Shown here in pieces: positions 1 to 64,000 of a DNA stretch of 64,000 nucleotides. The position numbers and the translations under genes are program-made. The notes beneath the pieces were generated by a model. It was given only the letters and a program-made list of their open reading frames with translations. It did no database searches and was not told where the DNA came from. Every line of letters begins with the position of its first letter. Position 1 is the first letter of the stretch. The stretch spans positions 146,256 to 210,255 of the forward strand of contig JAFDWN010000007.1 of the NCBI GenBank assembly GCA_018268465.1. The letters run 5' to 3'. The stretch comes from Actinomycetota bacterium. Lineage in GTDB: Bacteria; Actinomycetota; Actinomycetes; Mycobacteriales; Mycobacteriaceae.

Positions 1-2
1 TC

Positions 3-248
3 ATGAAGGTTCTCCGAGAGCGGAGTTTGGTCGGTGAGCTGGTCCGCTGGGTCACCGAGGACGGTGAGGTCGGCTACGACGCCGAGATCAATGGCACTGA
101 TGGCAACGACGCCGGACTGTGCGAGGTCGCCATCAGCAGCATCCGCAGCCTCGACGCCCTCGCCAAAGTCGCGGGCGATCTTCGCCTTGAGTGGGAGATC
201 ATCACCGGCGTCTACGCCGATCAAGGCGTGACCTGGAGCGCCGTCTGA
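3..248 (+). CDS. small hypothetical protein of the element
   Basis: An 81-residue acidic protein of no family I recognise. It starts at the ATG at base 3, but the frame is cut by the window edge, so an upstream start is possible. The middle (residues 20-60) is rich in Asp, Glu and Gly with a short helix-prone stretch near SSIRSLDALAKVA. The stop overlaps the start of the next gene (TGATG), so the two are probably translationally coupled. It sits where phage satellites carry small replication or regulatory accessory genes. Function unknown. Confidence 0.6.
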   Translation: MKVLRERSLVGELVRWVTEDGEVGYDAEINGTDGNDAGLCEVAISSIRSLDALAKVAGDLRLEWEIITGVYADQGVTWSAV

Positions 249-517
249 TGGACACCGAATCGGTTGTGGCCCAGCATCGCCGGCGGGCACTCGCGCCTCC
301 TTGTCGCCTATGCGGCGTCGATACCGGCGAACTCTGTATAAGCCATGTCACCGGGGAGCCGATGCCCGACCGGATCCATTTCACCCGGGCGTTGCGGGTC
401 GAACCGCAACCCGACAGCCGACGCCGCCAGCACGACCGGCGCACACAGGCCGCGGCCCGGATGCCCGTCATGGCCTGCGGCTGCACGGACTCACTTCGCC
501 ACCGGTGCGGGTGGTGA
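248..517 (+). CDS. small Cys/His-rich protein, possible zinc ribbon
   Basis: An 89-residue basic protein starting at the ATG that overlaps the previous stop codon by one base. Near the N-terminus it has a CRLCG pair followed by a further Cys and His (residues about 18-33), and near the C-terminus CGCTDSLRHRC, which together could bind zinc. Small zinc-ribbon proteins with CxxC motifs are common upstream of actinophage primase genes, but I do not recognise a specific family. A frame starting further upstream exists, but it would overlap the preceding gene. Function unknown; DNA or RNA binding is a guess. Confidence 0.55.
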   Translation: MDTESVVAQHRRRALAPPCRLCGVDTGELCISHVTGEPMPDRIHFTRALRVEPQPDSRRRQHDRRTQAAARMPVMACGCTDSLRHRCGW

Positions 518-524
518 TGCCGAA

Positions 525-2039
525 GTGACTGATGATCGCCGCGCGCATATCGAGCGCGGCAAGGTTGTTGCCCAGGAGGTCGCCGGCCAGCGGCCCCCTG
601 GCGCACGCCTGCTCGACGAGGTTCACGCATCCATTCAGCGGTACTGCGTCCTGCCCGGCGAGCACGAGTCGGTGGCGGTGACGTTATGGGTCGCGTTGAC
701 GCATCTACTGTCCTGCTTCGACTACGCCCCGCGGCTCGTGATCCGATCGGCCGAGAAGCGGTCCGGGAAATCACGCCTGCTCGAAGTCGTCGACGCGCTC
801 GTGTACTCGCCGCTGCGCGCCGTGAACGCGACCGTCTCGTATGTCTTTCGGTCGCTGGCCGCCGATCCGCCTCCCACACTGCTTTTCGACGAGGTCGACA
901 CCATCTTCGGATCCAAGAAGGTCGCCGAGAACAACGAGGAGCTGCGCGGCCTGCTGAACGCCGGATTCCAGCGCGGCCTGCCGTTCGGCCGGACCGTCGG
1001 CCCCAACCACGTCCCGGCCGAGTTCTCGACCTTCGCCATGGCTGCGCTCGCCGGCATCGGCCGCCTACCCGAAACAATCGAGGACCGCGCAGTCGTCGTC
1101 GTGATGAAACGCCGAACCGCCGGTGAAAAGGTCGCGCCCTACCGGATCAGCCGCGACGGCCCCAAGCTGCACGCACTGCGGAACCGAGTCGGCGAATGGG
1201 CCGACATGGTGCGCGAGCGCGCCGAAGCTCAAGGCGAGCCGGAGCTGCCCATCGAGGACCGCGCCGCCGACCTCTGGTCCCCGCTGGTCGCGGTGGCTGA
1301 CCTCGCCGGTGGACAGTGGCCAGAACTAGCTCGAGCGGCTGCCTCCGCACTCGTCGAAACGGCAGCCGAAGAGGACACCACCCGCTCGACGAACATGCAA
1401 CTACTCGAAGACATCCGCGGCGTGTTCGAGGGCAAGTTCATGAAGAGCGCTGACCTGTGCAGCAAACTCCGGCAACTGCCCGAATCGCCGTGGGAACAGT
1501 TCGGACTCAACCCTTCAAAGCTGGGCCGAAGACTCCGCGAATACGCCATCAAGACCCGCCACTCCGACGACAAAACCGAGCGCGGCTACCACCTCCCCGA
1601 CTTCCGCGACACCTTCGCCCGCTACCTCCCACCCCCAGAAAAGGCGTCCGAAGGTGTCCAAGGCGTCCAACAAACCTCTGACCAGCAACGACAGCAGGAC
1701 ACCTTCACCCACCCCAAGGCGTCCGCAGCCCACACACAAGGCGTCCAGGACACCACCGCGGACACCTTCCCAACCAACAAGGCGTCCCAGCAAAACCCCA
1801 GCTCAAACCCCATACCGGACACCATGGACACCATGGGACACCTTTTTTCCGAACCCGGAGAGAAACCCAGCGGCAACGTGACCGCCATTCCCTCCTACAA
1901 CCCACACCGCCGCAAACGCACCCGAGGCAAGTTCCAACCACCCGCCGGACCCGGCCGCTGCCCATCCTGCGGATGGCACATCGAATCCATGGGCCACGCC
2001 GACGACTGCGACACAGCAAACGAGGAGCAGACAGCATGA
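525..2039 (+). CDS. DUF3631 primase/helicase-like ATPase
   Basis: A 504-residue protein from the GTG at 525, chosen because it lies just after the preceding stop; earlier in-frame ATGs would overlap that gene. It carries a Walker A-like segment AEKRSGKSRLLE (about residues 72-83), a Walker B-like TLLFDEVD (about 117-124), and the DUF3631 signature around GIGRLPETIEDRAVVVVMKRR. DUF3631 modules occur at the C-terminus of actinophage and satellite primase-helicases, so a role in replicating the element is likely. No N-terminal primase domain is visible, so it may work as a helicase loader or with host primase. The last 130 residues are a low-complexity linker with repeated KAS, GVQ and DTF words, followed by a CPSCGW zinc-finger-like end. 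The linker is encoded by a DNA repeat cluster annotated separately. Confidence 0.8.
   Translation: MTDDRRAHIERGKVVAQEVAGQRPPGARLLDEVHASIQRYCVLPGEHESVAVTLWVALTHLLSCFDYAPRLVIRSAEKRSGKSRLLEVVDALVYSPLRAVNATVSYVFRSLAADPPPTLLFDEVDTIFGSKKVAENNEELRGLLNAGFQRGLPFGRTVGPNHVPAEFSTFAMAALAGIGRLPETIEDRAVVVVMKRRTAGEKVAPYRISRDGPKLHALRNRVGEWADMVRERAEAQGEPELPIEDRAADLWSPLVAVADLAGGQWPELARAAASALVETAAEEDTTRSTNMQLLEDIRGVFEGKFMKSADLCSKLRQLPESPWEQFGLNPSKLGRRLREYAIKTRHSDDKTERGYHLPDFRDTFARYLPPPEKASEGVQGVQQTSDQQRQQDTFTHPKASAAHTQGVQDTTADTFPTNKASQQNPSSNPIPDTMDTMGHLFSEPGEKPSGNVTAIPSYNPHRRKRTRGKFQPPAGPGRCPSCGWHIESMGHADDCDTANEEQTA
1641..1844. repeat. iteron-like cluster of 9-bp repeats, candidate replication origin
   Basis: Within the 3' end of the DUF3631 gene the word aaggcgtcc occurs at 1641, 1660, 1716, 1738 and 1779, and the variant aaggtgtcc at 1651. 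Its exact reverse complement ggacacctt occurs at 1697, 1760 and 1836. Shorter ggacacc copies start at 1748, 1817 and 1826. The same 9-mer is thus present about ten times in both orientations within 204 bp and ends at a T-tract (1843-1848). Clustered iterons near the replication gene are the classic form of satellite and plasmid origins. Repetition at the protein level alone would not require both orientations. Function is inferred. Confidence 0.5.
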
Positions 2040-2311
2040 GCAACCAATTCCCTACCACCGAGCAGACCGCAGCCGCACCCGTCGACGCCCTGCTCATCGC
2101 CCGCGCCTACCTCCGCGGAGACGACGACGCCACCCAAGTCCTCCTCAAGCATTGCGATCCCTGGTCAACCACGCTGCAGCTCGCAGGCTGGCTGCGCACC
2201 GCCCTCGCCGAAGCACTCCACCGCGGCGCCGGGCACCAACACGAGGACCACACTGTCGAGGACGTGCTCGACCGGTGGATCGCCACGGTCCGAGCCGAAG
2301 CCGACCAGTGA
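2036..2311 (+). CDS. small hypothetical protein, helical
   Basis: A 91-residue acidic protein whose ATG overlaps the stop of the DUF3631 gene (ATGA) and whose stop overlaps the GTG of the HNH gene (GTGA). It is predicted mostly helical, with a segment rich in Ala and Leu (about residues 15-30 and 50-65) and an acidic/His stretch HQHEDHTVEDV. I recognise no family. Small helical proteins between the replication gene and HNH nuclease are common in actinophages and satellites. Tight coupling to both neighbours argues that it is a real gene. Confidence 0.6.
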   Translation: MSNQFPTTEQTAAAPVDALLIARAYLRGDDDATQVLLKHCDPWSTTLQLAGWLRTALAEALHRGAGHQHEDHTVEDVLDRWIATVRAEADQ

Positions 2312-2745
2312 CCCTCAAGCCCTGCCTGGTCTGCGGGCAGCCTGGACGCCGCAATCGCTGCCCCGAGCACCTGCCCAAGCGGCCCAACAAGCACCTCCCG
2401 CGCCACCACCCCCACATGAACGGCGGCCGATGGAAACGGCTGTCCGTCGCAGCCCGACGCCGCCAACCATGGTGCCTGGACTGCGGCGCCGTCGCCGACC
2501 TCACCGTCGACCACGTCATCCCCATTGCCGAGGCACCAGAACTGGCCTACGAACCACGCAACCTCGCTGTCCGCTGCCGACCCTGCAACAGCCGCCGCGG
2601 CGCACGCTGCACCGACGCCGAACGCGACGCCGTCCTCGAAGCCATCACCGCGCCCCCGACCAGGGGGGATGCCCTAAACGGTGCCCTCCACCGCCGCGAC
2701 GCCAAGGCACGGGGGGCATTACACACCCCTGGGGGGTATGCGTGA
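2308..2745 (+). CDS. HNH endonuclease next to terminase
   Basis: A 145-residue protein from the GTG at 2308 that overlaps the previous stop. It shows the HNH fold markers in order: CLVCGQ and CPEH zinc-ligand pairs, WCLDCG, the catalytic DHVIP (about residue 69), and NLAVRCRPCNSRRG. Phage HNH proteins beside the large terminase help cut at cos sites during packaging, as in HK97. No recognisable small terminase gene is present, so this protein may share that job. Its C-terminal coding region contains three six-G tracts annotated separately. An in-frame start at 2152 is rejected because it would overlap the preceding gene entirely. Confidence 0.85.
   Translation: MTLKPCLVCGQPGRRNRCPEHLPKRPNKHLPRHHPHMNGGRWKRLSVAARRRQPWCLDCGAVADLTVDHVIPIAEAPELAYEPRNLAVRCRPCNSRRGARCTDAERDAVLEAITAPPTRGDALNGALHRRDAKARGALHTPGGYA
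2663..2736. other. three G6 tracts at the end of the HNH gene, possible cos region
   Basis: Runs of six G occur at 2663-2668, 2711-2716 and 2731-2736, each followed by a similar word (gatgcc, cattac, tatgcg). G-rich repeated words just before the terminase gene are where actinophage cos and packaging sites often lie. No cohesive-end sequence can be proven here, and the tracts lie partly in coding sequence, where Gly and Arg codons could explain them. Weak evidence. Confidence 0.25.
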
Positions 2746-2747
2746 GA

Positions 2748-2948
2748 TCAGCGAATGCGGACGGGCTTGGACGGATGCTTCTCGCCGGGGCTGACGTGTG
2801 TCCAGTAGTTGGGGCTATAGAGCTTCACCTGCTCGCCGTCCTTCCTGACCTCAATGAGGCCCCACTCCTTGACCTCGATCGAGTGCGAATCGTCGTAGGA
2901 GTCGTAATCGGCTTTGTCGCCGCGAGCGTAGAAGATCGTGAATGCCAT
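2748..2948 (-). CDS. small antisense-oriented accessory protein
   Basis: A 66-residue protein on the - strand, the only gene of the element facing left. It has natural composition, with alternating hydrophobic and charged residues, and ends in a basic tail (KHPSKPVRIR). Its DNA is clearly less GC-rich than the flanking genes. Its stop lies 3 bp from the HNH stop, and its start is 14 bp from the terminase start, so it fills the gap exactly. I recognise no family; the beta-rich pattern could suit a small regulator, antitoxin or cargo gene. Different base composition suggests separate acquisition. Confidence 0.6.
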   Translation of the reverse strand: MAFTIFYARGDKADYDSYDDSHSIEVKEWGLIEVRKDGEQVKLYSPNYWTHVSPGEKHPSKPVRIR

Positions 2949-2962
2949 TCCGGGATGGTGTC

Positions 2963-4435
2963 ATGAGGGCTGGCCCGAAGGCGTCGGTTGATGCCAGCCC
3001 GTTACCGTGGCGGCCGCGGTCGACGGGTTCAGCGCGGTTCGCCCGGTTCTGTGAGCGGTACGTGAAGGTGCCGAAGGGCACCGGGGCCCGGTCGCCGTTG
3101 AAGCTGCGGGCGTGGCAGCGCGATCTGGTGGGGTCGGTGCTTGACGCGAATCCGCAGCCGCGGACGGCGGGCTGGATGCTGCCGCGCGGTTCGGGCAAGT
3201 CCAGCTTGATGGCGGCGTGGGGTTTGTACGAGTTGTTCATGGGCGGCGAGGGCGCGACGGTCTGTGTCGTCGCAGTCGATGAGCGGCAGGCCGGCATTGT
3301 GTTCAACGTCGCCCGTCGTATGGCTGAGCTCGACGAGGATCTTGCCGCGCGGGTGCAGGTGTTCAAGGAACGGCTCTACATCCCCGAACGCGATGCGCAT
3401 TTCCACTGTCTGCCTGCTGAGCCGAAACGCCTTGAGGGATTGGATTACACGCTGGCGATCCTGGACGAGGCCGGCGTGGCCAACCGTGACAGCTACGAGG
3501 TGTTGACGCTGGCGCAGGGTAAGCGGGAACGGTCGACGCTGGTGGCGATCGGCACGCCGGGGCCGAACCTTCAGGACCAGGTGTTGCTTGATCTGCGGGC
3601 GTACGCCGCCGAGCACCCCGAGGACGGATCGCTGGTGTGGCGGGAGTTCTCCGCGGCCGGGTTCGAGGACCACCCCGTGGACTGCGCGCACTGCTGGGAG
3701 CTGGCCAACCCGGCGCTGGATGACTTTCTGCACCGCGACGCGCTGCACGCCCTGTTGCCGCCGAAGACCCGTGAGTCGACGTTCCGGCGGGCCCGGCTGT
3801 GCCAGTTGGCCGGTGACACCGAGGGTCGATTCCTGACCCCTGATGTCTGGGACAACCTGTCCACGAGTCAGCCGGTCCCGGATGGCGCCGAGGTGGTCAT
3901 CGCTCTGGACGGCTCGTTCTCCGATGACACGACGGCGCTGTTGGTCGGAACTGTGGCGGCCGAGCCGCATTTCGACACGGTGCGGGTGTGGGAACGTCCA
4001 CCGGGTGAGGACGCCTACCGGGTGCCGATCGCGCAGGTGGAGGACACCATCCGGGAGTCGTGCCGGCGGTGGCGGGTGGTGGAGATCGTCGCTGACCCGT
4101 TCCGCTGGACCCGCACGCTGCAGGCGTTGGAGTCTGAGCGGCTGCCGGTGGTGGAGTTCCCGCACTCCCCGGCCCGGTTGACCGCGGCGACGACGGATCT
4201 GTACAGCGCCGCGGTGAATGGCCGTATGTCGCACAGCGGCAACGCGAAGCTGGCTGCCCATGTCGGGGCCGCGGTGATCGTTGAGGACGCCCGCGGGATG
4301 CGCCTCTCGAAGCAGTCCCGGTCCCGCACCGCACCCAAGATCGACCTGGCCGCGTGCCTGGTGATGGCCCATAGCCGCGCCACGTGGCGCGCTACCCACA
4401 AAACACGAAGGAAGACAAGGAGTTTCGTCGCATGA
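2963..4435 (+). CDS. phage terminase large subunit
   Basis: A 490-residue protein. The N-terminal ATPase has Walker A PRGSGKSS (about residue 74) and Walker B LAILDEAG (about 155). The C-terminal RNase H-like nuclease shows VVIALDGSFSDD, EIVADPFRW and a late Asp in KIDLAACLV, all typical of TerL. It would pump DNA into procapsids and cut concatemers. The ATG at 2963 is chosen for a GGGATGG Shine-Dalgarno-like stretch 7 bp upstream; an ATG at 2942 would overlap the start of the antisense gene. Its stop overlaps the portal ATG. Length is normal for the family. Confidence 0.92.
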   Translation: MRAGPKASVDASPLPWRPRSTGSARFARFCERYVKVPKGTGARSPLKLRAWQRDLVGSVLDANPQPRTAGWMLPRGSGKSSLMAAWGLYELFMGGEGATVCVVAVDERQAGIVFNVARRMAELDEDLAARVQVFKERLYIPERDAHFHCLPAEPKRLEGLDYTLAILDEAGVANRDSYEVLTLAQGKRERSTLVAIGTPGPNLQDQVLLDLRAYAAEHPEDGSLVWREFSAAGFEDHPVDCAHCWELANPALDDFLHRDALHALLPPKTRESTFRRARLCQLAGDTEGRFLTPDVWDNLSTSQPVPDGAEVVIALDGSFSDDTTALLVGTVAAEPHFDTVRVWERPPGEDAYRVPIAQVEDTIRESCRRWRVVEIVADPFRWTRTLQALESERLPVVEFPHSPARLTAATTDLYSAAVNGRMSHSGNAKLAAHVGAAVIVEDARGMRLSKQSRSRTAPKIDLAACLVMAHSRATWRATHKTRRKTRSFVA

Positions 4436-5814
4436 CCGACAACCCGCTACTGCTGTCGTTGTTGCAGCGGCTCGACGAGCCAGCCGCCCGCTACCACGAG
4501 CTCGATCTGTACTACCGCGGTGAGCAGCCGTTGGCGTTCCTGTCGCCGGAGGCGAAAACCGCTCTGGGGCAACGGTTCGGCCGTATGGCCTCCAACATTC
4601 CGCGGCTGGCGGTGACGGCGCTGGCCGAGCGGCTGCGCCTCACCGGGTTCACCGGCGACGCGGCCGACCTGTGGGCGGACTGGATCCGCAACGATCTCGA
4701 TCAGGAGGCCGGGGTGGCGCACCGCGAGGCCCTGCTGCTGGGGGACTCGTTCGTCATCGTCTGGGCAGACCGGGTGGGCCGGCCCAAGGTGACCATCGAG
4801 TCGGCGAAACAGGTTGCTGTGCAGCTTGACCCCGGCACACGGCAGATCACCGCCGCGGTGAAGCGGTGGGAAACGAAGACCACCACCGAGGCCGTACTGT
4901 ACGAGCCCGATCAGATCACCCGGTATCGGGCCAACGCCACCGGCGCCACCGTGCACGGCTTCACCGTGGTCGAAACGCTGGCCAACCCACTGGGTGTGAC
5001 ACCGGTAGTCGGTATCCGCAACTCCGACCGCATCCTGTCCGAGCGTGGCTGTTCGGAGATCGACGACCTCAAACCGTTGGTCGACGCGTTGAACAAATCC
5101 TTGGCCGACATGATGGTCACGTCGGAATATGTTGGCCGCCCGCGCCGCTGGGCCACCGGCATCGAACTCACCGAGGAACCCCTAGTCGACGGCGACGGCA
5201 ACCCCGTGGTCGATGTGGACGGCGAGATTGTCATGACCGAGGCCAACCCCATCGCGGAAAACCACCGCGCGATGATTTCGGAGAACGACCAGGCCAAATT
5301 CGGTCAGCTCCAGTCCGCGGACCTGTCGGGCTACGAAGCGTCAGTGCGGGTCATCTTGGGCCAGATCATGGCCGTGTCAACACTTCCCGCGCACTACGTC
5401 GGCGTGTTCACCGACAACCCCGCCAGCGCGGATGCGCTGCGCGCCGCCGAAGCATCGTTGACCGCCCGCGCCGAGGCCCGCCAGGCCACGTTCGGCCGCG
5501 CGTGGGAACAAGTGGCCAAGCTGATGGTCGCGGTCCGTGATGGCCGTGACCCGCTGCAGGTCGAGGCCCGGGTGCAGTGGGCCGACGCCGCCACCCGATC
5601 GGTCGCCCAGGAGGCCGACGCCGTGGTCAAGCTGCACGCTGCCGGGCTGCTGCCCGCGTCCTACGCACTGGCCAAGCTCGGCTACAGCGATGACGAGATC
5701 CTCGAGATCCGTGCCGCGCGGCGCGCCGAAGCCCTCGACAGCCAGGGCGTCAACCTGGTCAGGTCGGCGCCGGCCGCCGACGCAGTACCCGCTCAGCCCC
5801 GGCCGGCGGCATGA
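4432..5814 (+). CDS. phage portal protein (SPP1 gp6-like)
   Basis: A 460-residue protein starting at the ATG that overlaps the terminase stop. The sequence LDEPAARYHELDLYYRGEQPL at the start, followed by an adaptor region, a long acidic insertion (LVDGDGNPVVDVDGE, about residues 245-260) and the helical VILGQIMAVSTLPAHYVG segment, matches actinophage portals of the SPP1 gp6 family. It forms the dodecameric ring through which DNA enters the head and to which a tail must attach. Its stop overlaps the start of the MuF-like gene. It appears complete, arguing against decay. Confidence 0.9.
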   Translation: MTDNPLLLSLLQRLDEPAARYHELDLYYRGEQPLAFLSPEAKTALGQRFGRMASNIPRLAVTALAERLRLTGFTGDAADLWADWIRNDLDQEAGVAHREALLLGDSFVIVWADRVGRPKVTIESAKQVAVQLDPGTRQITAAVKRWETKTTTEAVLYEPDQITRYRANATGATVHGFTVVETLANPLGVTPVVGIRNSDRILSERGCSEIDDLKPLVDALNKSLADMMVTSEYVGRPRRWATGIELTEEPLVDGDGNPVVDVDGEIVMTEANPIAENHRAMISENDQAKFGQLQSADLSGYEASVRVILGQIMAVSTLPAHYVGVFTDNPASADALRAAEASLTARAEARQATFGRAWEQVAKLMVAVRDGRDPLQVEARVQWADAATRSVAQEADAVVKLHAAGLLPASYALAKLGYSDDEILEIRAARRAEALDSQGVNLVRSAPAADAVPAQPRPAA

Positions 5815-6818
5815 GCGTCGTCGACGATTTCCAATCCGCCACCGAGGACCTGGCCACCCTGACGGTGGCCGCGGTCCGGGCGATCTATCTGCAGTTGGTG
5901 GCGCGGCAGATCAGCCGCGATGACGCGGCCCTCCTGGTGGCGGGCGCCGTCAACCGCGCCAACGCGTCAGCGGTCACCCTGGCTGACGCGTATCTGGCCG
6001 CTCAGATTGAGGAAGCGGTCGGCGTCCCCGTCCCCACCACCGGGGTGGCGCCCGTCGACGCCTCCGAACGACTCCTCAAGGCCGCCACAACGATCCTGAC
6101 CGAGGCACCCAAAACCAGCTTCACCCAAGCCGAGATCCGCGGTCTGCTCCGTTCAGTCGGTCTGGACCCGCAGCCGTGGGACATTGCAGCGATCACGAGG
6201 GAGGTCAACCGCTCCCTGGCCGACCGGCTCGACGAGATGGACCCCGCACCGGACTGGACCCCCGCCGATATCGCCGCGGCCCGCGCCGAGCACGGCACGT
6301 TCGCGATGGCCGACTTCATCGAGCTGGTCAACGAGAGCCCGCGAAAGCTCAGTGAGCGTGGCCTGTTCCCGCCGCCCCCACCGCACACCGGCGGCATCGA
6401 CCCCCACCGCGACGCCGCCCACGACGCATGGGAAGCGCAACTGGCGCCGGACCTGAACCCGGACGACTACACCGACCACCCGCCGATCTGGGAACCCGAA
6501 CCCCAGGACGCGGAAACGCGGCTGGAACGCCTCGCCCGCTGCGAACCCCTCGAAGCCGCCCAGAACGCCGCCCAGGCCGCAATCGAACGTCAAGACCTCG
6601 TCGAGGGCTGGACCCGGCAGATGGACGACGACCCGTGCCAACTGTGCCGGTGGTGGTGGCGCGAAGGCCGAATCTGGCCGAGCAACCACCCATTCCAGTC
6701 GCACAAGGGCTGTAACTGTCAGCCCCGGATCGTGCTCGCCACGAACATCGGATCCACCCAATACACGCGCCGTCTGGCGCGCGCGCACGCCGACACCGGC
6801 ACGCGTATCCCACGATGA
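5811..6818 (+). CDS. MuF-like minor head / capsid maturation protein
   Basis: A 335-residue protein following the portal with an ATGA overlap, the standard place for MuF-like proteins. The N-terminal half is helical. The C-terminal part holds the conserved Cys/His cluster of this family, DPCQLCRWWWREG and HKGCNCQPR (about residues 275-310). A Pro-rich linker (FPPPPPH) near residue 185 joins the halves. Such proteins enter the procapsid with the portal and are sometimes fused to toxins; no toxin domain is visible here. The following scaffold gene has its own strong ribosome site. Confidence 0.8.
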   Translation: MSVVDDFQSATEDLATLTVAAVRAIYLQLVARQISRDDAALLVAGAVNRANASAVTLADAYLAAQIEEAVGVPVPTTGVAPVDASERLLKAATTILTEAPKTSFTQAEIRGLLRSVGLDPQPWDIAAITREVNRSLADRLDEMDPAPDWTPADIAAARAEHGTFAMADFIELVNESPRKLSERGLFPPPPPHTGGIDPHRDAAHDAWEAQLAPDLNPDDYTDHPPIWEPEPQDAETRLERLARCEPLEAAQNAAQAAIERQDLVEGWTRQMDDDPCQLCRWWWREGRIWPSNHPFQSHKGCNCQPRIVLATNIGSTQYTRRLARAHADTGTRIPR

Positions 6819-6829
6819 AAGGAGAAACC

Positions 6830-7282
6830 ATGTCCGACAACCACACCCCCGACGAAACCACCACCGAGGTGATGGAGAGGTCGGAAACCGACCCGGCAAC
6901 CGACGTCACGTCCGGCGCGGCCGACACCCCCGAAGGGTCCGATTCAGAATCGAACCCCGAGACCTTCCCCCGCTCCTACGTCGAGGAACTACGGCAGGAG
7001 AACGGCCGCTATCGGCAACGCGCCCAACAGGGTGACGCCTACGCGCAACGCCTGCACACTGAACTCGTCCGGGCCACCGGCCGACTCGCCGACCCCACCG
7101 ACCTACCCTTCGCCGCAGACCACCTCGACGACAGCGACAAGTTGTCACTCGCACTCGACGAACTGCTCACCCGCAAACCACACCTCGCCAACCGCCGACC
7201 CGCCGGCGACATCGGCCAAGGCCCAACCCCATCCGGCGGTAGCGTCGACCTCGCCGCAATCCTGCGGCAACAAGCCCAATAG
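6830..7282 (+). CDS. capsid scaffold protein
   Basis: A 150-residue acidic protein with an N-terminus rich in Thr, Glu and Asp, then a coiled-coil-prone stretch RSYVEELRQENGRYRQRAQQ (about residues 46-65) and a short hydrophobic C-terminus. That is the usual form of scaffolds preceding actinophage capsid genes, where they guide procapsid assembly. The start at 6830 is fixed by the AAAGGAG site ending 5 bp upstream; an ATG at 6815 has no such site. No protease motif is visible, so it is a scaffold rather than a protease-scaffold fusion. Confidence 0.75.
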   Translation: MSDNHTPDETTTEVMERSETDPATDVTSGAADTPEGSDSESNPETFPRSYVEELRQENGRYRQRAQQGDAYAQRLHTELVRATGRLADPTDLPFAADHLDDSDKLSLALDELLTRKPHLANRRPAGDIGQGPTPSGGSVDLAAILRQQAQ

Positions 7283-7301
7283 ATATGAGGGGGAACAGAG
7301 T

Positions 7302-7475
7302 ATGGCAACTGCGGGGATCAACGAGAAGAACGAAACTGCCAAGGCGTTCTACACGGCGATTGGGGCTGAGCTTGAATTGGTCGCCGCTGGAGAGTACACA
7401 TCCAAGTTGGCTGCTCTCGAGCAACTGGCTCGCATCTACGCGCTGGTAGCTGAAGCACCTGTGTCGAGAGCCTGA
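7302..7475 (+). CDS. small helical protein between scaffold and capsid
   Basis: A 57-residue protein with ATG at 7302, preceded by an AGGGGGA ribosome site. It is predicted to be two helices (NETAKAFYTAIGAELE and TSKLAALEQLARIYALVAE). The codons are noticeably less GC-rich than those of the scaffold and capsid genes. I know no family. Position suggests a head accessory, a scaffold helper or an inhibitor of helper-phage assembly; none of this can be shown from sequence. Confidence 0.6.
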   Translation: MATAGINEKNETAKAFYTAIGAELELVAAGEYTSKLAALEQLARIYALVAEAPVSRA

Positions 7476-7504
7476 TCATCTCGTCGGGAACAGGGGTAAA
7501 CTGG

Positions 7505-7531
7505 TGGGGTCGGTCCTGGTGGCCGGCCCCA
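7505..7531 (+). terminator. stem-loop in the leader of the capsid gene
   Basis: Nine base pairs (one G-T) join 7505-7513 to 7523-7531 around a 9-nt loop. No long T-run follows, only tcgttg. It lies between the 57-aa gene and the capsid gene, so it may attenuate readthrough or protect the capsid mRNA end. The rest of 7476-7591 shows nothing else. Confidence 0.4.
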
Positions 7532-7591
7532 TCGTTGTCCTGGTGACACGGGTTCGTTGAATCCCACTTCCCTTGTCACGTAAGGACTCTC

Positions 7592-8740
7592 ATGGCTGAA
7601 TCCACCGCCACCAATCCCACCCTGCTCGCCGACCAGGTTTCCTCGCTGCTCGTGCAGCCCCTCGAAGCCGCCAGCGTCGTCCTATCCAGCGGCCCGCGGA
7701 TCTTCGACACCGCCGGCGTGCTGCGCATCCCCAAGCTCACCGGGTCGTCCACGGTCGGGTTCGTCGGCGAAAACGAACTCATCCCCTCCGACCACGACAC
7801 GAACTTCGACGAGGTGGTGCTGATGCCCACCGACCGCAAGTCCATCAAGGTCATTGAGCGCTACTCGCGGGAGCTGGCCCGCCAGGCCGTCATCGGCATC
7901 GACGCCACCCTCAAGAACCGCTTGGTGAAGGTGGTCTCCGACAAGCTCGACACCGCCCTGTTGACCGGCAAGGGCCAGGCCACCAACGAGGTGCAGACCG
8001 TCACGATCACGGGTTCGCCCACCGGCGGCACCTTCACCCTCAGCTTCCGCGGCGCCACCACCTCCGGGCTGAACTACAACGCCGCCGCGTCCACCGTGCA
8101 GACCGCGCTGCAGGGCCTCGCGACCATCGGATCGGGCAACGCCACCGTCGCCGGATCGGCCGGCGGCCCCTACACCGTGACGTTCGCCTCCGCGCTGGCC
8201 GCGACCGCTGTCGACCAGCTCGTGGCCAACGGCGCCAGCCTCACCGGCGGCACACCCGCCATCGCTGTGACCACCACCGCGGAAGGAGAGTCGGCCAACG
8301 GTATCCGCGGCATCATCAACCAGCCCGGCGTGCAGACCGGGGAGCTCGACGTCACCGACGCCGATTCTCTGTTGGACGCGATCGCGCTGGCGTCGGCAGC
8401 CGAAGTCACCCCCACCAGATGGTTCCTGTCCGGGGCCGACTTCATCGCACTCCGCAAGCTCAAGGACGGCAACGACCGCTACCTGATCGAATCCGACGTC
8501 ACCAAGGACACCACCTACCGACTGTTCGGCTTGCCGGTCACCGTGACCAACAAGATGGCCACCGGCAAGGGCATCCTCGCCGACACCAGCCAGATCGCCA
8601 TCGCCCGCGACCTCGCCCCGTCGGTCACGATCCTGTCCGAGCGATACGCGGACTACGACCAGATCGGCATCCGCGTCGTCACCCGCTACGACCTCGGCCT
8701 TCTGCACCCGCAGGCCGTCATCGTCCTCACCGCCGCCTGA
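7592..8740 (+). CDS. HK97-fold major capsid protein with an inserted Ig-like domain
   Basis: A 382-residue protein. The N-terminal arm and P-domain (GVLRIPKLTGSSTVGFVGE, SIKVIERYSRELARQAVIG) and the C-terminal end (GLLHPQAVIVLTA) match HK97-type actinophage capsids. Residues about 131-232 form an insertion rich in Thr, Gly and Ala with the beta-repeat pattern NEVQTVTITGSPTGG and FTLSFRG, which looks like the Ig-like modules seen on other actinophage head and tail proteins. It may decorate the capsid surface. Length without the insertion is near 280, close to the family core. The gene follows a 116-bp leader containing a stem-loop. Confidence 0.9.
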   Translation: MAESTATNPTLLADQVSSLLVQPLEAASVVLSSGPRIFDTAGVLRIPKLTGSSTVGFVGENELIPSDHDTNFDEVVLMPTDRKSIKVIERYSRELARQAVIGIDATLKNRLVKVVSDKLDTALLTGKGQATNEVQTVTITGSPTGGTFTLSFRGATTSGLNYNAAASTVQTALQGLATIGSGNATVAGSAGGPYTVTFASALAATAVDQLVANGASLTGGTPAIAVTTTAEGESANGIRGIINQPGVQTGELDVTDADSLLDAIALASAAEVTPTRWFLSGADFIALRKLKDGNDRYLIESDVTKDTTYRLFGLPVTVTNKMATGKGILADTSQIAIARDLAPSVTILSERYADYDQIGIRVVTRYDLGLLHPQAVIVLTAA

Positions 8741-9060
8741 TGCAACCCGAAATCGTCCCCGACCACGCGGTGCCCGGGCTGCTGGCCGCCACACCAGACA
8801 GCCCGAGCGCGGTGATCCCGCTCATCACGGCGATGGCCCGGGCATACACCCGGGGCCGCGGCTTCGACGACGACGGCCGGCCCAACGACGAGGTGGCCGC
8901 CGTCATCACCACCGCGTCGGCGCGGCTGGCCGCCAACACCAAGCAGCTCAACCAGTCAGCCAGCATGGACGGGTTAGGCGCCGACACCCGCTCGTTCTTC
9001 ACCGGCTGGACCCTGGCCGAGCTGTTCGTGCTCAACCGCTACCGTCGGCGAGCCATGTAG
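8740..9060 (+). CDS. head-tail connector (adaptor) protein
   Basis: A 106-residue helical protein whose ATG overlaps the capsid stop (TGATG). The pattern VIPLITAMARAYTRGRGF, VITTASARLAAN and FFTGWTLAELFVLNRYRRR matches the small adaptor proteins that sit under the portal in actinophages. It is the last gene of the element. In a full phage, stopper, tail terminator, tail tube and tape measure would come next, but 250 bp on the integrated element ends. It could let a helper tail join this head. Confidence 0.8.
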   Translation: MQPEIVPDHAVPGLLAATPDSPSAVIPLITAMARAYTRGRGFDDDGRPNDEVAAVITTASARLAANTKQLNQSASMDGLGADTRSFFTGWTLAELFVLNRYRRRAM

Positions 9061-9310
9061 ACCGGGTGGTGGCTGGCGTCAAACCCGAACCCAGGCTGAC
9101 ATGACCTGCTCCCCGGGCAAGGACCGCCACGACCGCCGGTCGCGCGCGAGCGATACCTGCGCCAAGCCACCACCCCCAACGCTTATTCACCTGCAATAAC
9201 CGAGAATCGGCGAGAACAGCCGAGATCTAGTTAAGGCAGAATAGAAACAACATCGCAGGTAATGAGGAATTATCGGGACTGCTCAGCAATCCCAAGGACA
9301 CCCGGCGTGG
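9061..9310. other. non-coding arm next to the attachment core: inverted repeat and phased repeats
   Basis: No gene is seen. An inverted repeat joins 9064-9078 to 9160-9175 (15 pairs with one bulged base) around 81 nt, containing a smaller gaccg/cggtc pair. At 9201, 9211 and 9221 the word CGAGA recurs with an exact 10-bp spacing, one helical turn, about 90-110 bp from the core. A further inverted pair, attcacctgc (9185) and gcaggtaat (9255), flanks it. Phased repeats beside an att core are typical arm-type sites for integrase or excisionase; this is inference. Confidence 0.45.
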
Positions 9311-9351
9311 TAATCCGCAGGTCCCAGGTTCGAGCCCTGGTGGGGGCACCA
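9311..9351 (+). other. attachment core: 3' half of a tRNA-Lys gene
   Basis: The 41 bp begin in the anticodon loop (taatccgcagg), continue through the T arm (CCAGG-TTCGAGC-CCTGG) and end in the acceptor strand TGGGGGCACCA. The 5' half of the tRNA is absent: the preceding bases cannot form D and anticodon arms. The match is to the mycobacterial tRNA-Lys(UUU) 3' half, which I recall as the integration target of Tweety-type phages. So this is the att copy distal to the intact tRNA, which should lie at the other end of the element. Confidence 0.8.
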
Positions 9352-9354
9352 CAC

Positions 9355-9376
9355 ACCCGCGGCGGCAACCGCGGGT
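9355..9376 (+). terminator. stem-loop after the tRNA 3' end
   Basis: A perfect 8-bp stem joins acccgcgg (9355-9362) and ccgcgggt (9369-9376) with a 6-nt loop, 3 bp after the CCA. It would have ended the original tRNA transcript. The remaining bases to 9412 hold nothing recognisable. Confidence 0.55.
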
Positions 9377-9412
9377 ACACCCGTTGAGCTGGGCTTGACG
9401 CCCCACGACGCC

Positions 9413-9811
9413 CTACGGCTCGGTGACGGGCGCCGGGATCGGCCCGATAGGGATCGGCGGCGCGGGGATGCTGACCGGCGGCGGGGACGCCAGCACGGCC
9501 AGCACCATGTCGATGCGCCGGGTGAGCGCTTCGAAGAACTCCGGGACCACCGAGATCGGATCGATGCGGGAATCGAGTCGCACACCCATCAGCGTGGCGC
9601 GGTCGAGATCCACCACGACGTCGGTGGGGCCCGTCAGGCTCACGGACTCCAGCGCGGCCGCCCGTTGCGCCAGCTCCTGCCCCGCGGCCCGCACCGACGC
9701 GTCCACGGTGACCGCCGACAGCGCCGCGCCCATACCGACCACGGCCACCGACGCGACGGCGACACCGATCGATCGGGCCCTGCCGCACCGGCGGCCGACG
9801 ACTCGCGCCAT
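9413..9811 (-). CDS. small membrane-anchored protein, Pro-rich C-terminus
   Basis: A 132-residue protein with a basic N-terminus, one membrane segment (SIGVAVASVAVVGMGAALS, about residues 14-32), an extracytoplasmic helical region and a Pro-rich end (PPIPIGPIPAPVTEP). I recognise no domain. It lies 53 bp downstream of the Band-7 gene on the same strand and is probably co-transcribed, so it may be a partner of that membrane protein. The ATG start at 9811 has a poor ribosome site, so the exact start is uncertain. Confidence 0.55.
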   Translation of the reverse strand: MARVVGRRCGRARSIGVAVASVAVVGMGAALSAVTVDASVRAAGQELAQRAAALESVSLTGPTDVVVDLDRATLMGVRLDSRIDPISVVPEFFEALTRRIDMVLAVLASPPPVSIPAPPIPIGPIPAPVTEP

Positions 9812-9864
9812 GAGGAAATGGTGACCGATCGCGGGCCTGGTCGCCGCACGAAACGCCGAAAGCG

Positions 9865-10731
9865 TTACCTGGCTGGAACCGTCGGTACCGCCGGGGTGTT
9901 CGGCCAGCATCCCAGCGGGCTGATCCCGGCCTCGCGTGCCGCGTCGAGGCATTTGCTGACCAGTACGTTCGGGTTGTCCGAGACGGACCCGGCCAGGATC
10001 TCGTTGGCGCGCGCCTCGGCCTCGGCGGTGCGCGCGCGTTGTTCGGCGACTCGGGTGTTGGCCTTCTCCACGTTCAGCGCGTTGATGCGGCTCTGGGTGG
10101 CCTCGTCGTAGTTGACAAGCGGCACGATCACGTTGATCACTTCGATCTGGTCGCCCACTTTGGTCCGCAACTTCTCGGCGACCTCGTCGCCCAGCGCCTG
10201 CACATTGGTGCCCTCGGTGTTCTCCGGGGACAGCGGGTCGAAATCGGCGAACACCTCGTTCAGCGCCGACCGCAGCTCGCGGGTGACGAGGTTGTCGCGC
10301 ACGTTGTCGAAGTCGCGGTAATCCAGGTAGAGCGTGTCCGCGGCGGCTGGCTGGATGCGCCACCGCACGCTGTTGTCGACGTAGGCGGTGGAGTTGTTGC
10401 CCAGCCGGACGGTGGTCGCGTACTCCCCGGTGTGGTTGTCGATCTGGATGGTGCCGTTCATCTCGGTGACGGTCTGCCACGGCGCCTTGAGGTGCAGGCC
10501 ATTGCCGAGCGTGCCGCTGGGCCGGCCGAAGGTCGTCACCACCCCGATGTTGCGGGCGGACACGACGGTGAACGTGCCCAGTGCGAGGACGAGCACGGCA
10601 AGGACACCGAACAGCACGGCGAACCGCGAACCGCGGGTACGGCTCTCGGGTTTGGTTGCCATCAGCCGTGCCAGCAGCACCCCGAGCACACCGAGCAGAA
10701 ACACGACGGCAACCCAGATGTTCCACGGCAT
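9865..10731 (-). CDS. SPFH/Band-7 domain membrane protein
   Basis: A 288-residue protein with two N-terminal membrane segments (about 5-22 and 36-56), then a Band-7 domain (IGVVTTFGRPSGTLGNGLH onward, to about residue 230) and a charged coiled coil (VEKANTRVAEQRARTAEAEARANE). Such proteins form large membrane rings and scaffolds for proteases or microdomains. The start is the ATG after a GAGGG ribosome site; a longer reading frame upstream has a non-native look. It is the first chromosomal gene beyond the element apart from its small partner. Confidence 0.85.
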   Translation of the reverse strand: MPWNIWVAVVFLLGVLGVLLARLMATKPESRTRGSRFAVLFGVLAVLVLALGTFTVVSARNIGVVTTFGRPSGTLGNGLHLKAPWQTVTEMNGTIQIDNHTGEYATTVRLGNNSTAYVDNSVRWRIQPAAADTLYLDYRDFDNVRDNLVTRELRSALNEVFADFDPLSPENTEGTNVQALGDEVAEKLRTKVGDQIEVINVIVPLVNYDEATQSRINALNVEKANTRVAEQRARTAEAEARANEILAGSVSDNPNVLVSKCLDAAREAGISPLGCWPNTPAVPTVPAR

Positions 10732-10823
10732 TTCGGCCCTCTTCCCATTCGCCCGCACGCCAACTCCGGCGAATCGTATCGGTCCGCCGTACGCGCGCCA
10801 TACCGTACGTATGATCGATGTCG

Positions 10824-11180
10824 ATGTTCGACCAGCAAACACGGCCGCCGTTCTGGCGCCGCCACCCGGTGGTGAGCGGCGCGGTCGCGCTGCTCACCTG
10901 CGTGATGCTGTTCGACGGGTGGTACGTCACCGTGGGCACCGCGGCCGCCGTGGTGCTGGCGGTCGCGCTGCGCCGCCGGATCCGCGCCGTCACGCTGCGC
11001 GACGCGGGCCTGCGCGCCCGCGCCGACTACGAATACCGGCTGAGCCTGGCCGGCGACCCGCGCGGCACCTTCGGGCGCTATCCGCCGGTGCAAGCCGGCT
11101 GGTTCCCCGATCCGCACAACCGGCTGCTGATGCGCTACTTCGACGGCACAGTCTGGACCCGCCACGCCGTGTACCGGTAA
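10824..11180 (+). CDS. DUF2510 membrane protein
   Basis: A 118-residue protein with two adjacent membrane segments (about residues 13-45), a basic loop and a C-terminal DUF2510 motif, AGWFPDPHNRLLMRYFDGT, which is common in actinobacterial membrane proteins and has no defined function. The ATG at 10824 is preferred because a TATGAT -10 box at 10810-10815 would place the transcript start on it, giving a leaderless mRNA; an ATG two codons earlier is possible. It is divergent from the Band-7 gene. Confidence 0.75.
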   Translation: MFDQQTRPPFWRRHPVVSGAVALLTCVMLFDGWYVTVGTAAAVVLAVALRRRIRAVTLRDAGLRARADYEYRLSLAGDPRGTFGRYPPVQAGWFPDPHNRLLMRYFDGTVWTRHAVYR

Positions 11181-11595
11181 CCCCAGGCCGGTCCCGCGTC
11201 CACAGACGGCGCGCACGGGTGTGCAATCCGCGGCCTCGCGTGGGGTCTTGGCGCGCAGGGCCGCGAGGGGCTTCGGACCGCCCGCCCGCGCGCCCAGATC
11301 GACGTTATGCGGACGTCCGCCCGCGGTTTGACTGCACATCGTGGATCTCGGCGTGGGAGCGGCCATGTAACAATCCGCGCCGCCGGCCGAAGTACTTCCA
11401 TGTCAAGGAGTTGGGCCCGAGGGGTTCCGGGGGCGCAGTCAGCCCCCGGGGGCCGCGGGGCGGCCCGCACGGCCGGCAGGGGCGAATCCGCCGGTCGGGC
11501 GGGCCGCTCCGGACGTAACTTGAGGCACTGGTGGACTGCCCGCCGACGTCGGGCACAGCTCTGACCACGTGCGTTGCCACCACGGGAGTTGAGGA
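11181..11595. other. gene-free 415-bp GC-rich spacer
   Basis: No convincing gene. The only clear structure is a perfect 8-bp stem-loop, 11427-11434 with 11442-11449 and a 7-nt loop, followed by more G-rich sequence. It may end transcription before, or shape the leader of, the TetR gene that starts at 11596. No promoter could be assigned with confidence. Confidence 0.4.
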
Positions 11596-12183
11596 GTGGA
11601 CGTGGAGACGGGTCAACGGCGCCGGCGATGGTCCGGTGTTCCCCTGCGCGACCGCCAGGCGTTGCGGCGCGATGCGCTCATCACCGCGGGCGTCCAGCAG
11701 CTCGGCAACGCCGGCGGTCCCACACTGACGGTCCGCGCGGTATGCCGCGACGCCGGGCTGACCGAACGCTACTTCTACGAGAGCTTCGCCGACCGCGAGC
11801 ATTTCGTCCGCGCCGTGTACGACGACGTGTGCAAACGCGCGATGGCCACCCTGATGACCGCCGACAGCGCACGCGATGCGGTGGAACGATTCGTCGCTTT
11901 GATGGTCGACGACCCCACCCGCGGGCGCGTTCTGCTGCTGGCGCCCGCCGTCGAGCCGGTGCTGGCCCGGTCCGGAGCGGTGTGGATGCCCACCTTCATC
12001 GAGCTGCTGCAGCGAAAGTTGACCAAGATCAGCGACCCGACCATGCAGACCATGGTGGCCACCGGGCTGGTCGGGGCGCTCACGGCGCTGTTCAGCGCCT
12101 ATCTGAACGGGCGGCTAGCCGCCACCCGGGAGCAGTTCGTCGACTATTGCGTCGACATGCTGCTCACCCGGGCGTCGAGCTAG
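11596..12183 (+). CDS. TetR-family transcriptional regulator
   Basis: A 195-residue protein. The N-terminal helix-turn-helix reads LTVRAVCRDAGLTERYFYESF with ADREHFVRAVY after it (about residues 44-75), typical of TetR repressors; the rest is the helical ligand domain. The start is a GTG; a second GTG at 11602 sits 5 bp after GAGGAG and is equally possible. It faces a secreted protein gene and lies 630 bp from desA1. A local target such as desA1 is possible but not shown. Confidence 0.85.
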   Translation: MDVETGQRRRRWSGVPLRDRQALRRDALITAGVQQLGNAGGPTLTVRAVCRDAGLTERYFYESFADREHFVRAVYDDVCKRAMATLMTADSARDAVERFVALMVDDPTRGRVLLLAPAVEPVLARSGAVWMPTFIELLQRKLTKISDPTMQTMVATGLVGALTALFSAYLNGRLAATREQFVDYCVDMLLTRASS

Positions 12184-12187
12184 CGCG

Positions 12188-12616
12188 TCACTCGTCGGGG
12201 GTGCTGACCGCCTGGAGCTCCTGCTCCTCGGCAGCCTTCGCCTGGTCGGCGGCGGCCTTCGCCTCGCGACCCTCGGGGCTGGCGACCGACGGGCCGGCGC
12301 TGGTGGCGGTGGCGTGATCGCCGTTGCAGTTCAGCGCGAGCATCACCTCGCCGCCCGAATGCCCGAATTCGCCGCCGACATCGCGCACGAACGACCCGCT
12401 CCACGCGTTGGTGACGATGCACTCGTCTTGCGGGAGCCGACCGCCCACGGTCGTCGCCACGACCGCACTGCCGCCGCTGTCGGAGATGGCCGACGACGCA
12501 TCGGCGTAGGTCTGCCCCACCACGTCGGGCGCCGCAACGGCAACACCCGAACCGAACAGCGCCATCGAAGCTGACGCAGCGACGATGCCGCTACCGAGAA
12601 CGATGAGCTTTTTCAC
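12188..12616 (-). CDS. secreted protein with PASTA-like N-terminal motif
   Basis: A 142-residue exported protein from a GTG with GGAGG ribosome site. The signal peptide (KKLIVLGSGIVAASAS, Ala-rich cleavage near AVAA, residue 29) is clear. The mature part starts PDVVGQTYADASSAI, the pattern of PASTA-type mycobacterial exported proteins, and has two cysteines that could form a disulfide (about residues 66 and 97). The C-terminal 30 residues are an Ala/Glu/Lys coiled coil. It ends 5 bp from the TetR gene in convergent orientation. Function unknown. Confidence 0.75.
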   Translation of the reverse strand: MKKLIVLGSGIVAASASMALFGSGVAVAAPDVVGQTYADASSAISDSGGSAVVATTVGGRLPQDECIVTNAWSGSFVRDVGGEFGHSGGEVMLALNCNGDHATATSAGPSVASPEGREAKAAADQAKAAEEQELQAVSTPDE

Positions 12617-12810
12617 GTGTGCCCGACCTCCGAGTCTGGGTATCTGTGCCTCTTAATTAGAGAGCCGCAATACATGGTCCGCCCGGATAGTACCGCCCCG
12701 GAAACAGTGACGCAGTCCGCATCCGACACACCGAACGAGCAACTTGATGTCACCGAAGTACACAGATATATTGACTGCAACCAACAGGTACAGATAACTG
12801 GGAGACGCCT
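12617..12810. promoter_or_regulatory. AT-richer divergent promoter region of desA1
   Basis: This 194-bp gap separates the start of the secreted-protein gene from desA1 and is the most AT-rich stretch nearby, with cttaattag at 12652-12660 and agatatatt at 12764-12772 as -10-like sequence for desA1. Divergent promoters are expected. In mycobacteria desA1 is known to be repressed by MadR; I could not recognise its operator with confidence. Confidence 0.45.
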
Positions 12811-13809
12811 GTGTCGAAAGAAATGACTGACCTGCAGTTGCTGGAGGAACTCCAGCCGGTGGTCGAGCAGTACATGGACCGCCACATGAAGATGACCAAG
12901 GACTGGAACCCCCACGACTACATCCCGTGGTCGGACGGCAAGAACTACTACGCCCTCGGCGGCCAGGACTGGGACCCCGAGCAGGCCAAACTCTCCGAAG
13001 TCGCCCAGACGGCGATGGTGCAGAACCTCCTGACCGAGGACAACCTGCCCGCCTACCACCGCGAGATCGCGATGAACTTCGGCATGGACGGCCCCTGGGG
13101 CCAGTGGGTCAACCGCTGGACGGCCGAGGAGAACCGCCACGGCATCGCGCTGCGCGACTACCTCGTCGTCACCCGCAACTGCGATCCCGTCCAGCTCGAG
13201 GAGTTGCGCGTCGAGCAGGTGACCCGCGGATTCTCCCCGGGCCAGAACCAGCAGGGCGATCTGTTCGCCGCAAGCCTGTTCGACTCCGTCATGTACGTGT
13301 CGTTCCAGGAGCTGGCCACCCGGGTGTCACACCGCAATACCGGCAAGGCGTGCGACGAACCCATCGCCGACCAGCTGCTGGCGCGCGTGTCCGCCGACGA
13401 GAACCTGCACATGATCTTCTACCGCGACGTCAGCGGGGCCGGTCTGGACATCTCGCCGAACCAGGCGATGACGTCGCTGCACCGGGTGCTGCGCAACTTC
13501 AAGATGCCCGGATTCACGGTGCCCGAGTTCCGTCGCAAGGCGGTCATCATCGCCGTCGGCGGCGTCTACGACCCCCGCATCCACCTCGACGACGTCGTGA
13601 TGCCGGTCCTGAAGAAGTGGCGCATTTTCGAGCGCGAGGACTTCAACGGCGAGGCCGCCCGCCTGCGTGACGACCTGGGCGAGCTGATCAAGGAGCTCGA
13701 GGACGCCTGCGTGAAGTTCGAGGTCGCCAAGGAACGCCGGCTGGAGCGCGAACGCAAGGTCGCCGAGAAGAAGGCGATGAAGAACCTGCTGGCCTCCACC
13801 TCGGCGTGA
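12811..13809 (+). CDS. desA1: acyl-[ACP] desaturase DesA1
   Basis: A 332-residue soluble di-iron desaturase that introduces a double bond into long acyl chains for mycolic acids. Two metal-binding motifs are visible: EENRH (Glu107, His110) and DENLH (Glu197, His200), with Glu76 and Glu167 as the other expected ligands. The sequence WNPHDYIPWSDGKNYYALGG is nearly invariant in mycobacterial DesA1. The start is a GTG after a GGGAGA site. The stop overlaps the dus start (GTGA), so both are one operon. The charged Lys/Glu tail is typical. Confidence 0.95.
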   Translation: MSKEMTDLQLLEELQPVVEQYMDRHMKMTKDWNPHDYIPWSDGKNYYALGGQDWDPEQAKLSEVAQTAMVQNLLTEDNLPAYHREIAMNFGMDGPWGQWVNRWTAEENRHGIALRDYLVVTRNCDPVQLEELRVEQVTRGFSPGQNQQGDLFAASLFDSVMYVSFQELATRVSHRNTGKACDEPIADQLLARVSADENLHMIFYRDVSGAGLDISPNQAMTSLHRVLRNFKMPGFTVPEFRRKAVIIAVGGVYDPRIHLDDVVMPVLKKWRIFEREDFNGEAARLRDDLGELIKELEDACVKFEVAKERRLERERKVAEKKAMKNLLASTSA

Positions 13810-15005
13810 CGACGACCGCGGACACCGCGGGACAAGCGGGTACAGCGCTGCTCCCCGCGACGGCGCCGACGCTACGGATCGGGCCGATCACGCTGCGCAG
13901 CCCGGTGGTGCTGGCCCCGATGGCCGGTGTGACCAACGTCGCATTCCGCACCCTGTGCCGTGAACTCGAGGTGGCCAGGGCCGGCACGGTCAGCGGCCTG
14001 TACGTGTGTGAGATGGTGACGGCCCGCGCGCTGGTCGAACGGCATCCGGTGACGATGCACATGACGACGTTCGCCCCCGACGAATCCCCCCGATCGCTGC
14101 AGCTCTACACGGTGGATCCGGAGACGACGTACCGCGCGGCGAAGATGATCGCCGACGAGGGTATGGCCGATCACATCGACATGAACTTCGGCTGTCCGGT
14201 GCCCAAGGTCACCCGCCGCGGCGGCGGTGCGGCACTGCCGTTCAAACGGCGCCTGTTCGGGCAGATCGTCGCCGCCGCCGTCCGGGCCACCGAGGGCACG
14301 GACATCCCGGTGACGGTGAAGTTCCGCATCGGCATCGACGACGCCCACCACACCCATCTCGACGCCGGCCGGATCGCGGCGGAGGAGGGTGCGGCCGCGG
14401 TGGCACTGCATGCGCGCACCGCCGCGCAGCGGTACTCGGGGGCGGCGGATTGGGATCAGATCGCCGCCCTCAAACAGCATGTGACCAGCGTCCCGGTACT
14501 CGGCAACGGCGATATCTTCGCCGCCGACGATGCACTGACGATGATGGCGGCCACCGGCTGTGACGGAGTCGTCATCGGGCGCGGATGCCTGGGCAGGCCG
14601 TGGCTGTTCGCCGAGCTGTCCGCCGCGTTCACCGGCCGCGACATCCCCGTCGCGCCCGCACTCGGCGAGGTCGCGGACATCATCCGCAGGCACGCCGTGC
14701 TGCTGGCCGACCATTTCGGCGAGGACAAGGGTATGCGCGATATCCGCAAGCACGTCGCGTGGTATCTGCACGGATTCCCCGCCGGCGCCGAGCTGCGCAG
14801 GTCGTTGGCCCTGGTCAAGACGCTGGACGAACTCGACGCCCTGTTGGGGCAGCTCGATCCTGATGTGCCGTTCCCGGCCGCCGCGGAGGGCCCCCGGGGC
14901 CGCCAGGGCTCGGCCGCGTCGGTGGCGCTGCCCGAGGGCTGGCTGACCGACCCGGACGACTGCACCGTGCCCGCGGGGGCCGACGTCATGCACTCCGGAG
15001 GCTGA
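13806..15005 (+). CDS. dus: tRNA-dihydrouridine synthase
   Basis: A 399-residue flavoenzyme that reduces uridine to dihydrouridine in the tRNA D loop. The TIM-barrel start VVLAPMAGVTNVAFR, the catalytic-Cys motif MNFGCPVPK (about residue 126), and the FMN-phosphate motif GNGDIFAADDAL plus GVVIGRGCLGRPW are all present. The C-terminal helical domain carries the KHVAWYLHG segment. The GTG start overlaps the desA1 stop. About 60 extra residues at the C-terminus are typical of mycobacterial forms. Confidence 0.93.
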   Translation: MTTTADTAGQAGTALLPATAPTLRIGPITLRSPVVLAPMAGVTNVAFRTLCRELEVARAGTVSGLYVCEMVTARALVERHPVTMHMTTFAPDESPRSLQLYTVDPETTYRAAKMIADEGMADHIDMNFGCPVPKVTRRGGGAALPFKRRLFGQIVAAAVRATEGTDIPVTVKFRIGIDDAHHTHLDAGRIAAEEGAAAVALHARTAAQRYSGAADWDQIAALKQHVTSVPVLGNGDIFAADDALTMMAATGCDGVVIGRGCLGRPWLFAELSAAFTGRDIPVAPALGEVADIIRRHAVLLADHFGEDKGMRDIRKHVAWYLHGFPAGAELRRSLALVKTLDELDALLGQLDPDVPFPAAAEGPRGRQGSAASVALPEGWLTDPDDCTVPAGADVMHSGG

Positions 15006-15080
15006 CCGAGACGTTCCCGAGACGTCCGCTGGCTGGCTCACTCTCAGGTTGTCTCAGTACGATATGGATCTCGTCGCACC

Positions 15081-15100
15081 CGGCTCCGGTGGCGGAGCCG
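15081..15100 (+). other. perfect 8-bp hairpin in the leader of the LCP gene
   Basis: cggctccg (15081-15088) pairs with cggagccg (15093-15100) around a 4-nt loop, between a TACGAT -10-like box (near 15058) and the GGAGG ribosome site. It may stabilise the 5' leader of the cell-wall ligase mRNA. No terminator T-run follows. Confidence 0.4.
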
Positions 15101-15181
15101 CACCGAGTGCTGCTACAAGAAACAGACAGCAGAGACGTGTGTGCACTGCCGCGCACCACCAGAGCCGGAGGCCGATAGGAC

Positions 15182-17344
15182 ATGAGTGACGGCGACAACG
15201 CCACTCCTGGCCATCGGCGACCCCCGGAACCGGGCGACGAAGACTGGCTTACCCGAACTCCGCCGCGAACTCCAGGCGCCGCGCCGTGGGAGCGCCGCGA
15301 CACCGCCTCCGACGTGCCGGCCGTCGCCGACGGGCCGACCGGGAACCACACCGACGGCGTCACCGTCGCCGATCTGATCGCCAAGGTGACCGCAGACGGC
15401 ACCGGGCCGTCACCCGAACGTGGACGCCACCGCGCCGAACCGGAGCCGGAGGCGCCGACGGAACTCGTCGACGCCATCCCGGCGCACGACGACCTCCCGC
15501 CGGTCCCCGACCTCCCGATCCCGACGCACGACGACCTCCCCCCGGTTCCCGAGCCGCAGGAGATCCCCGTCCCGCCGATGCCGGTTCCGCCGGCAGCCCC
15601 ACCGGTTCCGCCCGCCTACCTGGATGCGGACCGGCAGGACACCGAAATCCTCCCCGCGCTGGGCACCTACGGCACCGAGATCCCCGACCTGGCCGCCCTG
15701 CGGCACGACCGGGTGCCGCCGGTGCGGGTCGAGGGCGATGCGGTCGCCGCGCCGCCGCCGGCCTCACGCCACCGCGGGGTGCGCGTCGCGGGCCGCGTCG
15801 CGGCCGCCCTGCTGGCGATCATGGCCCTGGTCCTGACCGGCGCGGCCTGGCAGTGGCAGTCGTCGAAGAACAACAGTCTCAACACGGTCGCGGCGCTCGA
15901 CCCGGATTCGCGCGACATCGTGGACCCGAACGCGCAGTTCGGTGACGAGAACTTCCTGATTGTGGGCGTGGACAGCCGCATCGGCCAGAACAGCGACATG
16001 GGTGCCGGCGGCACCGAGGACGCCGCCGGGGCTCGCTCCGACACCGTGATGCTGGTCAACATCCCGGCCAACCGCGAACGCGTGGTGGCGGTGTCGTTCC
16101 CCCGCGACCTGGCCATCACACCGATCCAATGCCAACCGTGGAACGCCGAGACGGGCGCCTACGGCCCGATCTGGGACGAGGACTCCCAGTCCTACGGTCC
16201 CGACGAAGTGTGGACGGAGACCAAACTCAACTCCGCGTACGCATTCGGCGGCCCCAAGTGCCTCGTGAAGGTCATCCAGAAGCTGTCGGGTCTGTCGATC
16301 AACCGGTTCATGGCGGTCGACTTCGCCGGATTCGCCAAGATGGTCGACGCGGTCGGCGGGGTCGAGGTGTGCAGCACCACCCCGCTGGAGGACTACGAAC
16401 TGGGCACCGTGCTGGCCAACGCCGGACGCCAGATGGTCGACGGCCACACCGCGCTGAACTATGTCCGCGCGCGGCAGGTCACCACCGAGTTCAACGGCGA
16501 CTACGGACGCATCAAGCGTCAGCAGCTGTTCCTGTCCTCGCTGCTGCGTTCGCTGATCTCCAAGGACGTGTTCTTCTCGCTGAGCAAGCTCAACAATGTG
16601 GTCAACATGTTCATCGACGACAGCTACGTCGACAACATCAAGACCAAGGACCTCGTCGACCTGGGCCAGTCGATCCAGGGTGTGAACGCCGGCCGGATCA
16701 CCTTCGTCACGGTGCCCACGGGGATCACCGACGCCAACGGCAACGAGCCGCCCCGCACCGACGACATGCGCGCGTTGTTCGACGCCATCATCAACGACGA
16801 CCCGTTGCCGGGCGAGAAGAACTCGGACAACAGCCCCGTCCCGGGTACGCCCGAATCGGCTGCCGCGACAACGGAACCGGCGGTGCCGGTCAACGAACCC
16901 GCACCCGAGGCACCCAGCACCGGCGAGGTCGTCGACGCGGTCACCACCGACCCGCACGACGTCACCGTCCGGGTGTCGAACTCGACCGGCGAGTCCGGTC
17001 TCGCCGCGACCGCGGCAAATGAACTGCAACAACACGGATTCAACGTCACCGCACCGGACGACTACCCGGGCGCGCTGACGTCGACGACGGTGTTCTTCTC
17101 CCCCGGCAACGAACAAGCCGCGGCCACCGTGGCGTCGTCGTTCGCCAACCCCACCATCGAGCGCGTCACCGGGATGGGCGACGTGGTACGGGTCGTGCTC
17201 GGCAGCGACTTCTACTCGGTCGCGGCGCCCTCACCCAGCGGGTCGGCCGTGCAGGTGAATGTGGTGCGCGGCACCACACCCGAACCCACCCACCTACCGG
17301 AAGATCTGACCGTCACCAACGCCGCCGACACCACCTGCGAGTAA
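15182..17344 (+). CDS. LytR-CpsA-Psr cell-wall ligase
   Basis: A 720-residue membrane protein that attaches wall polymers, in mycobacteria arabinogalactan, to peptidoglycan. The cytoplasmic N-terminus (about 195 residues) is Pro-rich with repeated HDDLPPVP units. One membrane segment follows (about 200-222), then the LCP catalytic domain (NFLIVGVDSRIG to GRITFVTVPTG), a linker and a LytR_C domain (TVRVSNSTGESGLA onward, about 575-665). It corresponds to Rv0822c in order and architecture. ATG at 15182 follows a GGAGG site. Long tail and linker are normal for the mycobacterial form. Confidence 0.92.
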   Translation: MSDGDNATPGHRRPPEPGDEDWLTRTPPRTPGAAPWERRDTASDVPAVADGPTGNHTDGVTVADLIAKVTADGTGPSPERGRHRAEPEPEAPTELVDAIPAHDDLPPVPDLPIPTHDDLPPVPEPQEIPVPPMPVPPAAPPVPPAYLDADRQDTEILPALGTYGTEIPDLAALRHDRVPPVRVEGDAVAAPPPASRHRGVRVAGRVAAALLAIMALVLTGAAWQWQSSKNNSLNTVAALDPDSRDIVDPNAQFGDENFLIVGVDSRIGQNSDMGAGGTEDAAGARSDTVMLVNIPANRERVVAVSFPRDLAITPIQCQPWNAETGAYGPIWDEDSQSYGPDEVWTETKLNSAYAFGGPKCLVKVIQKLSGLSINRFMAVDFAGFAKMVDAVGGVEVCSTTPLEDYELGTVLANAGRQMVDGHTALNYVRARQVTTEFNGDYGRIKRQQLFLSSLLRSLISKDVFFSLSKLNNVVNMFIDDSYVDNIKTKDLVDLGQSIQGVNAGRITFVTVPTGITDANGNEPPRTDDMRALFDAIINDDPLPGEKNSDNSPVPGTPESAAATTEPAVPVNEPAPEAPSTGEVVDAVTTDPHDVTVRVSNSTGESGLAATAANELQQHGFNVTAPDDYPGALTSTTVFFSPGNEQAAATVASSFANPTIERVTGMGDVVRVVLGSDFYSVAAPSPSGSAVQVNVVRGTTPEPTHLPEDLTVTNAADTTCE

Positions 17345-17377
17345 ACGCGTCCGGGCGTCGGTGGCCCCATCAGGGGC

Positions 17378-17399
17378 ATTCACCGTCCGTTCACCGTGT
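17378..17399 (+). promoter_or_regulatory. PHO box before phoU
   Basis: Two adjacent 11-bp direct repeats, ATTCACCGTCC and GTTCACCGTGT, match the GTTCACC repeat with 11-bp period bound by PhoP/RegX3-type regulators in actinobacteria. It ends 42 bp before the proposed phoU transcript start, a position suited to activation under phosphate starvation. Confidence 0.65.
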
Positions 17400-17419
17400 A
17401 CGCCGTGACGACTGGTCGG

Positions 17420-17437
17420 CCCACCCTTTAGGGTGGG
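17420..17437 (+). promoter_or_regulatory. -10 box inside a perfect palindrome; leaderless phoU start
   Basis: cccaccc (17420-17426) and gggtggg (17431-17437) form a perfect inverted repeat around ttta. The -10 box TAGGGT (17429-17434) lies in it and puts the transcript start on the phoU ATG 6 bp later, so the mRNA would be leaderless. The palindrome could bind a regulator or form a DNA/RNA hairpin. Confidence 0.5.
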
Positions 17438-17440
17438 CTC

Positions 17441-18109
17441 ATGCGGACCGCGTACCACGAACAACTCGAATCATTGTCGATGCAGCTCGGCGAGATATGC
17501 GGGTTGGCAGGCACCGCAATGGAGCACGCCACCCAGGCCCTCCTGCAGGCCGACCTCGTCCTGGCCGAGCAGGTCATCACCGACCACGAACAGGTCGCCG
17601 TCAAGTGTGTGCGCGCCGAGGAGGCCGCGTTCGTCCTGCTGGCGCTGCAGGCCCCGGTGGCGGGCGATCTGCGCGCGGTGGTCGGCGCCATCCAGATCGT
17701 CGCCGACGTCGAGCGCATGGGCGCCCTGGCGCTGCATGTCGCCAAGATCGCGCGGCGGCGCCATCCGCAACACGCGCTGCCCGAAGAGGTGAACGGCTAC
17801 TTCGCCGAAATGGGCCGTGTCGCAGTCGAACTGGGTGTTGCGGCACAAGAGGTGCTGGAAACCCGGGATCCGGAGAAGGCGGCGAGGATCCGCGAGGAAG
17901 ACGACGCCATGGACGACCTGCACCGCCATCTGTTCACCGTCCTGATGGACCGTGAATGGAAGCACGGCGTGACGGCGGCGGTGGACGTGACGCTGCTCAG
18001 CCGGTTCTACGAGCGGTTCGCCGACCACGCGGTCGAGGTTGCCCGGCGGGTCATCTTCCAGATCACCGGCCGCTACCCGGACGACGAAGAGATCCCCACC
18101 CCGCTCTGA
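17441..18109 (+). CDS. phoU: phosphate-system regulator PhoU/PhoY
   Basis: A 222-residue all-helical protein with two PhoU repeats: first around [20 protein letters not shown], second around [17 protein letters not shown] and [21 protein letters not shown]. It links the Pst transporter to the SenX3-RegX3 sensor pair and restrains phosphate-starvation genes; in M. tuberculosis PhoY2 is also a persistence factor. It faces pstB convergently across a strong terminator. The PHO box upstream suggests feedback control by the system it restrains. The start is supported by the leaderless promoter. Confidence 0.95.
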
Positions 18110-18127
18110 CGCGCGGAGCGCGTCAGA

Positions 18128-18171
18128 CGCAACGAATCCCCCGCACACCATGCGGGGGATTCCTCGTTGCG
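18128..18171. terminator. bidirectional terminator between phoU and pstB
   Basis: A long stem-loop: cgcaacgaatcccccgca (18128-18145) pairs with 18151-18171 around a 5-nt loop, with one small internal bulge. It lies between convergent genes and would work on both strands. Confidence 0.8.
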
Positions 18172-18195
18172 GGTCCACTATCCGCAACGACAGAA

Positions 18196-18226
18196 CGGGC
18201 GCCGGACCGCAAAGGTCCGACGCCCG
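18196..18226. terminator. second stem-loop between phoU and pstB
   Basis: cgggcg (18196-18201) pairs with cgcccg (18221-18226) and, inside, cggacc (18203-18208) with ggtccg (18214-18219) around gcaaa. Two consecutive hairpins isolate phoU from the pst operon. Confidence 0.6.
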
Positions 18227-18244
18227 CTCGGATGTTCGCCGTGA

Positions 18245-19021
18245 TTATCCGAAACGGCCCGAGATGTAGTCCTCGGTGGCCTTCTGACTCGGATTGGAGA
18301 AGATCTTCTCGGTGTCGTCGATCTCGATGAGCATGCCGGGCTTGCCGGTGGCCTCCAGGTTGAAGAACGCGGTCTGATCGCTCACCCGCGCGGCCTGCTG
18401 CATGTTGTGCGTGACGATCACGATCGTGAAGTCCTGCTTGAGCTCGGCGATGAGGTCCTCGATCGCCAGTGTCGAGATCGGATCCAGCGCCGAGCACGGC
18501 TCGTCCATCAGGAGGACATCGGGCTGCACCGCGATCGCCCGCGCAATGCACAGGCGCTGCTGCTGACCACCCGACAGGCCGCCGCCGGGCTTGTCCAACC
18601 GATCCTTGACCTCGTTCCACAGGTTGGCGCCCTTGAGTGACCGCTCGGCGACCTCGTCGAGGGTCTTCTTGTTGCGCACCCCCTGCAGCTTCAGGCCGGC
18701 CACCACATTGTCACGAATCGACATGGTGGGGAACGGGTTCGGGCGCTGGAACACCATCCCGATGGTCTTGCGCACGCCCACCGGGTCCACCCCGGCGCCG
18801 TAGATGTCGTCACCGTCGAGCAAGACCGAACCCTGCACCGACGCGCCGGGGATCACCTCGTGCATCCGGTTGAGGGTGCGCAGCACGGTCGACTTGCCGC
18901 AGCCCGACGGACCGATGAACGCGGTCACGCTGCGCGGCGGGACCGACATCGAGACGTCGGCCACCGCGTGGAACGAACCGTAATAGATGTTGACGTCTTT
19001 GAGGTCGAGACGCTTGGCCAT
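18245..19021 (-). CDS. pstB: phosphate ABC transporter ATPase PstB
   Basis: A 258-residue ABC ATPase that powers phosphate import through PstA-PstC. Walker [10 protein letters not shown] (residues 37-45), the ABC signature LSGGQQQR (149-156), Walker B LLMDEP (170-175) and the H-loop His in [10 protein letters not shown] are present, with the PstB-typical [15 protein letters not shown]-loop region. Last gene of the pstS-pstC-pstA-pstB order on the - strand, 12 bp after pstA. Known as phoT in M. tuberculosis. Length is normal. Confidence 0.97.
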
Positions 19022-19033
19022 GTCAGTGGACTC

Positions 19034-19951
19034 CTAGACCTTTTTCGGGGCAAAGAATTTGGCGATGAACCGCGCGCCGACATTCAGCAGCGCGATCAGG
19101 ATGATGAGGGTCAGCGCGGCGCCCCACAGCCGGTCGGTGGGCACCGGGTTGGCACCCGCACCCGCCGACGTCTGGTCGTACATCATGCCGGGCAGCGATC
19201 CCATGAAGCCGCTGAACATGTCGAAGTTCATCGCTTGCGAGTAACCGACCAGGATCAGCAGCGGCGCCGTCTCACCCATCACGCGGGCGAGCGCCAGCAG
19301 GATGCCGGTGACGATGCCCGACAGGGCTGTCGGAATCACGATGGCGGAGATGGTCTTCCACTTCGGCACACCCAGCGCGTAGCTCGCCTCGCGCAAATCC
19401 ATCGGGACGATCCGCAGCATCTCCTCGGTGGAACGCACGATCACCGGGATCATCAGCAGCACCAGCGCCAGTGACACCGCGAATCCGGAACGCTGGAAGC
19501 CCAGGGTGGCCACCCACAGCGCGTAGATGAACAGCGCCGCGACGATGGACGGCACACCGGTGAGGATGTCCACCATGAAGGTGGTGAGTTTGCCGAGTCG
19601 GGTTCCGCCCCCGTACTCCACGAGGTAGATGCCGACGAAGACGCCGATGGGGATCGAGATGATGGCGCACACCAGGCCCTGCAGCAGGGTGCCGACGATG
19701 GCGTGATAGGCGCCACCGCCCGGCGCGAACGCCGTCATACCGGCCTGGGAGTTCATCCACCACGTCGACGACGTGACCACGCCGATGCCCTTGACCACCA
19801 CGGTCACCAGCACCCACACCAGCGGTACCACGGCGATGGCCACCGACAGGGTGACCAGTGCGGTCGCGGCGTTGTTGGTGATCTTGCGCCGGGTGCTGAC
19901 CCCCTGGAAGGTCGGCGCCTTGACCGGCTTGTCCAGTGTTGAAGAGGTCAT
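19034..19951 (-). CDS. pstA: phosphate ABC transporter permease PstA
   Basis: A 305-residue inner-membrane permease with six membrane segments. It forms the phosphate channel with PstC. The EAA-type loop around [25 protein letters not shown] couples to the ATPase. The ATG at 19951 overlaps the pstC stop (ATGA), so translation is coupled. A 475-residue reading in the same frame includes pstC shadow and is not the gene. Confidence 0.96.
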
Positions 19952-20991
19952 GACCTGCCCTTTCCGGAGACCGCGGCGCGGGCCAGCGAGTTCACCACGA
20001 AGGTGAGGATGAACAGCACCAGGCCGGCGGCGATGTAGGCGCCCGCCTTGTACTGGTCGTTGAACTCCGATGCCGCGGAGGCGATCTTGCTGGCGAAGGT
20101 GTACCCGGCGTCGAACAGCGACCACCCGAAGGCGGTCTGGGTGCCGCGCAGGATGATCAGCAGGGCGATGGTCTCGCCGAGCGCGCGGCCCAGACCCAGC
20201 ATCGCGCCGCTGATGTAGCCGGACATACCGAACGGCAGCACCGTCGTCCGCACGACTTCCCAGCGGGTGGCGCCGAGCGCCAGGGCAGCCTCGATCTGTC
20301 CGCGCGGCGTCTGCACGAACACCTCGCGGGTGACGGCGGTGATGATCGGCAGGATCATCACCGCGAGGACGATGCCGGCGGTGAAGATCGTGCCGCCGCC
20401 CGCCACCGACGCGTTGCCGGTGGAGAACAGGAAGATCCAGCCCAGATTGCCGTTGAGCCACAACGCGACCGGCTTGAGCACCGGGGCCAGGACGTACAGA
20501 CCCCAGACGCCGTAGATGATCGACGGCACCGCGGCGAGCAGATCCACCATGTACGCCAGCGGGCCCGACACCCGGCGGGGGGCGTACTGGGTGAGGAATA
20601 TCGCGATGCCCAGCGCCACCGGCATGGCGAGCACCAGGGCGAACACCGACACGAACACCGTGACCTGCAGCAGGTCGAGGATGCCGAAGTGCATTGCCGA
20701 GGTGTCGGTGGTGACCCAGTTGCCGCCGTAGAGGAAGAAGTTCTCCTCGTTGCGGCCCAGCGCCGGGATCGCGCGCCAGAGCAGGAACAGCCCGATCGCC
20801 GCGATGATGACGACGATCAGGATGCCCGAACCCTCGGCGAGTCCGCGGAAGACCCGATCGCCCGGTCGCACCTTCGCGTTCTTCGAGGGATTGGTGGAGA
20901 TCGGTTCCGGTTCGGGGAAGGGTGAAGCGATCACTTCACCCGACCCAGCATCCGCCGGATTTGGTGTGGTCACATCGAGCCTATCGGTCAT
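19948..20991 (-). CDS. pstC: phosphate ABC transporter permease PstC
   Basis: A 347-residue permease, partner of PstA. An N-terminal cytoplasmic tail rich in Pro and Ser (about 50 residues) precedes the first membrane segment [19 protein letters not shown], then six segments and the loop [22 protein letters not shown] that docks the ATPase. The tail length is usual for mycobacteria. It begins 47 bp after pstS. Confidence 0.96.
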
Positions 20992-21038
20992 CGGTCAGCA
21001 CCTCATCCTCGCCGCATTCCACTGATTGCGCCACGGAT

Positions 21039-22178
21039 CTAGGCGCTAGGCCCGATGGCGTCGATCGAGGTGAGCAGGCGCTCCTTGAAGGCGTCCGGCA
21101 GCGGAACGTAACCCGCGGCCGAGAGCCCGCTCTGGCCCTGGTTGGCCGCGACGGTCATGAACGACCGGATCGCCGCGGCGGTGTCGGCGGGGTAGCCGTC
21201 GGAGCAGACGATGTTGTAGGTCGCGAGCACCAGCGGGTAGGCGCCGGCCTCCGTGGTGCCGTACAGCGAGTTCAGGTCGAGTACCAGGTCGTTGCCCTCG
21301 CCGGCGAACTTCGCGGCGTCGATCGCCTTGGCCGCCGACTCATCGGTGAGCTCCACCGGGCCGCTGCCGGTGTCGATCTGGGCGAACGGGACACCGGCCT
21401 GCTCGGCGAAGCCCTTCTCCACGTAGCCGATGGAACCCGGGGTGGCCTGGACGGCCTGAACCACACCTGCGGACTTCTGCGCACCTTCACCCGCACCGCC
21501 CTGGAATTCGCTGCCGGCGCCCTTGGTCCAGGCTTCCGGCGCGGCGGCGGTCAGGTACTTCTGGAAGTTGTCGGTGGTGCCCGAGGAGTCCGAGCGGAAG
21601 ATCGGGGTGACGTCGCTGTCGGGCAGCGTGGCGCCCTCGTTCAGCGCGGCGATGGCCGGGTCGTTCCACTTGGTGATCTGACCCTGGAAGATCTTTGCCA
21701 GCGTCTCGCCGTTGAGGACGAGCTTGTCGACGCCCTCTATGTTGTAGGCCATGGCGATGGGGCCGAACACCAGCGGAAGATGCCACGGTGCGTTGCCCTC
21801 GCAGCGGGCGGTCGCCGGCGCGATCTGCTCCTCCGACAGCGGCGAATCCGAGCCGGCGAAGTCGACGTTCTTGGCGATGAACTGTTCACGGCCCGCACCC
21901 GACCCGGTCGGGTTGTACGAGAGGTTCTTACCCGGGCACGCCTGCCCCCAGGCCTGGTTGAACAGCGCGATGGCGTTCTGCTGGGCCGTGGAGCCCTCCG
22001 CGGTCAGAGAGTTGGCGCCGCCGCAGTCGGCGGCCGCCGTGCCGGTCGCACCCTCCGCACCGGTGGTGCCCGCGGTCCCGGCGTTGTTGTCGCTGCCGCA
22101 CGCGGAAAGCGTCAGCGCGACCACCGCCGCGGCGGACACCGTCGTGCCGAGCGTCTTGCCAATGCTGAAGAACTTCAC
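21039..22178 (-). CDS. pstS: periplasmic phosphate-binding lipoprotein PstS
   Basis: A 379-residue lipoprotein that captures phosphate outside the membrane. The signal peptide ends in the lipobox LSAC (Cys 27), then a Gly/Ala/Thr linker. Phosphate-binding loops are visible: GSTAQQNAI, GSGAGREQF, and FRSDSSGTTDNFQKY. The start is a GTG. Upstream (22249-22270) is a PHO box, so the operon should be induced by phosphate starvation through RegX3. First gene of the pst operon. Confidence 0.96.
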   Translation of the reverse strand: MKFFSIGKTLGTTVSAAAVVALTLSACGSDNNAGTAGTTGAEGATGTAAADCGGANSLTAEGSTAQQNAIALFNQAWGQACPGKNLSYNPTGSGAGREQFIAKNVDFAGSDSPLSEEQIAPATARCEGNAPWHLPLVFGPIAMAYNIEGVDKLVLNGETLAKIFQGQITKWNDPAIAALNEGATLPDSDVTPIFRSDSSGTTDNFQKYLTAAAPEAWTKGAGSEFQGGAGEGAQKSAGVVQAVQATPGSIGYVEKGFAEQAGVPFAQIDTGSGPVELTDESAAKAIDAAKFAGEGNDLVLDLNSLYGTTEAGAYPLVLATYNIVCSDGYPADTAAAIRSFMTVAANQGQSGLSAAGYVPLPDAFKERLLTSIDAIGPSA

Positions 22179-22248
22179 TTATCCCACTTTCGTTGACGGC
22201 ATCAGGCTCTCCGGCAACGTATGCGGCCGGGGTGGACGGCGCGCGGAT

Positions 22249-22270
22249 GCTAGATGAACGAACGGTGAAC
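22249..22270 (-). promoter_or_regulatory. PHO box before pstS
   Basis: Read on the - strand, two adjacent 11-bp direct repeats, GTTCACCGTTC and GTTCATCTAGC, lie 71-92 bp upstream of the pstS start. They match the actinobacterial PHO box and the repeat before phoU in this window, so one regulator probably controls both. Confidence 0.7.
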
Positions 22271-22289
22271 AGGTTCAGCTAATTCACAG

Positions 22290-24043
<1,754 letters not shown>

Positions 24044-24188
24044 GCCCTGGACACATCTCCACGGACTCCGACGTCCGGGTGATCTCCCAGATTCATGGCC
24101 GACACGTAGCCGTTACCCGGCCAGCCGTCACCTAACGATAGCGTGCTACCTGCTGTAAAGCCGCGCCAAGCCGGACCCGGCGGGGACC

Positions 24189-25001
24189 GTGGGCAAGAAT
24201 GTGCGGGTGCGAAAGCTCCTGATCGGACTGGTCGCCGCGGTCACCGCTATCGCTGTCGGCGGCGTGGGCGTGGACTTCGGCGCCGCCATCTACGCAGAAT
24301 ATCGCTGGTCGCGTACGGTCCGGGAGGTTGCTCACCTACAGTTCGATCCCTGGGTGGGCATTATTGGTTTCCCGTTCATCTCGCAGGCCGTGCGCAGGCA
24401 CTACGACGAGGTCGAGATCCGGGCAAGTGGTGTGGATCACCCTGTCACCGGCAAGTCGTCGCTGGAAGCGACCATGCATTCGGTGGACCTCGACCAGGCC
24501 AGCTGGCTCGTCCGGCCGCAGGCCGACCTACCGGTCGGCAAGCTGGAGAGCCGCATCATCGTCGACTCGACGCATGTGGGCCGTTTCATGGGCATCAAGG
24601 ACCTCCTGGTCGAGGCACCGCCCCGGGAGACCAACGACGCCACCGGCGGCACCACCGAATCGGGCATCTCCAGCAACCGCGGGGTGGTGTTCACCGGAAC
24701 ACCGCAGAACGCGGATTTCCCCGAGCGGGTCAGCATCGCCGTCGACCTGACGATGGCCGGCCCGGCGCAGACCACCCTCGTCCTCACCGCCACCGGCGTG
24801 CTGACCGGCCCGGGCACCGCCGACACCCCGGTACCCGACGACAAGCTCGGCGCGGTGCTCGCGGAGTTCAGCACGTCGATCCCCGACCAGAAGCTGCCGT
24901 TCGGCATCGCCCCGACCAGTCAGGGTGCCCGCGGCTCGGACATCATCATCGAGGGCATCGCCGAGGGAGTGACGATCACGCTGGACGGGTTCAGGCAGTA
25001 A
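24189..25001 (+). CDS. lmeA: lipomannan elongation factor LmeA (DUF2993)
   Basis: A 270-residue periplasmic or membrane-anchored protein. One N-terminal membrane segment (about 9-31) is followed by a DUF2993 domain that binds phospholipid. In mycobacteria LmeA is needed for mannan-chain elongation of lipomannan and lipoarabinomannan. The start is a GTG at 24189; GTGs at 24201 and 24207 are possible. It matches Rv0817c in order. Tandem 65-bp repeats begin 27 bp after its stop. Confidence 0.85.
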   Translation: MGKNVRVRKLLIGLVAAVTAIAVGGVGVDFGAAIYAEYRWSRTVREVAHLQFDPWVGIIGFPFISQAVRRHYDEVEIRASGVDHPVTGKSSLEATMHSVDLDQASWLVRPQADLPVGKLESRIIVDSTHVGRFMGIKDLLVEAPPRETNDATGGTTESGISSNRGVVFTGTPQNADFPERVSIAVDLTMAGPAQTTLVLTATGVLTGPGTADTPVPDDKLGAVLAEFSTSIPDQKLPFGIAPTSQGARGSDIIIEGIAEGVTITLDGFRQ

Positions 25002-25028
25002 CCGGCCCGTCGCGCCCGGGTCGGGGCC

Positions 25029-25257
25029 GATCGGGGAGAAACCACAATCGTGGCCGGGTTAAGGCAGCACCCACAACCGCATCGCCCACGCGCGATCGGG
25101 GAGAAACCACAATCGCGGCCGGGTCAAGACAGCACCCACAACCGCATCGCCCACGCGCGATCGGGGAGAAACCACAATCGCGGCCGGGTTAAGACAGCAC
25201 CCACAACCGCATCGGCCACGCGCGATCGGGGAGTAACCACAATCGTGGCCGGGTTAA
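25029..25257 (+). repeat. 65-bp tandem repeat, 3.5 copies
   Basis: Three full 65-bp units (25029-25093, 25094-25158, 25159-25223) and a 34-bp partial (25224-25257) run from 28 bp after lmeA to 7 bp before thiX. Each begins gatcggggag and contains ccacaatcg(t/c)gg and gggt(t/c)aa; units differ at only a few bases. Since 65 is not a multiple of 3 and no frame is shared, it is not coding. It resembles mycobacterial MIRU-type minisatellites. The last copy places ATCGGGGAG about 30 bp before the thiX start. Confidence 0.85.
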
Positions 25258-25264
25258 ATGAAGC

Positions 25265-25687
25265 ATGAGTTCGTCAGTGGTCGTCGTCGTCGCCGTGCTG
25301 ATCGCCGCGTTGGGCCTGGCCTACGTCGTCGGCAAGCTCATCACCTTGCGCTCGGGCATGTTGCGGTCGGCCGCCGAAGCCGCCAACGTCGACACGACGG
25401 GGTTGGGTCTGTCCGACACCGGCCCCACGGTGCTGCACTTCAGCGCGGAGTGGTGCGGCCCGTGCGCGGCTGTGCGCCGCGTGGTCGACCAGGTATGCGC
25501 CGACCTGCCCGGTGTTGCGCACGTGGAGATCGATATGGACGCCAATCCCGAGGCGGCGCGGCGGCTTTCGGTGCTGTCCCTGCCGACCACCATCATCTTC
25601 GATGCGCAGGGCCATCCACGGATGCGCACCTCGGGTGTGCCCAAGGCCGCTGACCTGCGGGCCGCCCTCGAACCGCTATTGGCCTGA
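25265..25687 (+). CDS. thiX: membrane-anchored thioredoxin ThiX
   Basis: A 140-residue thioredoxin with an N-terminal membrane segment (about 5-24) and the active site WCGPC (63-67), followed by the cis-Pro loop LSVLSLPTT. The fold would lie on the side of the membrane to which the C-terminus faces; this is not certain. It matches Rv0816c in place, next to the sulfur genes. The start is the ATG at 25265 just after the repeats, without a strong ribosome site. Confidence 0.88.
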   Translation: MSSSVVVVVAVLIAALGLAYVVGKLITLRSGMLRSAAEAANVDTTGLGLSDTGPTVLHFSAEWCGPCAAVRRVVDQVCADLPGVAHVEIDMDANPEAARRLSVLSLPTTIIFDAQGHPRMRTSGVPKAADLRAALEPLLA

Positions 25688-25703
25688 TCAGTCCCTCATT
25701 GGG

Positions 25704-25709
25704 TAAGCT
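25704..25709 (+). promoter_or_regulatory. -10 box of the leaderless cysteine leader peptide
   Basis: TAAGCT fits the mycobacterial TANNNT -10 element and lies 7 bp before the GTG at 25717, so the transcript would begin at that start codon without a 5' leader. Confidence 0.6.
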
Positions 25710-25716
25710 GTGCCGC

Positions 25717-25809
25717 GTGTTGCCCCGCACCGAGCTCGTGCTCACCAAGCGTCGCGCAGTCGATCTGTGCCGCACCGCGGGTTGCTGCTGTTGTTGTTGT
25801 AGCTGCTGA
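25717..25809 (+). CDS. poly-cysteine leader peptide (cysteine attenuator)
   Basis: A 30-residue peptide starting at GTG 25717, VLPRTELVL..., ending in six consecutive cysteines then Ser-Cys (CCCCCCSC). From published work in M. smegmatis, leaderless poly-Cys sORFs before sulfur-metabolism operons act as cysteine-responsive attenuators: ribosomes stall at the Cys run when cysteine is low. Here the run lies about 100 bp upstream of the operon DUF4395-cysA2-sseC. Between them is a CTCGG/CCGAG hairpin (25839-25857). The mechanism for this locus is inferred by position and peptide sequence. Confidence 0.85.
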   Translation: MLPRTELVLTKRRAVDLCRTAGCCCCCCSC

Positions 25810-25900
25810 GTAGCCGCGCCACCTCTTTTCGCGCCGCGCTCGGAGCCGCCCACCGAGGCGTGCCCATGCCAGCCCATATCCACACAGCAGGAGCATCGTC

Positions 25901-26377
25901 ATGTCATCACGGTCAGCCGTCGCCCGCGCAGCCGTCGCCCCCGATCAGGTCGATGTGCGGGGTCCCCGCTTCGCGGCCTGGGTCACCACCGCGGTCCTGG
26001 TGGCCACTCTGCTGGTCTCGGCGTTCAGCCCGGCCGCGGCGGCGGTCATCCTCGGGGCGCAGGCTGTCGTGTTCGCCATCGGCGCGGCGCGCGGCCCGCG
26101 CCGCCATCCCTACGGGCTGGTTTTCGCCCGTTTCGTCGCGCCGCGGCTGGGTCCGGTCACCGAACGCGAACCCACACCGCCGCTGAAATTCGCTCAGCTG
26201 GTCGGCCTGCTGTTCGCGGTGGCCGGGGTCGCCGGATTCGCCGCGGGCTCGGCGATCACAGGTCAGGTCGCGACAGGTTTCGCCTTGTTCGCCGCGTTCC
26301 TCAACGCGGCCTTCGGCATCTGCCTCGGCTGTCAGCTCTATCCACTCTTCGCCCGGCTCCGCACCTCCCCTGCATAA
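25901..26377 (+). CDS. DUF4395 membrane protein of the sulfur operon
   Basis: A 158-residue protein with four membrane segments (about 26-45, 47-62, 100-118, 122-140), DUF4395 family. It has the conserved CLGCQLYPL near residue 145, whose two Cys could bind sulfur or metal. AGGAG lies 8-12 bp before the start. It is the first structural gene after the poly-Cys leader and lies 36 bp upstream of cysA2. A role in sulfur transfer or thiosulfate uptake is inferred from context. Confidence 0.85.
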   Translation: MSSRSAVARAAVAPDQVDVRGPRFAAWVTTAVLVATLLVSAFSPAAAAVILGAQAVVFAIGAARGPRRHPYGLVFARFVAPRLGPVTEREPTPPLKFAQLVGLLFAVAGVAGFAAGSAITGQVATGFALFAAFLNAAFGICLGCQLYPLFARLRTSPA

Positions 26378-26413
26378 CCCACCGATTACCAAGCAACCGA
26401 AAGGATTTCGTTC

Positions 26414-27247
26414 ATGGCTCGCTCCGACGTCCTGGTCTCTGCCGACTGGGCTGAGAGCAATCTCGCGACACCGAATACCGTCTTCGTCGAGGTTGACGAG
26501 GACACCTCCGCCTACGACGGGGGCCACATCGCCGGCGCCGTCAAGCTGGACTGGAAGACCGACCTGCAGGATCCGGTGCGCCGCGACTTCGTCGATGCCC
26601 AGCAGTTCTCCAAGCTCCTCTCGGAGCGCGGCATCGCCAACGACGACCAGGTGATCCTCTACGGCGGCAACAACAACTGGTTCGCCGCGTACGCGTACTG
26701 GTACTTCAAGCTGTACGGACACGACAACGTCAAGCTGCTCGACGGCGGACGCAAGAAGTGGGAGCTCGACGGGCGCCCGCTGTCCACCGACGCGGTCAGC
26801 CGCGCGGAGACGAGCTACAGCGCCAAGGACCCCGACAACACCATTCGCGCCTTCCGCGACGAGGTCATCGAGGCCATCAACGTCAAGAACCTGGTCGACG
26901 TCCGCTCCCCCGACGAGTTCTCCGGCAAGATCCTGGCACCGGCCCACCTGCCGCAGGAACAGAGCCAGCGACCCGGCCACATCCCCGGCGCGATCAACGT
27001 GCCGTGGAGCAAGGCGGCCAACGAGGACGGCACCTTCAAGTCGGATGCGGACCTGGCCACCCTGTACGCCGAGGCCGGCCTGGATGGCTCCAAGCAGACC
27101 ATCGCGTACTGCCGGATCGGCGAGCGGTCGTCGCATACGTGGTTCGTGTTGCGCGAACTCCTCGGCCACGAGGACGTGAAGAACTACGACGGCAGTTGGA
27201 CGGAATACGGCTCCCTGGTGGGCGCCCCGATCGAGTTGGGAAGTTGA
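26414..27247 (+). CDS. cysA2: thiosulfate sulfurtransferase (rhodanese) CysA2
   Basis: A 277-residue double rhodanese. The N-terminal domain is inactive-like; the C-terminal active loop is YCRIGERSS with catalytic Cys233, then HTW. It transfers sulfane sulfur from thiosulfate or mercaptopyruvate. Length equals the mycobacterial CysA2. GGATTT before ATG 26414 is a weak ribosome site. sseC follows 2 bp after the stop, so both are co-transcribed behind the poly-Cys leader peptide. Confidence 0.95.
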   Translation: MARSDVLVSADWAESNLATPNTVFVEVDEDTSAYDGGHIAGAVKLDWKTDLQDPVRRDFVDAQQFSKLLSERGIANDDQVILYGGNNNWFAAYAYWYFKLYGHDNVKLLDGGRKKWELDGRPLSTDAVSRAETSYSAKDPDNTIRAFRDEVIEAINVKNLVDVRSPDEFSGKILAPAHLPQEQSQRPGHIPGAINVPWSKAANEDGTFKSDADLATLYAEAGLDGSKQTIAYCRIGERSSHTWFVLRELLGHEDVKNYDGSWTEYGSLVGAPIELGS

Positions 27248-27249
27248 TT

Positions 27250-27552
27250 ATGTGCTCTGCCCCGAAACAGGGTCTGACCCTGCCTTCGAACGTCGACCTG
27301 GAAAAGGAGACGGTGATCACCGGACGGGTGGTCGACGGTTCCGGTCAGGCCGTCGGTGGCGCATTCGTGCGGCTGCTGGATTCATCGGACGAGTTCACCG
27401 CCGAGGTCGTCGCATCGGCCACCGGTGACTTCCGGTTCTTCGCCGCCCCCGGCAAGTGGACCGTGCGCGCCCTGTCCAAGGTCGGCAACGGCGACGCCGT
27501 GGTGGCTCCGTCCGGCGCGGGCATCCACGAGGTCGACGTCAAGGTCGCCTGA
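27250..27552 (+). CDS. sseC: SseC (DUF1416) sulfur-operon protein
   Basis: A 100-residue beta-rich protein of the DUF1416/SseC family, with the pattern VITGRVVDGSGQAVGGAFVRLLD, a carboxypeptidase-regulatory-like fold. Always paired with cysA2 in mycobacteria. Exact biochemical role is not known; a partner of the rhodanese is likely. The ATG at 27250 is 2 bp after the cysA2 stop. A 60-bp palindromic repeat, 20 bp beyond its stop, could be its terminator. Confidence 0.9.
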   Translation: MCSAPKQGLTLPSNVDLEKETVITGRVVDGSGQAVGGAFVRLLDSSDEFTAEVVASATGDFRFFAAPGKWTVRALSKVGNGDAVVAPSGAGIHEVDVKVA

Positions 27553-27572
27553 TCTGACCCTCCCCCACCCCG

Positions 27573-27632
27573 GCGAGCGTGCGTGTCTGCAGGCGCCACG
27601 CCGAGCAAAAGTGAGATATCACGCACGCTCGC
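27573..27632. repeat. 60-bp palindromic dispersed repeat, copy 1
   Basis: Perfect 13-bp arms, gcgagcgtgcgtg (27573-27585) and cacgcacgctcgc (27620-27632), enclose 34 nt. A second copy, same length and layout with shared core words (cacgcc, gcaaa), lies at 47557-47616. Both copies lie at gene ends. It could act as terminator, as RNA element or as a mobile palindrome. Confidence 0.75.
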
Positions 27633-27669
27633 GGGGGTGATCGGGTCGGTCTCACCCCCTCACACGAAC

Positions 27670-27675
27670 TAGACT
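27670..27675 (+). promoter_or_regulatory. -10 box for leaderless small membrane protein
   Basis: TAGACT fits the TANNNT -10 element and lies 7 bp before the GTG at 27683, so the transcript would start on the start codon, separate from the sseC operon and beyond the palindrome. Confidence 0.6.
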
Positions 27676-27682
27676 CATCACC

Positions 27683-27781
27683 GTGGTGCTCTTCTTCGAG
27701 ATCCTTCTCGTCGCGGCCGTCGTGTTGATCACGTGGTTCGCGCTGTACGCGTTGTACCGCCTCGTCACCGACGAGTCGTGA
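27683..27781 (+). CDS. 32-residue membrane peptide coupled to nitrobindin gene
   Basis: GTG at 27683 opens [18 protein letters not shown] and continues through [13 protein letters not shown] to the stop at 27781. It is a single-membrane-segment peptide with a short charged C-terminus. Its stop overlaps the GTG of the following gene (GTGA), so it couples translation of the nitrobindin-like gene. The leaderless -10 box supports it. I know no function; it could anchor or regulate its neighbour, or serve only to start translation. Confidence 0.7.
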
Positions 27782-28434
27782 CGTCCGACGACGGTCAGTC
27801 CATCGCTGGTTCGGGCGATCGTGCCGTCGCGGCCGCTGCCGAACGCGCCAGGGTCACGGCCACGCGCAACATCCCGGTCTTCGCCGATCTGCCGCTACCC
27901 GCCGACACCGCCAATCTGCGTGAGGGCGTCGACCTCAACGACGCGCTGCTCGCGCTGCTGCCGCTGGTCGGCGTCTGGCGCGGCGAAGGCGAAGGCCGCG
28001 GTACGCACGGCGATTACCGCTTCGGCCAGCAGATCATCGTCTCCCACGACGGCGGCGACTATCTGAACTGGGAAGCCCGGTCCTGGCGATTGGACGAATC
28101 CGGCGACTACGACGCCCCCGGTCTGCGTGAGACCGGCTACTGGCGCTTCGTCAACGATCCGGCGGATCCGTCCGAATCGCAGGCCATCGAACTGCTGCTG
28201 GCCCACTCCGCGGGTTATGTCGAATTGTTCTACGGCAGCCCCAGGAACCAGTCGTCGTGGGAGCTGGTCACCGACGCCCTGGCCCGCAGCAAGTCGGGTG
28301 TGCTGGTGGGCGGCGCCAAGCGGCTCTACGGCATCGTCGAGGGCGGCGACCTCGCCTACGTCGAAGAGCGGGTCGACGCCGACGGCGGGCTCGTCCCGCA
28401 TCTGTCGGCACGTCTTGCGCGGTTCGCCGGCTAG
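27778..28434 (+). CDS. nitrobindin-like heme-binding beta-barrel
   Basis: A 218-residue protein corresponding to Rv0813c in order. The core [21 protein letters not shown] (about 60-80) and the late [10 protein letters not shown] pattern match the THAP4/nitrobindin fold, a ten-stranded barrel that binds heme and reacts with nitric oxide or peroxynitrite. The N-terminal 45 residues are variable. The GTG at 27778 overlaps the 32-aa gene; the stop overlaps the lipoprotein start (TAGTG). All three genes appear to form an operon. Confidence 0.88.
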
Positions 28435-28694
28435 TGCGCCCACTGTGCTGCGCCGCGCTGATCGCCGCGGCGGGATTGCTCGCGGGGTGTTCATCGACCG
28501 CCCCCGCACCCGAGCCGTCGCCGACATCCGATACCGCGCCCGCCTCCGGTCACGGCGCGCTGGCCCAGTGTCTCTCCGAGCACGGGGTGCCGGCCGCGCC
28601 CGGCCCGTCGGCGGGTCCACCGCCCGGCGTCGACGCCGCCACGTGGGACGACGCCATGCGGGCGTGTTCGACACTGGCACCCGGTCCCGCCTGA
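28434..28694 (+). CDS. small lipoprotein
   Basis: An 86-residue lipoprotein: signal CCAALIAAAGLLAGC with lipobox LAGC (Cys 19), a Pro/Ser/Thr linker, then a short domain with two Cys (QCLSEHGVP and RACSTLAP) that may form a disulfide. No family function is known to me. GTG start overlaps the nitrobindin stop. It ends 28 bp before the convergent transporter gene. Confidence 0.75.
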   Translation: MRPLCCAALIAAAGLLAGCSSTAPAPEPSPTSDTAPASGHGALAQCLSEHGVPAAPGPSAGPPPGVDAATWDDAMRACSTLAPGPA

Positions 28695-28721
28695 TCGGAC
28701 CCATTCCCGCCGCCGTGGCGA

Positions 28722-29458
<737 letters not shown>

Positions 29459-29462
<4 letters not shown>

Positions 29463-30298
29463 AGCGCACCCTGCCTGGTCGCGGCGCGGCGCGCCACCCA
29501 GTCGGCGAGCCGCGCCGACGGCACCGCCAGCGCCACGAACAGCAGACCGGCCAGCACGTAGGGAGTGAAGTTGTAGGTGGTGGCGGACTGGATCTGGGCG
29601 GCGCGCACGGCGTCGACGGCGCCGAGAACCGAGATCAGCCCGCAGTCCTTCTGCAGCGCCACGAAGTCGTTGAGCAGCGCCGGTGTGACCCGCCGGATCG
29701 CCTGCGGCAGCACCACCACCCGCATCGTGCGCCGGTGATTGAGGCCCAGGGATCTCGCGGCCATCAACTGCGACGGGTGGACCGATTCGATGCCTGCACG
29801 GATGACCTCGGCGACGTAGGCGGAATACACCAGCACCAGCGCCACCGTGCCCAGGATGACCGGGCTGGTCGGGATCCCGGCCAGCCGCAGGCCCGGCAGC
29901 CCGAATCCGACCAGGTACAAGCAGATCAGCAGCGGCAGGCCGCGGAAGAAGTCGACATAGCCGATCGTCAGCGCACGGACGGGAAACCACACGGGCCCGC
30001 GCAGGGTGCGCAGCAGCGCCAGGCCCAGGCCGATGACCAGAACCAACACCGAGGCGACGGCCAGCACCCGCAGGTTCAACCACAGCCCGCTCAGCAGCGC
30101 GGGCAGGCTGTCCCATCCGATGCGCAGGTTGAAGAACGATTCGCGCACCCGGGGCCAGCCCGGCGCCGATGTGACGCCCAGGAACAGGACCGTCGCGAAT
30201 ACGACGGTCGATGCCAGCGCGACCAGGGTGGAGCGCCGCGCCTTGCGCCGCCGGTAGGCGTGCCGGTCCAGCGCCGGCGTCGTCACCGGTCCCGTCAC
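29459..30298 (-). CDS. polar amino-acid ABC transporter permease
   Basis: A 279-residue permease of the HisM/GlnP group with five or six membrane segments and the coupling loop AARSLGLNHRRTMRVVVLPQA. The early PALLSGLWLNLRVLAVASVLVL is typical of the first conserved permease segment. The GTG at 30298 overlaps the binding-protein stop. Longer in-frame starts overlap the neighbour and are rejected. Usually such permeases form homodimers, so a second is not needed. Confidence 0.92.
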
Positions 30299-31155
30299 GA
30301 GAGGAACGGCGCCGCTCCCGGACCGGCCAGCCATTCCTTCTGCAGCCGGAACAGGACCCCGTCGTCGCCGAGTTCGTCGACCGCTTCGGATACGCACGCC
30401 GTCAACGGGCTGCCCTTGTCCAACACCATCCCGAACTGTTCGTCGGCGCCCGGATGCGGAGGCAGCTGACCGATGATCCGGGAGTCCGGTATCTCCGTCT
30501 GCACGGCGAATGCGGTCGGCAGGTCGAGTACCAGCACGTCGATCTGGCCCGCGATCAGGGCGGCCTTCGCGTCGTCGTTGGTGTTGTACACCCGGACCTC
30601 CCGGTCACCGGCGACGTTCTTGGCGGCCTCGTAGCTCGTGGTGCCCACCTGCGCGCCCAGCTGCACGTCTGCCAAACCCGCGACGGTGTTCACCGAGGCC
30701 GCCGGCGACGTCGGTGTGGTGAGGAACGCCTGGGTGACGTTGAAGTAGGGCGACGAGAAGTCGACGGCCTTCTTGCGTTCGTCGGTGATGGAGAACTGGG
30801 ACAGGTTCGCGTCGAACGTCTTCGGGCCCGGTGCGATGGCGGCGTTGAACGGTACCCGGACCCATCGCACGTCCTCGCGGGCATAGCCGAGTTTCTCGGC
30901 GACCGCGTACGCCACTGCCGACTCGTAACCCTGCCCGTTCTCCGGCTGGTTGTTGATGAACCACGGCTGGTATGCCGGGTCGTCGGTGGCGTAGGTGAAC
31001 ACGCCGGGTGTCAGGGTGGACAGCGAGTCTTTCTGGCACGACTGCGGCGATGCCGAAGTGGGTGGGCCGGCCTCGTCGGTGGGCGCGCAGGCGGACAATG
31101 CCGCGATCGCACCGACGGTCAGGGTCACAAGGATCGCAGAGGGGCGCATGGCCAC
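30295..31155 (-). CDS. polar amino-acid-binding lipoprotein
   Basis: A 286-residue solute-binding protein. The signal peptide ends with lipobox LSAC (Cys 23); the mature part is of the glutamine/histidine-binding type (FDANLSQFSITDERKKAVDFSSPYF). The residue pattern does not fix the amino acid. The start is a GTG at 31155, with an ATG two codons later. It heads the operon behind a 325-nt region with strong RNA structure, so expression may be controlled in the leader. Confidence 0.92.
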   Translation of the reverse strand: MAMRPSAILVTLTVGAIAALSACAPTDEAGPPTSASPQSCQKDSLSTLTPGVFTYATDDPAYQPWFINNQPENGQGYESAVAYAVAEKLGYAREDVRWVRVPFNAAIAPGPKTFDANLSQFSITDERKKAVDFSSPYFNVTQAFLTTPTSPAASVNTVAGLADVQLGAQVGTTSYEAAKNVAGDREVRVYNTNDDAKAALIAGQIDVLVLDLPTAFAVQTEIPDSRIIGQLPPHPGADEQFGMVLDKGSPLTACVSEAVDELGDDGVLFRLQKEWLAGPGAAPFLS

Positions 31156-31231
31156 GCATCATCGCGCACCTCGGCGGGTCCCGCCACGGAAAAGCGCCGG
31201 ATGAGTCGATCGGCGGGGTGCGGATATGGAG

Positions 31232-31372
31232 CGGCCCCCGAGCCTTAGCTCCTGGTCGGACAAGACCGAGAGGCTCGGGGGCCGGGTGACTGCCGGGAAT
31301 TCGCCAGCGCGCGCGGTTGCTTGAGCGCGTCGAGATGCCACGCGAAAACTCCCGGTGCTGCTAGCGGGCAGC
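31232..31372 (-). ncRNA. structured 5' leader of the amino-acid transporter operon, riboswitch/attenuator candidate
   Basis: Read on the - strand toward the gene, three elements follow. A small hairpin pairs 31368-31372 with 31357-31361. A long stem joins 31342-31355 to 31293-31304 (CCGGGA paired with TCCCGG, plus inner pairs) around a GC-rich inner hairpin with loop TCAAGCAACC. Last comes a 13-bp stem, 31232-31244 with 31272-31284, enclosing a ggtc/gacc hairpin. The last could be an expression platform about 80 nt before the binding-protein start. Upstream, 31411-31418 carries a perfect AAGGAGGT without an obvious gene. The rest of 31156-31480 holds no gene. I could not match it to a known riboswitch class. 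Confidence 0.5.
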
Positions 31373-31480
31373 CACCTCACATGTCCATACGTCAATCAAT
31401 TTGTCGGACCACCTCCTTCCCTGTGTACGAGCGACCGTACCCGCGCCTGGGCGTGCCGACAACCGATTTCCGTTGCGCGT

Positions 31481-32377
31481 TCAGCGATCGCAGACGATGG
31501 CGGCCTCGACGAGCTCCGAAATCTCGGCCGCGAGTGGTGCAGCCCGTAGCAGTGCTCCGTCGAGGGTATGCACACGCGCGGCCAAGGTGATGCTCGACAC
31601 GAGCCAAACACCTTGCGCGGCAACGAGATCTGAAATACGCAGGGCGCGGTAGTCGCAGTCGTAGCCCTTGTTGCGGGCCACCTCGAACAGCGCCTGCTGG
31701 GTGGTGCCCCGCAGGATCGGGTACCACGGCGGCGGGGTGAGCAGGCAGGTATTCGCGCCGTCCTCACCGTCGGTCGCGATGACCACCGTCGAGCGGGGCC
31801 CTTCGAGGATGTAGCCGTCCGAACTGACGAAGATAACGTCGCCGGCGCCCTGCTGCTCGGCGTGGCGCAGCGCGGCCATGTTCACCGCGTAGGACAGCGT
31901 CTTGGCGCCGGCCAACAGCCAGGGCATGTCCGAGGTGCCGTCGGCGGACAATCCGCGGCCCAGGGTCAGTGCCGCCACGCCCTCGCGGCGCGCGGCACCC
32001 ACCCGGGCCGGCAGCGCCCCGACGGTGACGAACGCGGTGGGCGGACCGCCGCTCTCGCGACCGCGGCTGTAGACCAGTCGCAGCGCACCCTCGCGGCCGT
32101 CGCGGCCGGCGCCGTCGAGCCACCGGGCCGCGGCCGTCTCGGCGGCCATCCGCCAGCGCCCGGTGTCCGGGTCGGGCAGCTCGGTCATCTTCGCGGAGTG
32201 GACCAGCCGGCGCAGATGCGCGTCCAGCAGACACGGCCGGCCGTCGCGGACCAACACCGTCTCGAAGATGCCGTCGCCGCGCACGGCGGCCAGATCGTCG
32301 GCGTAGAGCAGCGGCTCACACGGATCGTGGGACGTACCGTCGAGCGTGACCACGACACCTGGTTGGCCTGCCATCAT
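31481..32377 (-). CDS. pabC: aminodeoxychorismate lyase PabC
   Basis: A 298-residue fold-type IV PLP enzyme that makes 4-aminobenzoate for folate. The PLP-Lys lies in LAGAKTLSYAVNM; the N-terminal YADDLAAVRGDGIFET and the late GPRSTVVIAT and PILRGTTQQAL segments fit the family. Order matches Rv0812. The transporter operon is downstream on the same strand, separated by the structured leader. Two in-frame ATGs start the reading (32377 and 32374); the first is used. Confidence 0.9.
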   Translation of the reverse strand: MMAGQPGVVVTLDGTSHDPCEPLLYADDLAAVRGDGIFETVLVRDGRPCLLDAHLRRLVHSAKMTELPDPDTGRWRMAAETAAARWLDGAGRDGREGALRLVYSRGRESGGPPTAFVTVGALPARVGAARREGVAALTLGRGLSADGTSDMPWLLAGAKTLSYAVNMAALRHAEQQGAGDVIFVSSDGYILEGPRSTVVIATDGEDGANTCLLTPPPWYPILRGTTQQALFEVARNKGYDCDYRALRISDLVAAQGVWLVSSITLAARVHTLDGALLRAAPLAAEISELVEAAIVCDR

Positions 32378-32454
32378 GGGACCTCAGCGTAGCCGGGCCC
32401 GGGCGTCCCGAGCCGACGCGGCCGGGCGCTCAGCGCTGATCGTACAGTTGGCAT

Positions 32455-33528
32455 ATGTCAGCAGTTCCCGCGCCAGAAGGCGGTCCCGACGCCGGCGCCG
32501 TGTGGCACTACGGCGATCCGTTCGGCGAACAACGGGCGGCCGCCCTCGACGCCGTCGTGGTCGACCGGTCCCATCGTGCCGCCCTCACCCTCACCGGCGG
32601 TGACCGCCGCACATGGCTGCACAGCATCTCCACCCAGCACGTCAGTGACCTGCCCGACGGGGCGGTCACCCAGAATCTCAGCCTGGACGGGCAGGGACGT
32701 GTCGAAGATCACTGGATTCAGACCCAGCTCGACGACACCACGTATCTGGACACCGAGCCGTGGCGGGGTGGACCGCTGCTGTCGTTCCTGCGCAAGATGG
32801 TGTTCTGGGCCGATGTGCAGGTAGAACCGGCCGATCACGCGGTGTTGTCCCTGGTGGGCCCGAAGGTCGCCGACACGCCGGTGCTCGATGCCGCCGGTCT
32901 GAGTTCACTACCCGCTGAATCCACGGCCGTCGCTCTGCCCGGGGGCGGGTTTGCGCGGCGGATGCCCGGGGCGGCTGCGGAACTCGACCTGGTTGTTCCC
33001 ACCGATCGGGCGGGGGACGCGCGTGCGCGCCTGACCGCCGCCGGGGTCCGCCCGGCAGGTGTCTGGGCGTACGAGGCGCACCGGGTGGCGGCGCATCGCG
33101 CGCGCCTCGGCGTGGACACCGACGACCGCACGATCCCCCACGAGGTGGGCTGGATCGGTCCGGCCGTCCACCTCGACAAGGGCTGCTATCGGGGGCAGGA
33201 GACTGTCGCACGCGTCCACAACCTGGGAAAACCGCCGCGGATGCTGGTTCTGTTGCATCTGGACGGCTCGGTGGAACGCCCCGTCACCGGTGATCCGGTT
33301 CTGGCGGGCGGTCGCACCGTCGGCCGGCTCGGCACCGTCGTCGACCACGTCGACTTCGGCCCGATCGCCTTGGCGTTGGTCAAGCGCGGCCTGCCCGCCG
33401 ATACCGAGTTGACCACCGGCGGCGAGCATCCGGTCAGCGCGGCGATCGATCCAGAATCGATGCCCGCCGCCGATGTCACGGGCGCCGGACGGCTGGCCGT
33501 CGAGCGCCTGCGGGGCGGTGCACGGTGA
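32455..33528 (+). CDS. ygfZ: folate-binding YgfZ-family protein
   Basis: A 357-residue glycine-cleavage T-like protein. The signature KGCYRGQETVARVHNLGKPPR (about 240-260), with conserved Cys242, defines YgfZ, which uses folate to help repair or assemble Fe-S proteins. The N-terminal TGGDRRTWLHSISTQHVSDL is also typical. It is divergent from pabC, a folate gene. Start ATG at 32455. Order matches Rv0811c. Confidence 0.88.
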   Translation: MSAVPAPEGGPDAGAVWHYGDPFGEQRAAALDAVVVDRSHRAALTLTGGDRRTWLHSISTQHVSDLPDGAVTQNLSLDGQGRVEDHWIQTQLDDTTYLDTEPWRGGPLLSFLRKMVFWADVQVEPADHAVLSLVGPKVADTPVLDAAGLSSLPAESTAVALPGGGFARRMPGAAAELDLVVPTDRAGDARARLTAAGVRPAGVWAYEAHRVAAHRARLGVDTDDRTIPHEVGWIGPAVHLDKGCYRGQETVARVHNLGKPPRMLVLLHLDGSVERPVTGDPVLAGGRTVGRLGTVVDHVDFGPIALALVKRGLPADTELTTGGEHPVSAAIDPESMPAADVTGAGRLAVERLRGGAR

Positions 33529-33674
33529 GCTGAGGACGGCGACGCGCGCCCGACGGTGGCCATGCCAGCACACCGCTGCCGGGCACGGTAAAGTGTTGGC
33601 AGGATATTGATGACACACAGATCGGAGCCGCCTGTTAAATGGGCCGCTCCGTTATTGCGCGAGGGGGTTCCCCC

Positions 33675-33845
33675 ATGGGCCGCGGCCGGGCTAAGGCGAA
33701 GCAGACCAAGGTTGCTCGTGAGTTGAAGTACAGCTCACCGCAAACCGATTTCGAGCGGCTTCAGCGCGAGCTGTCGGGTGCTCCCGACAGCGACGCCATG
33801 AACGGCGCCGACGACTGGACTGACGAGGACGACTGGCGGCGCTGA
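33675..33845 (+). CDS. DUF3073 small basic protein
   Basis: A 56-residue protein that begins MGRGRAKAKQTKVARELKY and ends in an acidic tail, the conserved DUF3073 pattern of actinobacteria (Rv0810c). The ATG at 33675 follows GAGGGGG by 7 bp; an earlier in-frame ATG at 33639 adds 12 poor residues. Function unknown, strongly conserved next to purM. It ends 28 bp from the purM stop in convergent orientation. Confidence 0.85.
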   Translation: MGRGRAKAKQTKVARELKYSSPQTDFERLQRELSGAPDSDAMNGADDWTDEDDWRR

Positions 33846-33873
33846 CGCCGCCTCCCGGGCCCGGCGACTCTTC

Positions 33874-34962
33874 TCAGAATCGCGGGTGCTGCCCCACGAG
33901 TTCTGCTCGTGGGGCGTCCTTGCCGCCCTTCATGACGGTGCCGAGCGTCCAGCAGGTCAGGTGTCGTGCGGTCAGGATCGCCAGCGCGCGGTCGGTGTCC
34001 TCCGGGGCGACGACGGCGACCATGCCGACGCCCATGTTGAACGTCTTCTCCATCTCCGCGCGGTCGATGCGGCCCCGCTGGGCGATCATCTGGAACACCG
34101 GCGCCGGGGTCCACGTGCCGCGGTCCAGTTCGGCATAGAGACCGACGGGGATGACGCGACCCAGGTTGCCCGCCAGGCCGCCGCCGGTGACGTGGCAGAA
34201 GGTCCGGACCTGCGTTTCGGCGGCCAGGGCCAGGCAGTCCTTGGCATAGATCCGGGTCGGCTCCAGCAGCTCCTCACCCAGGGTGCGGCCGAACTCCTCG
34301 ACATGGCCGGCCAGGTTCATCCGGTCGATCTCGAGTAGCACCTTGCGGGCCAGCGAGTAGCCGTTGGAGTGCAGGCCACTGGCGGCCATCGCGATGACCA
34401 CGTCGCCGGGTCGGACGCGCTCAGGACCCAGCACGTCGTCGGCTTCGACGACGCCGACGCCGGTGGCCGAGATGTCGTAGTGGTCGGGTGCCATCAGGCC
34501 GGGGTGTTCGGCGGTCTCACCGCCCAGCAGGGCGCAACCGGCGATGACGCATCCGTTGGCGATGCCGGAGACCAGCTCACTGACCCGTTCGGGGACGGTG
34601 CGGCCGACGGCGATGTAGTCCTGGAGGAACAGCGGCTCGGCGCCGCACACCACCAGGTCGTCGACGACCATGGCCACCAGATCCAGCCCGACGGTGTCGT
34701 GCTTGTCCATGGCCTGCGCCACGGCCAGCTTGGTGCCGACTCCGTCGGTCGAGGAGGCCAGCAGCGGCTCCCGATAGCCGCCCCGCAGTGCGAATAGGCC
34801 GGCGAACCCGCCAAGGCCGCCGCGCACCTCGGGCCGGGTGGCTTTCTTGGCCAGTGGTTTGAACAATTCGACGGCGCGGTCACCCGCCTCGATGTCCACA
34901 CCGGCTGATGCGTAGGAGATGCCGTACTGCTCGGCCTGCGCTCCGTCGCCGCTCATCGACAT
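33874..34962 (-). CDS. purM: phosphoribosylformylglycinamidine cyclo-ligase PurM
   Basis: A 362-residue enzyme that closes the imidazole ring to make AIR in purine synthesis. Motifs: ISYASAGVDIEAGDRAVE, STDGVGTKL, and GGETAEHPG for ATP binding, and the late CHVTGGGLAGNL. The start is the ATG at 34962 with a second two codons later; longer frames in this strand overlap a gene-free area. Downstream of purF on the same strand, separated by 173 bp with nothing clear in it. Confidence 0.97.
   Translation of the reverse strand: MSMSGDGAQAEQYGISYASAGVDIEAGDRAVELFKPLAKKATRPEVRGGLGGFAGLFALRGGYREPLLASSTDGVGTKLAVAQAMDKHDTVGLDLVAMVVDDLVVCGAEPLFLQDYIAVGRTVPERVSELVSGIANGCVIAGCALLGGETAEHPGLMAPDHYDISATGVGVVEADDVLGPERVRPGDVVIAMAASGLHSNGYSLARKVLLEIDRMNLAGHVEEFGRTLGEELLEPTRIYAKDCLALAAETQVRTFCHVTGGGLAGNLGRVIPVGLYAELDRGTWTPAPVFQMIAQRGRIDRAEMEKTFNMGVGMVAVVAPEDTDRALAILTARHLTCWTLGTVMKGGKDAPRAELVGQHPRF
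33891..33915. terminator. stem-loop in the 3' end of purM
   Basis: Ten perfect base pairs join gccccacgag (33891-33900) to ctcgtggggc (33906-33915) with a 5-nt loop. It lies inside the last codons of purM, beyond the end of the convergent DUF3073 gene, and could stop transcription from the + strand without extra space. Confidence 0.5.
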
Positions 34963-35135
34963 TCTCTGTTCGCTGACCCCTCGCTCATCGCGCCCAAGGC
35001 TACCGGTCCCGCCGAGAGAAGCGCATCCGCTCCTCGCACCGGCGTCTCCGCGCGGCACCCAGCCGACAGCGCGGCACCGGCACACTGCCGCGGCGCGCAG
35101 GTCGGCGCGCGCCTGAGGGAGGGTCGGGGCGGCCG

Positions 35136-36674
35136 CTACGGCCGGCGCAGGGCAGAGACGTTGTCGTTGTCCGCCTGCAGCGGAAGCCCGGATCGTGCGG
35201 CGGTCGCCAGCATGTGCTCGATGACGTTCTTGCCCAGTGCCGTCTCCCCGGGCAGCTCGATCGGGTAATCGCCGTCGAAGCAGGCCGCGCACAACCGCGA
35301 GGCGGGCTGCTCGGTGGCCGCGATCATGCCCTGCTGGGAGATGTAGGCCAGCGTGTCGGCGCCGATGGCATGCCGCACCGCCTCGAGCATCTCGCTTTCG
35401 TTCGCCTGGGTGTTGGCCGCGTTGGCGATCAGTTCGGCCGGTGTGGCGAAGTCGATCCCGTAGAAGCACGGCCACTTCACCGGTGGCGAGGCGATCCGCA
35501 CGTGCACCTCGATGGCGCCGGCCTCGCGAAGCATCCGGATCAGCGCGCGCTGGGTGTTGCCGCGCACGATCGAGTCGTCGACGACGATCAGCCGCTTGCC
35601 CCGGATGACTTCCTTGAGCGGGTTGAGTTTCAGCCGGATACCGAGCTGTCGGATGGTCTGCGACGGCTGGATGAAGGTGCGGCCCACGTAGGCGTTCTTC
35701 ATCAGGCCCTGGCCGTAGGGGATGCCGGATTCCTGGGCGTAGCCGACGGCCGCGGGGGTGCCGGACTCCGGCACCCCGATCACCAGGTCGGCGTCGACCG
35801 CGTACTCCCTGGCAAGCCGCCGGCCGATGTCCACCCGGGTGGCGTGCACCGAACGTCCGCCGAGCGTGCTGTCGGGGCGCGCCAGGTAGACGTATTCGAA
35901 GACGCAGCCCTTGGGGCTGGGGTTGGCGAAGCGGGTGGACCGTACCCCGTCGGCGTCGATGGCCAGGAGTTCACCCGGTTCGATGTCGCGGACGAAGGAC
36001 GCGCCCACGATATCCAGCGCGGCCGTCTCGGAGGCGACGACCCAGCCGCGGTCCAGCCGACCGAGGGACAGCGGGCGCACCCCGAACGGATCGCGTGCCG
36101 CGTACAGCGTGTTCTCGTCCATGAAGGTCAGGCAGAACGCGCCGCGCACGGTCGGCAGCAGCTCCAGGGCCGCCTGCTCCAGCGTTGCGTCCGCCGCGCC
36201 GTGGGCGAGCAGCGCACCGAGGATGTCGGAGTCGGTGGTCGCCGGCGCGGCGCCGCGGGTGCCGATCAAACCCTCGTCCCTGGCGCGCGCCGCGAGTTCG
36301 GCGGTGTTGACCAGGTTGCCGTTGTGGCCGAGCGCGACACCGGTGCCCGCGGCGGTGTTCCGGAACACCGGCTGCGCGTTCTCCCAGGTGGTCGAGCCGG
36401 TGGTGGAATAGCGGCAGTGGCCGATGGCGACGTGTCCGTGCATGGCGGCCAGGGTCGGCTCGTCGAAGACCTGACTGACCAGCCCGAGGTCCTTGAACAC
36501 CAGCACCTGTGAGCCGTCCGCCACGGCGATACCGGCGGCTTCCTGGCCGCGGTGCTGCAGCGCGTAGAGGCCGTAATAGGTGAGCTTGGCGACGTCCTCC
36601 CCCGGGGCCCACACCCCGAACACGCCGCATTCTTCGCGCGGGGGATTCTCGGTCTCGTTCGAGTCATCTGTCAC
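35136..36674 (-). CDS. purF: amidophosphoribosyltransferase PurF
   Basis: A 512-residue enzyme that starts purine synthesis from PRPP and glutamine. The N-terminal nucleophile is Cys16 in EECGVFGVW after a short propeptide, followed by glutaminase motifs (YALQHRGQEAAGIA). The PRPP loop RLIVVDDSIVRGNT lies near residue 360. C-terminal Cys residues (CAACFDG) may hold an Fe-S cluster, as in the B. subtilis type. GTG start. No PurR operator recognised. Confidence 0.97.
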   Translation of the reverse strand: MTDDSNETENPPREECGVFGVWAPGEDVAKLTYYGLYALQHRGQEAAGIAVADGSQVLVFKDLGLVSQVFDEPTLAAMHGHVAIGHCRYSTTGSTTWENAQPVFRNTAAGTGVALGHNGNLVNTAELAARARDEGLIGTRGAAPATTDSDILGALLAHGAADATLEQAALELLPTVRGAFCLTFMDENTLYAARDPFGVRPLSLGRLDRGWVVASETAALDIVGASFVRDIEPGELLAIDADGVRSTRFANPSPKGCVFEYVYLARPDSTLGGRSVHATRVDIGRRLAREYAVDADLVIGVPESGTPAAVGYAQESGIPYGQGLMKNAYVGRTFIQPSQTIRQLGIRLKLNPLKEVIRGKRLIVVDDSIVRGNTQRALIRMLREAGAIEVHVRIASPPVKWPCFYGIDFATPAELIANAANTQANESEMLEAVRHAIGADTLAYISQQGMIAATEQPASRLCAACFDGDYPIELPGETALGKNVIEHMLATAARSGLPLQADNDNVSALRRP

Positions 36675-36790
36675 GGCGAGGCTGCTCCCAGGAGGCGGTG
36701 GGTGACGAGTTCAGTCTACGGTCACCTACTCGTCAGTACGAATGGGCGCAACACATTTTCACCTGGCAACGGTCGCCATCGTGGGGAATC

Positions 36791-37204
36791 TCACACCGCG
36801 CTGCCGTCGGTGGCGGGCCCGAGCGCCACCAACGGAAGCCACCTGGCGACTTCGGCGGCGCGTGATCCCGACAAGTGCAGGGCACCTGCGGCGGCGGCAT
36901 CGTCGACGCCGGTGAGGCCCGTGGCCAGCCGCAGCCAGGTTCGGGGGTCGGTTTCGACGACGTTGGGCGGCGTGCCACGGGTGTGTCGCGGGCCCGCGAT
37001 GCACTGCACGGCCACGAACGGCGGCACCCGGACTTCCACCGACGCGCCGGGGGCGTTCGCCGCGAGGGTGCGTGCGGTGAGACGGACCGCGTCGGCCAGC
37101 GCGGCACGGTCGGGGCCGGCGACGGTGTCGTCGCGCAGCCATGCTTCGACGCCGAGAACCGCGGCGCGGGTCGCCGCCGGATCGGGGATGCGGCGAGTGG
37201 CCAT
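36791..37204 (-). CDS. sterol-carrier-family protein
   Basis: A 137-residue protein corresponding to Rv0807, of the sterol carrier-like DUF group with the pattern VEVRVPPFVAVQCIAG and PNVVETDPRTWLRLATG. It may bind lipid or small ligand, but function is not known. ATG at 37204 is chosen; five more residues are possible upstream. It lies upstream of purF on the same strand with a 116-bp gap that should hold the purF promoter. Confidence 0.75.
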   Translation of the reverse strand: MATRRIPDPAATRAAVLGVEAWLRDDTVAGPDRAALADAVRLTARTLAANAPGASVEVRVPPFVAVQCIAGPRHTRGTPPNVVETDPRTWLRLATGLTGVDDAAAAGALHLSGSRAAEVARWLPLVALGPATDGSAV

Positions 37205-37280
37205 ACCCCAGGGTCTCAAAGTGCCTGCGCCCGCGGGTTGGCGGGAACGGACTTCGGGGCGGATCGCCGAATCTCCTTGA

Positions 37281-37298
37281 CCTAAACATTTGTTCAGG
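37281..37298 (+). promoter_or_regulatory. operator-like palindrome before a secreted protein gene
   Basis: cctaaaca (37281-37288) and tgttcagg (37291-37298) form an inverted repeat with one mismatch, overlapping a TTGACC -35-like box (37277-37282), with a TAGCGT box near 37302. The form suits a TetR or MarR-type operator controlling the two genes that follow. Confidence 0.4.
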
Positions 37299-37313
37299 TT
37301 CTAGCGTCGGGGT

Positions 37314-37622
37314 ATGACCACCACAACACTCATCCGCGGCGTCGCTCTCGGGCTCGGGGCGACCGCCGTCGCGGTAGGGCTGGCCGCGACCGCACCCGCC
37401 GCCCCGTCGGGCCCCGTCACCGCGCAGGACATGATCGATCAGCTGAAACTCAACGGATACCGGGTCGTCGTCGCCCCGACGGGCAGCACACCCCTGTCCG
37501 AATGCACGGTGACCTCGGTGCGACGGGGCGCCGCCGTACAGACGCCCACCGCGCAGCCCGGCTCCGACGGCGCCCAGCAGATGCCCCGGTATACGCCGGT
37601 CTTCGTCGAGGTGGCGTGCTGA
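37314..37622 (+). CDS. small secreted protein
   Basis: A 102-residue exported protein. The signal peptide (LIRGVALGLGATAVAVGLAATAPAA, cleavage near residue 30) precedes a small beta-type domain with two Cys (SECTVTSVRRG and the C-terminal VAC) that could pair. This resembles a common mycobacterial exported family with a VTAQDMIDQLKLNGYRV start; function unknown. Its stop overlaps the next ATG (TGATG), so it is coupled to the flavin/F420 protein gene. Confidence 0.75.
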   Translation: MTTTTLIRGVALGLGATAVAVGLAATAPAAPSGPVTAQDMIDQLKLNGYRVVVAPTGSTPLSECTVTSVRRGAAVQTPTAQPGSDGAQQMPRYTPVFVEVAC

Positions 37623-38044
37623 TGTCCTTCCGGCCCCACGAAATCGACTATCTCCGATCCGCCACCCTGGGCCGGCTGGCCACCATCCGGCCCGACGGCA
37701 CTCCACAGAACAGCCCGGTCGGATTCGTCTACAACGACGCGCTTGGCACCATCGACATCGCCGGCTACCGGATGTCGCGGAGCCAGAAGTTCCGCAACAT
37801 CGCCGTCAACGCCAATGTCGCGTTCGTCGTCGACGATATCGCGTCGCGCAATCCATGGCGGGTGCGATGCCTCGAAATCCGCGGCACCGCAACACAGGCC
37901 GTGGCAGCTCCGCCGCAGGACGACGGCGGCCACGAGCTCGATCCCGCGATCATCCGCATCACGCCGCGGCGCATCATCGGCTTCGGCATCGACGACACGC
38001 AGACCGAGCCGCATCTGCTGACCGCCGACAGCCGCGACGTCTAG
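37622..38044 (+). CDS. PPOX-class F420/FMN-dependent oxidoreductase
   Basis: A 140-residue split-barrel protein: LRSATLGRLATIRPDGTPQNSPVG at the start is the nucleotide-cofactor pattern of PPOX-class F420 or flavin enzymes; SRSQKFRNIAVNANVAFVVDD follows. Substrate unknown. It is coupled to the secreted protein gene and ends overlapping the convergent CPBP gene end by 4 bp. Confidence 0.88.
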   Translation: MSFRPHEIDYLRSATLGRLATIRPDGTPQNSPVGFVYNDALGTIDIAGYRMSRSQKFRNIAVNANVAFVVDDIASRNPWRVRCLEIRGTATQAVAAPPQDDGGHELDPAIIRITPRRIIGFGIDDTQTEPHLLTADSRDV

Positions 38045-38697
38045 GACGACCGCGCGCGACGCCGCACGGCCAGGGCCGCCACCGCACCGGCCTCGTTGAT
38101 CGCCAGATGCGCCAGCATCGACGCGGCCAGGCTGCCCGACCGTCGGTAGAGCCGGTCGAAGATCCAGCCCGCCACCCCGGTGACGGCGACGGTGCCCAGC
38201 ACCGCCGCACCGGCGGCCCGCCCCGATCGCTCCTGCACCCCGTCCACGGCGACGCCGTAGTGGGACAGCCCGAACGCCGCCGCCTGCAGCAACCCGCCAC
38301 GCGTCGGCCCGAATGCCTCGGCGCTCAGGCCGCCCAGCGCGGCGCGGAACGCCGCCTCCTCCGACCACACGGTCCCCAGCGGTATCCCCAGGAGCAGCCA
38401 GCGCGCCGCGGAACCGGGAAGCTCGCGTCCTGCCATGGCTGTCCGCACGGCGGGCACGGCGGTCGCCACCGCCACACCCGCACCGACCACGGCGACGGCG
38501 GCCGAGCCGAACCGCAGTCCCGGCCACAGAGCGGGCGGACGCAGACCGAGCGGTGCCCGCGTCGCCGCCACCAGCGCCGCACCGAGCGCGGCGTGCGGCA
38601 GCGGATGCCACTGCGGGGGCACCCGGGGGTTCACCCATCCGTTCCAGCCGATCAGCGCGGCCGCCAGAGCCAGCGCACGGAACCGCTTGCCGCGCAT
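38041..38697 (-). CDS. CPBP intramembrane metalloprotease
   Basis: A 218-residue membrane protein with five or six segments. CPBP/ABI motifs: EEAAFRAAL, GLSHYGVA, and AHLAINEAG, which carry the Glu and His metal ligands. Such proteases process membrane substrates, in bacteria including bacteriocin-related peptides. Equivalent to Rv0804 by order. The ATG overlaps the stop of the upstream hydrolase (ATGA), so it is coupled. Confidence 0.85.
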   Translation of the reverse strand: MRGKRFRALALAAALIGWNGWVNPRVPPQWHPLPHAALGAALVAATRAPLGLRPPALWPGLRFGSAAVAVVGAGVAVATAVPAVRTAMAGRELPGSAARWLLLGIPLGTVWSEEAAFRAALGGLSAEAFGPTRGGLLQAAAFGLSHYGVAVDGVQERSGRAAGAAVLGTVAVTGVAGWIFDRLYRRSGSLAASMLAHLAINEAGAVAALAVRRRARSS

Positions 38698-40457
38698 CAG
38701 TCTTCGGGACCGTCCGCGGTGGCGCGCAGCGCGGCGCGGATGCGTTCGGTATCGGACGGCGTCCAACCGCCGGGAGCCGCCACCGCGACCCATCCGTCGA
38801 GCACCATGTCGCCATAGTTGTGGCCGTGCCCACCCGGCACGCCCGCCGCGTTCGTCACGTCGGCGCCGACCTGCCAGAACGTCACGATCGGATACCAGCG
38901 CATCGATGCCGTGCGATCCCGGCCCGGCGGTTCAGTCAGCCAATCCGGCTGGGAGAACAGCAGATCCGGTGACCACCAGACGATGGGGTCGGACGGATGC
39001 TGCAGGAACAGCACCCGGGTGCCCTCCCAGGGGGGCACGGCCACCCTGGCGATCTCCGCGGGGTCCGCGGCTTGCGAGAACCGCACGGTGCGGCCGTTGT
39101 CGTACCGGGGTTCGACCTCCGGGGTGCCCGGATCACGCCGCACCGTCAGTCCATGCCACAGCGGGCTGGCGTTGGGCGGGCCGACCCACAGCACCGACGA
39201 GAAACCCATCTGTGCGATGTCGGGCAACCAGGCGAACGCGCCCTGACCGGCCATGGAGCCCAGGCTTTCACCGTAGAGGACGAGGTCGGGCCGCCGGTCG
39301 GGCGCCCGCTGCTGCCAGCGGTCGTGGACGGCGTCGATCATCAGCCTGCCGATGTCCATCGACTTCTGCCGGTCGCCGAGGAACGAGATCCAGCTGGGCA
39401 GATACGAATACTGCATGCCGACCAGCGCGGTGTCGCCGTTGTACATCATTTCCAGCGACCGGGCGGCGACCGGGTTGACCCAGCCGGTGCCCGTGGTCGG
39501 GATGATCGCCAGCACCTTGCGGTCGAACGCTCCGGTGCGCTCCAATTCGCTGAGCAGCACGGCGATCCGCTGCTCGTCGGTGTCGGCCGTCTGCAATCCG
39601 ACGTACACCCTGATGGGCTCCTCGGCGGGCCGGCCGTTCACCTGCGTGAGTTGCGCCGCTCGGGGCCCGCCGGCGACGAAGTTGCGGCCCTGAAAACCCA
39701 GAGTGTCCCACGGCGCGAAAGACTGTGGACTGCCCGATCTTTCGTATTCTCCCGGCTGCTCGACACCGGGCCGGGTGGCGGAGTTCTGGGGCTGGAACAC
39801 CAGGCTGGCCCCGCCGAGGAAACCACGGACGAGCACACCGTTGATCAGGGTGATGAGCAGCACCACCACCAGGGCGGTGCCGATGAACAAGGCCACTTCC
39901 TGCTGCAGGTGCCAGCGCCGGATCAAGGCCCGCGCAACGGCTCTGACGGTGTCGATGAGCACCCGCGACACCGCCACCAGCGCACCGCCGACGAGGATGG
40001 CGATGACGAGGGTCCGCATATAGCCCAGCGTCGCCGGGCCCTCCAAACCGACCTCCGCCGACACCTGACGTTGCCACGCCGCCGCCGGCACGACCATGAG
40101 CACACATGCCGCCGCCGACAGCCCGACGGTGACGGCCTTACACCAGTACAGCACCCGCCTGGCCGGTGGCCACCAGCGGCGGTTACGCAATATGAAGTGG
40201 CGGAACGCTTTTCCGATCGCAACACCGAGGCCGTAGCCGATCGCCGCGTTGATGCCGCCGATCAGCCCCTGGAAGAGCCAATCGCGCGGCAGCAGCGACG
40301 GAGTCAGCGACAAACAGAAGAACAGGGCGCCGAACACGATGCCCACGAAGTCCAGACGCAGCATCCGCCAGGCCCACACCACCATCGGATGCCATGGCGG
40401 GCGCTCCGCGGTTCTGGCGACCGATTCGCCGGTGAGGTTCCCCGGCGGGACACTCAC
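38697..40457 (-). CDS. alpha/beta-hydrolase with membrane N-terminus
   Basis: A 586-residue protein with four or five membrane segments in the first 230 residues, then an extracytoplasmic hydrolase domain with nucleophile motif [10 protein letters not shown] (about 385-395) and late HGHNYGD. It fits the Abhydrolase_9 family common in actinobacteria. The GTG at 40457 overlaps the purL stop (GTGA), so purL is the upstream partner. The longer frame upstream is inside purL and is rejected. Substrate unknown. Confidence 0.82.
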
Positions 40458-42760
40458 CCGAACAGCCCGGGAAGCACGCCCTCCGACGTGCTGCGCAATT
40501 CCTCCAGTGAGACGGTGAACAGGCCCTGCACCTCGACGTCCCGGCTGCCCTGGTCGACCACACCGACGCGGGTGGCCGGCAGGCCGCGGGCCTCGCACAT
40601 GGACCGGAATCTGCTCTCCTCGGTGCGCGGCACGGCCACCAGCACCCGGCCCGCCGATTCGGAGAACAGGAACGTGAACGGGTCGGTGCCCTCCTGGGAG
40701 CCCTCGGGGATCAGGATGCGACAACCGGTTTCACCCGTCAGCGCCGACTCGACGACAGCCTGGATCAGCCCGCCCTCGCTGAGGTCGTGCGCGGCGGAGA
40801 CCAATCCGTCGCGCGACGCGGCGGTCAACACCTCGGCAAGCAGCCGCTCGCGGGCCAGATCGACCCGCGGCGGCAGACCGCCGAGGTGGTCGGCGCTGAC
40901 CTGCGCCCAGATCGAACCGTCGAACTCGTCGCGGGTGTCGCCCAGCAGGATCAGCGTCTCGCCCGGCTCGGTGCCCAGCCCCGTCGGGATCCGGCGTTTG
41001 ACGTCGTCGATGACGCCGAGCACACCGACCACCGGTGTCGGCAGGATGGCCGCGGCACCGGTCTGGTTGTAGAAGCTGACATTGCCGCCGGTGACCGGAA
41101 TGCCCAGTGCCGCACAGCCATCGGCCAGACCGCGCACGGCCTGCGAGAACTGCCACATCACACCGGGGTCCTCCGGGGACCCGAAGTTGAGGCAGTTCGT
41201 CACGGCCACGGGGGTGGCGCCGGTGACCGCGACGTTGCGGTAGGCCTCGGCCAGCGCCAGCTGCGCGCCGGCGTAGGGGTCGAGTGCGGTGTAGCGCCCG
41301 GACGCGTCGGTGGACACCGCGATACCGCGGCCGGTGGTCTCGTCGATGCGCAGCACCCCGCCGTCGGCGTTCTCGGCGAGCACGGTGTTGCCGCGCACGT
41401 AGCGGTCGTACTGCTCGGTGATGAAGCGCCGGCTGCACAGGTGCGGGCTGCCGAGCATGGCCAGCAGCGTCGCGCGCAACTCGGCACCGGTCCGCGGCCT
41501 CGGCAGCGTGGCCGTGGTGTCCGCGTTCAGGGCATCCTGGCTGTCGGGGCGCGCGACGGGGCGCTCGTACACCGGACCCTCGTGCGCCACGGTGCGCGGC
41601 GGCACGTCGACGACGGTTTCGCCGTGCCAGGTGATCTGGAGCCGGTCCCCCTCGGTCACCTCGCCGATCACGGTGGCCAGCACATCCCATTTGCGGCACA
41701 CGGCCAGGAATGCCTCGACATTCTCCGGCGCGACGACGGCGCACATCCGTTCCTGCGATTCGCTGGAGAGCACCTCCGCGGGCGTCATATTCGCGGCGCG
41801 CAGCGGCACCTTGTCCAGTTCGATGGCCATGCCACCGTCACCGGCCGACGCAAGTTCGGATGTGGCGCAAGATAATCCGGCACCGCCGAGGTCCTGGATG
41901 CCGATCACCAGACCGGCGGCGTAGAGCTCGAGACAGCACTCGATGAGCACCTTCTCGGTGAACGGGTCGCCGACCTGCACCGCGGGCAGCTTCTTGCGGC
42001 CCGAACCCGACTCGTCGCCGGCGAAGGTGTCCGATGCCAGCACCGACACCCCGCCGATGCCGTCCAGACCGGTGCGGGCCCCGAACAGGATGATCTTGTT
42101 GCCCGCACCCGACGCGAACGCCAGATGCAGGTCCTCTTTGCGCAGCACTCCCACGCACAGGGCGTTGACCAGCGGGTTGCCCGCGTAGCACGCGTCGAAC
42201 ACCGTTTCTCCGCCGATGTTGGGCAGACCCAGGGAGTTGCCGTATCCGCCGATCCCGCGCACCACACCGTCGAGGACGCGGCGGGTGTCGGGGGCGTCGG
42301 CGGCGCCGAAACGCAGCTGGTCCATGACCGCCACCGGCCGCGCGCCCATGGCCATGATGTCGCGGACGATGCCGCCGACCCCGGTGGCCGCGCCCTGGTA
42401 GGGCTCGACATAGGAGGGATGGTTGTGCGACTCGACCTTGAACGTGACCGCCCAGCCGTCGCCGATGTCGACGACGCCGGCGTTCTCGCCGATGCCCGCG
42501 AGCATCGAGGACCGCATCGCCTCGGTGGTGGTCTCGCCGAAATAGCGCAGATGCACCTTGGAGGATTTGTACGAGCAGTGCTCACTCCACATCACCGAGT
42601 ACATCGCCAGTTCGGCGTCGGTGGGGCGGCGGCCGAGGATCTCCCGGATCCGGTCGTACTCGTCGTCTTTGAGACCGAGTTCGCGGAACGGCTGAGGGTG
42701 ATCGGGGGTGGCTGAGGCACGCTGGACGGAATCGAGGGCGTTGGTGAGCTCCGGCGTCAC
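40454..42760 (-). CDS. purL: phosphoribosylformylglycinamidine synthase subunit PurL
   Basis: A 768-residue synthetase subunit that uses ATP and ammonia from PurQ to make FGAM. Motifs include [50 protein letters not shown] and [11 protein letters not shown]. This is the small-PurL type that needs PurQ and PurS, both found 5 kb away in this window. The GTG at 42760 overlaps the antiporter stop. Length is normal. Confidence 0.97.
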
Positions 42761-43965
42761 GTCGATAGTTTAGTTTGTGCCCGCGAGTAGGCGCGGACGG
42801 CCGCGGGTGTGCCCAGCCCGTGGAGCACGACACTGCCGAGTACCGCGACGACCATCGTCATCAGCACCTCGTTCTCGTCCTCACCTCCGAGCACGTTGAA
42901 CGCCAGCAGCCCGAACACGATCGACGTGGTGCCGCGCGGCGCCAGCACCCCGACCAGCAGCCGTTCCCCCAGCGAGAACCGGGTTCCCAGCAACGCCACC
43001 AACACCGGCACGATGCGTACCACCGTCAGCGCCAGCAGGCAGAACACGATGGTGCCCAGGGACACACCAGACTCCAGGGCTATCACCGCGGCGGCCCCGA
43101 ATACGAACCACATCACGGTCGACAGCAGGAATCCGAGGTCGTCGACCAGTTCGAGCTCACGCCGGATGGACTCCGACCGCCGCAGACCGTTGTATGTGAG
43201 ACCGCACACAAAGGCGGCGACGAAGCCGTTTCCGCCGATGGCGAGGCTGGATCCGAACGACAGCAGCGGCGCGGCCACCAGGATCATCCGGGCGGACTGT
43301 TCGGTCAGCAGATCGCGCCGTTGGGCGGTGTTGGTCAGCAGCGCCAGCGCCGCGCCGACGGCCGCACCGACCAGAACCGCCTTGATCGCCTCGGGCACGG
43401 CCGCGCCGAGCGCCTCCAACGGCGTCGACGCGTGCGACTGATCCCCCGCCAGTGCCAGCGCGAAGATGAATGTCGGCGACAGGATGCCGTCGTTGTAGCC
43501 CGCCTCGACGTTCAGGACATTGCGGACCCGTTCGGGCACGCGGCGGTCCCGCAGGATTGACGTGACAGGAGCGAAGTCCGTCGGCACCACCACGCACGCG
43601 ATGAGCAGTAGGACCGCCCAGGACAGGTGCGGCAGCAGCCACATCCCGGCGAGCACGGCCCCCAGCAGACTCAACGGCAGCGCGATGAACAACATCCGGA
43701 CCGCGGGACGGGGTTCGCGCCCCAGCATCCCGCCCCGCACATCGGTGGCATCGACGAACAGCAGGACCGCCAGGATGACCTCCGCCGCGTGCTGGGCAGC
43801 GTCGGTGTTCAGCGTTCCGGTGATGTCGTGGCGGGTCATCACGCCGACCGCCAGGCCCGCCAGCACCAGCACCATCGGTGCCGTCAGTCCCCACCGCTCC
43901 AGCCGTCGAGTCAGCAGGGACCACCCGGCGAGCACCACCGAGATCGCGATCAGGGACAGCAGCAC
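42757..43965 (-). CDS. Na+/H+ (cation/proton) antiporter, CPA1 type
   Basis: A 402-residue membrane protein with 11-12 segments. Conserved polar residues in [14 protein letters not shown] and [13 protein letters not shown] (the ND pair of CPA1 antiporters) support ion exchange. Exported ion not determined. It is upstream of purL and overlaps it by the GTGA of purL, so it may be co-transcribed. GTG start. Confidence 0.87.
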
Positions 43966-43990
43966 GTCCCTGATCCTTCCAGGATTCGGG

Positions 43991-44338
43991 CTATCCGCCC
44001 GCTACGCAGAAGGCGTTGCCGGCCGGGTCGGCGAGCACCACCCACCGGAACTCATCGCCGAAGCTGTTCCGTTCGGTTTCGGTGGCGCCCAGCGCGACCA
44101 GCCGCGCGACTTCCGCCTCCATATCGGTGGCCTGGAAATCGATGTGGACGCGGTTCTTGCCCGGTGTCGGATCGGGCACCCGCTGAAACCCGAGGGTCGG
44201 GCCGTCCTGCTGCCCCACCGCCACGAATTCGCCTGGGGCGACGGCATTCACCTCCCCGGAGACCGCCTCGGCCCACCACCGGGCCAACGCGTCGGGATCC
44301 GTACAGTCGAACGTGATCATCTCAACGTGCAGTGCCAT
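43991..44338 (-). CDS. glyoxalase/VOC-family protein
   Basis: A 115-residue single VOC domain, equal in length to Rv0801. The motifs CTDPDALARWWAEAV, NRVHIDFQATDMEAE and VVLADPAGNAFCV fit the glyoxalase/dioxygenase-like fold with possible metal ligands His and Glu. Substrate unknown. It lies between the antiporter and the aminopeptidase gene, all on the - strand. Confidence 0.88.
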   Translation of the reverse strand: MALHVEMITFDCTDPDALARWWAEAVSGEVNAVAPGEFVAVGQQDGPTLGFQRVPDPTPGKNRVHIDFQATDMEAEVARLVALGATETERNSFGDEFRWVVLADPAGNAFCVAGG

Positions 44339-44376
44339 GTGCGCGACGATATCCCCGCGGTGTGACACGTTCGGTG

Positions 44377-45675
44377 TCATGGCGCGGACGGCGTCAGGAA
44401 CGCCGCCAGCGCCGCGGCATACGCCGCCACGTCGGCGGCCCCCATGAGTTCGCGCGCGGAGTGCATCGCCAGCTGCGCCGCTCCCACGTCCACAGTCGGG
44501 ATGCCGGTGCGCGCGGAGGTCATCGGCCCGATCGTCGATCCGCACGGCAGATCCGCGCGGTGCTCGTACCGCTGCAGCGGCACCCCGGCCTGGGCGCAGG
44601 CCAGCGCGAACGCGGCCGCGGTGCGGCCGTCGGTGGCGTAGCGCAGATTGGGCTGGACCTTGAGCACCGGCCCGGCGTTGACCTCGATGAGGTGACCGGG
44701 TTCGTGGCGTTCGGGGTAGTTCGGGTGCGTCGCGTGCGCCATGTCGCCCGAAGCGACCATCGACCCCGCCAGCCGCCGCAGGAACTGTTCGCGGTCCCCA
44801 CCCGCGGCCAGTGTGATGCGCTCCAGGACGGTGGGCAGCAGATCGGACTGTGCACCATGATCCGAAGTGGAACCGACCTCCTCGTGGTCGAACAGCGCCA
44901 GCACCGGGATGTGGTCACGCGGTTCGGCGGCCAGGATCGCCGCCAGCCCGGCGTAGCAGGTGGCCTGGTTGTCCAGCCGCGGGGCACTCACCAGCTCGCG
45001 GTCGGCTCCGACCAGCGCCGAGGCCGTCAGGTCGTGGGTCATCAAGTCCGCACCGAGGACGTCGGCCGCGTCGACACCGGCGCACCCGGCGACGTAGGAC
45101 AGGAACGATCTCACCCCACTGCCGATGCCCCAGACCGCGTTGACGTGGCGCTGGGGATCCAGGGAGACCGACTTGCGGTCGTCGGCGAGGTGGATCGCCA
45201 GCTGCGGCACCCGCAGGATCGGCTTGTCCACCCGCACCAACACGTGGTCGATGCCGGTGGCGGTCCGCACCGACAGCCGCCCGCTGATGCCGAGGTCGCG
45301 GTCCAGCCAGGAGTTCAGCCAGGCGCCGCCGTAGGGTTCCAGCGCCACCACCTGCCATCCGGTGACGAACCGGTCGGGATGCTGCTTGACGCGCAGGTTC
45401 GGGCTGTCGGTGTGGCCGCCGACCACCCGGAAGGGGCGGTCGGCGGCGCCGTCGGTCTGCCATGCGACCAGCGAACCGGCACGCACCGTGAAGTACCGGC
45501 CCGCGGCCGCCGGCCATGCCTGGCGCTCGTCGAGTTCGCTGAATCCGGCGGCGCGCAACCGCTCGGCGACGGTCAGGCAGACGTGGAACGGCGACGGCGA
45601 ACGGTCGACGAAGTCGCACAGGCCGGCGCCGGACGCGGAGGTGAGGTCGGCCAGGGAACTGAACATGTTCACCAT
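44377..45675 (-). CDS. pepC: M18 aminopeptidase
   Basis: A 432-residue cytosolic zinc aminopeptidase. Metal-site motifs: [23 protein letters not shown], and the late [10 protein letters not shown] with the final His ligand. M18 enzymes form large tetrahedral dodecamers and release acidic N-terminal residues. Matches Rv0800 (pepC). Start is ATG 45675 or 45666. Divergent from the DyP gene across 43 bp. Confidence 0.94.
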
Positions 45676-45706
45676 CTTTGGCCATCGCGGGTGACGGGGT
45701 TGCCGC

Positions 45707-45712
45707 TAGGGT
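45707..45712 (+). promoter_or_regulatory. -10 box for leaderless DyP/encapsulin transcript
   Basis: TAGGGT lies 6 bp before the GTG at 45719, so the transcript would start at the start codon. No -35 element is obvious. It would drive both peroxidase and encapsulin genes. Confidence 0.6.
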
Positions 45713-45718
45713 CGTGTC

Positions 45719-46744
45719 GTGCCCGATGCGCGTCCCCAGCCGATCCTCACTCCGCTCACATCCGCGGCGATCTTCTTGGTCGCCACCATCGACGACGGGG
45801 GCGAGGCCGTCGTGCACGACGCGCTCTCCGGGCTGTCGGGTTTGGTGCGGGCGGTGGGTTTCCGGGTGCCGTCCTCGCGCCTGACCCTCGTGACGGGTGT
45901 CGGCGCGCAGGCATGGGATCGGTTGTTCGCCGGACCGCGGCCGGAAAAACTGCACCCCTTCGCCGAATTGAAGGGACGGCGCCACCACGCACCGTCGACG
46001 CCGGGTGACCTGCTGTTCCACATCCGCGGCGAGTCGATGGATGTGTGCTTCGAACTCGGCGGACGGATCCTGGCCACGATGGATGGCGCGGTTACCGTCG
46101 TCGACGAGGTACACGGATTCCGCTTCTTCGAGCAGCGCGACCTGCTCGGATTCGTCGACGGGACCGAGAACCCCGACGGACCCGAAGCCGTCGCCGCGGC
46201 GCAGATCGGTGCCGAAGATCCGGCGTTCGCAGGCGGCAGCTACGTCCACGTCCAGAAGTACGTCCACGATATGGCGGCCTGGAATGCGCTCAGCGTCGCC
46301 GAACAGGAACGGGTGATCGGACGCACCAAACTCGAGGACATCGAACTCGACGACGCCGTCAAACCGCCCAACTCGCATCTCGCGCTCAACGTCATCACCG
46401 ACGACGAGGGCAACGAGTTGCAGATCGTGCGCGCCAACATGCCCTTCGGGACGCTGGGCAGCGGCGAGTCGGGCACCTACTACATCGCCTACTCGGCCGA
46501 CCCGGACGTCACCGAACGGATGCTGCACAACATGTTCATCGGCGATCCGCCCGGCAACACCGACCGGATCCTGGATTTCTCGACCGCGCTGACCGGCGGG
46601 ATGTTCTTCACCCCGACCGCCGGCTTCCTCGACGGTCCGCCGCCCCTGCCTGCGGCACCCGCGGAAACGGACACCGTCACCGTCACAGCGGCCACCCCCT
46701 CCGACGGTTCACTTGCGATCGGCAGCCTGAAAGGACATCACTGA
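45719..46744 (+). CDS. dye-decolorizing peroxidase, encapsulin cargo
   Basis: A 341-residue heme peroxidase. The DyP signature GFVDGTENP (Asp147) and likely proximal His220 in PPNSHLALN are present. The C-terminus after a flexible linker ends DGSLAIGSLKGHH, the targeting peptide that loads DyP into encapsulin shells. No Tat signal, so it works inside the cytoplasmic compartment; oxidative-stress protection is known for the mycobacterial homolog. GTG start, leaderless. Its stop overlaps the encapsulin ATG (TGATG). Confidence 0.95.
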   Translation: MPDARPQPILTPLTSAAIFLVATIDDGGEAVVHDALSGLSGLVRAVGFRVPSSRLTLVTGVGAQAWDRLFAGPRPEKLHPFAELKGRRHHAPSTPGDLLFHIRGESMDVCFELGGRILATMDGAVTVVDEVHGFRFFEQRDLLGFVDGTENPDGPEAVAAAQIGAEDPAFAGGSYVHVQKYVHDMAAWNALSVAEQERVIGRTKLEDIELDDAVKPPNSHLALNVITDDEGNELQIVRANMPFGTLGSGESGTYYIAYSADPDVTERMLHNMFIGDPPGNTDRILDFSTALTGGMFFTPTAGFLDGPPPLPAAPAETDTVTVTAATPSDGSLAIGSLKGHH

Positions 46745-47541
46745 TGAACAACCTCTATCGCGAACTCGCGCCGATCACCGATGTGGCGTGGGCGCAGATC
46801 GAGGAGGAGGCCACCCGAACCTTCAAACGCCACATCGCCGGTCGCCGGGTGGTGGACGTCAGCGAGCCGGGCGGTCCGGTCACCGCCGCGGTCAGCACCG
46901 GTCATCTGGTCGACGTGGCCGCGCCCGGCGACGGTGTGGTGGCCCATCTGCGCCAGGCCCAACCGCTGGTACGGCTGCGCGTCCCGTTCACGGTCAGCCG
47001 CACGGACATCGACGACGTCGAACGCGGCTCGCAGGATTCCGATTGGGATCCCGTGAAGGACGCCGCCAAGAAACTGGCGTTCGTCGAGGATCGCGCGATC
47101 TTCGAGGGGTACGAGGCGGCGTCGATCGGTGGCATCCGCAAGTGCAGCTCCAACCCGGCGCTGGCACTGCCCGAGGACCCCCGCGAATACCCCGATGTAT
47201 TCGCCCAGGCCCTCTCGGAGCTGCGGCTGGCCGGTGTCGACGGCCCGTATTCGGTGCTGCTGTCGGCCGACGCCTACACCCTGGTAAGCGAGACCACCGA
47301 GCACGGATATCCGCTGCGCGAGCACCTCAACCGGCTGGTCGACGGCGACATCATCTGGGCTCCCGCGATCGACGGCGCGTTCGTATTGTCGACCCGCGGT
47401 GGCGATTTCGACCTCCAGCTGGGCACCGACGTGTCCATCGGTTATCTGTCGCACAACGCCGACACCGTCGAGCTGTACCTGCAGGAGACCCTGACGTTCC
47501 TGTGCTATACCGCCGAGGCCTCGGTCGCCCTGACCCCCTGA
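46744..47541 (+). CDS. encapsulin shell protein (Cfp29)
   Basis: A 265-residue HK97-fold protein, same length as Cfp29, which assembles a 60-subunit T=1 nanocompartment. The start MNNLYRELAPITDVAWAQI is the docking N-helix for cargo peptides; the rest holds P- and A-domain features such as WDPVKDAAKKLAFVEDRAIF. Coupled to the DyP gene by overlap. Note that a second HK97-fold protein, the satellite capsid, is in the same window but not closely similar. Confidence 0.96.
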   Translation: MNNLYRELAPITDVAWAQIEEEATRTFKRHIAGRRVVDVSEPGGPVTAAVSTGHLVDVAAPGDGVVAHLRQAQPLVRLRVPFTVSRTDIDDVERGSQDSDWDPVKDAAKKLAFVEDRAIFEGYEAASIGGIRKCSSNPALALPEDPREYPDVFAQALSELRLAGVDGPYSVLLSADAYTLVSETTEHGYPLREHLNRLVDGDIIWAPAIDGAFVLSTRGGDFDLQLGTDVSIGYLSHNADTVELYLQETLTFLCYTAEASVALTP

Positions 47542-47556
47542 CGCCCCCTCTCCGCC

Positions 47557-47616
47557 GCGAGCGTGCATGTTTGCGGCCGACACGCCGGGCAAATCATCGA
47601 GTTTGCGCACGCTCGC
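47557..47616. repeat. 60-bp palindromic dispersed repeat, copy 2
   Basis: Perfect 10-bp arms gcgagcgtgc (47557-47566) and gcacgctcgc (47607-47616), same total length and inner words as copy 1 at 27573-27632. It lies in the 116-bp gap between the convergent encapsulin and purQ genes and may end both transcripts. Confidence 0.75.
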
Positions 47617-47657
47617 GCGGGGAATGGGCGCCCGCTAGCGCCGCGGCGAAAAGTCGC

Positions 47658-48332
47658 TCAGACCGACAGCACCGCGTCCAGCAGCGAGTAGAACATGCCC
47701 AGACCGTCGTCGGACGGGCCGGTCAACGCCTCCGTGGCATGTTCGGGATGCGGCATCAGGCCGACCACCCGGCCGTTGGCCGAGCTGATGCCGGCGATGC
47801 CGCGCATCGATCCGTTGGCGTTGTCGCGGTAGCGGAACACCACCCGGCCCTCGCCCTCGAGTTCGTCGAGCACCGTCTCGCTGGCGACGTAACGCCCCTC
47901 CCCCGACTTCAGCGGGACGAGCAGATCGGCGCCCAGGTCGTAACGCGTGGTCCAGGCGGTCGTATTCGACGCCACCTCCAGCCAGACGTCGCGGCAGATG
48001 AAGTGCAGACCGGCATTGCGGGTCAGTGCCCCCGGCAGCAGACCCGCCTCGCACAGCACCTGGAATCCGTTGCAGATGCCCAGCACCGGCAACCCGCGTC
48101 CGGCCGCCTCGATCACCTCGCCCATGACGGGCGCGAATTTGGCGATCGCCCCGCAGCGCAGGTAGTCGCCGTAGGAGAAGCCGCCGGGGACGATGACAGC
48201 GTCCACGCCCTTCAGGTCGGCGTCGCCGTGCCAGAGGTTCACCGCCTCACCGCCGGCGAGCCGCACCGCACGCGCGGCGTCGACGTCGTCGAGAGTGCCG
48301 GGGAAGGTGATCACACCCACCCGGGCGGTCAT
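47658..48332 (-). CDS. purQ: FGAM synthase glutaminase subunit PurQ
   Basis: A 224-residue class I glutamine amidotransferase that passes ammonia to PurL. Catalytic Cys87 lies in GICNGFQVL, and His/Glu in LMPHPEHA near residue 195. The start ATG lies 28 bp after purS, its regular partner. [13 protein letters not shown] is another strong PurQ mark. Convergent with encapsulin. Confidence 0.97.
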
Positions 48333-48360
48333 GCCGTCGCCCCGCGGGAGCGTTCGCCGG

Positions 48361-48600
48361 TCACGACGGCTCCCTGCTCACCGACCAGTCCTCGATGACG
48401 GTGTTCGCCAGAAGTGATTCGGCGATCTCGGCGACCGTCTCGTCGGCCACCCCGTCGTCGACCTCAAGCTCGAAACGCTTGCCCTGACGCACATCTGAGA
48501 TGCCCGCCACACCGAGACGACCCAGGGCGCCGACAATCGCCTGCCCCTGTGGGTCGAGGATCTCGGCCTTGGGCATCACATGCACAACGACCCGGGCCAC
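48361..48600 (-). CDS. purS: FGAM synthase small subunit PurS
   Basis: A 79-residue protein needed to join PurQ and Pur[22 protein letters not shown] and [12 protein letters not shown] are typical PurS strands. GTG start at 48600. The purS-purQ pair lies apart from purL in this genome region, with 5 kb between. No other gene overlaps. Confidence 0.95.
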
Positions 48601-48671
48601 GCGCGGCTCCTTATCATGTCGGCTGCAGACTGCTCGGCGAACACTCTACCGGCGGCGCCCGGCCACCCGCC

Positions 48672-49346
48672 TCACGGGCACGAGCCGATGTAGGCCGTGC
48701 ACAGCGGTGCGATCATGGCGTCGAACACCTGCACGTCGGGGACGGGTGGCCAGTCGGTCAGGGGCGGCGCGGCGGACCACAGCGCCAACTCCACCACGCT
48801 GCTGCTGCGGGGATGTGCGACGAGGTACTGGTGCAGTACCCGCAGGCCGTCGATGCTGACGACGGCGGCGAGGCGTTCGGGTTCGTCGGTCGTGACCGAC
48901 GGCGACGCGGCCGGCGCCGTGAGCTGGCAGGCACGGAGATTCGCCGAGGCGGTCCGCAGCACCGACAGTGCGTCCTGACCGCCGCGCCACGTCTCACCGC
49001 GCCAGTGCACCACCTGGGTCTGGAGTTGCCACTGCCCGTCCGGTTGGGGCACCGCCGCGCGGGCGGCCACGGCGTAGACGCGCGGGTCTGCGAAGACGGG
49101 CGGCGTGACGCATTCGTCCTCGAACCGGAATCGGGGCGACGGCGCCGTGACGGCGATGCCGGCCAGGCCGGGCCAGTGGTACACGGCGTCGAGGGGGACG
49201 GCGGTCGTGTCGATCCATGCCGAATCGGGGATGCGATCGCACACGGGCGGGCAATCGGCGGGTTGTCCGGACGCGGGAGCGACAACGGCGACCGCCGACC
49301 CGCAGACAGCCACCGCGACGGCGAGCACCGCCCGCAGCATTCGCAT
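48672..49346 (-). CDS. secreted protein of unknown function
   Basis: A 224-residue exported protein. The signal peptide LRAVLAVAVAVCGSAVAVVAPASG (cleavage near residue 28) is followed by a domain with five or six cysteines (ADCPPVCDR near the start, ECV, ACQL, LCTAYIGSC at the end), suggesting disulfides. No family I recognise by name; mycobacterial exported proteins of this size occur next to purS. It may share the purS promoter strand, 71 bp upstream of it. Confidence 0.75.
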   Translation of the reverse strand: MRMLRAVLAVAVAVCGSAVAVVAPASGQPADCPPVCDRIPDSAWIDTTAVPLDAVYHWPGLAGIAVTAPSPRFRFEDECVTPPVFADPRVYAVAARAAVPQPDGQWQLQTQVVHWRGETWRGGQDALSVLRTASANLRACQLTAPAASPSVTTDEPERLAAVVSIDGLRVLHQYLVAHPRSSSVVELALWSAAPPLTDWPPVPDVQVFDAMIAPLCTAYIGSCP

Positions 49347-49390
49347 CGCATCCCCCGTTTACCGCGCCCCTTGCGCGCCACAATATAGGG

Positions 49391-50044
49391 ATGCAGCTCA
49401 CGCATTTCGGCCATTCGTGCCTACTGGCGAGTTTCCCCGACGGTTCCGGCGCCGACACCACGTTGTTGTTCGATCCGGGCAACTTCTCCCACGGATTCGA
49501 GGGCCTCACCGGACTGGCGGCGATCCTGATCACCCACCAGCATCCCGACCATGCCGATCCCGCGCGCCTGCCCGCGCTGGTGGAGGCCAACCCGTCGGCG
49601 CAGTTCTACGCCGACCCGCAGACCGCCGCGCAGCTGGGTGGGCCCTGGCGCGCGGTGCACGCCGGCGACGAATTCACCGTCGGTGGTCTGCGGGTGCGGG
49701 GCGTGGGTGGACGCCACGCGGTGATCCATCCGGAGATCCCGGTGATCGACAACATCTCCTATCTCATCGGTGACGGCGACCATCCGGCCCGGCTGATGCA
49801 TCCCGGCGACGCCTTGTTCACCCCCGGTGAGCCGGTCGACGTGCTGGCCACCCCCGCGGCCGCCCCGTGGATGAAGATCTCCGAGGCCGTCGAGTATCTG
49901 CGCGCCGTCGCGCCCAGCCGGGCCGTGCCCATCCACCAGGCGATCATCGATCCGTCGGCGCGCGGTATCTACTACGGGCGGCTCACCGAGATGACCGACA
50001 CCGATTTCCAGGTCCTCGAACCGGAGAACGGCACCGAGTTCTGA
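49391..50044 (+). CDS. metallo-beta-lactamase-fold hydrolase
   Basis: A 217-residue hydrolase of the UlaG/YycJ-like group. MQLTHFGHSCLLA at the start, the metal motif HQHPDHAD (about 51-58), then NISYLI and HPGDALF give the zinc ligands. It equals Rv0786c by order. Substrate unknown; related enzymes act on lactones or phosphodiesters. The ATG at 49391 has no clear ribosome site. Convergent with the flavoprotein gene, 15 bp apart. Confidence 0.85.
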   Translation: MQLTHFGHSCLLASFPDGSGADTTLLFDPGNFSHGFEGLTGLAAILITHQHPDHADPARLPALVEANPSAQFYADPQTAAQLGGPWRAVHAGDEFTVGGLRVRGVGGRHAVIHPEIPVIDNISYLIGDGDHPARLMHPGDALFTPGEPVDVLATPAAAPWMKISEAVEYLRAVAPSRAVPIHQAIIDPSARGIYYGRLTEMTDTDFQVLEPENGTEF

Positions 50045-50059
50045 TCCACTGCGGTCCCC

Positions 50060-51694
50060 TCAGCCCGCGGCGCGTCCCGCCGCACGGCCCGAGAAGATGC
50101 AGCCGCCCAGGAACGTACCCTCCAGCGACCGGTACCCGTGTACGCCGCCGCCGCCGAATCCGGCTGCCTCCCCGGCGGCGTACAGCCCGTCGAACACCGA
50201 GCCGTCCGATTTGAGCACTCGTGCATCCAGATCGGTTTCCAAGCCGCCCAACGATTTACGCGTCAGGATGTGTAACTTGACCGCGATGAGAGGTCCGGCT
50301 TTGGGGTCGGTGAGGCGGTGCGGCGCGACGACGCGGGTGAAGCGGTCGCCGAGGTAGGTGCGCGCCGAACGGATCGCCGTGATCTGGGTGTCCTTGGTGA
50401 ATCGATTGGCCACCTCGCGATCGCGCGCCGTCACCTCCGCCTCCACGGTGGCCAGGTCCAGCGGCACGACGTCGGGCACCGCATTCATCGCGTACACCAA
50501 CTCCGGCAACGATTTCGCGGTGACGAAGTCCACCCCGCGGTCGACGAATGCCTGCACCGGCGCCGGCGCCCCCGGCTTCACCCTGGCCAGCACATCGCGG
50601 ATGCTGCGCCCGGTCAGATCGGGGTTCTGCTCCTGCCCGGACAGTGCGAACTCCTTGGCGATGATGCGCGCGTTGAGGATGAACCACGTGTAGTCCTGCC
50701 CCGTGCGGCAGATGTACTCGAGCGTGCCGAGGGTGTCGAAGCCCGGGTACAGCGGTGCGGGCAGCCGTTTGCCGTTGGCGTCCAGCCACAGCGACGACGG
50801 CGCGGGCAGGATCCGGATTCCGTGCGCGGGCCAGATGGGGTCGTAGTTGGTGATGCCTTCGGTGTAGTGCCACATCCGGTCGCCGTTGATCACACGGGCG
50901 CCCGCGGATTCGCTGATGCCGATCATTCGTCCGTCGACATGCGCGGGCACCCCGCTGAGCAGCTGGTCGGGCACCCTGCCCATCCGGGACGGCCAGTTCT
51001 TGCGCACCAGGTCGTGGTTTCCGCCGATGCCGCCGGTGGCCACGATGACGGCGTCGGCCCGGAATTCGAACTCGCCGACGGTATCCCGTGAGGACGGCAC
51101 CGCGCGAGGTTGTGTCGACGGAACCAGGACCGCGCCGCGGACACCGGTGACCACGCCGGACTCCACGATCAGTTCGTCGACGCGGTGGCGGTGGGCGAAC
51201 CGCACCGCCGGCCCTGCCGATGCCAGCCGCCGCGCGAAGATTCCGACGATCTCCGGGCCCGTGCCCCAGGTGATGTGGAACCGGGGCACCGAGTTGCCGT
51301 GTCCGCGTGCGTCGTATCCGCCGCGTTCGGCCCAGCCGACGAGCGGGAAGATGCGCAGGCCCCGGTCGTGCAGCCAGCTGCGTTTCTCACCGGCGGCGAA
51401 GTCGACGTAGGCGTGTGCCCACTGCCGCGGCCAGTGATCTTCGGGGCGGTCGAATCCCGCGGTGCCCAGCCAGTCCTGCAGCGCCAGCTCGTGGCTGTCG
51501 CGGATACCCAGCCGCCGCTGCTCGGGACTGTCGACGAGGAACAGTCCGCCGAACGACCAAAACGCCTGCCCGCCGACGTTGGCCTCGTTCTCCTGGTCCA
51601 CGATCAACACCCGTCGCCCGCGGTCGACCAGCTCGCACGCGGCGACCAGGCCCGCCAGTCCGGCTCCCACGACGATGACGTCGGCATCTGCCAT
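50060..51694 (-). CDS. FAD-binding dehydrogenase (ketosteroid dehydrogenase-like)
   Basis: A 544-residue flavoprotein. N-terminal FAD motif DVIVVGAGLAGLVAACEL and late GGVHGYRSLEGTFLGGCIFSGRAAG define the succinate-dehydrogenase/3-ketosteroid-dehydrogenase class. It matches Rv0785. The ATG at 51694 is used rather than a TTG at 51703. Substrate unknown; steroid or quinone-like compounds are possible. Next to a DUF2334 gene on the same strand. Confidence 0.87.
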   Translation of the reverse strand: MADADVIVVGAGLAGLVAACELVDRGRRVLIVDQENEANVGGQAFWSFGGLFLVDSPEQRRLGIRDSHELALQDWLGTAGFDRPEDHWPRQWAHAYVDFAAGEKRSWLHDRGLRIFPLVGWAERGGYDARGHGNSVPRFHITWGTGPEIVGIFARRLASAGPAVRFAHRHRVDELIVESGVVTGVRGAVLVPSTQPRAVPSSRDTVGEFEFRADAVIVATGGIGGNHDLVRKNWPSRMGRVPDQLLSGVPAHVDGRMIGISESAGARVINGDRMWHYTEGITNYDPIWPAHGIRILPAPSSLWLDANGKRLPAPLYPGFDTLGTLEYICRTGQDYTWFILNARIIAKEFALSGQEQNPDLTGRSIRDVLARVKPGAPAPVQAFVDRGVDFVTAKSLPELVYAMNAVPDVVPLDLATVEAEVTARDREVANRFTKDTQITAIRSARTYLGDRFTRVVAPHRLTDPKAGPLIAVKLHILTRKSLGGLETDLDARVLKSDGSVFDGLYAAGEAAGFGGGGVHGYRSLEGTFLGGCIFSGRAAGRAAG

Positions 51695-51716
51695 GGACGC
51701 CAATGTAGCGGTCGGT

Positions 51717-52421
51717 TCAGGCGGCGTCGGTCAGTGCCGGGTAGGGCTGCCACCGGTAGACGCCGGGGACACATTCGTGCAGGAGGGACAGGTCCACCGC
51801 GTCGAGCATCGCCTGGTGCGGTCCCGGCCTGCGCAGCTGGCGCGCGGAGACGGCGAGTCTGACCAGTCCGCCGCGCCGCGCGGTGCGTTCGGCCGAAAGC
51901 ACCAGCGTCCTGCACCACCACGGCTCGGTGAGGAATCCCTCGCCGATGCCGAGCACTCGCGCACGCGTCGTCGTCCGCCGCACCAGGTCGGTCACACCCG
52001 TCATCCCGGCCAGCAGCCGAAAGCCGTTGCGAGGCAGCGCGACGGATGTGCCCTCGGAGGCGTTCCAGCCGGGTGCGGCGAACAGTCGTGTCCGCAGGCC
52101 GAGGTGTTCGAGCACGCGGTCGGCGCCCATCAGCCGCAGATTCGCTTCGTGGGCCTGCAGTGCGGCGAACTCGCCGCGGCGTTTCTTGGTGGCCGCGGCG
52201 TCGTAACCGTTGAGGACGAGGGCGTCGCCGGCGCGGCGCCGGCCCGCGAGCCATTCGACGGTGTCGTGGTCACGGTCGAGCCGGTAGCCGCCCTTGAGCC
52301 GGGGCGCCACCAGCAGCGACAGCGGGACTTTGCGCGCGTCCAGTTCCGCGCAGAAGGCGCGGAGGCCGGGCAGTGTGCGCTCGTTGATCCCCGAGACGGA
52401 GACGATCAGTTCTCCAGCCAC
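51717..52421 (-). CDS. DUF2334 polysaccharide deacetylase-like protein
   Basis: A 234-residue protein of the DUF2334 family with the NodB-like barrel pattern: LIVSVSGINERTLPGLRAF, SLLVAPRLKGG, LVLNGYDA and LFAAPGWN. The usual catalytic Asp/His of deacetylases are not all evident, so activity is uncertain. Matches Rv0784. It lies 22 bp upstream of the flavoprotein gene and likely shares a transcript. Confidence 0.82.
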   Translation of the reverse strand: MAGELIVSVSGINERTLPGLRAFCAELDARKVPLSLLVAPRLKGGYRLDRDHDTVEWLAGRRRAGDALVLNGYDAAATKKRRGEFAALQAHEANLRLMGADRVLEHLGLRTRLFAAPGWNASEGTSVALPRNGFRLLAGMTGVTDLVRRTTTRARVLGIGEGFLTEPWWCRTLVLSAERTARRGGLVRLAVSARQLRRPGPHQAMLDAVDLSLLHECVPGVYRWQPYPALTDAA

Positions 52422-52520
52422 GATGGACAGTCTGCCGGCGCCAGGTGTCAGGACGGTTGCGGGGAGATCGACGTCATCTGTCGCCCAGCTGGCCGTTGAG
52501 ACCTGGCCGTCCGGGTGCGG

Positions 52521-54674
52521 TCAGGACTCCGGACCGCCGAACAGGCTGTCCACCTGGCCGCCGGCGTGGCTGTCGCCGTCCGCGGTCGCCAGCACCCACG
52601 CGTACTGGAACGCTGCCTCTTTCCACCGTTCGTACCGCCCGCTGATACCGCCGTGGCCTGCGCTCATCTCGGTCTTCAGCAGCACCGGCCGGGAGCCGCT
52701 CTGGGTGTGACGCAGGGCGGCAACCCATTTGGCGGGTTCGACGTAGTACACCCGGGTGTCGTTGAGCGACGTCATAGCCAGGATGGCCGGATACTCCACC
52801 GCCGCGACGTTCTCGTAGGGCGAGTACGACTTCATGTAGTCGTAGACGTCCTTGTCTTCCAAGGGGTTTCCCCATTCGTCCCATTCGGTGACGGTCAGCG
52901 GCAGCGACGGGTCGAGGATGGTTGTCAGCGGGTCGACGAACGGCACCTGCGCCAGGATGCCGGCGAAGAGGTGCGGTGCCATGTTGGCGACCGCACCCAT
53001 GAGCAGGCCTCCCGCGCTGCCGCCGAGCGCCACCAGGGCGGCCGGTCGGGTGACGTCGGTGGCGACGAGATGTTCTGCGACGGCGATGAAGTCGGTGAAG
53101 GTGTTCTTCTTCTCGAGCAGTTTGCCGTGCTCGTACCAGGGCCTGCCGAGCTCACCGCCGCCGCGCACGTGCGCGACCGCGAACACCACGCCGCGGTCCA
53201 GCAGCGACAGTCGTGCGATGGAGAACCGCGGATCCTCACAGGATTCGTAGGCGCCGTAGCCGTAGAGCACCGCGGGGGCCGGGAACTGCAGCCCGGCGCG
53301 GTGGACGATCGAGATCGGCACCCGCACACCGTCGGCGGCCACCGCCCATTCCCTGCGTTCGACGTAGTCGTCGGGATGGTAGTGGCCGAGGACGGGCTGC
53401 TCGCGCAGCAGTGTGCGGTCCCCACTGAGCAGGTCGATGTCGTAGATGCGCACGGGCGTGACGAAGGACGTGGCGCCCACCCGCAGCCGCGGCGCCGACC
53501 AGTTGGGGTTGGCGCCCAGTCCGGCCGAGGTCAGCTCGGACTCGAAGGTGATGTCCTCGGGACGGCCGTACACCCCTCCGTCACCCCGGTTGAGGATGGG
53601 CCACAGCTGGATCCGCGGCAGCGCCTCGCTGCGGTAGCTGACCACCAGATGATCTTCGAAGGCGTCGACCGCGTCCAGCCGCACGTCGGGGCGGTGCTCG
53701 ATGAGCGTCCGGACGGCGGTCGGGTCGGCCACCGGCGCTTCGACCAGGGTGAAGTTCTCCGCGCCGTCGTTGTTCAGGATGAGGAATCGGTCCTCACCAC
53801 CGACGACGGCGTGTTCCACGGAATATTCGACGAGTTCGCGGCGCGGCCACACGACGGTGAATTCGGCCTGCGGATCCCCGGCGTCGGCGTAGCGCACCTC
53901 GGAGGTGACCGCACTGCCCGCCGCGATGACCACGTATCTGTTGCTGCGTGTCCGTCCCACCCCGAGCCAGAACCGTTCGTCGGCTTCGTGGTGGACCTTC
54001 TCGGCGGGCAGCCCCGAACCCAGCCGGTGGCGCCACACCGTGTCGGGCCGCCACGAATCGTCGACGGTGACGTAGTAGACCGTGTGGTTGTCGGTGGCCC
54101 ACGTGGCGCCGGCGCCGATACCCACAATCGTGTCGGCGTATTGCCGACCGGTGCGTAAATCCCTGAACCGCAGCGTGTATCGCTCGTCGCCGACGGTGTC
54201 GACGGAGTAGGCGAGGACGTTGCCGTCGGGACTGACGGTGGCCGCACCCAGGGAGAAGAAGTCGTGGCCCTGCGCTTCGACGTTCTCGTCGAGCAGGATC
54301 TGCTCGCCGGGGATCGGCGTGTGCTCGTCGAGGGTGGGCGGTGTCCAGTCGTCGGGATCGGTGACCGGGCAGCGGCACTGCACGCCGTACTGCTTGCCCT
54401 CGAAGCTGCGCCCGTAGTACCACCACTCGCCGCGCCGCGTCGGCACCGAAAGGTCGGTTTCCTTGGTGCGGGCCTTGATCTCCTCGAAGATCTTCTGCCG
54501 CAACGGTGCCAGGTGTGCGGTCGCGGCTTCGGTGTAGTCGTTCTCGGCGGTCAGATGGTCGATGACCTCCGGGCTGGACTTCTCGCGCAACCATTCGTAG
54601 GGGTCGACGAACACATCGCCGTGGAATTCGCGGCGCGAGTCGACACGTTTGGCGATGGGCGGTGTGGGGTTCAT
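52521..54674 (-). CDS. ptrB: prolyl oligopeptidase / oligopeptidase B, intact
   Basis: A 717-residue serine peptidase. The N-terminal half is the seven-bladed propeller; the C-terminal hydrolase has nucleophile [10 protein letters not shown] (about 575), Asp in LNDTRVYY, and His in AGHGG. It cleaves peptides after basic residues. I recall that M. tuberculosis carries it as two ORFs (ptrBa, ptrBb), but here it is one unbroken frame. ATG overlaps the purC stop (ATGA), so it is coupled to purC. Confidence 0.93.
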
Positions 54675-55564
54675 GCCGCCGGTCCGATCCAGTCGCTGAA
54701 GCGCAATCCCGAAATCCGTTCGTAGGCCTCGATATAACGGGATCGGGTGGCGTCGACGATCTCGGGTGGCAGCGGCGGTGGCGGGTTGTCGCCGGCACGG
54801 TCCCACCCCGACTCGGGCCCGGTCAGCCAGTTGCGGACGAATTGTTTGTCGAAGCTGGGCTGTACGACCCCCTGCCGGTAGGTGTCGGCGGGCCAGTACC
54901 GCGAGGAGTCGGGGGTGAAGACCTCGTCGGCGAGCAGCAGGTTGCCGTCCCGGTCGACGCCGAACTCGAATTTGGTGTCGGCGACGATGATTCCGCGGGT
55001 CAAGGCGTGGTCGGCGCCCTGGATGTAGGTCTGCAGGGTTCGTTCGCGTAGTTGGTCGGCGCGCACCGCGCCGACGAGTTCGATCACCTCGGCGTAGGAG
55101 ATGTTCTCGTCGTGTTGTCCCAGTTCGGCTTTCGTGGCGGGGGTGAACAGCGGCTCGGCGAATCTGCTTGCCTCGTCCAACCCGGGCGGCAGCGTGATGC
55201 CGCACAGCGTGCCGGTCTTGCGGTAGTCGATCAGGCCCGAGCCCGTCAGGTAGCCCCTGGCCACGCATTCCACGGGCAGCATGTCCAGTTGCCGTACCAC
55301 CTGGGCGCGGCCCAGCACCTCGTCGGGGATCCGCTCGTCGTCGGGTGGGCCGGCCAGGTGGTTGGGCGCGTCGACGTAGTCGAAGAAGAACGTGCTCATG
55401 GCCGTGAGGATGCGGCCCTTGTCGGGGATCTCGCTGTCCAGGACGAAGTCGTATGCGGAGATCCGGTCGGAGGCGACGATCAGGAGGTGGTTGTCGTCGA
55501 CGCGGTAGAGCTCGCGAACCTTACCGCTGGCCAGATGCTGGTAGTCGGACAGAGCGGGGCGCAT
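54671..55564 (-). CDS. purC: SAICAR synthetase PurC
   Basis: A 297-residue enzyme that joins aspartate to [26 protein letters not shown] at the start binds [17 protein letters not shown] and DTKFEFGVD are the family marks. ATG at 55564. It precedes ptrB with a 4-bp overlap. Length is typical. Confidence 0.97.
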
Positions 55565-55658
55565 CGGGACAGCTTAGTTGGCCGTGCCGCGGCGTCCGCT
55601 CACCCGGTCGGATGGTCGCCTCTGCCCACCGGCGCCGCGATCCGGCAGCATCATCGCC

Positions 55659-56288
55659 ATGACATCACGGTTCCTGCCCTATGCCACCACGCCCGGCCGG
55701 CTCGTCGCCCAGGTGATCAGCGACGTCGTCGTGGCGACCTGGACCGTCATCTGGGTCCTGGTGGGGTTGGCCGTGCACTCGGCGATCGCGACCATCGCTG
55801 AGGTGGGCCGGCAGGTGCAGGACGGCGCCACGGGGATCGCCGACAACCTCGACTCGGCGGGCAACAGCGCAGACAACGTCCCGCTGATCGGTGACGCGAT
55901 CGCCAAACCGCTGATCGCGGCCAGTGCGGCGGCGTTGGACATCGCCGGCGCCGGACAGAACCTCGACAGCACCGCCAGCTGGCTGGCGTGGGTGCTGGCG
56001 CTGGCGGTGGCGTCCCCGCCGATCCTGGCGGTCGGTATGCCCTGGCTGTTTCTGCGGGTGCGCTTCTTCCGGCGGAAGTGGACGGCGATCACCCTGGCGT
56101 CGACCTCGGCCGGCGAGCAGTTGCTGGCGCTGCGCGCACTGGCCAACCGGCCGCTGGTCAAGCTCGCGGCCATCAGTGATGACCCGGTGGGCGCCTGGCG
56201 GCGTCAGGACGCCGTCGCCATCCGGGGATTGGCCGCGCTGGAATTGCGGACCGCGGGCGTGCGTGTCCGCCGCGTCCCCCACCAATGA
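55659..56288 (+). CDS. conserved membrane protein
   Basis: A 209-residue protein corresponding to Rv0779c by place. Two membrane segments (about 23-42 and 107-127) enclose an extracytoplasmic helical loop of about 60 residues (VQDGATGIADNLDSAG), then a cytoplasmic C-terminus. No enzymatic motif. Function unknown. It ends 4 bp from the purB stop in convergent orientation; ATG at 55659 with a long unrelated in-frame lead upstream that is not used. Confidence 0.78.
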   Translation: MTSRFLPYATTPGRLVAQVISDVVVATWTVIWVLVGLAVHSAIATIAEVGRQVQDGATGIADNLDSAGNSADNVPLIGDAIAKPLIAASAAALDIAGAGQNLDSTASWLAWVLALAVASPPILAVGMPWLFLRVRFFRRKWTAITLASTSAGEQLLALRALANRPLVKLAAISDDPVGAWRRQDAVAIRGLAALELRTAGVRVRRVPHQ

Positions 56289-56292
56289 GCTG

Positions 56293-57711
56293 CTAGAGGA
56301 TCGCGCCCGAGGTGTACTTGGCGGCCTCGGGATAGCGGCCGACCAACTCGTCGACGGCCTGAACCACCCGGTCGACCTGGTCGCCCGCCGCGCCGGTGAA
56401 GGCCTGTTTGTCGGCGAGGGCCGCGTCGAGTGCGGGGCGGTCCAGCGGCAGCCGCGGGTCGGCGGCGAGCCGCTCGAGCAGATCCGGCTCGGCGCCGCGT
56501 TCCCGCATCGCCAGTGCGACGGCCACGGCGTGCTCCTTGATCACCTCGTGGGCGGTCTCGCGGCCCATCCCGGCGCGCACCGCCGCGATGAGGATGCGGG
56601 TGGTGGCCAGGAACGGCAGGTAGCGGTCGAGTTCCCGCTGGATCACGGCCGGGTAGGCGCCGAATTCGTCGAGCACCGTCAGGAACGTCTCGATCTGCCC
56701 GTCGATCGCGAAGAACGCGTCGGGCAACGCGACGCGGCGCACCACCGAGCAGAACACGTCCCCTTCGTTCCACTGCGCGCCGGCGAGTTCGGCGGCCATC
56801 GAGCCGTATCCGCGCAGCACGACCTGAAGGCCGTTCACCCGTTCGCAGCTGCGGGTGTTCATCTTGTGCGGCATCGCCGAGGACCCCACCTGGCCGGGTG
56901 CGAAACCCTCTGTCACCAGTTCGTGCCCGGCCATCAGCCGGATGGTGTGGGCCAGCGACGACGGGCCTGCGCCGAGCTGTACCAGCGCGGACACCACGTC
57001 GTGGTCCAGTGAGCGCGGATAGACCTGCCCGACGCTGGTGAAAATCTCTGTGAAACCCAGGAATTCGGCGACCAGACGTTCGAGTTCGGCAAGCCGGTCA
57101 GTGTCGCCGCCGAACAGGTCGAGCATGTCCTGCGCGGTGCCCATCGGGCCTTTGATCCCCCGCAGCGGGTAGCGGTCGATCAGCTCACGCACCCGGGTCA
57201 AGGCGATCAACGTCTCCTCGGCGGCCGACGCGAAACGTTTGCCCAGCGTGGTGGCCTGCGCGGCGACGTTGTGGCTGCGGCCGGCCATCACCAGATCGCG
57301 GTAGACGACCGCCCGCTCGGCCAGCCGCGCCACCACCGCGACCCCGTGGGCGTGCACCAATTCCAGGGAGCGGCGGATCTGGAGCTGTTCGACGTTCTCG
57401 GTGAGGTCGCGACTGGTCATACCCTTGTGCACGTGCTCGTGGCCGCCGAGTGCGTTGAATTCCTCGATACGGGCCTTCACGTCGTGGCGCAGCACGCGTT
57501 CGCGGGCGGCGATGGAGTCCAGGTCGACGTTGTCGAGAGCGCGTTCATAGTCGGCCACCACACCCTCGGGCACCGCGACGCCCAGCTCGGCCTGAGCGCG
57601 CAGCACGGCCAGCCACAGCCTGCGCTCGGCGACGATCTTGGCGTGCGGGGACCAGATCGCCACCATTTCGTCGCTGGCATACCGGCCGGCCAACACATTG
57701 GGGATCGCCAC
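56293..57711 (-). CDS. purB: adenylosuccinate lyase PurB
   Basis: A 472-residue homotetrameric lyase acting twice in purine synthesis (SAICAR and adenylosuccinate cleavage). The signature GSSAMPHKMNTRSCERV (about 280) and the active-site TSRDLTENVEQLQIR (about 96-110) are clear. It begins MAIPNVLAGRYAS, typical of mycobacteria. Divergent from the RNase HII-RSD gene across 41 bp. Confidence 0.97.
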   Translation of the reverse strand: MAIPNVLAGRYASDEMVAIWSPHAKIVAERRLWLAVLRAQAELGVAVPEGVVADYERALDNVDLDSIAARERVLRHDVKARIEEFNALGGHEHVHKGMTSRDLTENVEQLQIRRSLELVHAHGVAVVARLAERAVVYRDLVMAGRSHNVAAQATTLGKRFASAAEETLIALTRVRELIDRYPLRGIKGPMGTAQDMLDLFGGDTDRLAELERLVAEFLGFTEIFTSVGQVYPRSLDHDVVSALVQLGAGPSSLAHTIRLMAGHELVTEGFAPGQVGSSAMPHKMNTRSCERVNGLQVVLRGYGSMAAELAGAQWNEGDVFCSVVRRVALPDAFFAIDGQIETFLTVLDEFGAYPAVIQRELDRYLPFLATTRILIAAVRAGMGRETAHEVIKEHAVAVALAMRERGAEPDLLERLAADPRLPLDRPALDAALADKQAFTGAAGDQVDRVVQAVDELVGRYPEAAKYTSGAIL

Positions 57712-57752
57712 AAAGACAGAGCTTACGACGGCGATCAGGCACAGTAGGAACC

Positions 57753-59468
57753 GTGTACTTCGTGGGGGTCGACCTGGCGTGGGGTCAGCGCAAACCCACC
57801 GGCCTTGCCGTCCTCGACGACGAGGGCCGGTTGGTGCACGTCGGTGCGGCGTCGGACGACGCCAGCATCCTCAAGGCGTTGGAGCCGTTCGTGCAGGACG
57901 ACTGCCTGGTCGCCGTGGACGCCCCGCTGATCGTGACGAACCCGACCGGGCAGCGCCCGGCGGAGAAGCAGCTGAACGCCGATTTCGGCCGGTTCCAGGC
58001 CGGCGCGCACCCGTCCAACACGGGCAAACCCGAATTCGCGGACACCCCGCGGGGGGCCCGGCTGGCCGAGACGCTCGAATTGGACATCAACCCCGATTCG
58101 ACGGCGGACCGGCGGGCCATCGAGGTGTATCCGCACCCGGCGACGGTGGCGCTGTTTCGGCTCGGCCGCACCCTGAAGTACAAGGCCAAGCCGGGGCGGC
58201 CGGTGCCGCAGCTGCGCGCGGAGCTGCTGCGGTTGATGGAGCACATCGAGGCGCTCGCCCAGGCCAGCCCGGCGATGCGGGTGAGCGACCATGAAGGCTG
58301 GGCACGTCTGCGGGATATTGTCGAAAACGCCACGCGTAAAAGCGAATTGCGGCTGGCCGAGGATCCGGTCGACGCCGTCCTGTGCGCATACGTGGCGCGC
58401 TACGCCACGGACCGGCCCGACGATGTGACCACCTACGGCGACGGCGTCACCGGCTATATCGTGACCCCGACGCTGCCGGCCGATCTGACGTCGACGCCAC
58501 CGGAGGCTTCACCTGGGGCCGTGCACCACGCGATCGCCACGTTCACCGAACGCAGGCCCGCGCTCATCGCCGGCACCGCGCGCTACCTGGACCGGGTCAC
58601 CACTCTGCTCGACGACGCCGGGATCAACTATCTGAGCGTCACCGCGCGCACCAAGTCGGTGTCGTCCTTCGCGGCCAAGGCCGAGCGAAGCGTTGACGGT
58701 GTGCGGCTCTACACCGATCCGCTCACCGAGATCACCGACCAGATCGGTCTGCGGGTGATCACCTACCTGCGCGAGGACGTGGCCGCGGTGGCCAATCTGC
58801 TGGCCGACGGCATGCGGCTGCTCGACGACCGCGACATGGGGCTGGAGACGGCCAGCGCGGGCCGCTGGGGTTATGCGAGCAGACATCTGCTGGTCGCGGT
58901 GAAGGGTGAGCAGCAACCCGCGTCGGTGCAGGTCCGTACGGTGCTTCAGCATGCGTGGGCGGAGTTCGAACACGACATCCGCTACAAGGGGTCGATCCCG
59001 GTGGAGGACGCCCCCGACCTGGACCGCCGCTTCACGCTGGCCGCGGGCCTCCTCGAGCTGGCCGACCGGGAGTTCACCGCGATCCGCGACCGGCTGAGGT
59101 CCTCCGATCCCGGCGAGCGGGTGCTCGCGCCGTCCAGCGATCCGCGGATCCCCACCCCCGTCCTGGCCACCTACCTGGGCAATCGGTTTCCCGACGCGGG
59201 CTGGTCGCGCACCGACCACTACGCCTGGATCTCCGGGTTGTTACTCGAGTTGGGCGTGGACTCACCGGAGCTTCTTGACCCGATCCTCGACGGTGTGGAC
59301 AGCGCGGCCATCACCACCTCGATGGATTACCGCTTCCCGCCGGGGGCGGTGCGCCGCCTCGACGACGTCCTGCTCGCGGTGTTCGGCGACCGCTACATCG
59401 CCCTGGCCGGCAACGCCGATCGCGTCGCGCTGCTGCGAGCGCGGGCGCTCCGGCTGCATCCCGCCTAA
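57753..59468 (+). CDS. RNase HII-(p)ppGpp synthetase fusion (RHII-RSD)
   Basis: A 571-residue fusion. Residues 1 to about 230 are DUF429 (VGVDLAWG, AVDAPLIV, EVYPHPATVALF), shown in M. smegmatis to have RNase HII activity. Residues about 275-420 are a RelA/SpoT synthetase: RTKSVSSFAAK (299-309), DQIGLRVI (329-336), GYASRH (373-378), and the QVRT...WAEFEHDIRYK motif (393-412). The remaining 150 residues are helical. It makes alarmone and removes R-loops under stress, per published work on MS_RHII-RSD. GTG start. Confidence 0.9.
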   Translation: MYFVGVDLAWGQRKPTGLAVLDDEGRLVHVGAASDDASILKALEPFVQDDCLVAVDAPLIVTNPTGQRPAEKQLNADFGRFQAGAHPSNTGKPEFADTPRGARLAETLELDINPDSTADRRAIEVYPHPATVALFRLGRTLKYKAKPGRPVPQLRAELLRLMEHIEALAQASPAMRVSDHEGWARLRDIVENATRKSELRLAEDPVDAVLCAYVARYATDRPDDVTTYGDGVTGYIVTPTLPADLTSTPPEASPGAVHHAIATFTERRPALIAGTARYLDRVTTLLDDAGINYLSVTARTKSVSSFAAKAERSVDGVRLYTDPLTEITDQIGLRVITYLREDVAAVANLLADGMRLLDDRDMGLETASAGRWGYASRHLLVAVKGEQQPASVQVRTVLQHAWAEFEHDIRYKGSIPVEDAPDLDRRFTLAAGLLELADREFTAIRDRLRSSDPGERVLAPSSDPRIPTPVLATYLGNRFPDAGWSRTDHYAWISGLLLELGVDSPELLDPILDGVDSAAITTSMDYRFPPGAVRRLDDVLLAVFGDRYIALAGNADRVALLRARALRLHPA

Positions 59469-60889
59469 TCCGGCGCGGACCCCAGGTGCGTGGGGTCGGT
59501 GATGCCGGCGTCGCGAATGCCCAGCTGCCGGTTGATGGCCATGGTGATGAAGAACAGTACGACGCCGATCGCCACCAGCACGCACGCCAGCAGGTACTGC
59601 TCGGCGGGCCGGCCCGACAGCGGTGTCACCAGATACAGCGACGTCAGGCATCCGATCACCGGCAGCGCCGTCGGCGTGCGGAAGTGCCCGCCGGCGGCGC
59701 GCACATCGCGGCGCAGCACCAGCACCGCCACGTTGACCATCGCGAACACCGTGAGCAGCAGCAGCGAGGTGGTCCCGCCGAGGACGGCGATCGCGTTGCT
59801 GTTCGCGAACGCCGTCACGTAGAAGATCAGCCCGAACGCGATGGTGGTGGTGAACAGGATCGCCACCCAGGGGGTGCGTCGCGCCGGGTGGACCGCCCCG
59901 AGGACCGGCGGGAGCACGTGCTGGCGGGACATACCGTAGATCAGCCGGCTGGCCATCAGCATGTTGATCAGCGCGGTGTTGGACACCGCGAACATCGAGA
60001 TGAACGGCAAGATGTCCTCGATCGGCAGTCCCGGCGCGCCCGCCTTGACGACCTCGACGAGCGGGGTGTCGCTGGCCGCCAGCTCGCCCACCGGGACCAG
60101 CGCGACGGCGACGATCGCCACCACGACGTACACCACGCCGGCGATGCCCAACCCGGACAGCAACACCTTGGGGAACACCCGCACGGGATCCTTGGTCTCC
60201 TCGGCCATGTTGACCGAGTCCTCGAAACCGACCATGGCGAAGAATGCGAGCGAGGTGGCGGTGGTCACGGCCAGGAATGCGTTCTTGTCCTCGGCGGTGT
60301 CGAACGCCACCACCCGGGAGAAGTCGACATCGGCGCCGCCGGTGAACGCCCACAAACCGACCAGGATCACCAGCAGCAGGCCGGTGATCTCGATGATCGT
60401 CAGCACCACGTTGAGCTTCACGCTCTCGCCGACCCCGCGCAGGTTGACCAGAGCGAGCAGAAGCATGAAAAGCAGCGCGACAACGACGATTCCGGCTGTC
60501 CCCCAGCTGAAGTCGAATGCGGTGAAGAAGTTGGACGCGAAGAACCGCGACGCGGTCGAGGCCGACGTGATACCCGAGCACATCACGATGAACGCGACCA
60601 GGAAGGTGATGAACTGCACGCCGAAAGCCTTGTGCGCGTACAGCGCCGCACCGGCGGCCTGCGGATACTTGGTCACCAGTTCGAGGTAGCTGAACGCCGT
60701 GATGGTGGCGATCAGGAAGGCCACGAGGAACGGAAGCCACGCCGCCCCACCGACTTCGGCGGCGACGTCGCCGGTGAGCGCGTAGACGCCGGTCCCGAGG
60801 ATGTCGCCGACGACGAAGAGCAGGAGCAGACCCGGGCCCATGACCCGCTTGAGTTCAGGCTGGCTGCTTGTGGTTGCGGATTCCCCCAT
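59465..60889 (-). CDS. APC-family amino-acid permease
   Basis: A 474-residue transporter with about 12 membrane segments. GPGLLLLFVVGDILGTGVYALTG is the unwound first helix of APC transporters, FFAMVGFEDSVNMAEETKDP the conserved sixth-segment region. Cationic amino acids are a possible substrate by analogy only. It ends overlapping the RNase HII-RSD stop by 4 bp in convergent orientation. Confidence 0.88.
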   Translation of the reverse strand: MGESATTSSQPELKRVMGPGLLLLFVVGDILGTGVYALTGDVAAEVGGAAWLPFLVAFLIATITAFSYLELVTKYPQAAGAALYAHKAFGVQFITFLVAFIVMCSGITSASTASRFFASNFFTAFDFSWGTAGIVVVALLFMLLLALVNLRGVGESVKLNVVLTIIEITGLLLVILVGLWAFTGGADVDFSRVVAFDTAEDKNAFLAVTTATSLAFFAMVGFEDSVNMAEETKDPVRVFPKVLLSGLGIAGVVYVVVAIVAVALVPVGELAASDTPLVEVVKAGAPGLPIEDILPFISMFAVSNTALINMLMASRLIYGMSRQHVLPPVLGAVHPARRTPWVAILFTTTIAFGLIFYVTAFANSNAIAVLGGTTSLLLLTVFAMVNVAVLVLRRDVRAAGGHFRTPTALPVIGCLTSLYLVTPLSGRPAEQYLLACVLVAIGVVLFFITMAINRQLGIRDAGITDPTHLGSAPD

Positions 60890-60950
60890 GGCCCCTCCTG
60901 TCGAACATCCCGACGCCTCATCATCGATCAGCCGGGCTTGCTGTGTACCG

Positions 60951-61931
60951 TCAATGCGCCGATCGGCTCCAGGAGTTCGGCGTGCCCGTCATCGCGCTGA
61001 CGCGGTCCAGGAATCGCTCGGCCGACGCGGCATCGTGGTCGCGCTGCCATCCGAACGTCGTGGGACGTTGGGCACGGTCGTGCCAGAAGTGTCCGGCCCG
61101 GCCGGCCGGCCGGGTGGCGACCAGCCATACGGCGGTGTCGGCGCCGTCGGCCGCGTCGCGCAGCAGTGGGCCGGCGAGTTGGCCGAAGCGCGGCAGCGCC
61201 TCCGCCACGCCCGGAGTCTGCACCCACCCGGGGTGCATGCTCTCCACCCGCACGTCGGTGCCCGCCAGGCGCTGCGACCATGCCTCGGCCAGCACCACCT
61301 GCATCCGTTTGGTGCGCGCGTACGCGCGCACACCGTCGTAGGGGCTGTCCCGGTATTCCATGTCGTCGGCGCACAGCGCCGAGGAGTACATGCCGCCGGA
61401 GGACACGAACACCACCGACGATCCGCCGGCCGCGCGCAGCAGCGGCAACAGTTCCTCGGTCATGACATGCGGGCCCAGGATGTGGGTGGCCAGTTGCAGT
61501 TCGTGGCCCTGCGGGCTCTCGCGACGCTCCCGCGGCAGCACACCGGCGTTGTGGACGAGCCCGTGCAGCGCGTCGATCCGCCCGCGCAGATCGGCACACC
61601 ACGCCCGCACGGCGTCGAGATCGCTGACGTCGCAACGCTCCTCGATCACCGTCGCGGCCGGCACCGACCCGCGGATACGCCCGGCCGAGCGCCGCAGCCT
61701 GGCTTCGTCGCGTCCCACCATGTGCACGGTGGCGCCGAGTTCGGCGAAGCAGCCCGCCATCGCTTCGCCGATGCCGGAGGTGGCGCCGGTGACCACCACC
61801 CGCTTGCCGGCCAGCGCACCTGGGTCCGGGTCGGCCGGCCACCACCGCCGGCGCAGCAGTGAACCGATCTTTGAGTAGCCGAGCACCACCGAGCGGTCGA
61901 GGGCGGTATCGGCGAGCGCGGAGAACTTCAT
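60951..61931 (-). CDS. short-chain dehydrogenase/reductase
   Basis: A 326-residue SDR with an N-terminal extension of about 45 residues. The cofactor motif VVVTGATSGIGEAMAG (about 47-62), the NAG motif in VHNAGVLP, and the catalytic Ser/Tyr/Lys set (VSSGGMY, then YARTK) are present. Substrate unknown, likely a lipid-related ketone or alcohol. ATG at 61931; an upstream in-frame start adds 11 residues. A TetR gene lies 45 bp upstream on the same strand. Confidence 0.87.
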   Translation of the reverse strand: MKFSALADTALDRSVVLGYSKIGSLLRRRWWPADPDPGALAGKRVVVTGATSGIGEAMAGCFAELGATVHMVGRDEARLRRSAGRIRGSVPAATVIEERCDVSDLDAVRAWCADLRGRIDALHGLVHNAGVLPRERRESPQGHELQLATHILGPHVMTEELLPLLRAAGGSSVVFVSSGGMYSSALCADDMEYRDSPYDGVRAYARTKRMQVVLAEAWSQRLAGTDVRVESMHPGWVQTPGVAEALPRFGQLAGPLLRDAADGADTAVWLVATRPAGRAGHFWHDRAQRPTTFGWQRDHDAASAERFLDRVSAMTGTPNSWSRSAH

Positions 61932-61976
61932 CGCAGCGAGGTAGCCGCGCGGGGGCCTCCCCAAACACCGGCGAGC

Positions 61977-62588
61977 TCAGTCATAGGGGGCGAGCACGTC
62001 GATGACATCGACCAGGGTCGCGCGCGCGGTTTCCCGCGGGCTGTCGCCGTCCCCCACGAGCGCTGCGACCACCGCTCCGTCGACGGCGCAGACGAGTGCG
62101 GTGAGCTGTCCGGGCCGAACCGATCGGCCGGAGCGGGCGACGACCTCGACGACCGCGTCGGTGCGCTGCCGCAGGATGCGCCGCTGGATGTCGCGCAGCC
62201 CAGGCTGCCGCGCGCAGGCGACGAACCGTTCGTAGCGCGATATCAGTTGTTCGCTGACGCGGGGGCCGGGGGCCTCGCCGACGAGCAGGTCGACCAGGAC
62301 GTCGGCGGTCGACTCCGCGCCGCGGCGGCGACGGGACAACCCGGCGACGCGGCTACGCAACTGTTCGGTTTCGCGGTCGCCGACATGTTCGACCGCACTG
62401 GCGACCAGGTCTTCGAGCGACGAGAAATAGTAGGTGGTCGACGCCAGCGGCAGGCCCGCTCGACGCGCGACGGCGCGATGCCGAACCGCGTCGAATCCGC
62501 CTTCGCACAGCAGGTCCGCAGCTGCGCTGACCAGCGCATACCGTCGACGTTCCCCTTTGGGGGTGACCGCTGCCGTCACCTCTAGCAT
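61977..62588 (-). CDS. TetR-family regulator
   Basis: A 203-residue repressor corresponding to Rv0775 by place. The helix-turn-helix reads VRHRAVARRAGLPLASTTYYF (about 36-56). It is upstream of the SDR on the same strand and divergent from the secreted esterase across 90 bp, so it likely controls one or both; no operator palindrome is clear in that gap. Confidence 0.86.
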   Translation of the reverse strand: MLEVTAAVTPKGERRRYALVSAAADLLCEGGFDAVRHRAVARRAGLPLASTTYYFSSLEDLVASAVEHVGDRETEQLRSRVAGLSRRRRGAESTADVLVDLLVGEAPGPRVSEQLISRYERFVACARQPGLRDIQRRILRQRTDAVVEVVARSGRSVRPGQLTALVCAVDGAVVAALVGDGDSPRETARATLVDVIDVLAPYD

Positions 62589-62678
62589 GCTGCCAGCCAG
62601 GGCCGTGCGGCATCATGCTTTCGGCTAATCATCAGCCTTTACTTATGCGCGGGCGGGGTGGCACCGACTCCGGGTGGC

Positions 62679-63578
62679 ATGATGGCCGCCATGCCTGAGC
62701 TCAGCCGCCGCACGCTTCTGCGCGTCGGCGCCGCGGCGGCCGCGGGCGCACTCGGCGCCGCCGCGTTGGGCACTGTGCCGCGCGGTGAAACCGGCGTCGA
62801 GACGACGGTTTCCATGGCCGGCCGCGGGGTGCCGCTGGCGCCGCCGCCACAGCCCGCGCCCGCCGCGGCTCCCACGATGACCACCGGTTCGTTCGTGTCG
62901 GCGGCGCGCGGCGGGATCGACACCGCGTGGGCGATCGCCCGCCCGCCCGGACAGACCGCACCGCTGCGGCCCGTCATCGCCCTGCACGGCAAGGGCGGCA
63001 GCGCCGCCGAGGTGATGGCAGGTGGCGTGGAGCAGGGTTTGGCCCAGGCCGTCGACGCGGGTCTGCCGCCCTTTGCGGTGGTGGCGGTCGACGGCGGCGG
63101 AAGTTACTGGCACAGAAGAGCATCCGGTGAGGATTCGGGTGCGATGGTGCTCGACGAGCTGTTGCCGCTGCTGGGCGCGCAGGGCCTGGACACCTCGCGG
63201 GTGGGGTTCTTGGGCTGGTCGATGGGCGGCTACGGCGCACTGCTGCTGGGCGCCCGGTTGGGCGCAGCGCGCACGGCGGCCATCTGCGCGGTGAGCCCGG
63301 CGCTGTGGACGTCGGCCGGCGCCGCCGCGCCGGGCGCCTTCGACAGCGCCGACGACTACGCCGCGAACAGCGTGTGGGGACTGCCGCAGTTCGCGTCCAT
63401 CCCCATCCGCATCGACTGCGGCACCGGCGATCCGTTCTATTCCGCCACGCGGCAGTTCATCGCCGAACTGCCCAATCCGCCGGCGGGCGGCTTCTCCCCC
63501 GGCGGACATGACGGCGCATTCTGGAGCGCTCAGCTGCCCGCCGAGCTGACCTGGATGGCGCCGCTGCTGGTGGCCTGA
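62679..63578 (+). CDS. Tat-exported esterase
   Basis: A 299-residue esterase of the esterase-D/antigen-85-like hydrolase group, matching Rv0774c by place. The N-terminus SRRTLLRVGAAAAAGALG is a twin-arginine signal. The nucleophile motif FLGWSMGGYG (about 185-194), Asp in CGTGDPFY and His in SPGGHDG form the triad. ATG at 62679 follows GGGTGG; ATGs at 62682 and 62691 are possible. It ends 2 bp from the purD stop. Confidence 0.85.
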   Translation: MMAAMPELSRRTLLRVGAAAAAGALGAAALGTVPRGETGVETTVSMAGRGVPLAPPPQPAPAAAPTMTTGSFVSAARGGIDTAWAIARPPGQTAPLRPVIALHGKGGSAAEVMAGGVEQGLAQAVDAGLPPFAVVAVDGGGSYWHRRASGEDSGAMVLDELLPLLGAQGLDTSRVGFLGWSMGGYGALLLGARLGAARTAAICAVSPALWTSAGAAAPGAFDSADDYAANSVWGLPQFASIPIRIDCGTGDPFYSATRQFIAELPNPPAGGFSPGGHDGAFWSAQLPAELTWMAPLLVA

Positions 63579-63580
63579 CC

Positions 63581-64000
63581 TCAGAGGCTGATTCTGCCTT
63601 CGGCGGCGGCTAATCCGATGTCGGTGCGAAAATGGCTGCCGGCCAACCGGATCGAGTGCATGAGCGTGTAGGCCGCGTCGCGTGCGGCGGCCAGATCGGC
63701 TCCCGCACCGACCACCGAGAGCACCCGGCCGCCCGACGACACGACCGCCCCGTCGTCCCGCCGTGCGGTGCCCGCGTGCAACACGCCGTCCGCCTCGGAC
63801 CCGGTGATGACATCACCGACCCGCGGCCGTCCCGGATAGTTCTCCGCGGCCAGCACGACCGTCACGGCGGCGCCGTCGCGCCAGCGCAGATCGGGGAAGG
63901 CGGCGAGTTCGCCAGTGGCGGCAGCGCGTAACAGCTGCCCCAGCGGGGATTCCAGCAGGGCCAGCACCGACTGCGTCTCGGGATCGCCGAAGCGGCAGTT
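63581..64000 (-). CDS. purD: GAR synthetase PurD, C-terminal part
   Basis: The C-terminal 139 codons of phosphoribosylamine-glycine ligase, cut by the window end. The visible part begins in the ATP-grasp metal motif [10 protein letters not shown] and continues with [20 protein letters not shown], both typical of PurD. The enzyme makes GAR early in purine synthesis. The rest of the gene lies beyond base 64000. It is convergent with the esterase. Confidence 0.95.

Follow-up and report, generated by a model that had tools for sequence, protein, structure and literature searches.

An 11.83-kb element integrated at a tRNA-Lys gene of a mycobacterial genome is most probably a capsid-forming phage satellite that borrows the tails of helper phages, although as regards mobilisation it is a candidate only. 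It is a member of a large family of like-sized mycobacterial elements. The element was found in a stretch of 64,000 nucleotides (denoted here as the window), in which the initial annotation had described a head-only element at a tRNA gene, and indeed the att copies, the tRNA-Lys and the head genes were all seen directly. Its coordinates had been given as 1..9351, but the true start lies 2,476 bp to the left of the window.

The left att copy is the 3' end of an intact tRNA-Lys(ttt), and from there the element extends to a second copy at window positions 9311-9351. The att cores are a 41-bp perfect repeat, and the copies lie 11,786 bp apart. The window holds the right-hand 9.35 kb (1..9351), while the left 2,476 bp (G000:C70:143780-146255) contain, besides the attL core, genes for a tyrosine integrase, for an XRE repressor and for an Xis-like protein, together with the beginning of a 151-aa gene. 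The att copy and the integrase expected there were thus both present when the sequence was read to the tRNA-Lys, and no tail or lysis gene was recognised among the genes listed along the way; this reading ruled out a tailed prophage cut by the window edge. In six relatives, the tRNA-Lys site was found without the 11.83-kb element. An Rfam scan of the part of the element within the window gave no match. The features of the element are the following:

Left of the window, in tRNA-Lys(ttt): attL core, 41-bp repeat
Left of the window, minus strand: tyrosine integrase, 393 aa
Left of the window, minus strand: XRE repressor, 207 aa
Left of the window, plus strand: HTH_17 Xis-like protein, 64 aa
3..248, plus strand: 3' part of the 151-aa gene, which begins left of the window (L007:6049-6504); blastp relatives in L167 and L088
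345..2039, plus strand: DUF3631 ATPase (PF12307, 3.6e-52), start codon uncertain
2036..2311, plus strand: 91-aa ORF, function not assigned
2308..2745, plus strand: HNH endonuclease adjoining the terminase (PF01844, 1.3e-8; HMM match in 94 of 120 loci)
2748..2948, minus strand: 66-aa protein of an antisense family in the HNH-TerL gap (family HMM)
2942..4435, plus strand: terminase large subunit, TerL (PF20441, 1.3e-10; PF03354, 4.3e-9; phrog_9, 2.1e-78)
4384..5814, plus strand: portal, SPP1 gp6-like (PF05133, 3e-33; phrog_104, 6.9e-108)
5811..6818, plus strand: MuF-like minor capsid protein (C-terminal Cys/His motif, read by eye)
6815..7282, plus strand: scaffolding protein (phrog_4708, 1.4e-4; family HMM in 104 of 120 loci)
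7302..7475, plus strand: 57-aa ORF in the scaffold-capsid gap, which may not be a gene
7592..8740, plus strand: HK97-fold major capsid protein (PF05065, 1.5e-30; phrog_10, 4.3e-37)
7970..8299, plus strand: capsid stretch with the inserted domain of about 100 aa (phrog_10909, 3.8e-20), edges approximate
8740..9060, plus strand: head-to-tail adaptor, the last gene (structure model; family HMM in 94 of 120 loci)
9311..9351, no strand: attR core, perfect 41-bp copy of the tRNA-Lys 3' end

The ATPase, HNH, TerL, portal and capsid genes claimed earlier are all open and have family matches. By its sequence, the DUF3631 ATPase is a probable replication or helicase protein, and replication genes vary among relatives of the element. 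The 151-aa gene gave no Pfam or PHROG match, and the 91-aa ORF had no relative above threshold in 120 loci. That all these genes overlap tightly needs a correction at the antisense 66-aa gene between HNH and TerL, whose relatives occupy the same slot in other elements: a family HMM, seeded with 15 ORFs out of the HNH-TerL gap, yielded 25 matches (duplicates included), all antisense and 21 of them between HNH and TerL, while the protein itself gave no Pfam match. The Pfam scan covered all 15 proposed proteins and the PHROG scan 10 of the 15, leaving out, among others, the 91-aa ORF, the 66-aa ORF and HNH; no small terminase was matched among the proteins so scanned, nor any protease family.

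The scaffold, for which the PHROG match is weak, is backed by the family HMM, and this family was positioned in the portal-capsid interval wherever loci were laid out. The label "MuF-like" stands in part: the C-terminal motif speaks for it, but the protein had no Pfam, PHROG or phage match. Its blastp matches came from 56 loci and were best over about residues 228-335, and the MuF-like proteins of phages Bongo and MrMagoo are annotated "capsid maturation protease". Counting duplicates and fragments, 6 of 144 capsid entries, all of 373-384 aa, have the inserted domain, which is related to domains of mycobacteriophage tail proteins (phrog_10909 being a major tail protein family); tblastn with it reached 931 phage records, and for 17 of the 20 listed the annotation reads minor tail, major tail or tail sheath. 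Since the capsid model is of low confidence at the insert (10-residue means of about 41-56), no fold is claimed for it. The adaptor, searched as 8743-9060 with the Met codon left out, matched no functional family. However, its AlphaFold model (pLDDT 87) ranked first, in the PDB, the SPP1 gp6/gp15/gp16 connector and the connector of mycobacteriophage Douge, with a Foldseek probability of 1.00 but E-values of only 5e-3 and 2e-2, none being below 1e-3, which supports the claim of one connector.

The coding part of the element ends at the head/tail boundary, and its relatives show the same layout at nearly the same size. As initially proposed, the element closes at the att core with no tail or lysis gene recognised in its 11.83 kb (Pfam, 15 of 15 proteins; PHROG, 10 of 15), that is, without the recognisable tail and lysis modules of a complete temperate phage. 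In 19 delimited relatives, no tail was recognised by PHROG among 96 of the 107 unlabelled ORFs (11 were left out, as were ORFs under about 67 aa; 25 of the 48 matched families were listed, the other 23 being single-member families). Ten connector-side ORFs scanned singly had no PHROG tail or lysis match, and no tail was recognised in 19 long downstream ORFs of relatives; for the remaining 18 delimited elements, the check was confined to downstream ORFs of at least 600 aa. In tailed controls, tape measures were detected in four out of five. When only loci extending at least 4 kb past the head genes are considered, portal identity drops from 43%, where no tape measure is recognised, to 38% in tailed phages, and no locus lies in between. 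Close portal relatives have no recognised adjacent tape measure and the distant ones are tailed phages, which argues for a satellite rather than a remnant.

The tail genes could also lie elsewhere in the same host genome, as in a split phage, and four further capsid-bearing loci do exist there. We regard this as highly improbable, because the element family recurs in many species and four tape-measure families gave no convincing match in the host genome: PF10145, TIGR01760 and phrog_1533 had none, and phrog_167, which also matches all 14 control genomes, had four, the one inspected lying in a gene that reads by eye as SMC. With no convincing tape measure from these searches, a resident helper is not in sight.

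Portal matches (E ≤ 1e-20) were obtained in 39 of 198 congeneric genomes, the one containing the window included, and in 22 of the 39 at no less than 71% identity, while the best isolated phage among the portal matches listed reached 35%. According to the portal search, the family is spread over many species; the portal tree was built by a quick method and carries long-branch warnings. Of 38 att-delimited elements (again including the present one), 36 measure 10.07-11.83 kb (mean 10.75, SD 0.37), 37 hold all seven markers and 33 have their att sites in tRNA genes, representing 21 isoacceptors. Coding constraint is evident in TerL, portal, scaffold, integrase and three capsids of the same length class (dN/dS 0.12-0.30), as well as in six closer adaptor pairs of the family (0.12-0.24). 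The adaptor of the window gave high values (0.52-0.61) against four distant relatives, and capsid comparisons rose to 0.82 and 1.04 in two cases with divergent partners, both values probably reflecting saturation.

These data bear on the notion that the element is a decayed prophage, namely a temperate tailed phage that became inert after losing its tail and lysis genes. Mutational decay was suggested for small elements in an earlier survey (PMC3986857), where phiMmcs_1 carries a lysin-like gene, and the distant portal relatives are, as mentioned, tailed phages. Yet the same head/tail cut recurs in the family, nearly all delimited members of which share size range and marker set and mostly sit in tRNA genes, the integrase and head genes are under constraint, and the jump in portal identity has no intermediates, so that decay is unlikely. 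The similar size, site type and gene set, together with the coding constraint and the missing tape measures near close portal relatives, support instead the reading as a capsid-forming satellite.

Elements of this kind are already in print, as mycobacterial "prophage-like elements" (the 2014 survey in BMC Genomics, reportedly with Fan as first author) and as "candidate PICIs". The former include phiBN44_1, phiMCAN_1, phiMycsm_1, phiRv1 and phiRv2, of 9.3-11.2 kb, with phiRv2 sitting at tRNA-Val (BMC Genomics 2014, PMC3986857). The printed gene list of phiBN44_1 comprises integrase, XRE regulator, DNA primase, HNH, terminase, portal, scaffold and capsid, with the primase in contrast to the DUF3631 ATPase found here, and the entries for phiBN44_1, phiMCAN_1 and phiMycsm_1 name no tail gene (PMC3986857). 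The likeness to phiRv1 and phiRv2 pointed out initially is justified as far as the published layout and size go (PMC3986857, PMC10654092), by description only. However, phiRv1 has a serine integrase instead of a tyrosine integrase, and phiBN44_1 and phiMCAN_1 look nearer by their printed gene lists. Since phiMmcs_1, with a gene list similar to that of our element, has one lysin-like gene (PMC3986857), the absence of lysis genes may fail for some relatives. A Mycobacterium candidate PICI was defined as integration machinery plus a major capsid gene in one phage-like region, both of which the present element possesses; those with tyrosine integrases are described at tRNA genes, and some have terminase and scaffold (mSystems 2023, PMC10654092). 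Like three of the four drawn there, our element combines a tyrosine integrase, a tRNA gene and attL/attR; the definition is loose, and in that account no helper is demonstrated and stopper exchange is not described.

The criteria for cf-PICIs, as quoted in PMC10690885, are an own capsid, portal, TerL, HNH, connectors, protease and small terminase, no tail genes, use of the helper's tail and induction by the helper phage. The element resembles them, by gene content only, in its own major capsid, portal, TerL and HNH beside the terminase; no tail gene was recognised in it, and it may take its tail from a helper. It differs in its own scaffold, and no small terminase or protease was recognised; of the connectors, plural in cf-PICIs, an adaptor is supported here and no stopper was recognised. 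In actinobacteria, the Streptomyces satellites MulchRoom and MiniFlayer share these gene types (own large terminase, portal, capsid, scaffold and adaptor), and MulchRoom particles bear a tail of helper length (PMC10690885). In contrast to our element, known here from its genes, both were isolated with helpers and have direct terminal repeats and a small terminase (PMC10690885).

A plausible cycle for such a satellite would begin when an incoming or induced tailed phage lifts the repression of the element. The integrase and Xis would then excise an 11.8-kb circle, whose replication the ATPase would aid, and HNH and TerL would package the DNA into a small head, for whose assembly the element supplies the scaffold. 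Finally, the adaptor would accept the stopper and tail of the helper, and the particles would be released through the helper's lysis genes; relatives with a phage-type stopper would already match particular tails. The complete head genes and the lack of a known helper would also fit a virus that is self-sufficient without a tail, or a capsid retained for some other use (export resembling that of gene transfer agents, or another release). This is quite improbable, considering that no lysis gene was recognised, that some relatives carry phage-type stoppers and that an adaptor of the SPP1 gp15 type would presumably be useless without a tail; we know of no such use.

A stopper was recognised in about a quarter of the relatives. 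Its position varies among three sites: downstream of the adaptor, in the scaffold-capsid interval, or upstream of HNH. The survey of stopper classes comprised 86 loci, IMG/VR copies of some named genomes included. Only stA is a recognised stopper class, as its two scanned members (L008, L068) both match connector PHROGs, one further match (L109) being weak (7e-5); stC and stD were assigned by position alone, and at least 5 of the 13 stC matches are weak and in frames overlapping the adaptor. In these two classes, L041, L043, L046 and L050 had no PHROG match, and the post-adaptor gene of L046 had no phage match. Stoppers were compared between 15 elements (L190 being a copy of L065) and eight phages, seven of them chosen via matches to family stoppers (L049, L068, L195, L008) and Hestia via the portal search; other elements were reached through an HMM seeded with the L008 stopper, and four more phages, from L187 stopper matches, were added to the tree. 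The family stoppers interleave with those of several mycobacteriophage groups, and one origin was rejected (p 4e-6), while it was not for the adaptor (p 0.32). A selection effect remains, but adaptor, scaffold and capsid behave differently when compared on the same phages, and phage-phage pairs match less often by stopper (7 of 28) than by adaptor (10 of 28), both of which speak against a pure one.

What looks new in these sequence comparisons is that the portal, scaffold, capsid and adaptor would form a private lineage of the satellite family, but the stopper, with its varying place and interleaved origin, does not; this pattern suggests exchange between elements and helper phages. We tentatively propose, at a little under even chances, that the stopper works as a replaceable plug, which lineages repeatedly acquired from their helpers or traded with them and which would therefore name the helper, and that elements with no recognisable stopper, the one in the window among them, dock their adaptor on the helper's stopper. 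The element in the window names no helper, since its adaptor had no phage match and no stopper was recognised. If the proposal is true, the helpers would be Lclasvirinae-like for L187, L063 and L127 (LeBron, Archie and Douge grouping with them), Wildcatvirus-like (Cosmo) for L195, L067 and L068, Mclasvirinae-like (Bongo, Nanosmite) for L065 and L196, and Avani-like for L049. Small head-only elements of mycobacteria have so far been classed either as remnants of prophages or as candidate satellites with no known helper. The presence of this family, with like size and gene set, in nearly one in five of the congeneric genomes sampled argues for live satellites, and the stopper pattern turns the question of their helpers into one about named phage groups.

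The element proved to extend beyond the window. A DNA search of the host genome assembly (6.88 Mb, 72 contigs) with window bases 1–9800 located the att core a second time, at positions 143780–143820 of the same contig (C70), and ARAGORN placed a tRNA-Lys(ttt) gene at 3746–3821 of L007, the locus fetched from C70:140000–158000. The final 41 bases of this tRNA gene are repeated, with 0 mismatches, at window 9311–9351, 11,786 bp downstream. Counting both att copies, the element measures 11,827 bp; its leftmost 2,476 bp precede the window, which itself spans bases 146256–210255 of C70. A search with the element plus flanking sequence covered 40 relatives. Among the matches listed, at least six (G017, G018, G019, G021, G023 and G024) have the tRNA-Lys site without the window's element: the match runs through the end of the tRNA gene and the right flank lies about 10–12 kb nearer than in the host genome. 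The flank spacing of G011 is the same, but its listed match stops before the tRNA-Lys, while in G014 the flanks are about 8.3 kb apart (again among the matches listed), and in G020 (locus L174) the same tRNA-Lys carries an integrase 80% identical to that of the element together with family head genes. The genes of the element, those of the window in order, are the following:

Left of the window, leftward: tyrosine integrase (PF00589, 4.4e-20)
Left of the window, leftward: XRE repressor (HTH_3, 7.3e-5)
Left of the window, rightward: 64-aa HTH_17 protein (HTH_17, 2e-8; PHROG 'excisionase and transcriptional regulator', 2.1e-9)
Starting left of the window, rightward: 151-aa gene
Window: DUF3631 ATPase
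Window: 91-aa ORF
Window: HNH
Window 2748–2948, minus strand: antisense 66-aa gene
Window: TerL
Window: portal
Window: MuF-like protein
Window: scaffold
Window: 57-aa ORF
Window: capsid
Window 8740–9060, plus strand: 106-aa last gene (adaptor)

The initial annotation had described a head-only element that ends at an att core with no tail or lysis genes. This observation holds over the complete element: the sequence followed leftward to the tRNA-Lys contains the att copy and the tyrosine integrase, none of the four left genes was recognised as a tail or lysis gene, and none was recognised in the rest of the element. The 250 bp between the last gene and the att core contain no forward ORF of at least 50 aa. 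The last gene itself matched no functional family. Its AlphaFold model, built from 74 family sequences (pLDDT 87), placed at the top of the Foldseek ranking the SPP1 gp6/gp15/gp16 connector (7z4w, E 5e-3) and the connector of mycobacteriophage Douge (8zdj, E 2e-2), both with probability 1.00, and its product is thus predicted to be connector-like. Twelve phages whose head regions were opened present the same gene order, and in all 12 a matching, stopper-type connector (annotated under other labels in 4 of them) directly follows the adaptor and is succeeded by tail genes to the end of the fetched stretch. The window's element ends at the boundary where these phages continue into stopper and tail genes.

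The portal of the element was used as a probe for relatives. Within the genus, 39 of 198 genomes (the host counted) matched at E ≤ 1e-20, 22 of them with at least 71% identity; the portals of G092 (35%) and G041 (27%) are as distant as those of tailed phages, and the matches in G065 and G122 are fragments. Phage records matched in 1,747 of 50,697 cases, all below 60% (best listed, 34.6%), and eight plasmid records did so (best, 51%). Named genome contigs contributed 38 loci, 25 from named mycobacteria and the others from Nocardia, Gordonia, Janibacter, Oerskovia, unclassified or distant organisms, and IMG/VR contributed 130 relatives (80 retained), many being entire contigs of 9–13 kb. HMMs made from the window's proteins recognised, in 120 loci that include many cut contigs, portal in 120, TerL in 116, scaffold in 104, capsid in 100, HNH and adaptor in 94 each, and integrase in 74. 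A further 40 genome regions were added, and those that were copies of named loci were dropped.

Direct repeats delimited 38 distinct elements, a count that leaves outside it loci with no clear repeat, such as L157, the closest relative, and L174, which occupies the same site. All seven markers are present in 37 of the 38, and 33 have att sites overlapping tRNA genes, of 21 isoacceptors. Thirty-six measure 10.07–11.83 kb (mean 10.75, SD 0.37), the window's element being the largest of them; the other two reach 13.8 kb (L178) and 16.2 kb (L189, with 7 kb from adaptor to att). We infer that a small fixed head would hold sizes within such narrow limits. In three Nocardia loci (L054, L055, L057) about 2 kb separate adaptor and att, and ORFs of 372–380 aa in that stretch of L055 and L057 match repressor PHROGs. 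At L043, elements lie side by side, an additional integrase and a capsid gene in reverse orientation (14354–18491) adjoining the family element right of a tRNA cluster. In L051 and L169 an 11.2-kb element resembles those of the family and carries portal, TerL and a large antisense ORF, but scaffold, capsid and adaptor were not recognised in it; it is possibly a member using foreign heads, or a damaged one.

Tail genes were also sought in the relatives. Seventy-one loci, copies among them, combine a portal of 43% or higher identity to the window's with 4 kb or more beyond the head genes. Their forward ORFs of at least 600 aa, taken once per locus, gave 19 ORFs in 18 loci after removal of copies, and none of the 20 PHROG families that they matched is a tail family. 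Five loci whose portals reach at most 38% identity served as a control: each has a long ORF at the expected tape-measure place, and PHROGs recognised four of the five. In 19 delimited relatives, 96 of 107 unlabelled ORFs were scanned: the 16 Pfam families matched include no tail or lysis family, and neither do the 25 listed of 48 PHROG families, except for one head-tail adaptor.

Judged by its coding sequences, the element appears not to be decayed. Nei–Gojobori dN/dS values, rough because dS is high in most pairs, were 0.18 for TerL, 0.16 for portal and 0.26 for both scaffold and capsid against the nearest relative, L157; 0.24 (L181) and 0.30 (L088) for capsid; and 0.16 (L174) and 0.14 (L088) for integrase. 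Two divergent capsids gave 0.82 and 1.04, and the window's adaptor gave 0.52–0.61 against four distant relatives; six closer adaptor pairs within the family gave 0.12–0.24. The nearest relative differs from gene to gene (TerL, L039/L080, 86%; portal, L157, 82%; capsid, L157, 82%, and L181, 79%, yet the L181 portal is only 58% identical; integrase, L088/L174, 80%), and the element is therefore a mosaic.

The 66-aa antisense gene belongs to a small protein family located in the HNH–TerL gap, also found in L047, L051, L052, L110, L112, L173 and others. An HMM seeded with 15 ORFs from that same gap gave 25 matches (copies included), all antisense and 21 within the gap. By eye, other elements carry there antisense ORFs of other types, of about 150–207 aa with a hydrophobic start or about 82–97 aa, and for this reason the gap looks like a cargo slot. 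The capsid contains an inserted domain (window 7970–8299) that is related to tail proteins of mycobacteriophages, is present in 6 of 144 family capsid entries and is possibly a built-in decoration. The other carriers, whose portals otherwise differ, are L079, L088, L157, L181 and L195, the last assigned from length and full-length alignment only.

A stopper of the Douge/Cosmo/Bongo type is present in 23 of the 86 loci that extend 650 bp or more beyond the adaptor; it lies after the adaptor in 13, between scaffold and capsid in five, and upstream on the HNH side in five (one weak). Of the other loci, 24 have an unclassified post-adaptor gene (types of 11 and 13, the second partly doubtful), and in 39, the window's element included, no stopper was recognised. 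In a blastp comparison (E < 1e-3) between eight phages and 15 elements (two of them copies of each other), which is biased by how both were chosen, phages were matched by the capsid and the scaffold of none of the 15, by four adaptors (29–35%), by all 15 portals (25–36%) and by 14 of 14 stoppers (33–55%). Between elements, portal, scaffold and adaptor matched in all 105 pairs, capsid in 83 and stopper in 39 of 91. Stoppers are not simply better conserved, since of 28 phage–phage pairs only seven matched in stopper, compared with 16 in portal, 11 each in capsid and scaffold, and 10 in adaptor.

Searched against the whole phage collection, individual stoppers point to different phages. The L049 stopper matches phages of the Avani type (47.5%; 101 records in total), while its adaptor gave one partial match, in a Corynebacterium phage, to a gene with a peptidase annotation. 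The stoppers of L195 and L068 match MaryV/Cosmo (53.5% and 39.1%; 38 records each), and that of L187 matches Chaser/Archie/LeBron-type phages (up to 55.1% among the matches listed; 103 records). A second element in the host genome has a stopper that matches Douge-type phages (34%; 98 records). In a maximum-likelihood stopper tree (19 elements, 9 phages), where Sparky is a long branch, well-supported branches force four element/phage changes, and a single element clade is rejected (AU p 3.75e-6). The adaptor tree (21 elements, 9 phages) needs two changes and does not reject such a clade (p 0.324), and a quick portal tree, with long-branch warnings, leaves the elements on one side of a poorly supported branch. 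The stopper tree gives no direction of exchange; gain by the elements is the simpler reading, because three insertion places were seen in elements and one in phages. No report of stopper exchange in satellites was found in the literature searched, which comprised titles and abstract openings, with most subscription papers outside its coverage.

The initial annotation had interpreted the element as a head-only satellite that borrows helper tails, and as far as sequence can tell this was right. The att sites, integrase, head genes, connector-like last gene, lack of any recognised tail and constancy of the family fit a satellite that would be induced, replicate by its ATPase, package its DNA in its own small head and receive the tail of a helper phage. 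A preprint (PMC13345588) states that cf-PICIs interact with diverse phage tails. The host genome contains the second family member on contig C48 (L008) as well as four loci of other types with a capsid gene (L201–L204), of which L203 reads by eye as serine integrase with adaptor- and stopper-like genes; four tape-measure families searched in this genome gave no convincing match.

Elements of this kind are already in print, and the window's element adds a member. In a 2014 survey (PMC3986857), phiBN44_1, presumably its 11.1-kb row by our assignment, has capsid, scaffold, portal, terminase, HNH, primase, XRE regulator and integrase, and sizes are given for phiMCAN_1 (11.2 kb), phiMycsm_1 (10.9 kb), phiRv1 (9.3 kb) and phiRv2 (10.8 kb, at tRNA-Val). 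A further element there, taken as phiMmcs_1, has similar head genes and one lysin-like gene, which argues against lysis genes being strictly absent from every such element. An mSystems 2023 survey (PMC10654092) uses the term candidate PICIs for regions with integrase plus capsid, and regards those found in slow growers as equivalent to the phiRv elements. What deserves a second look is the scale of the family, its narrow size range and the stopper pattern.
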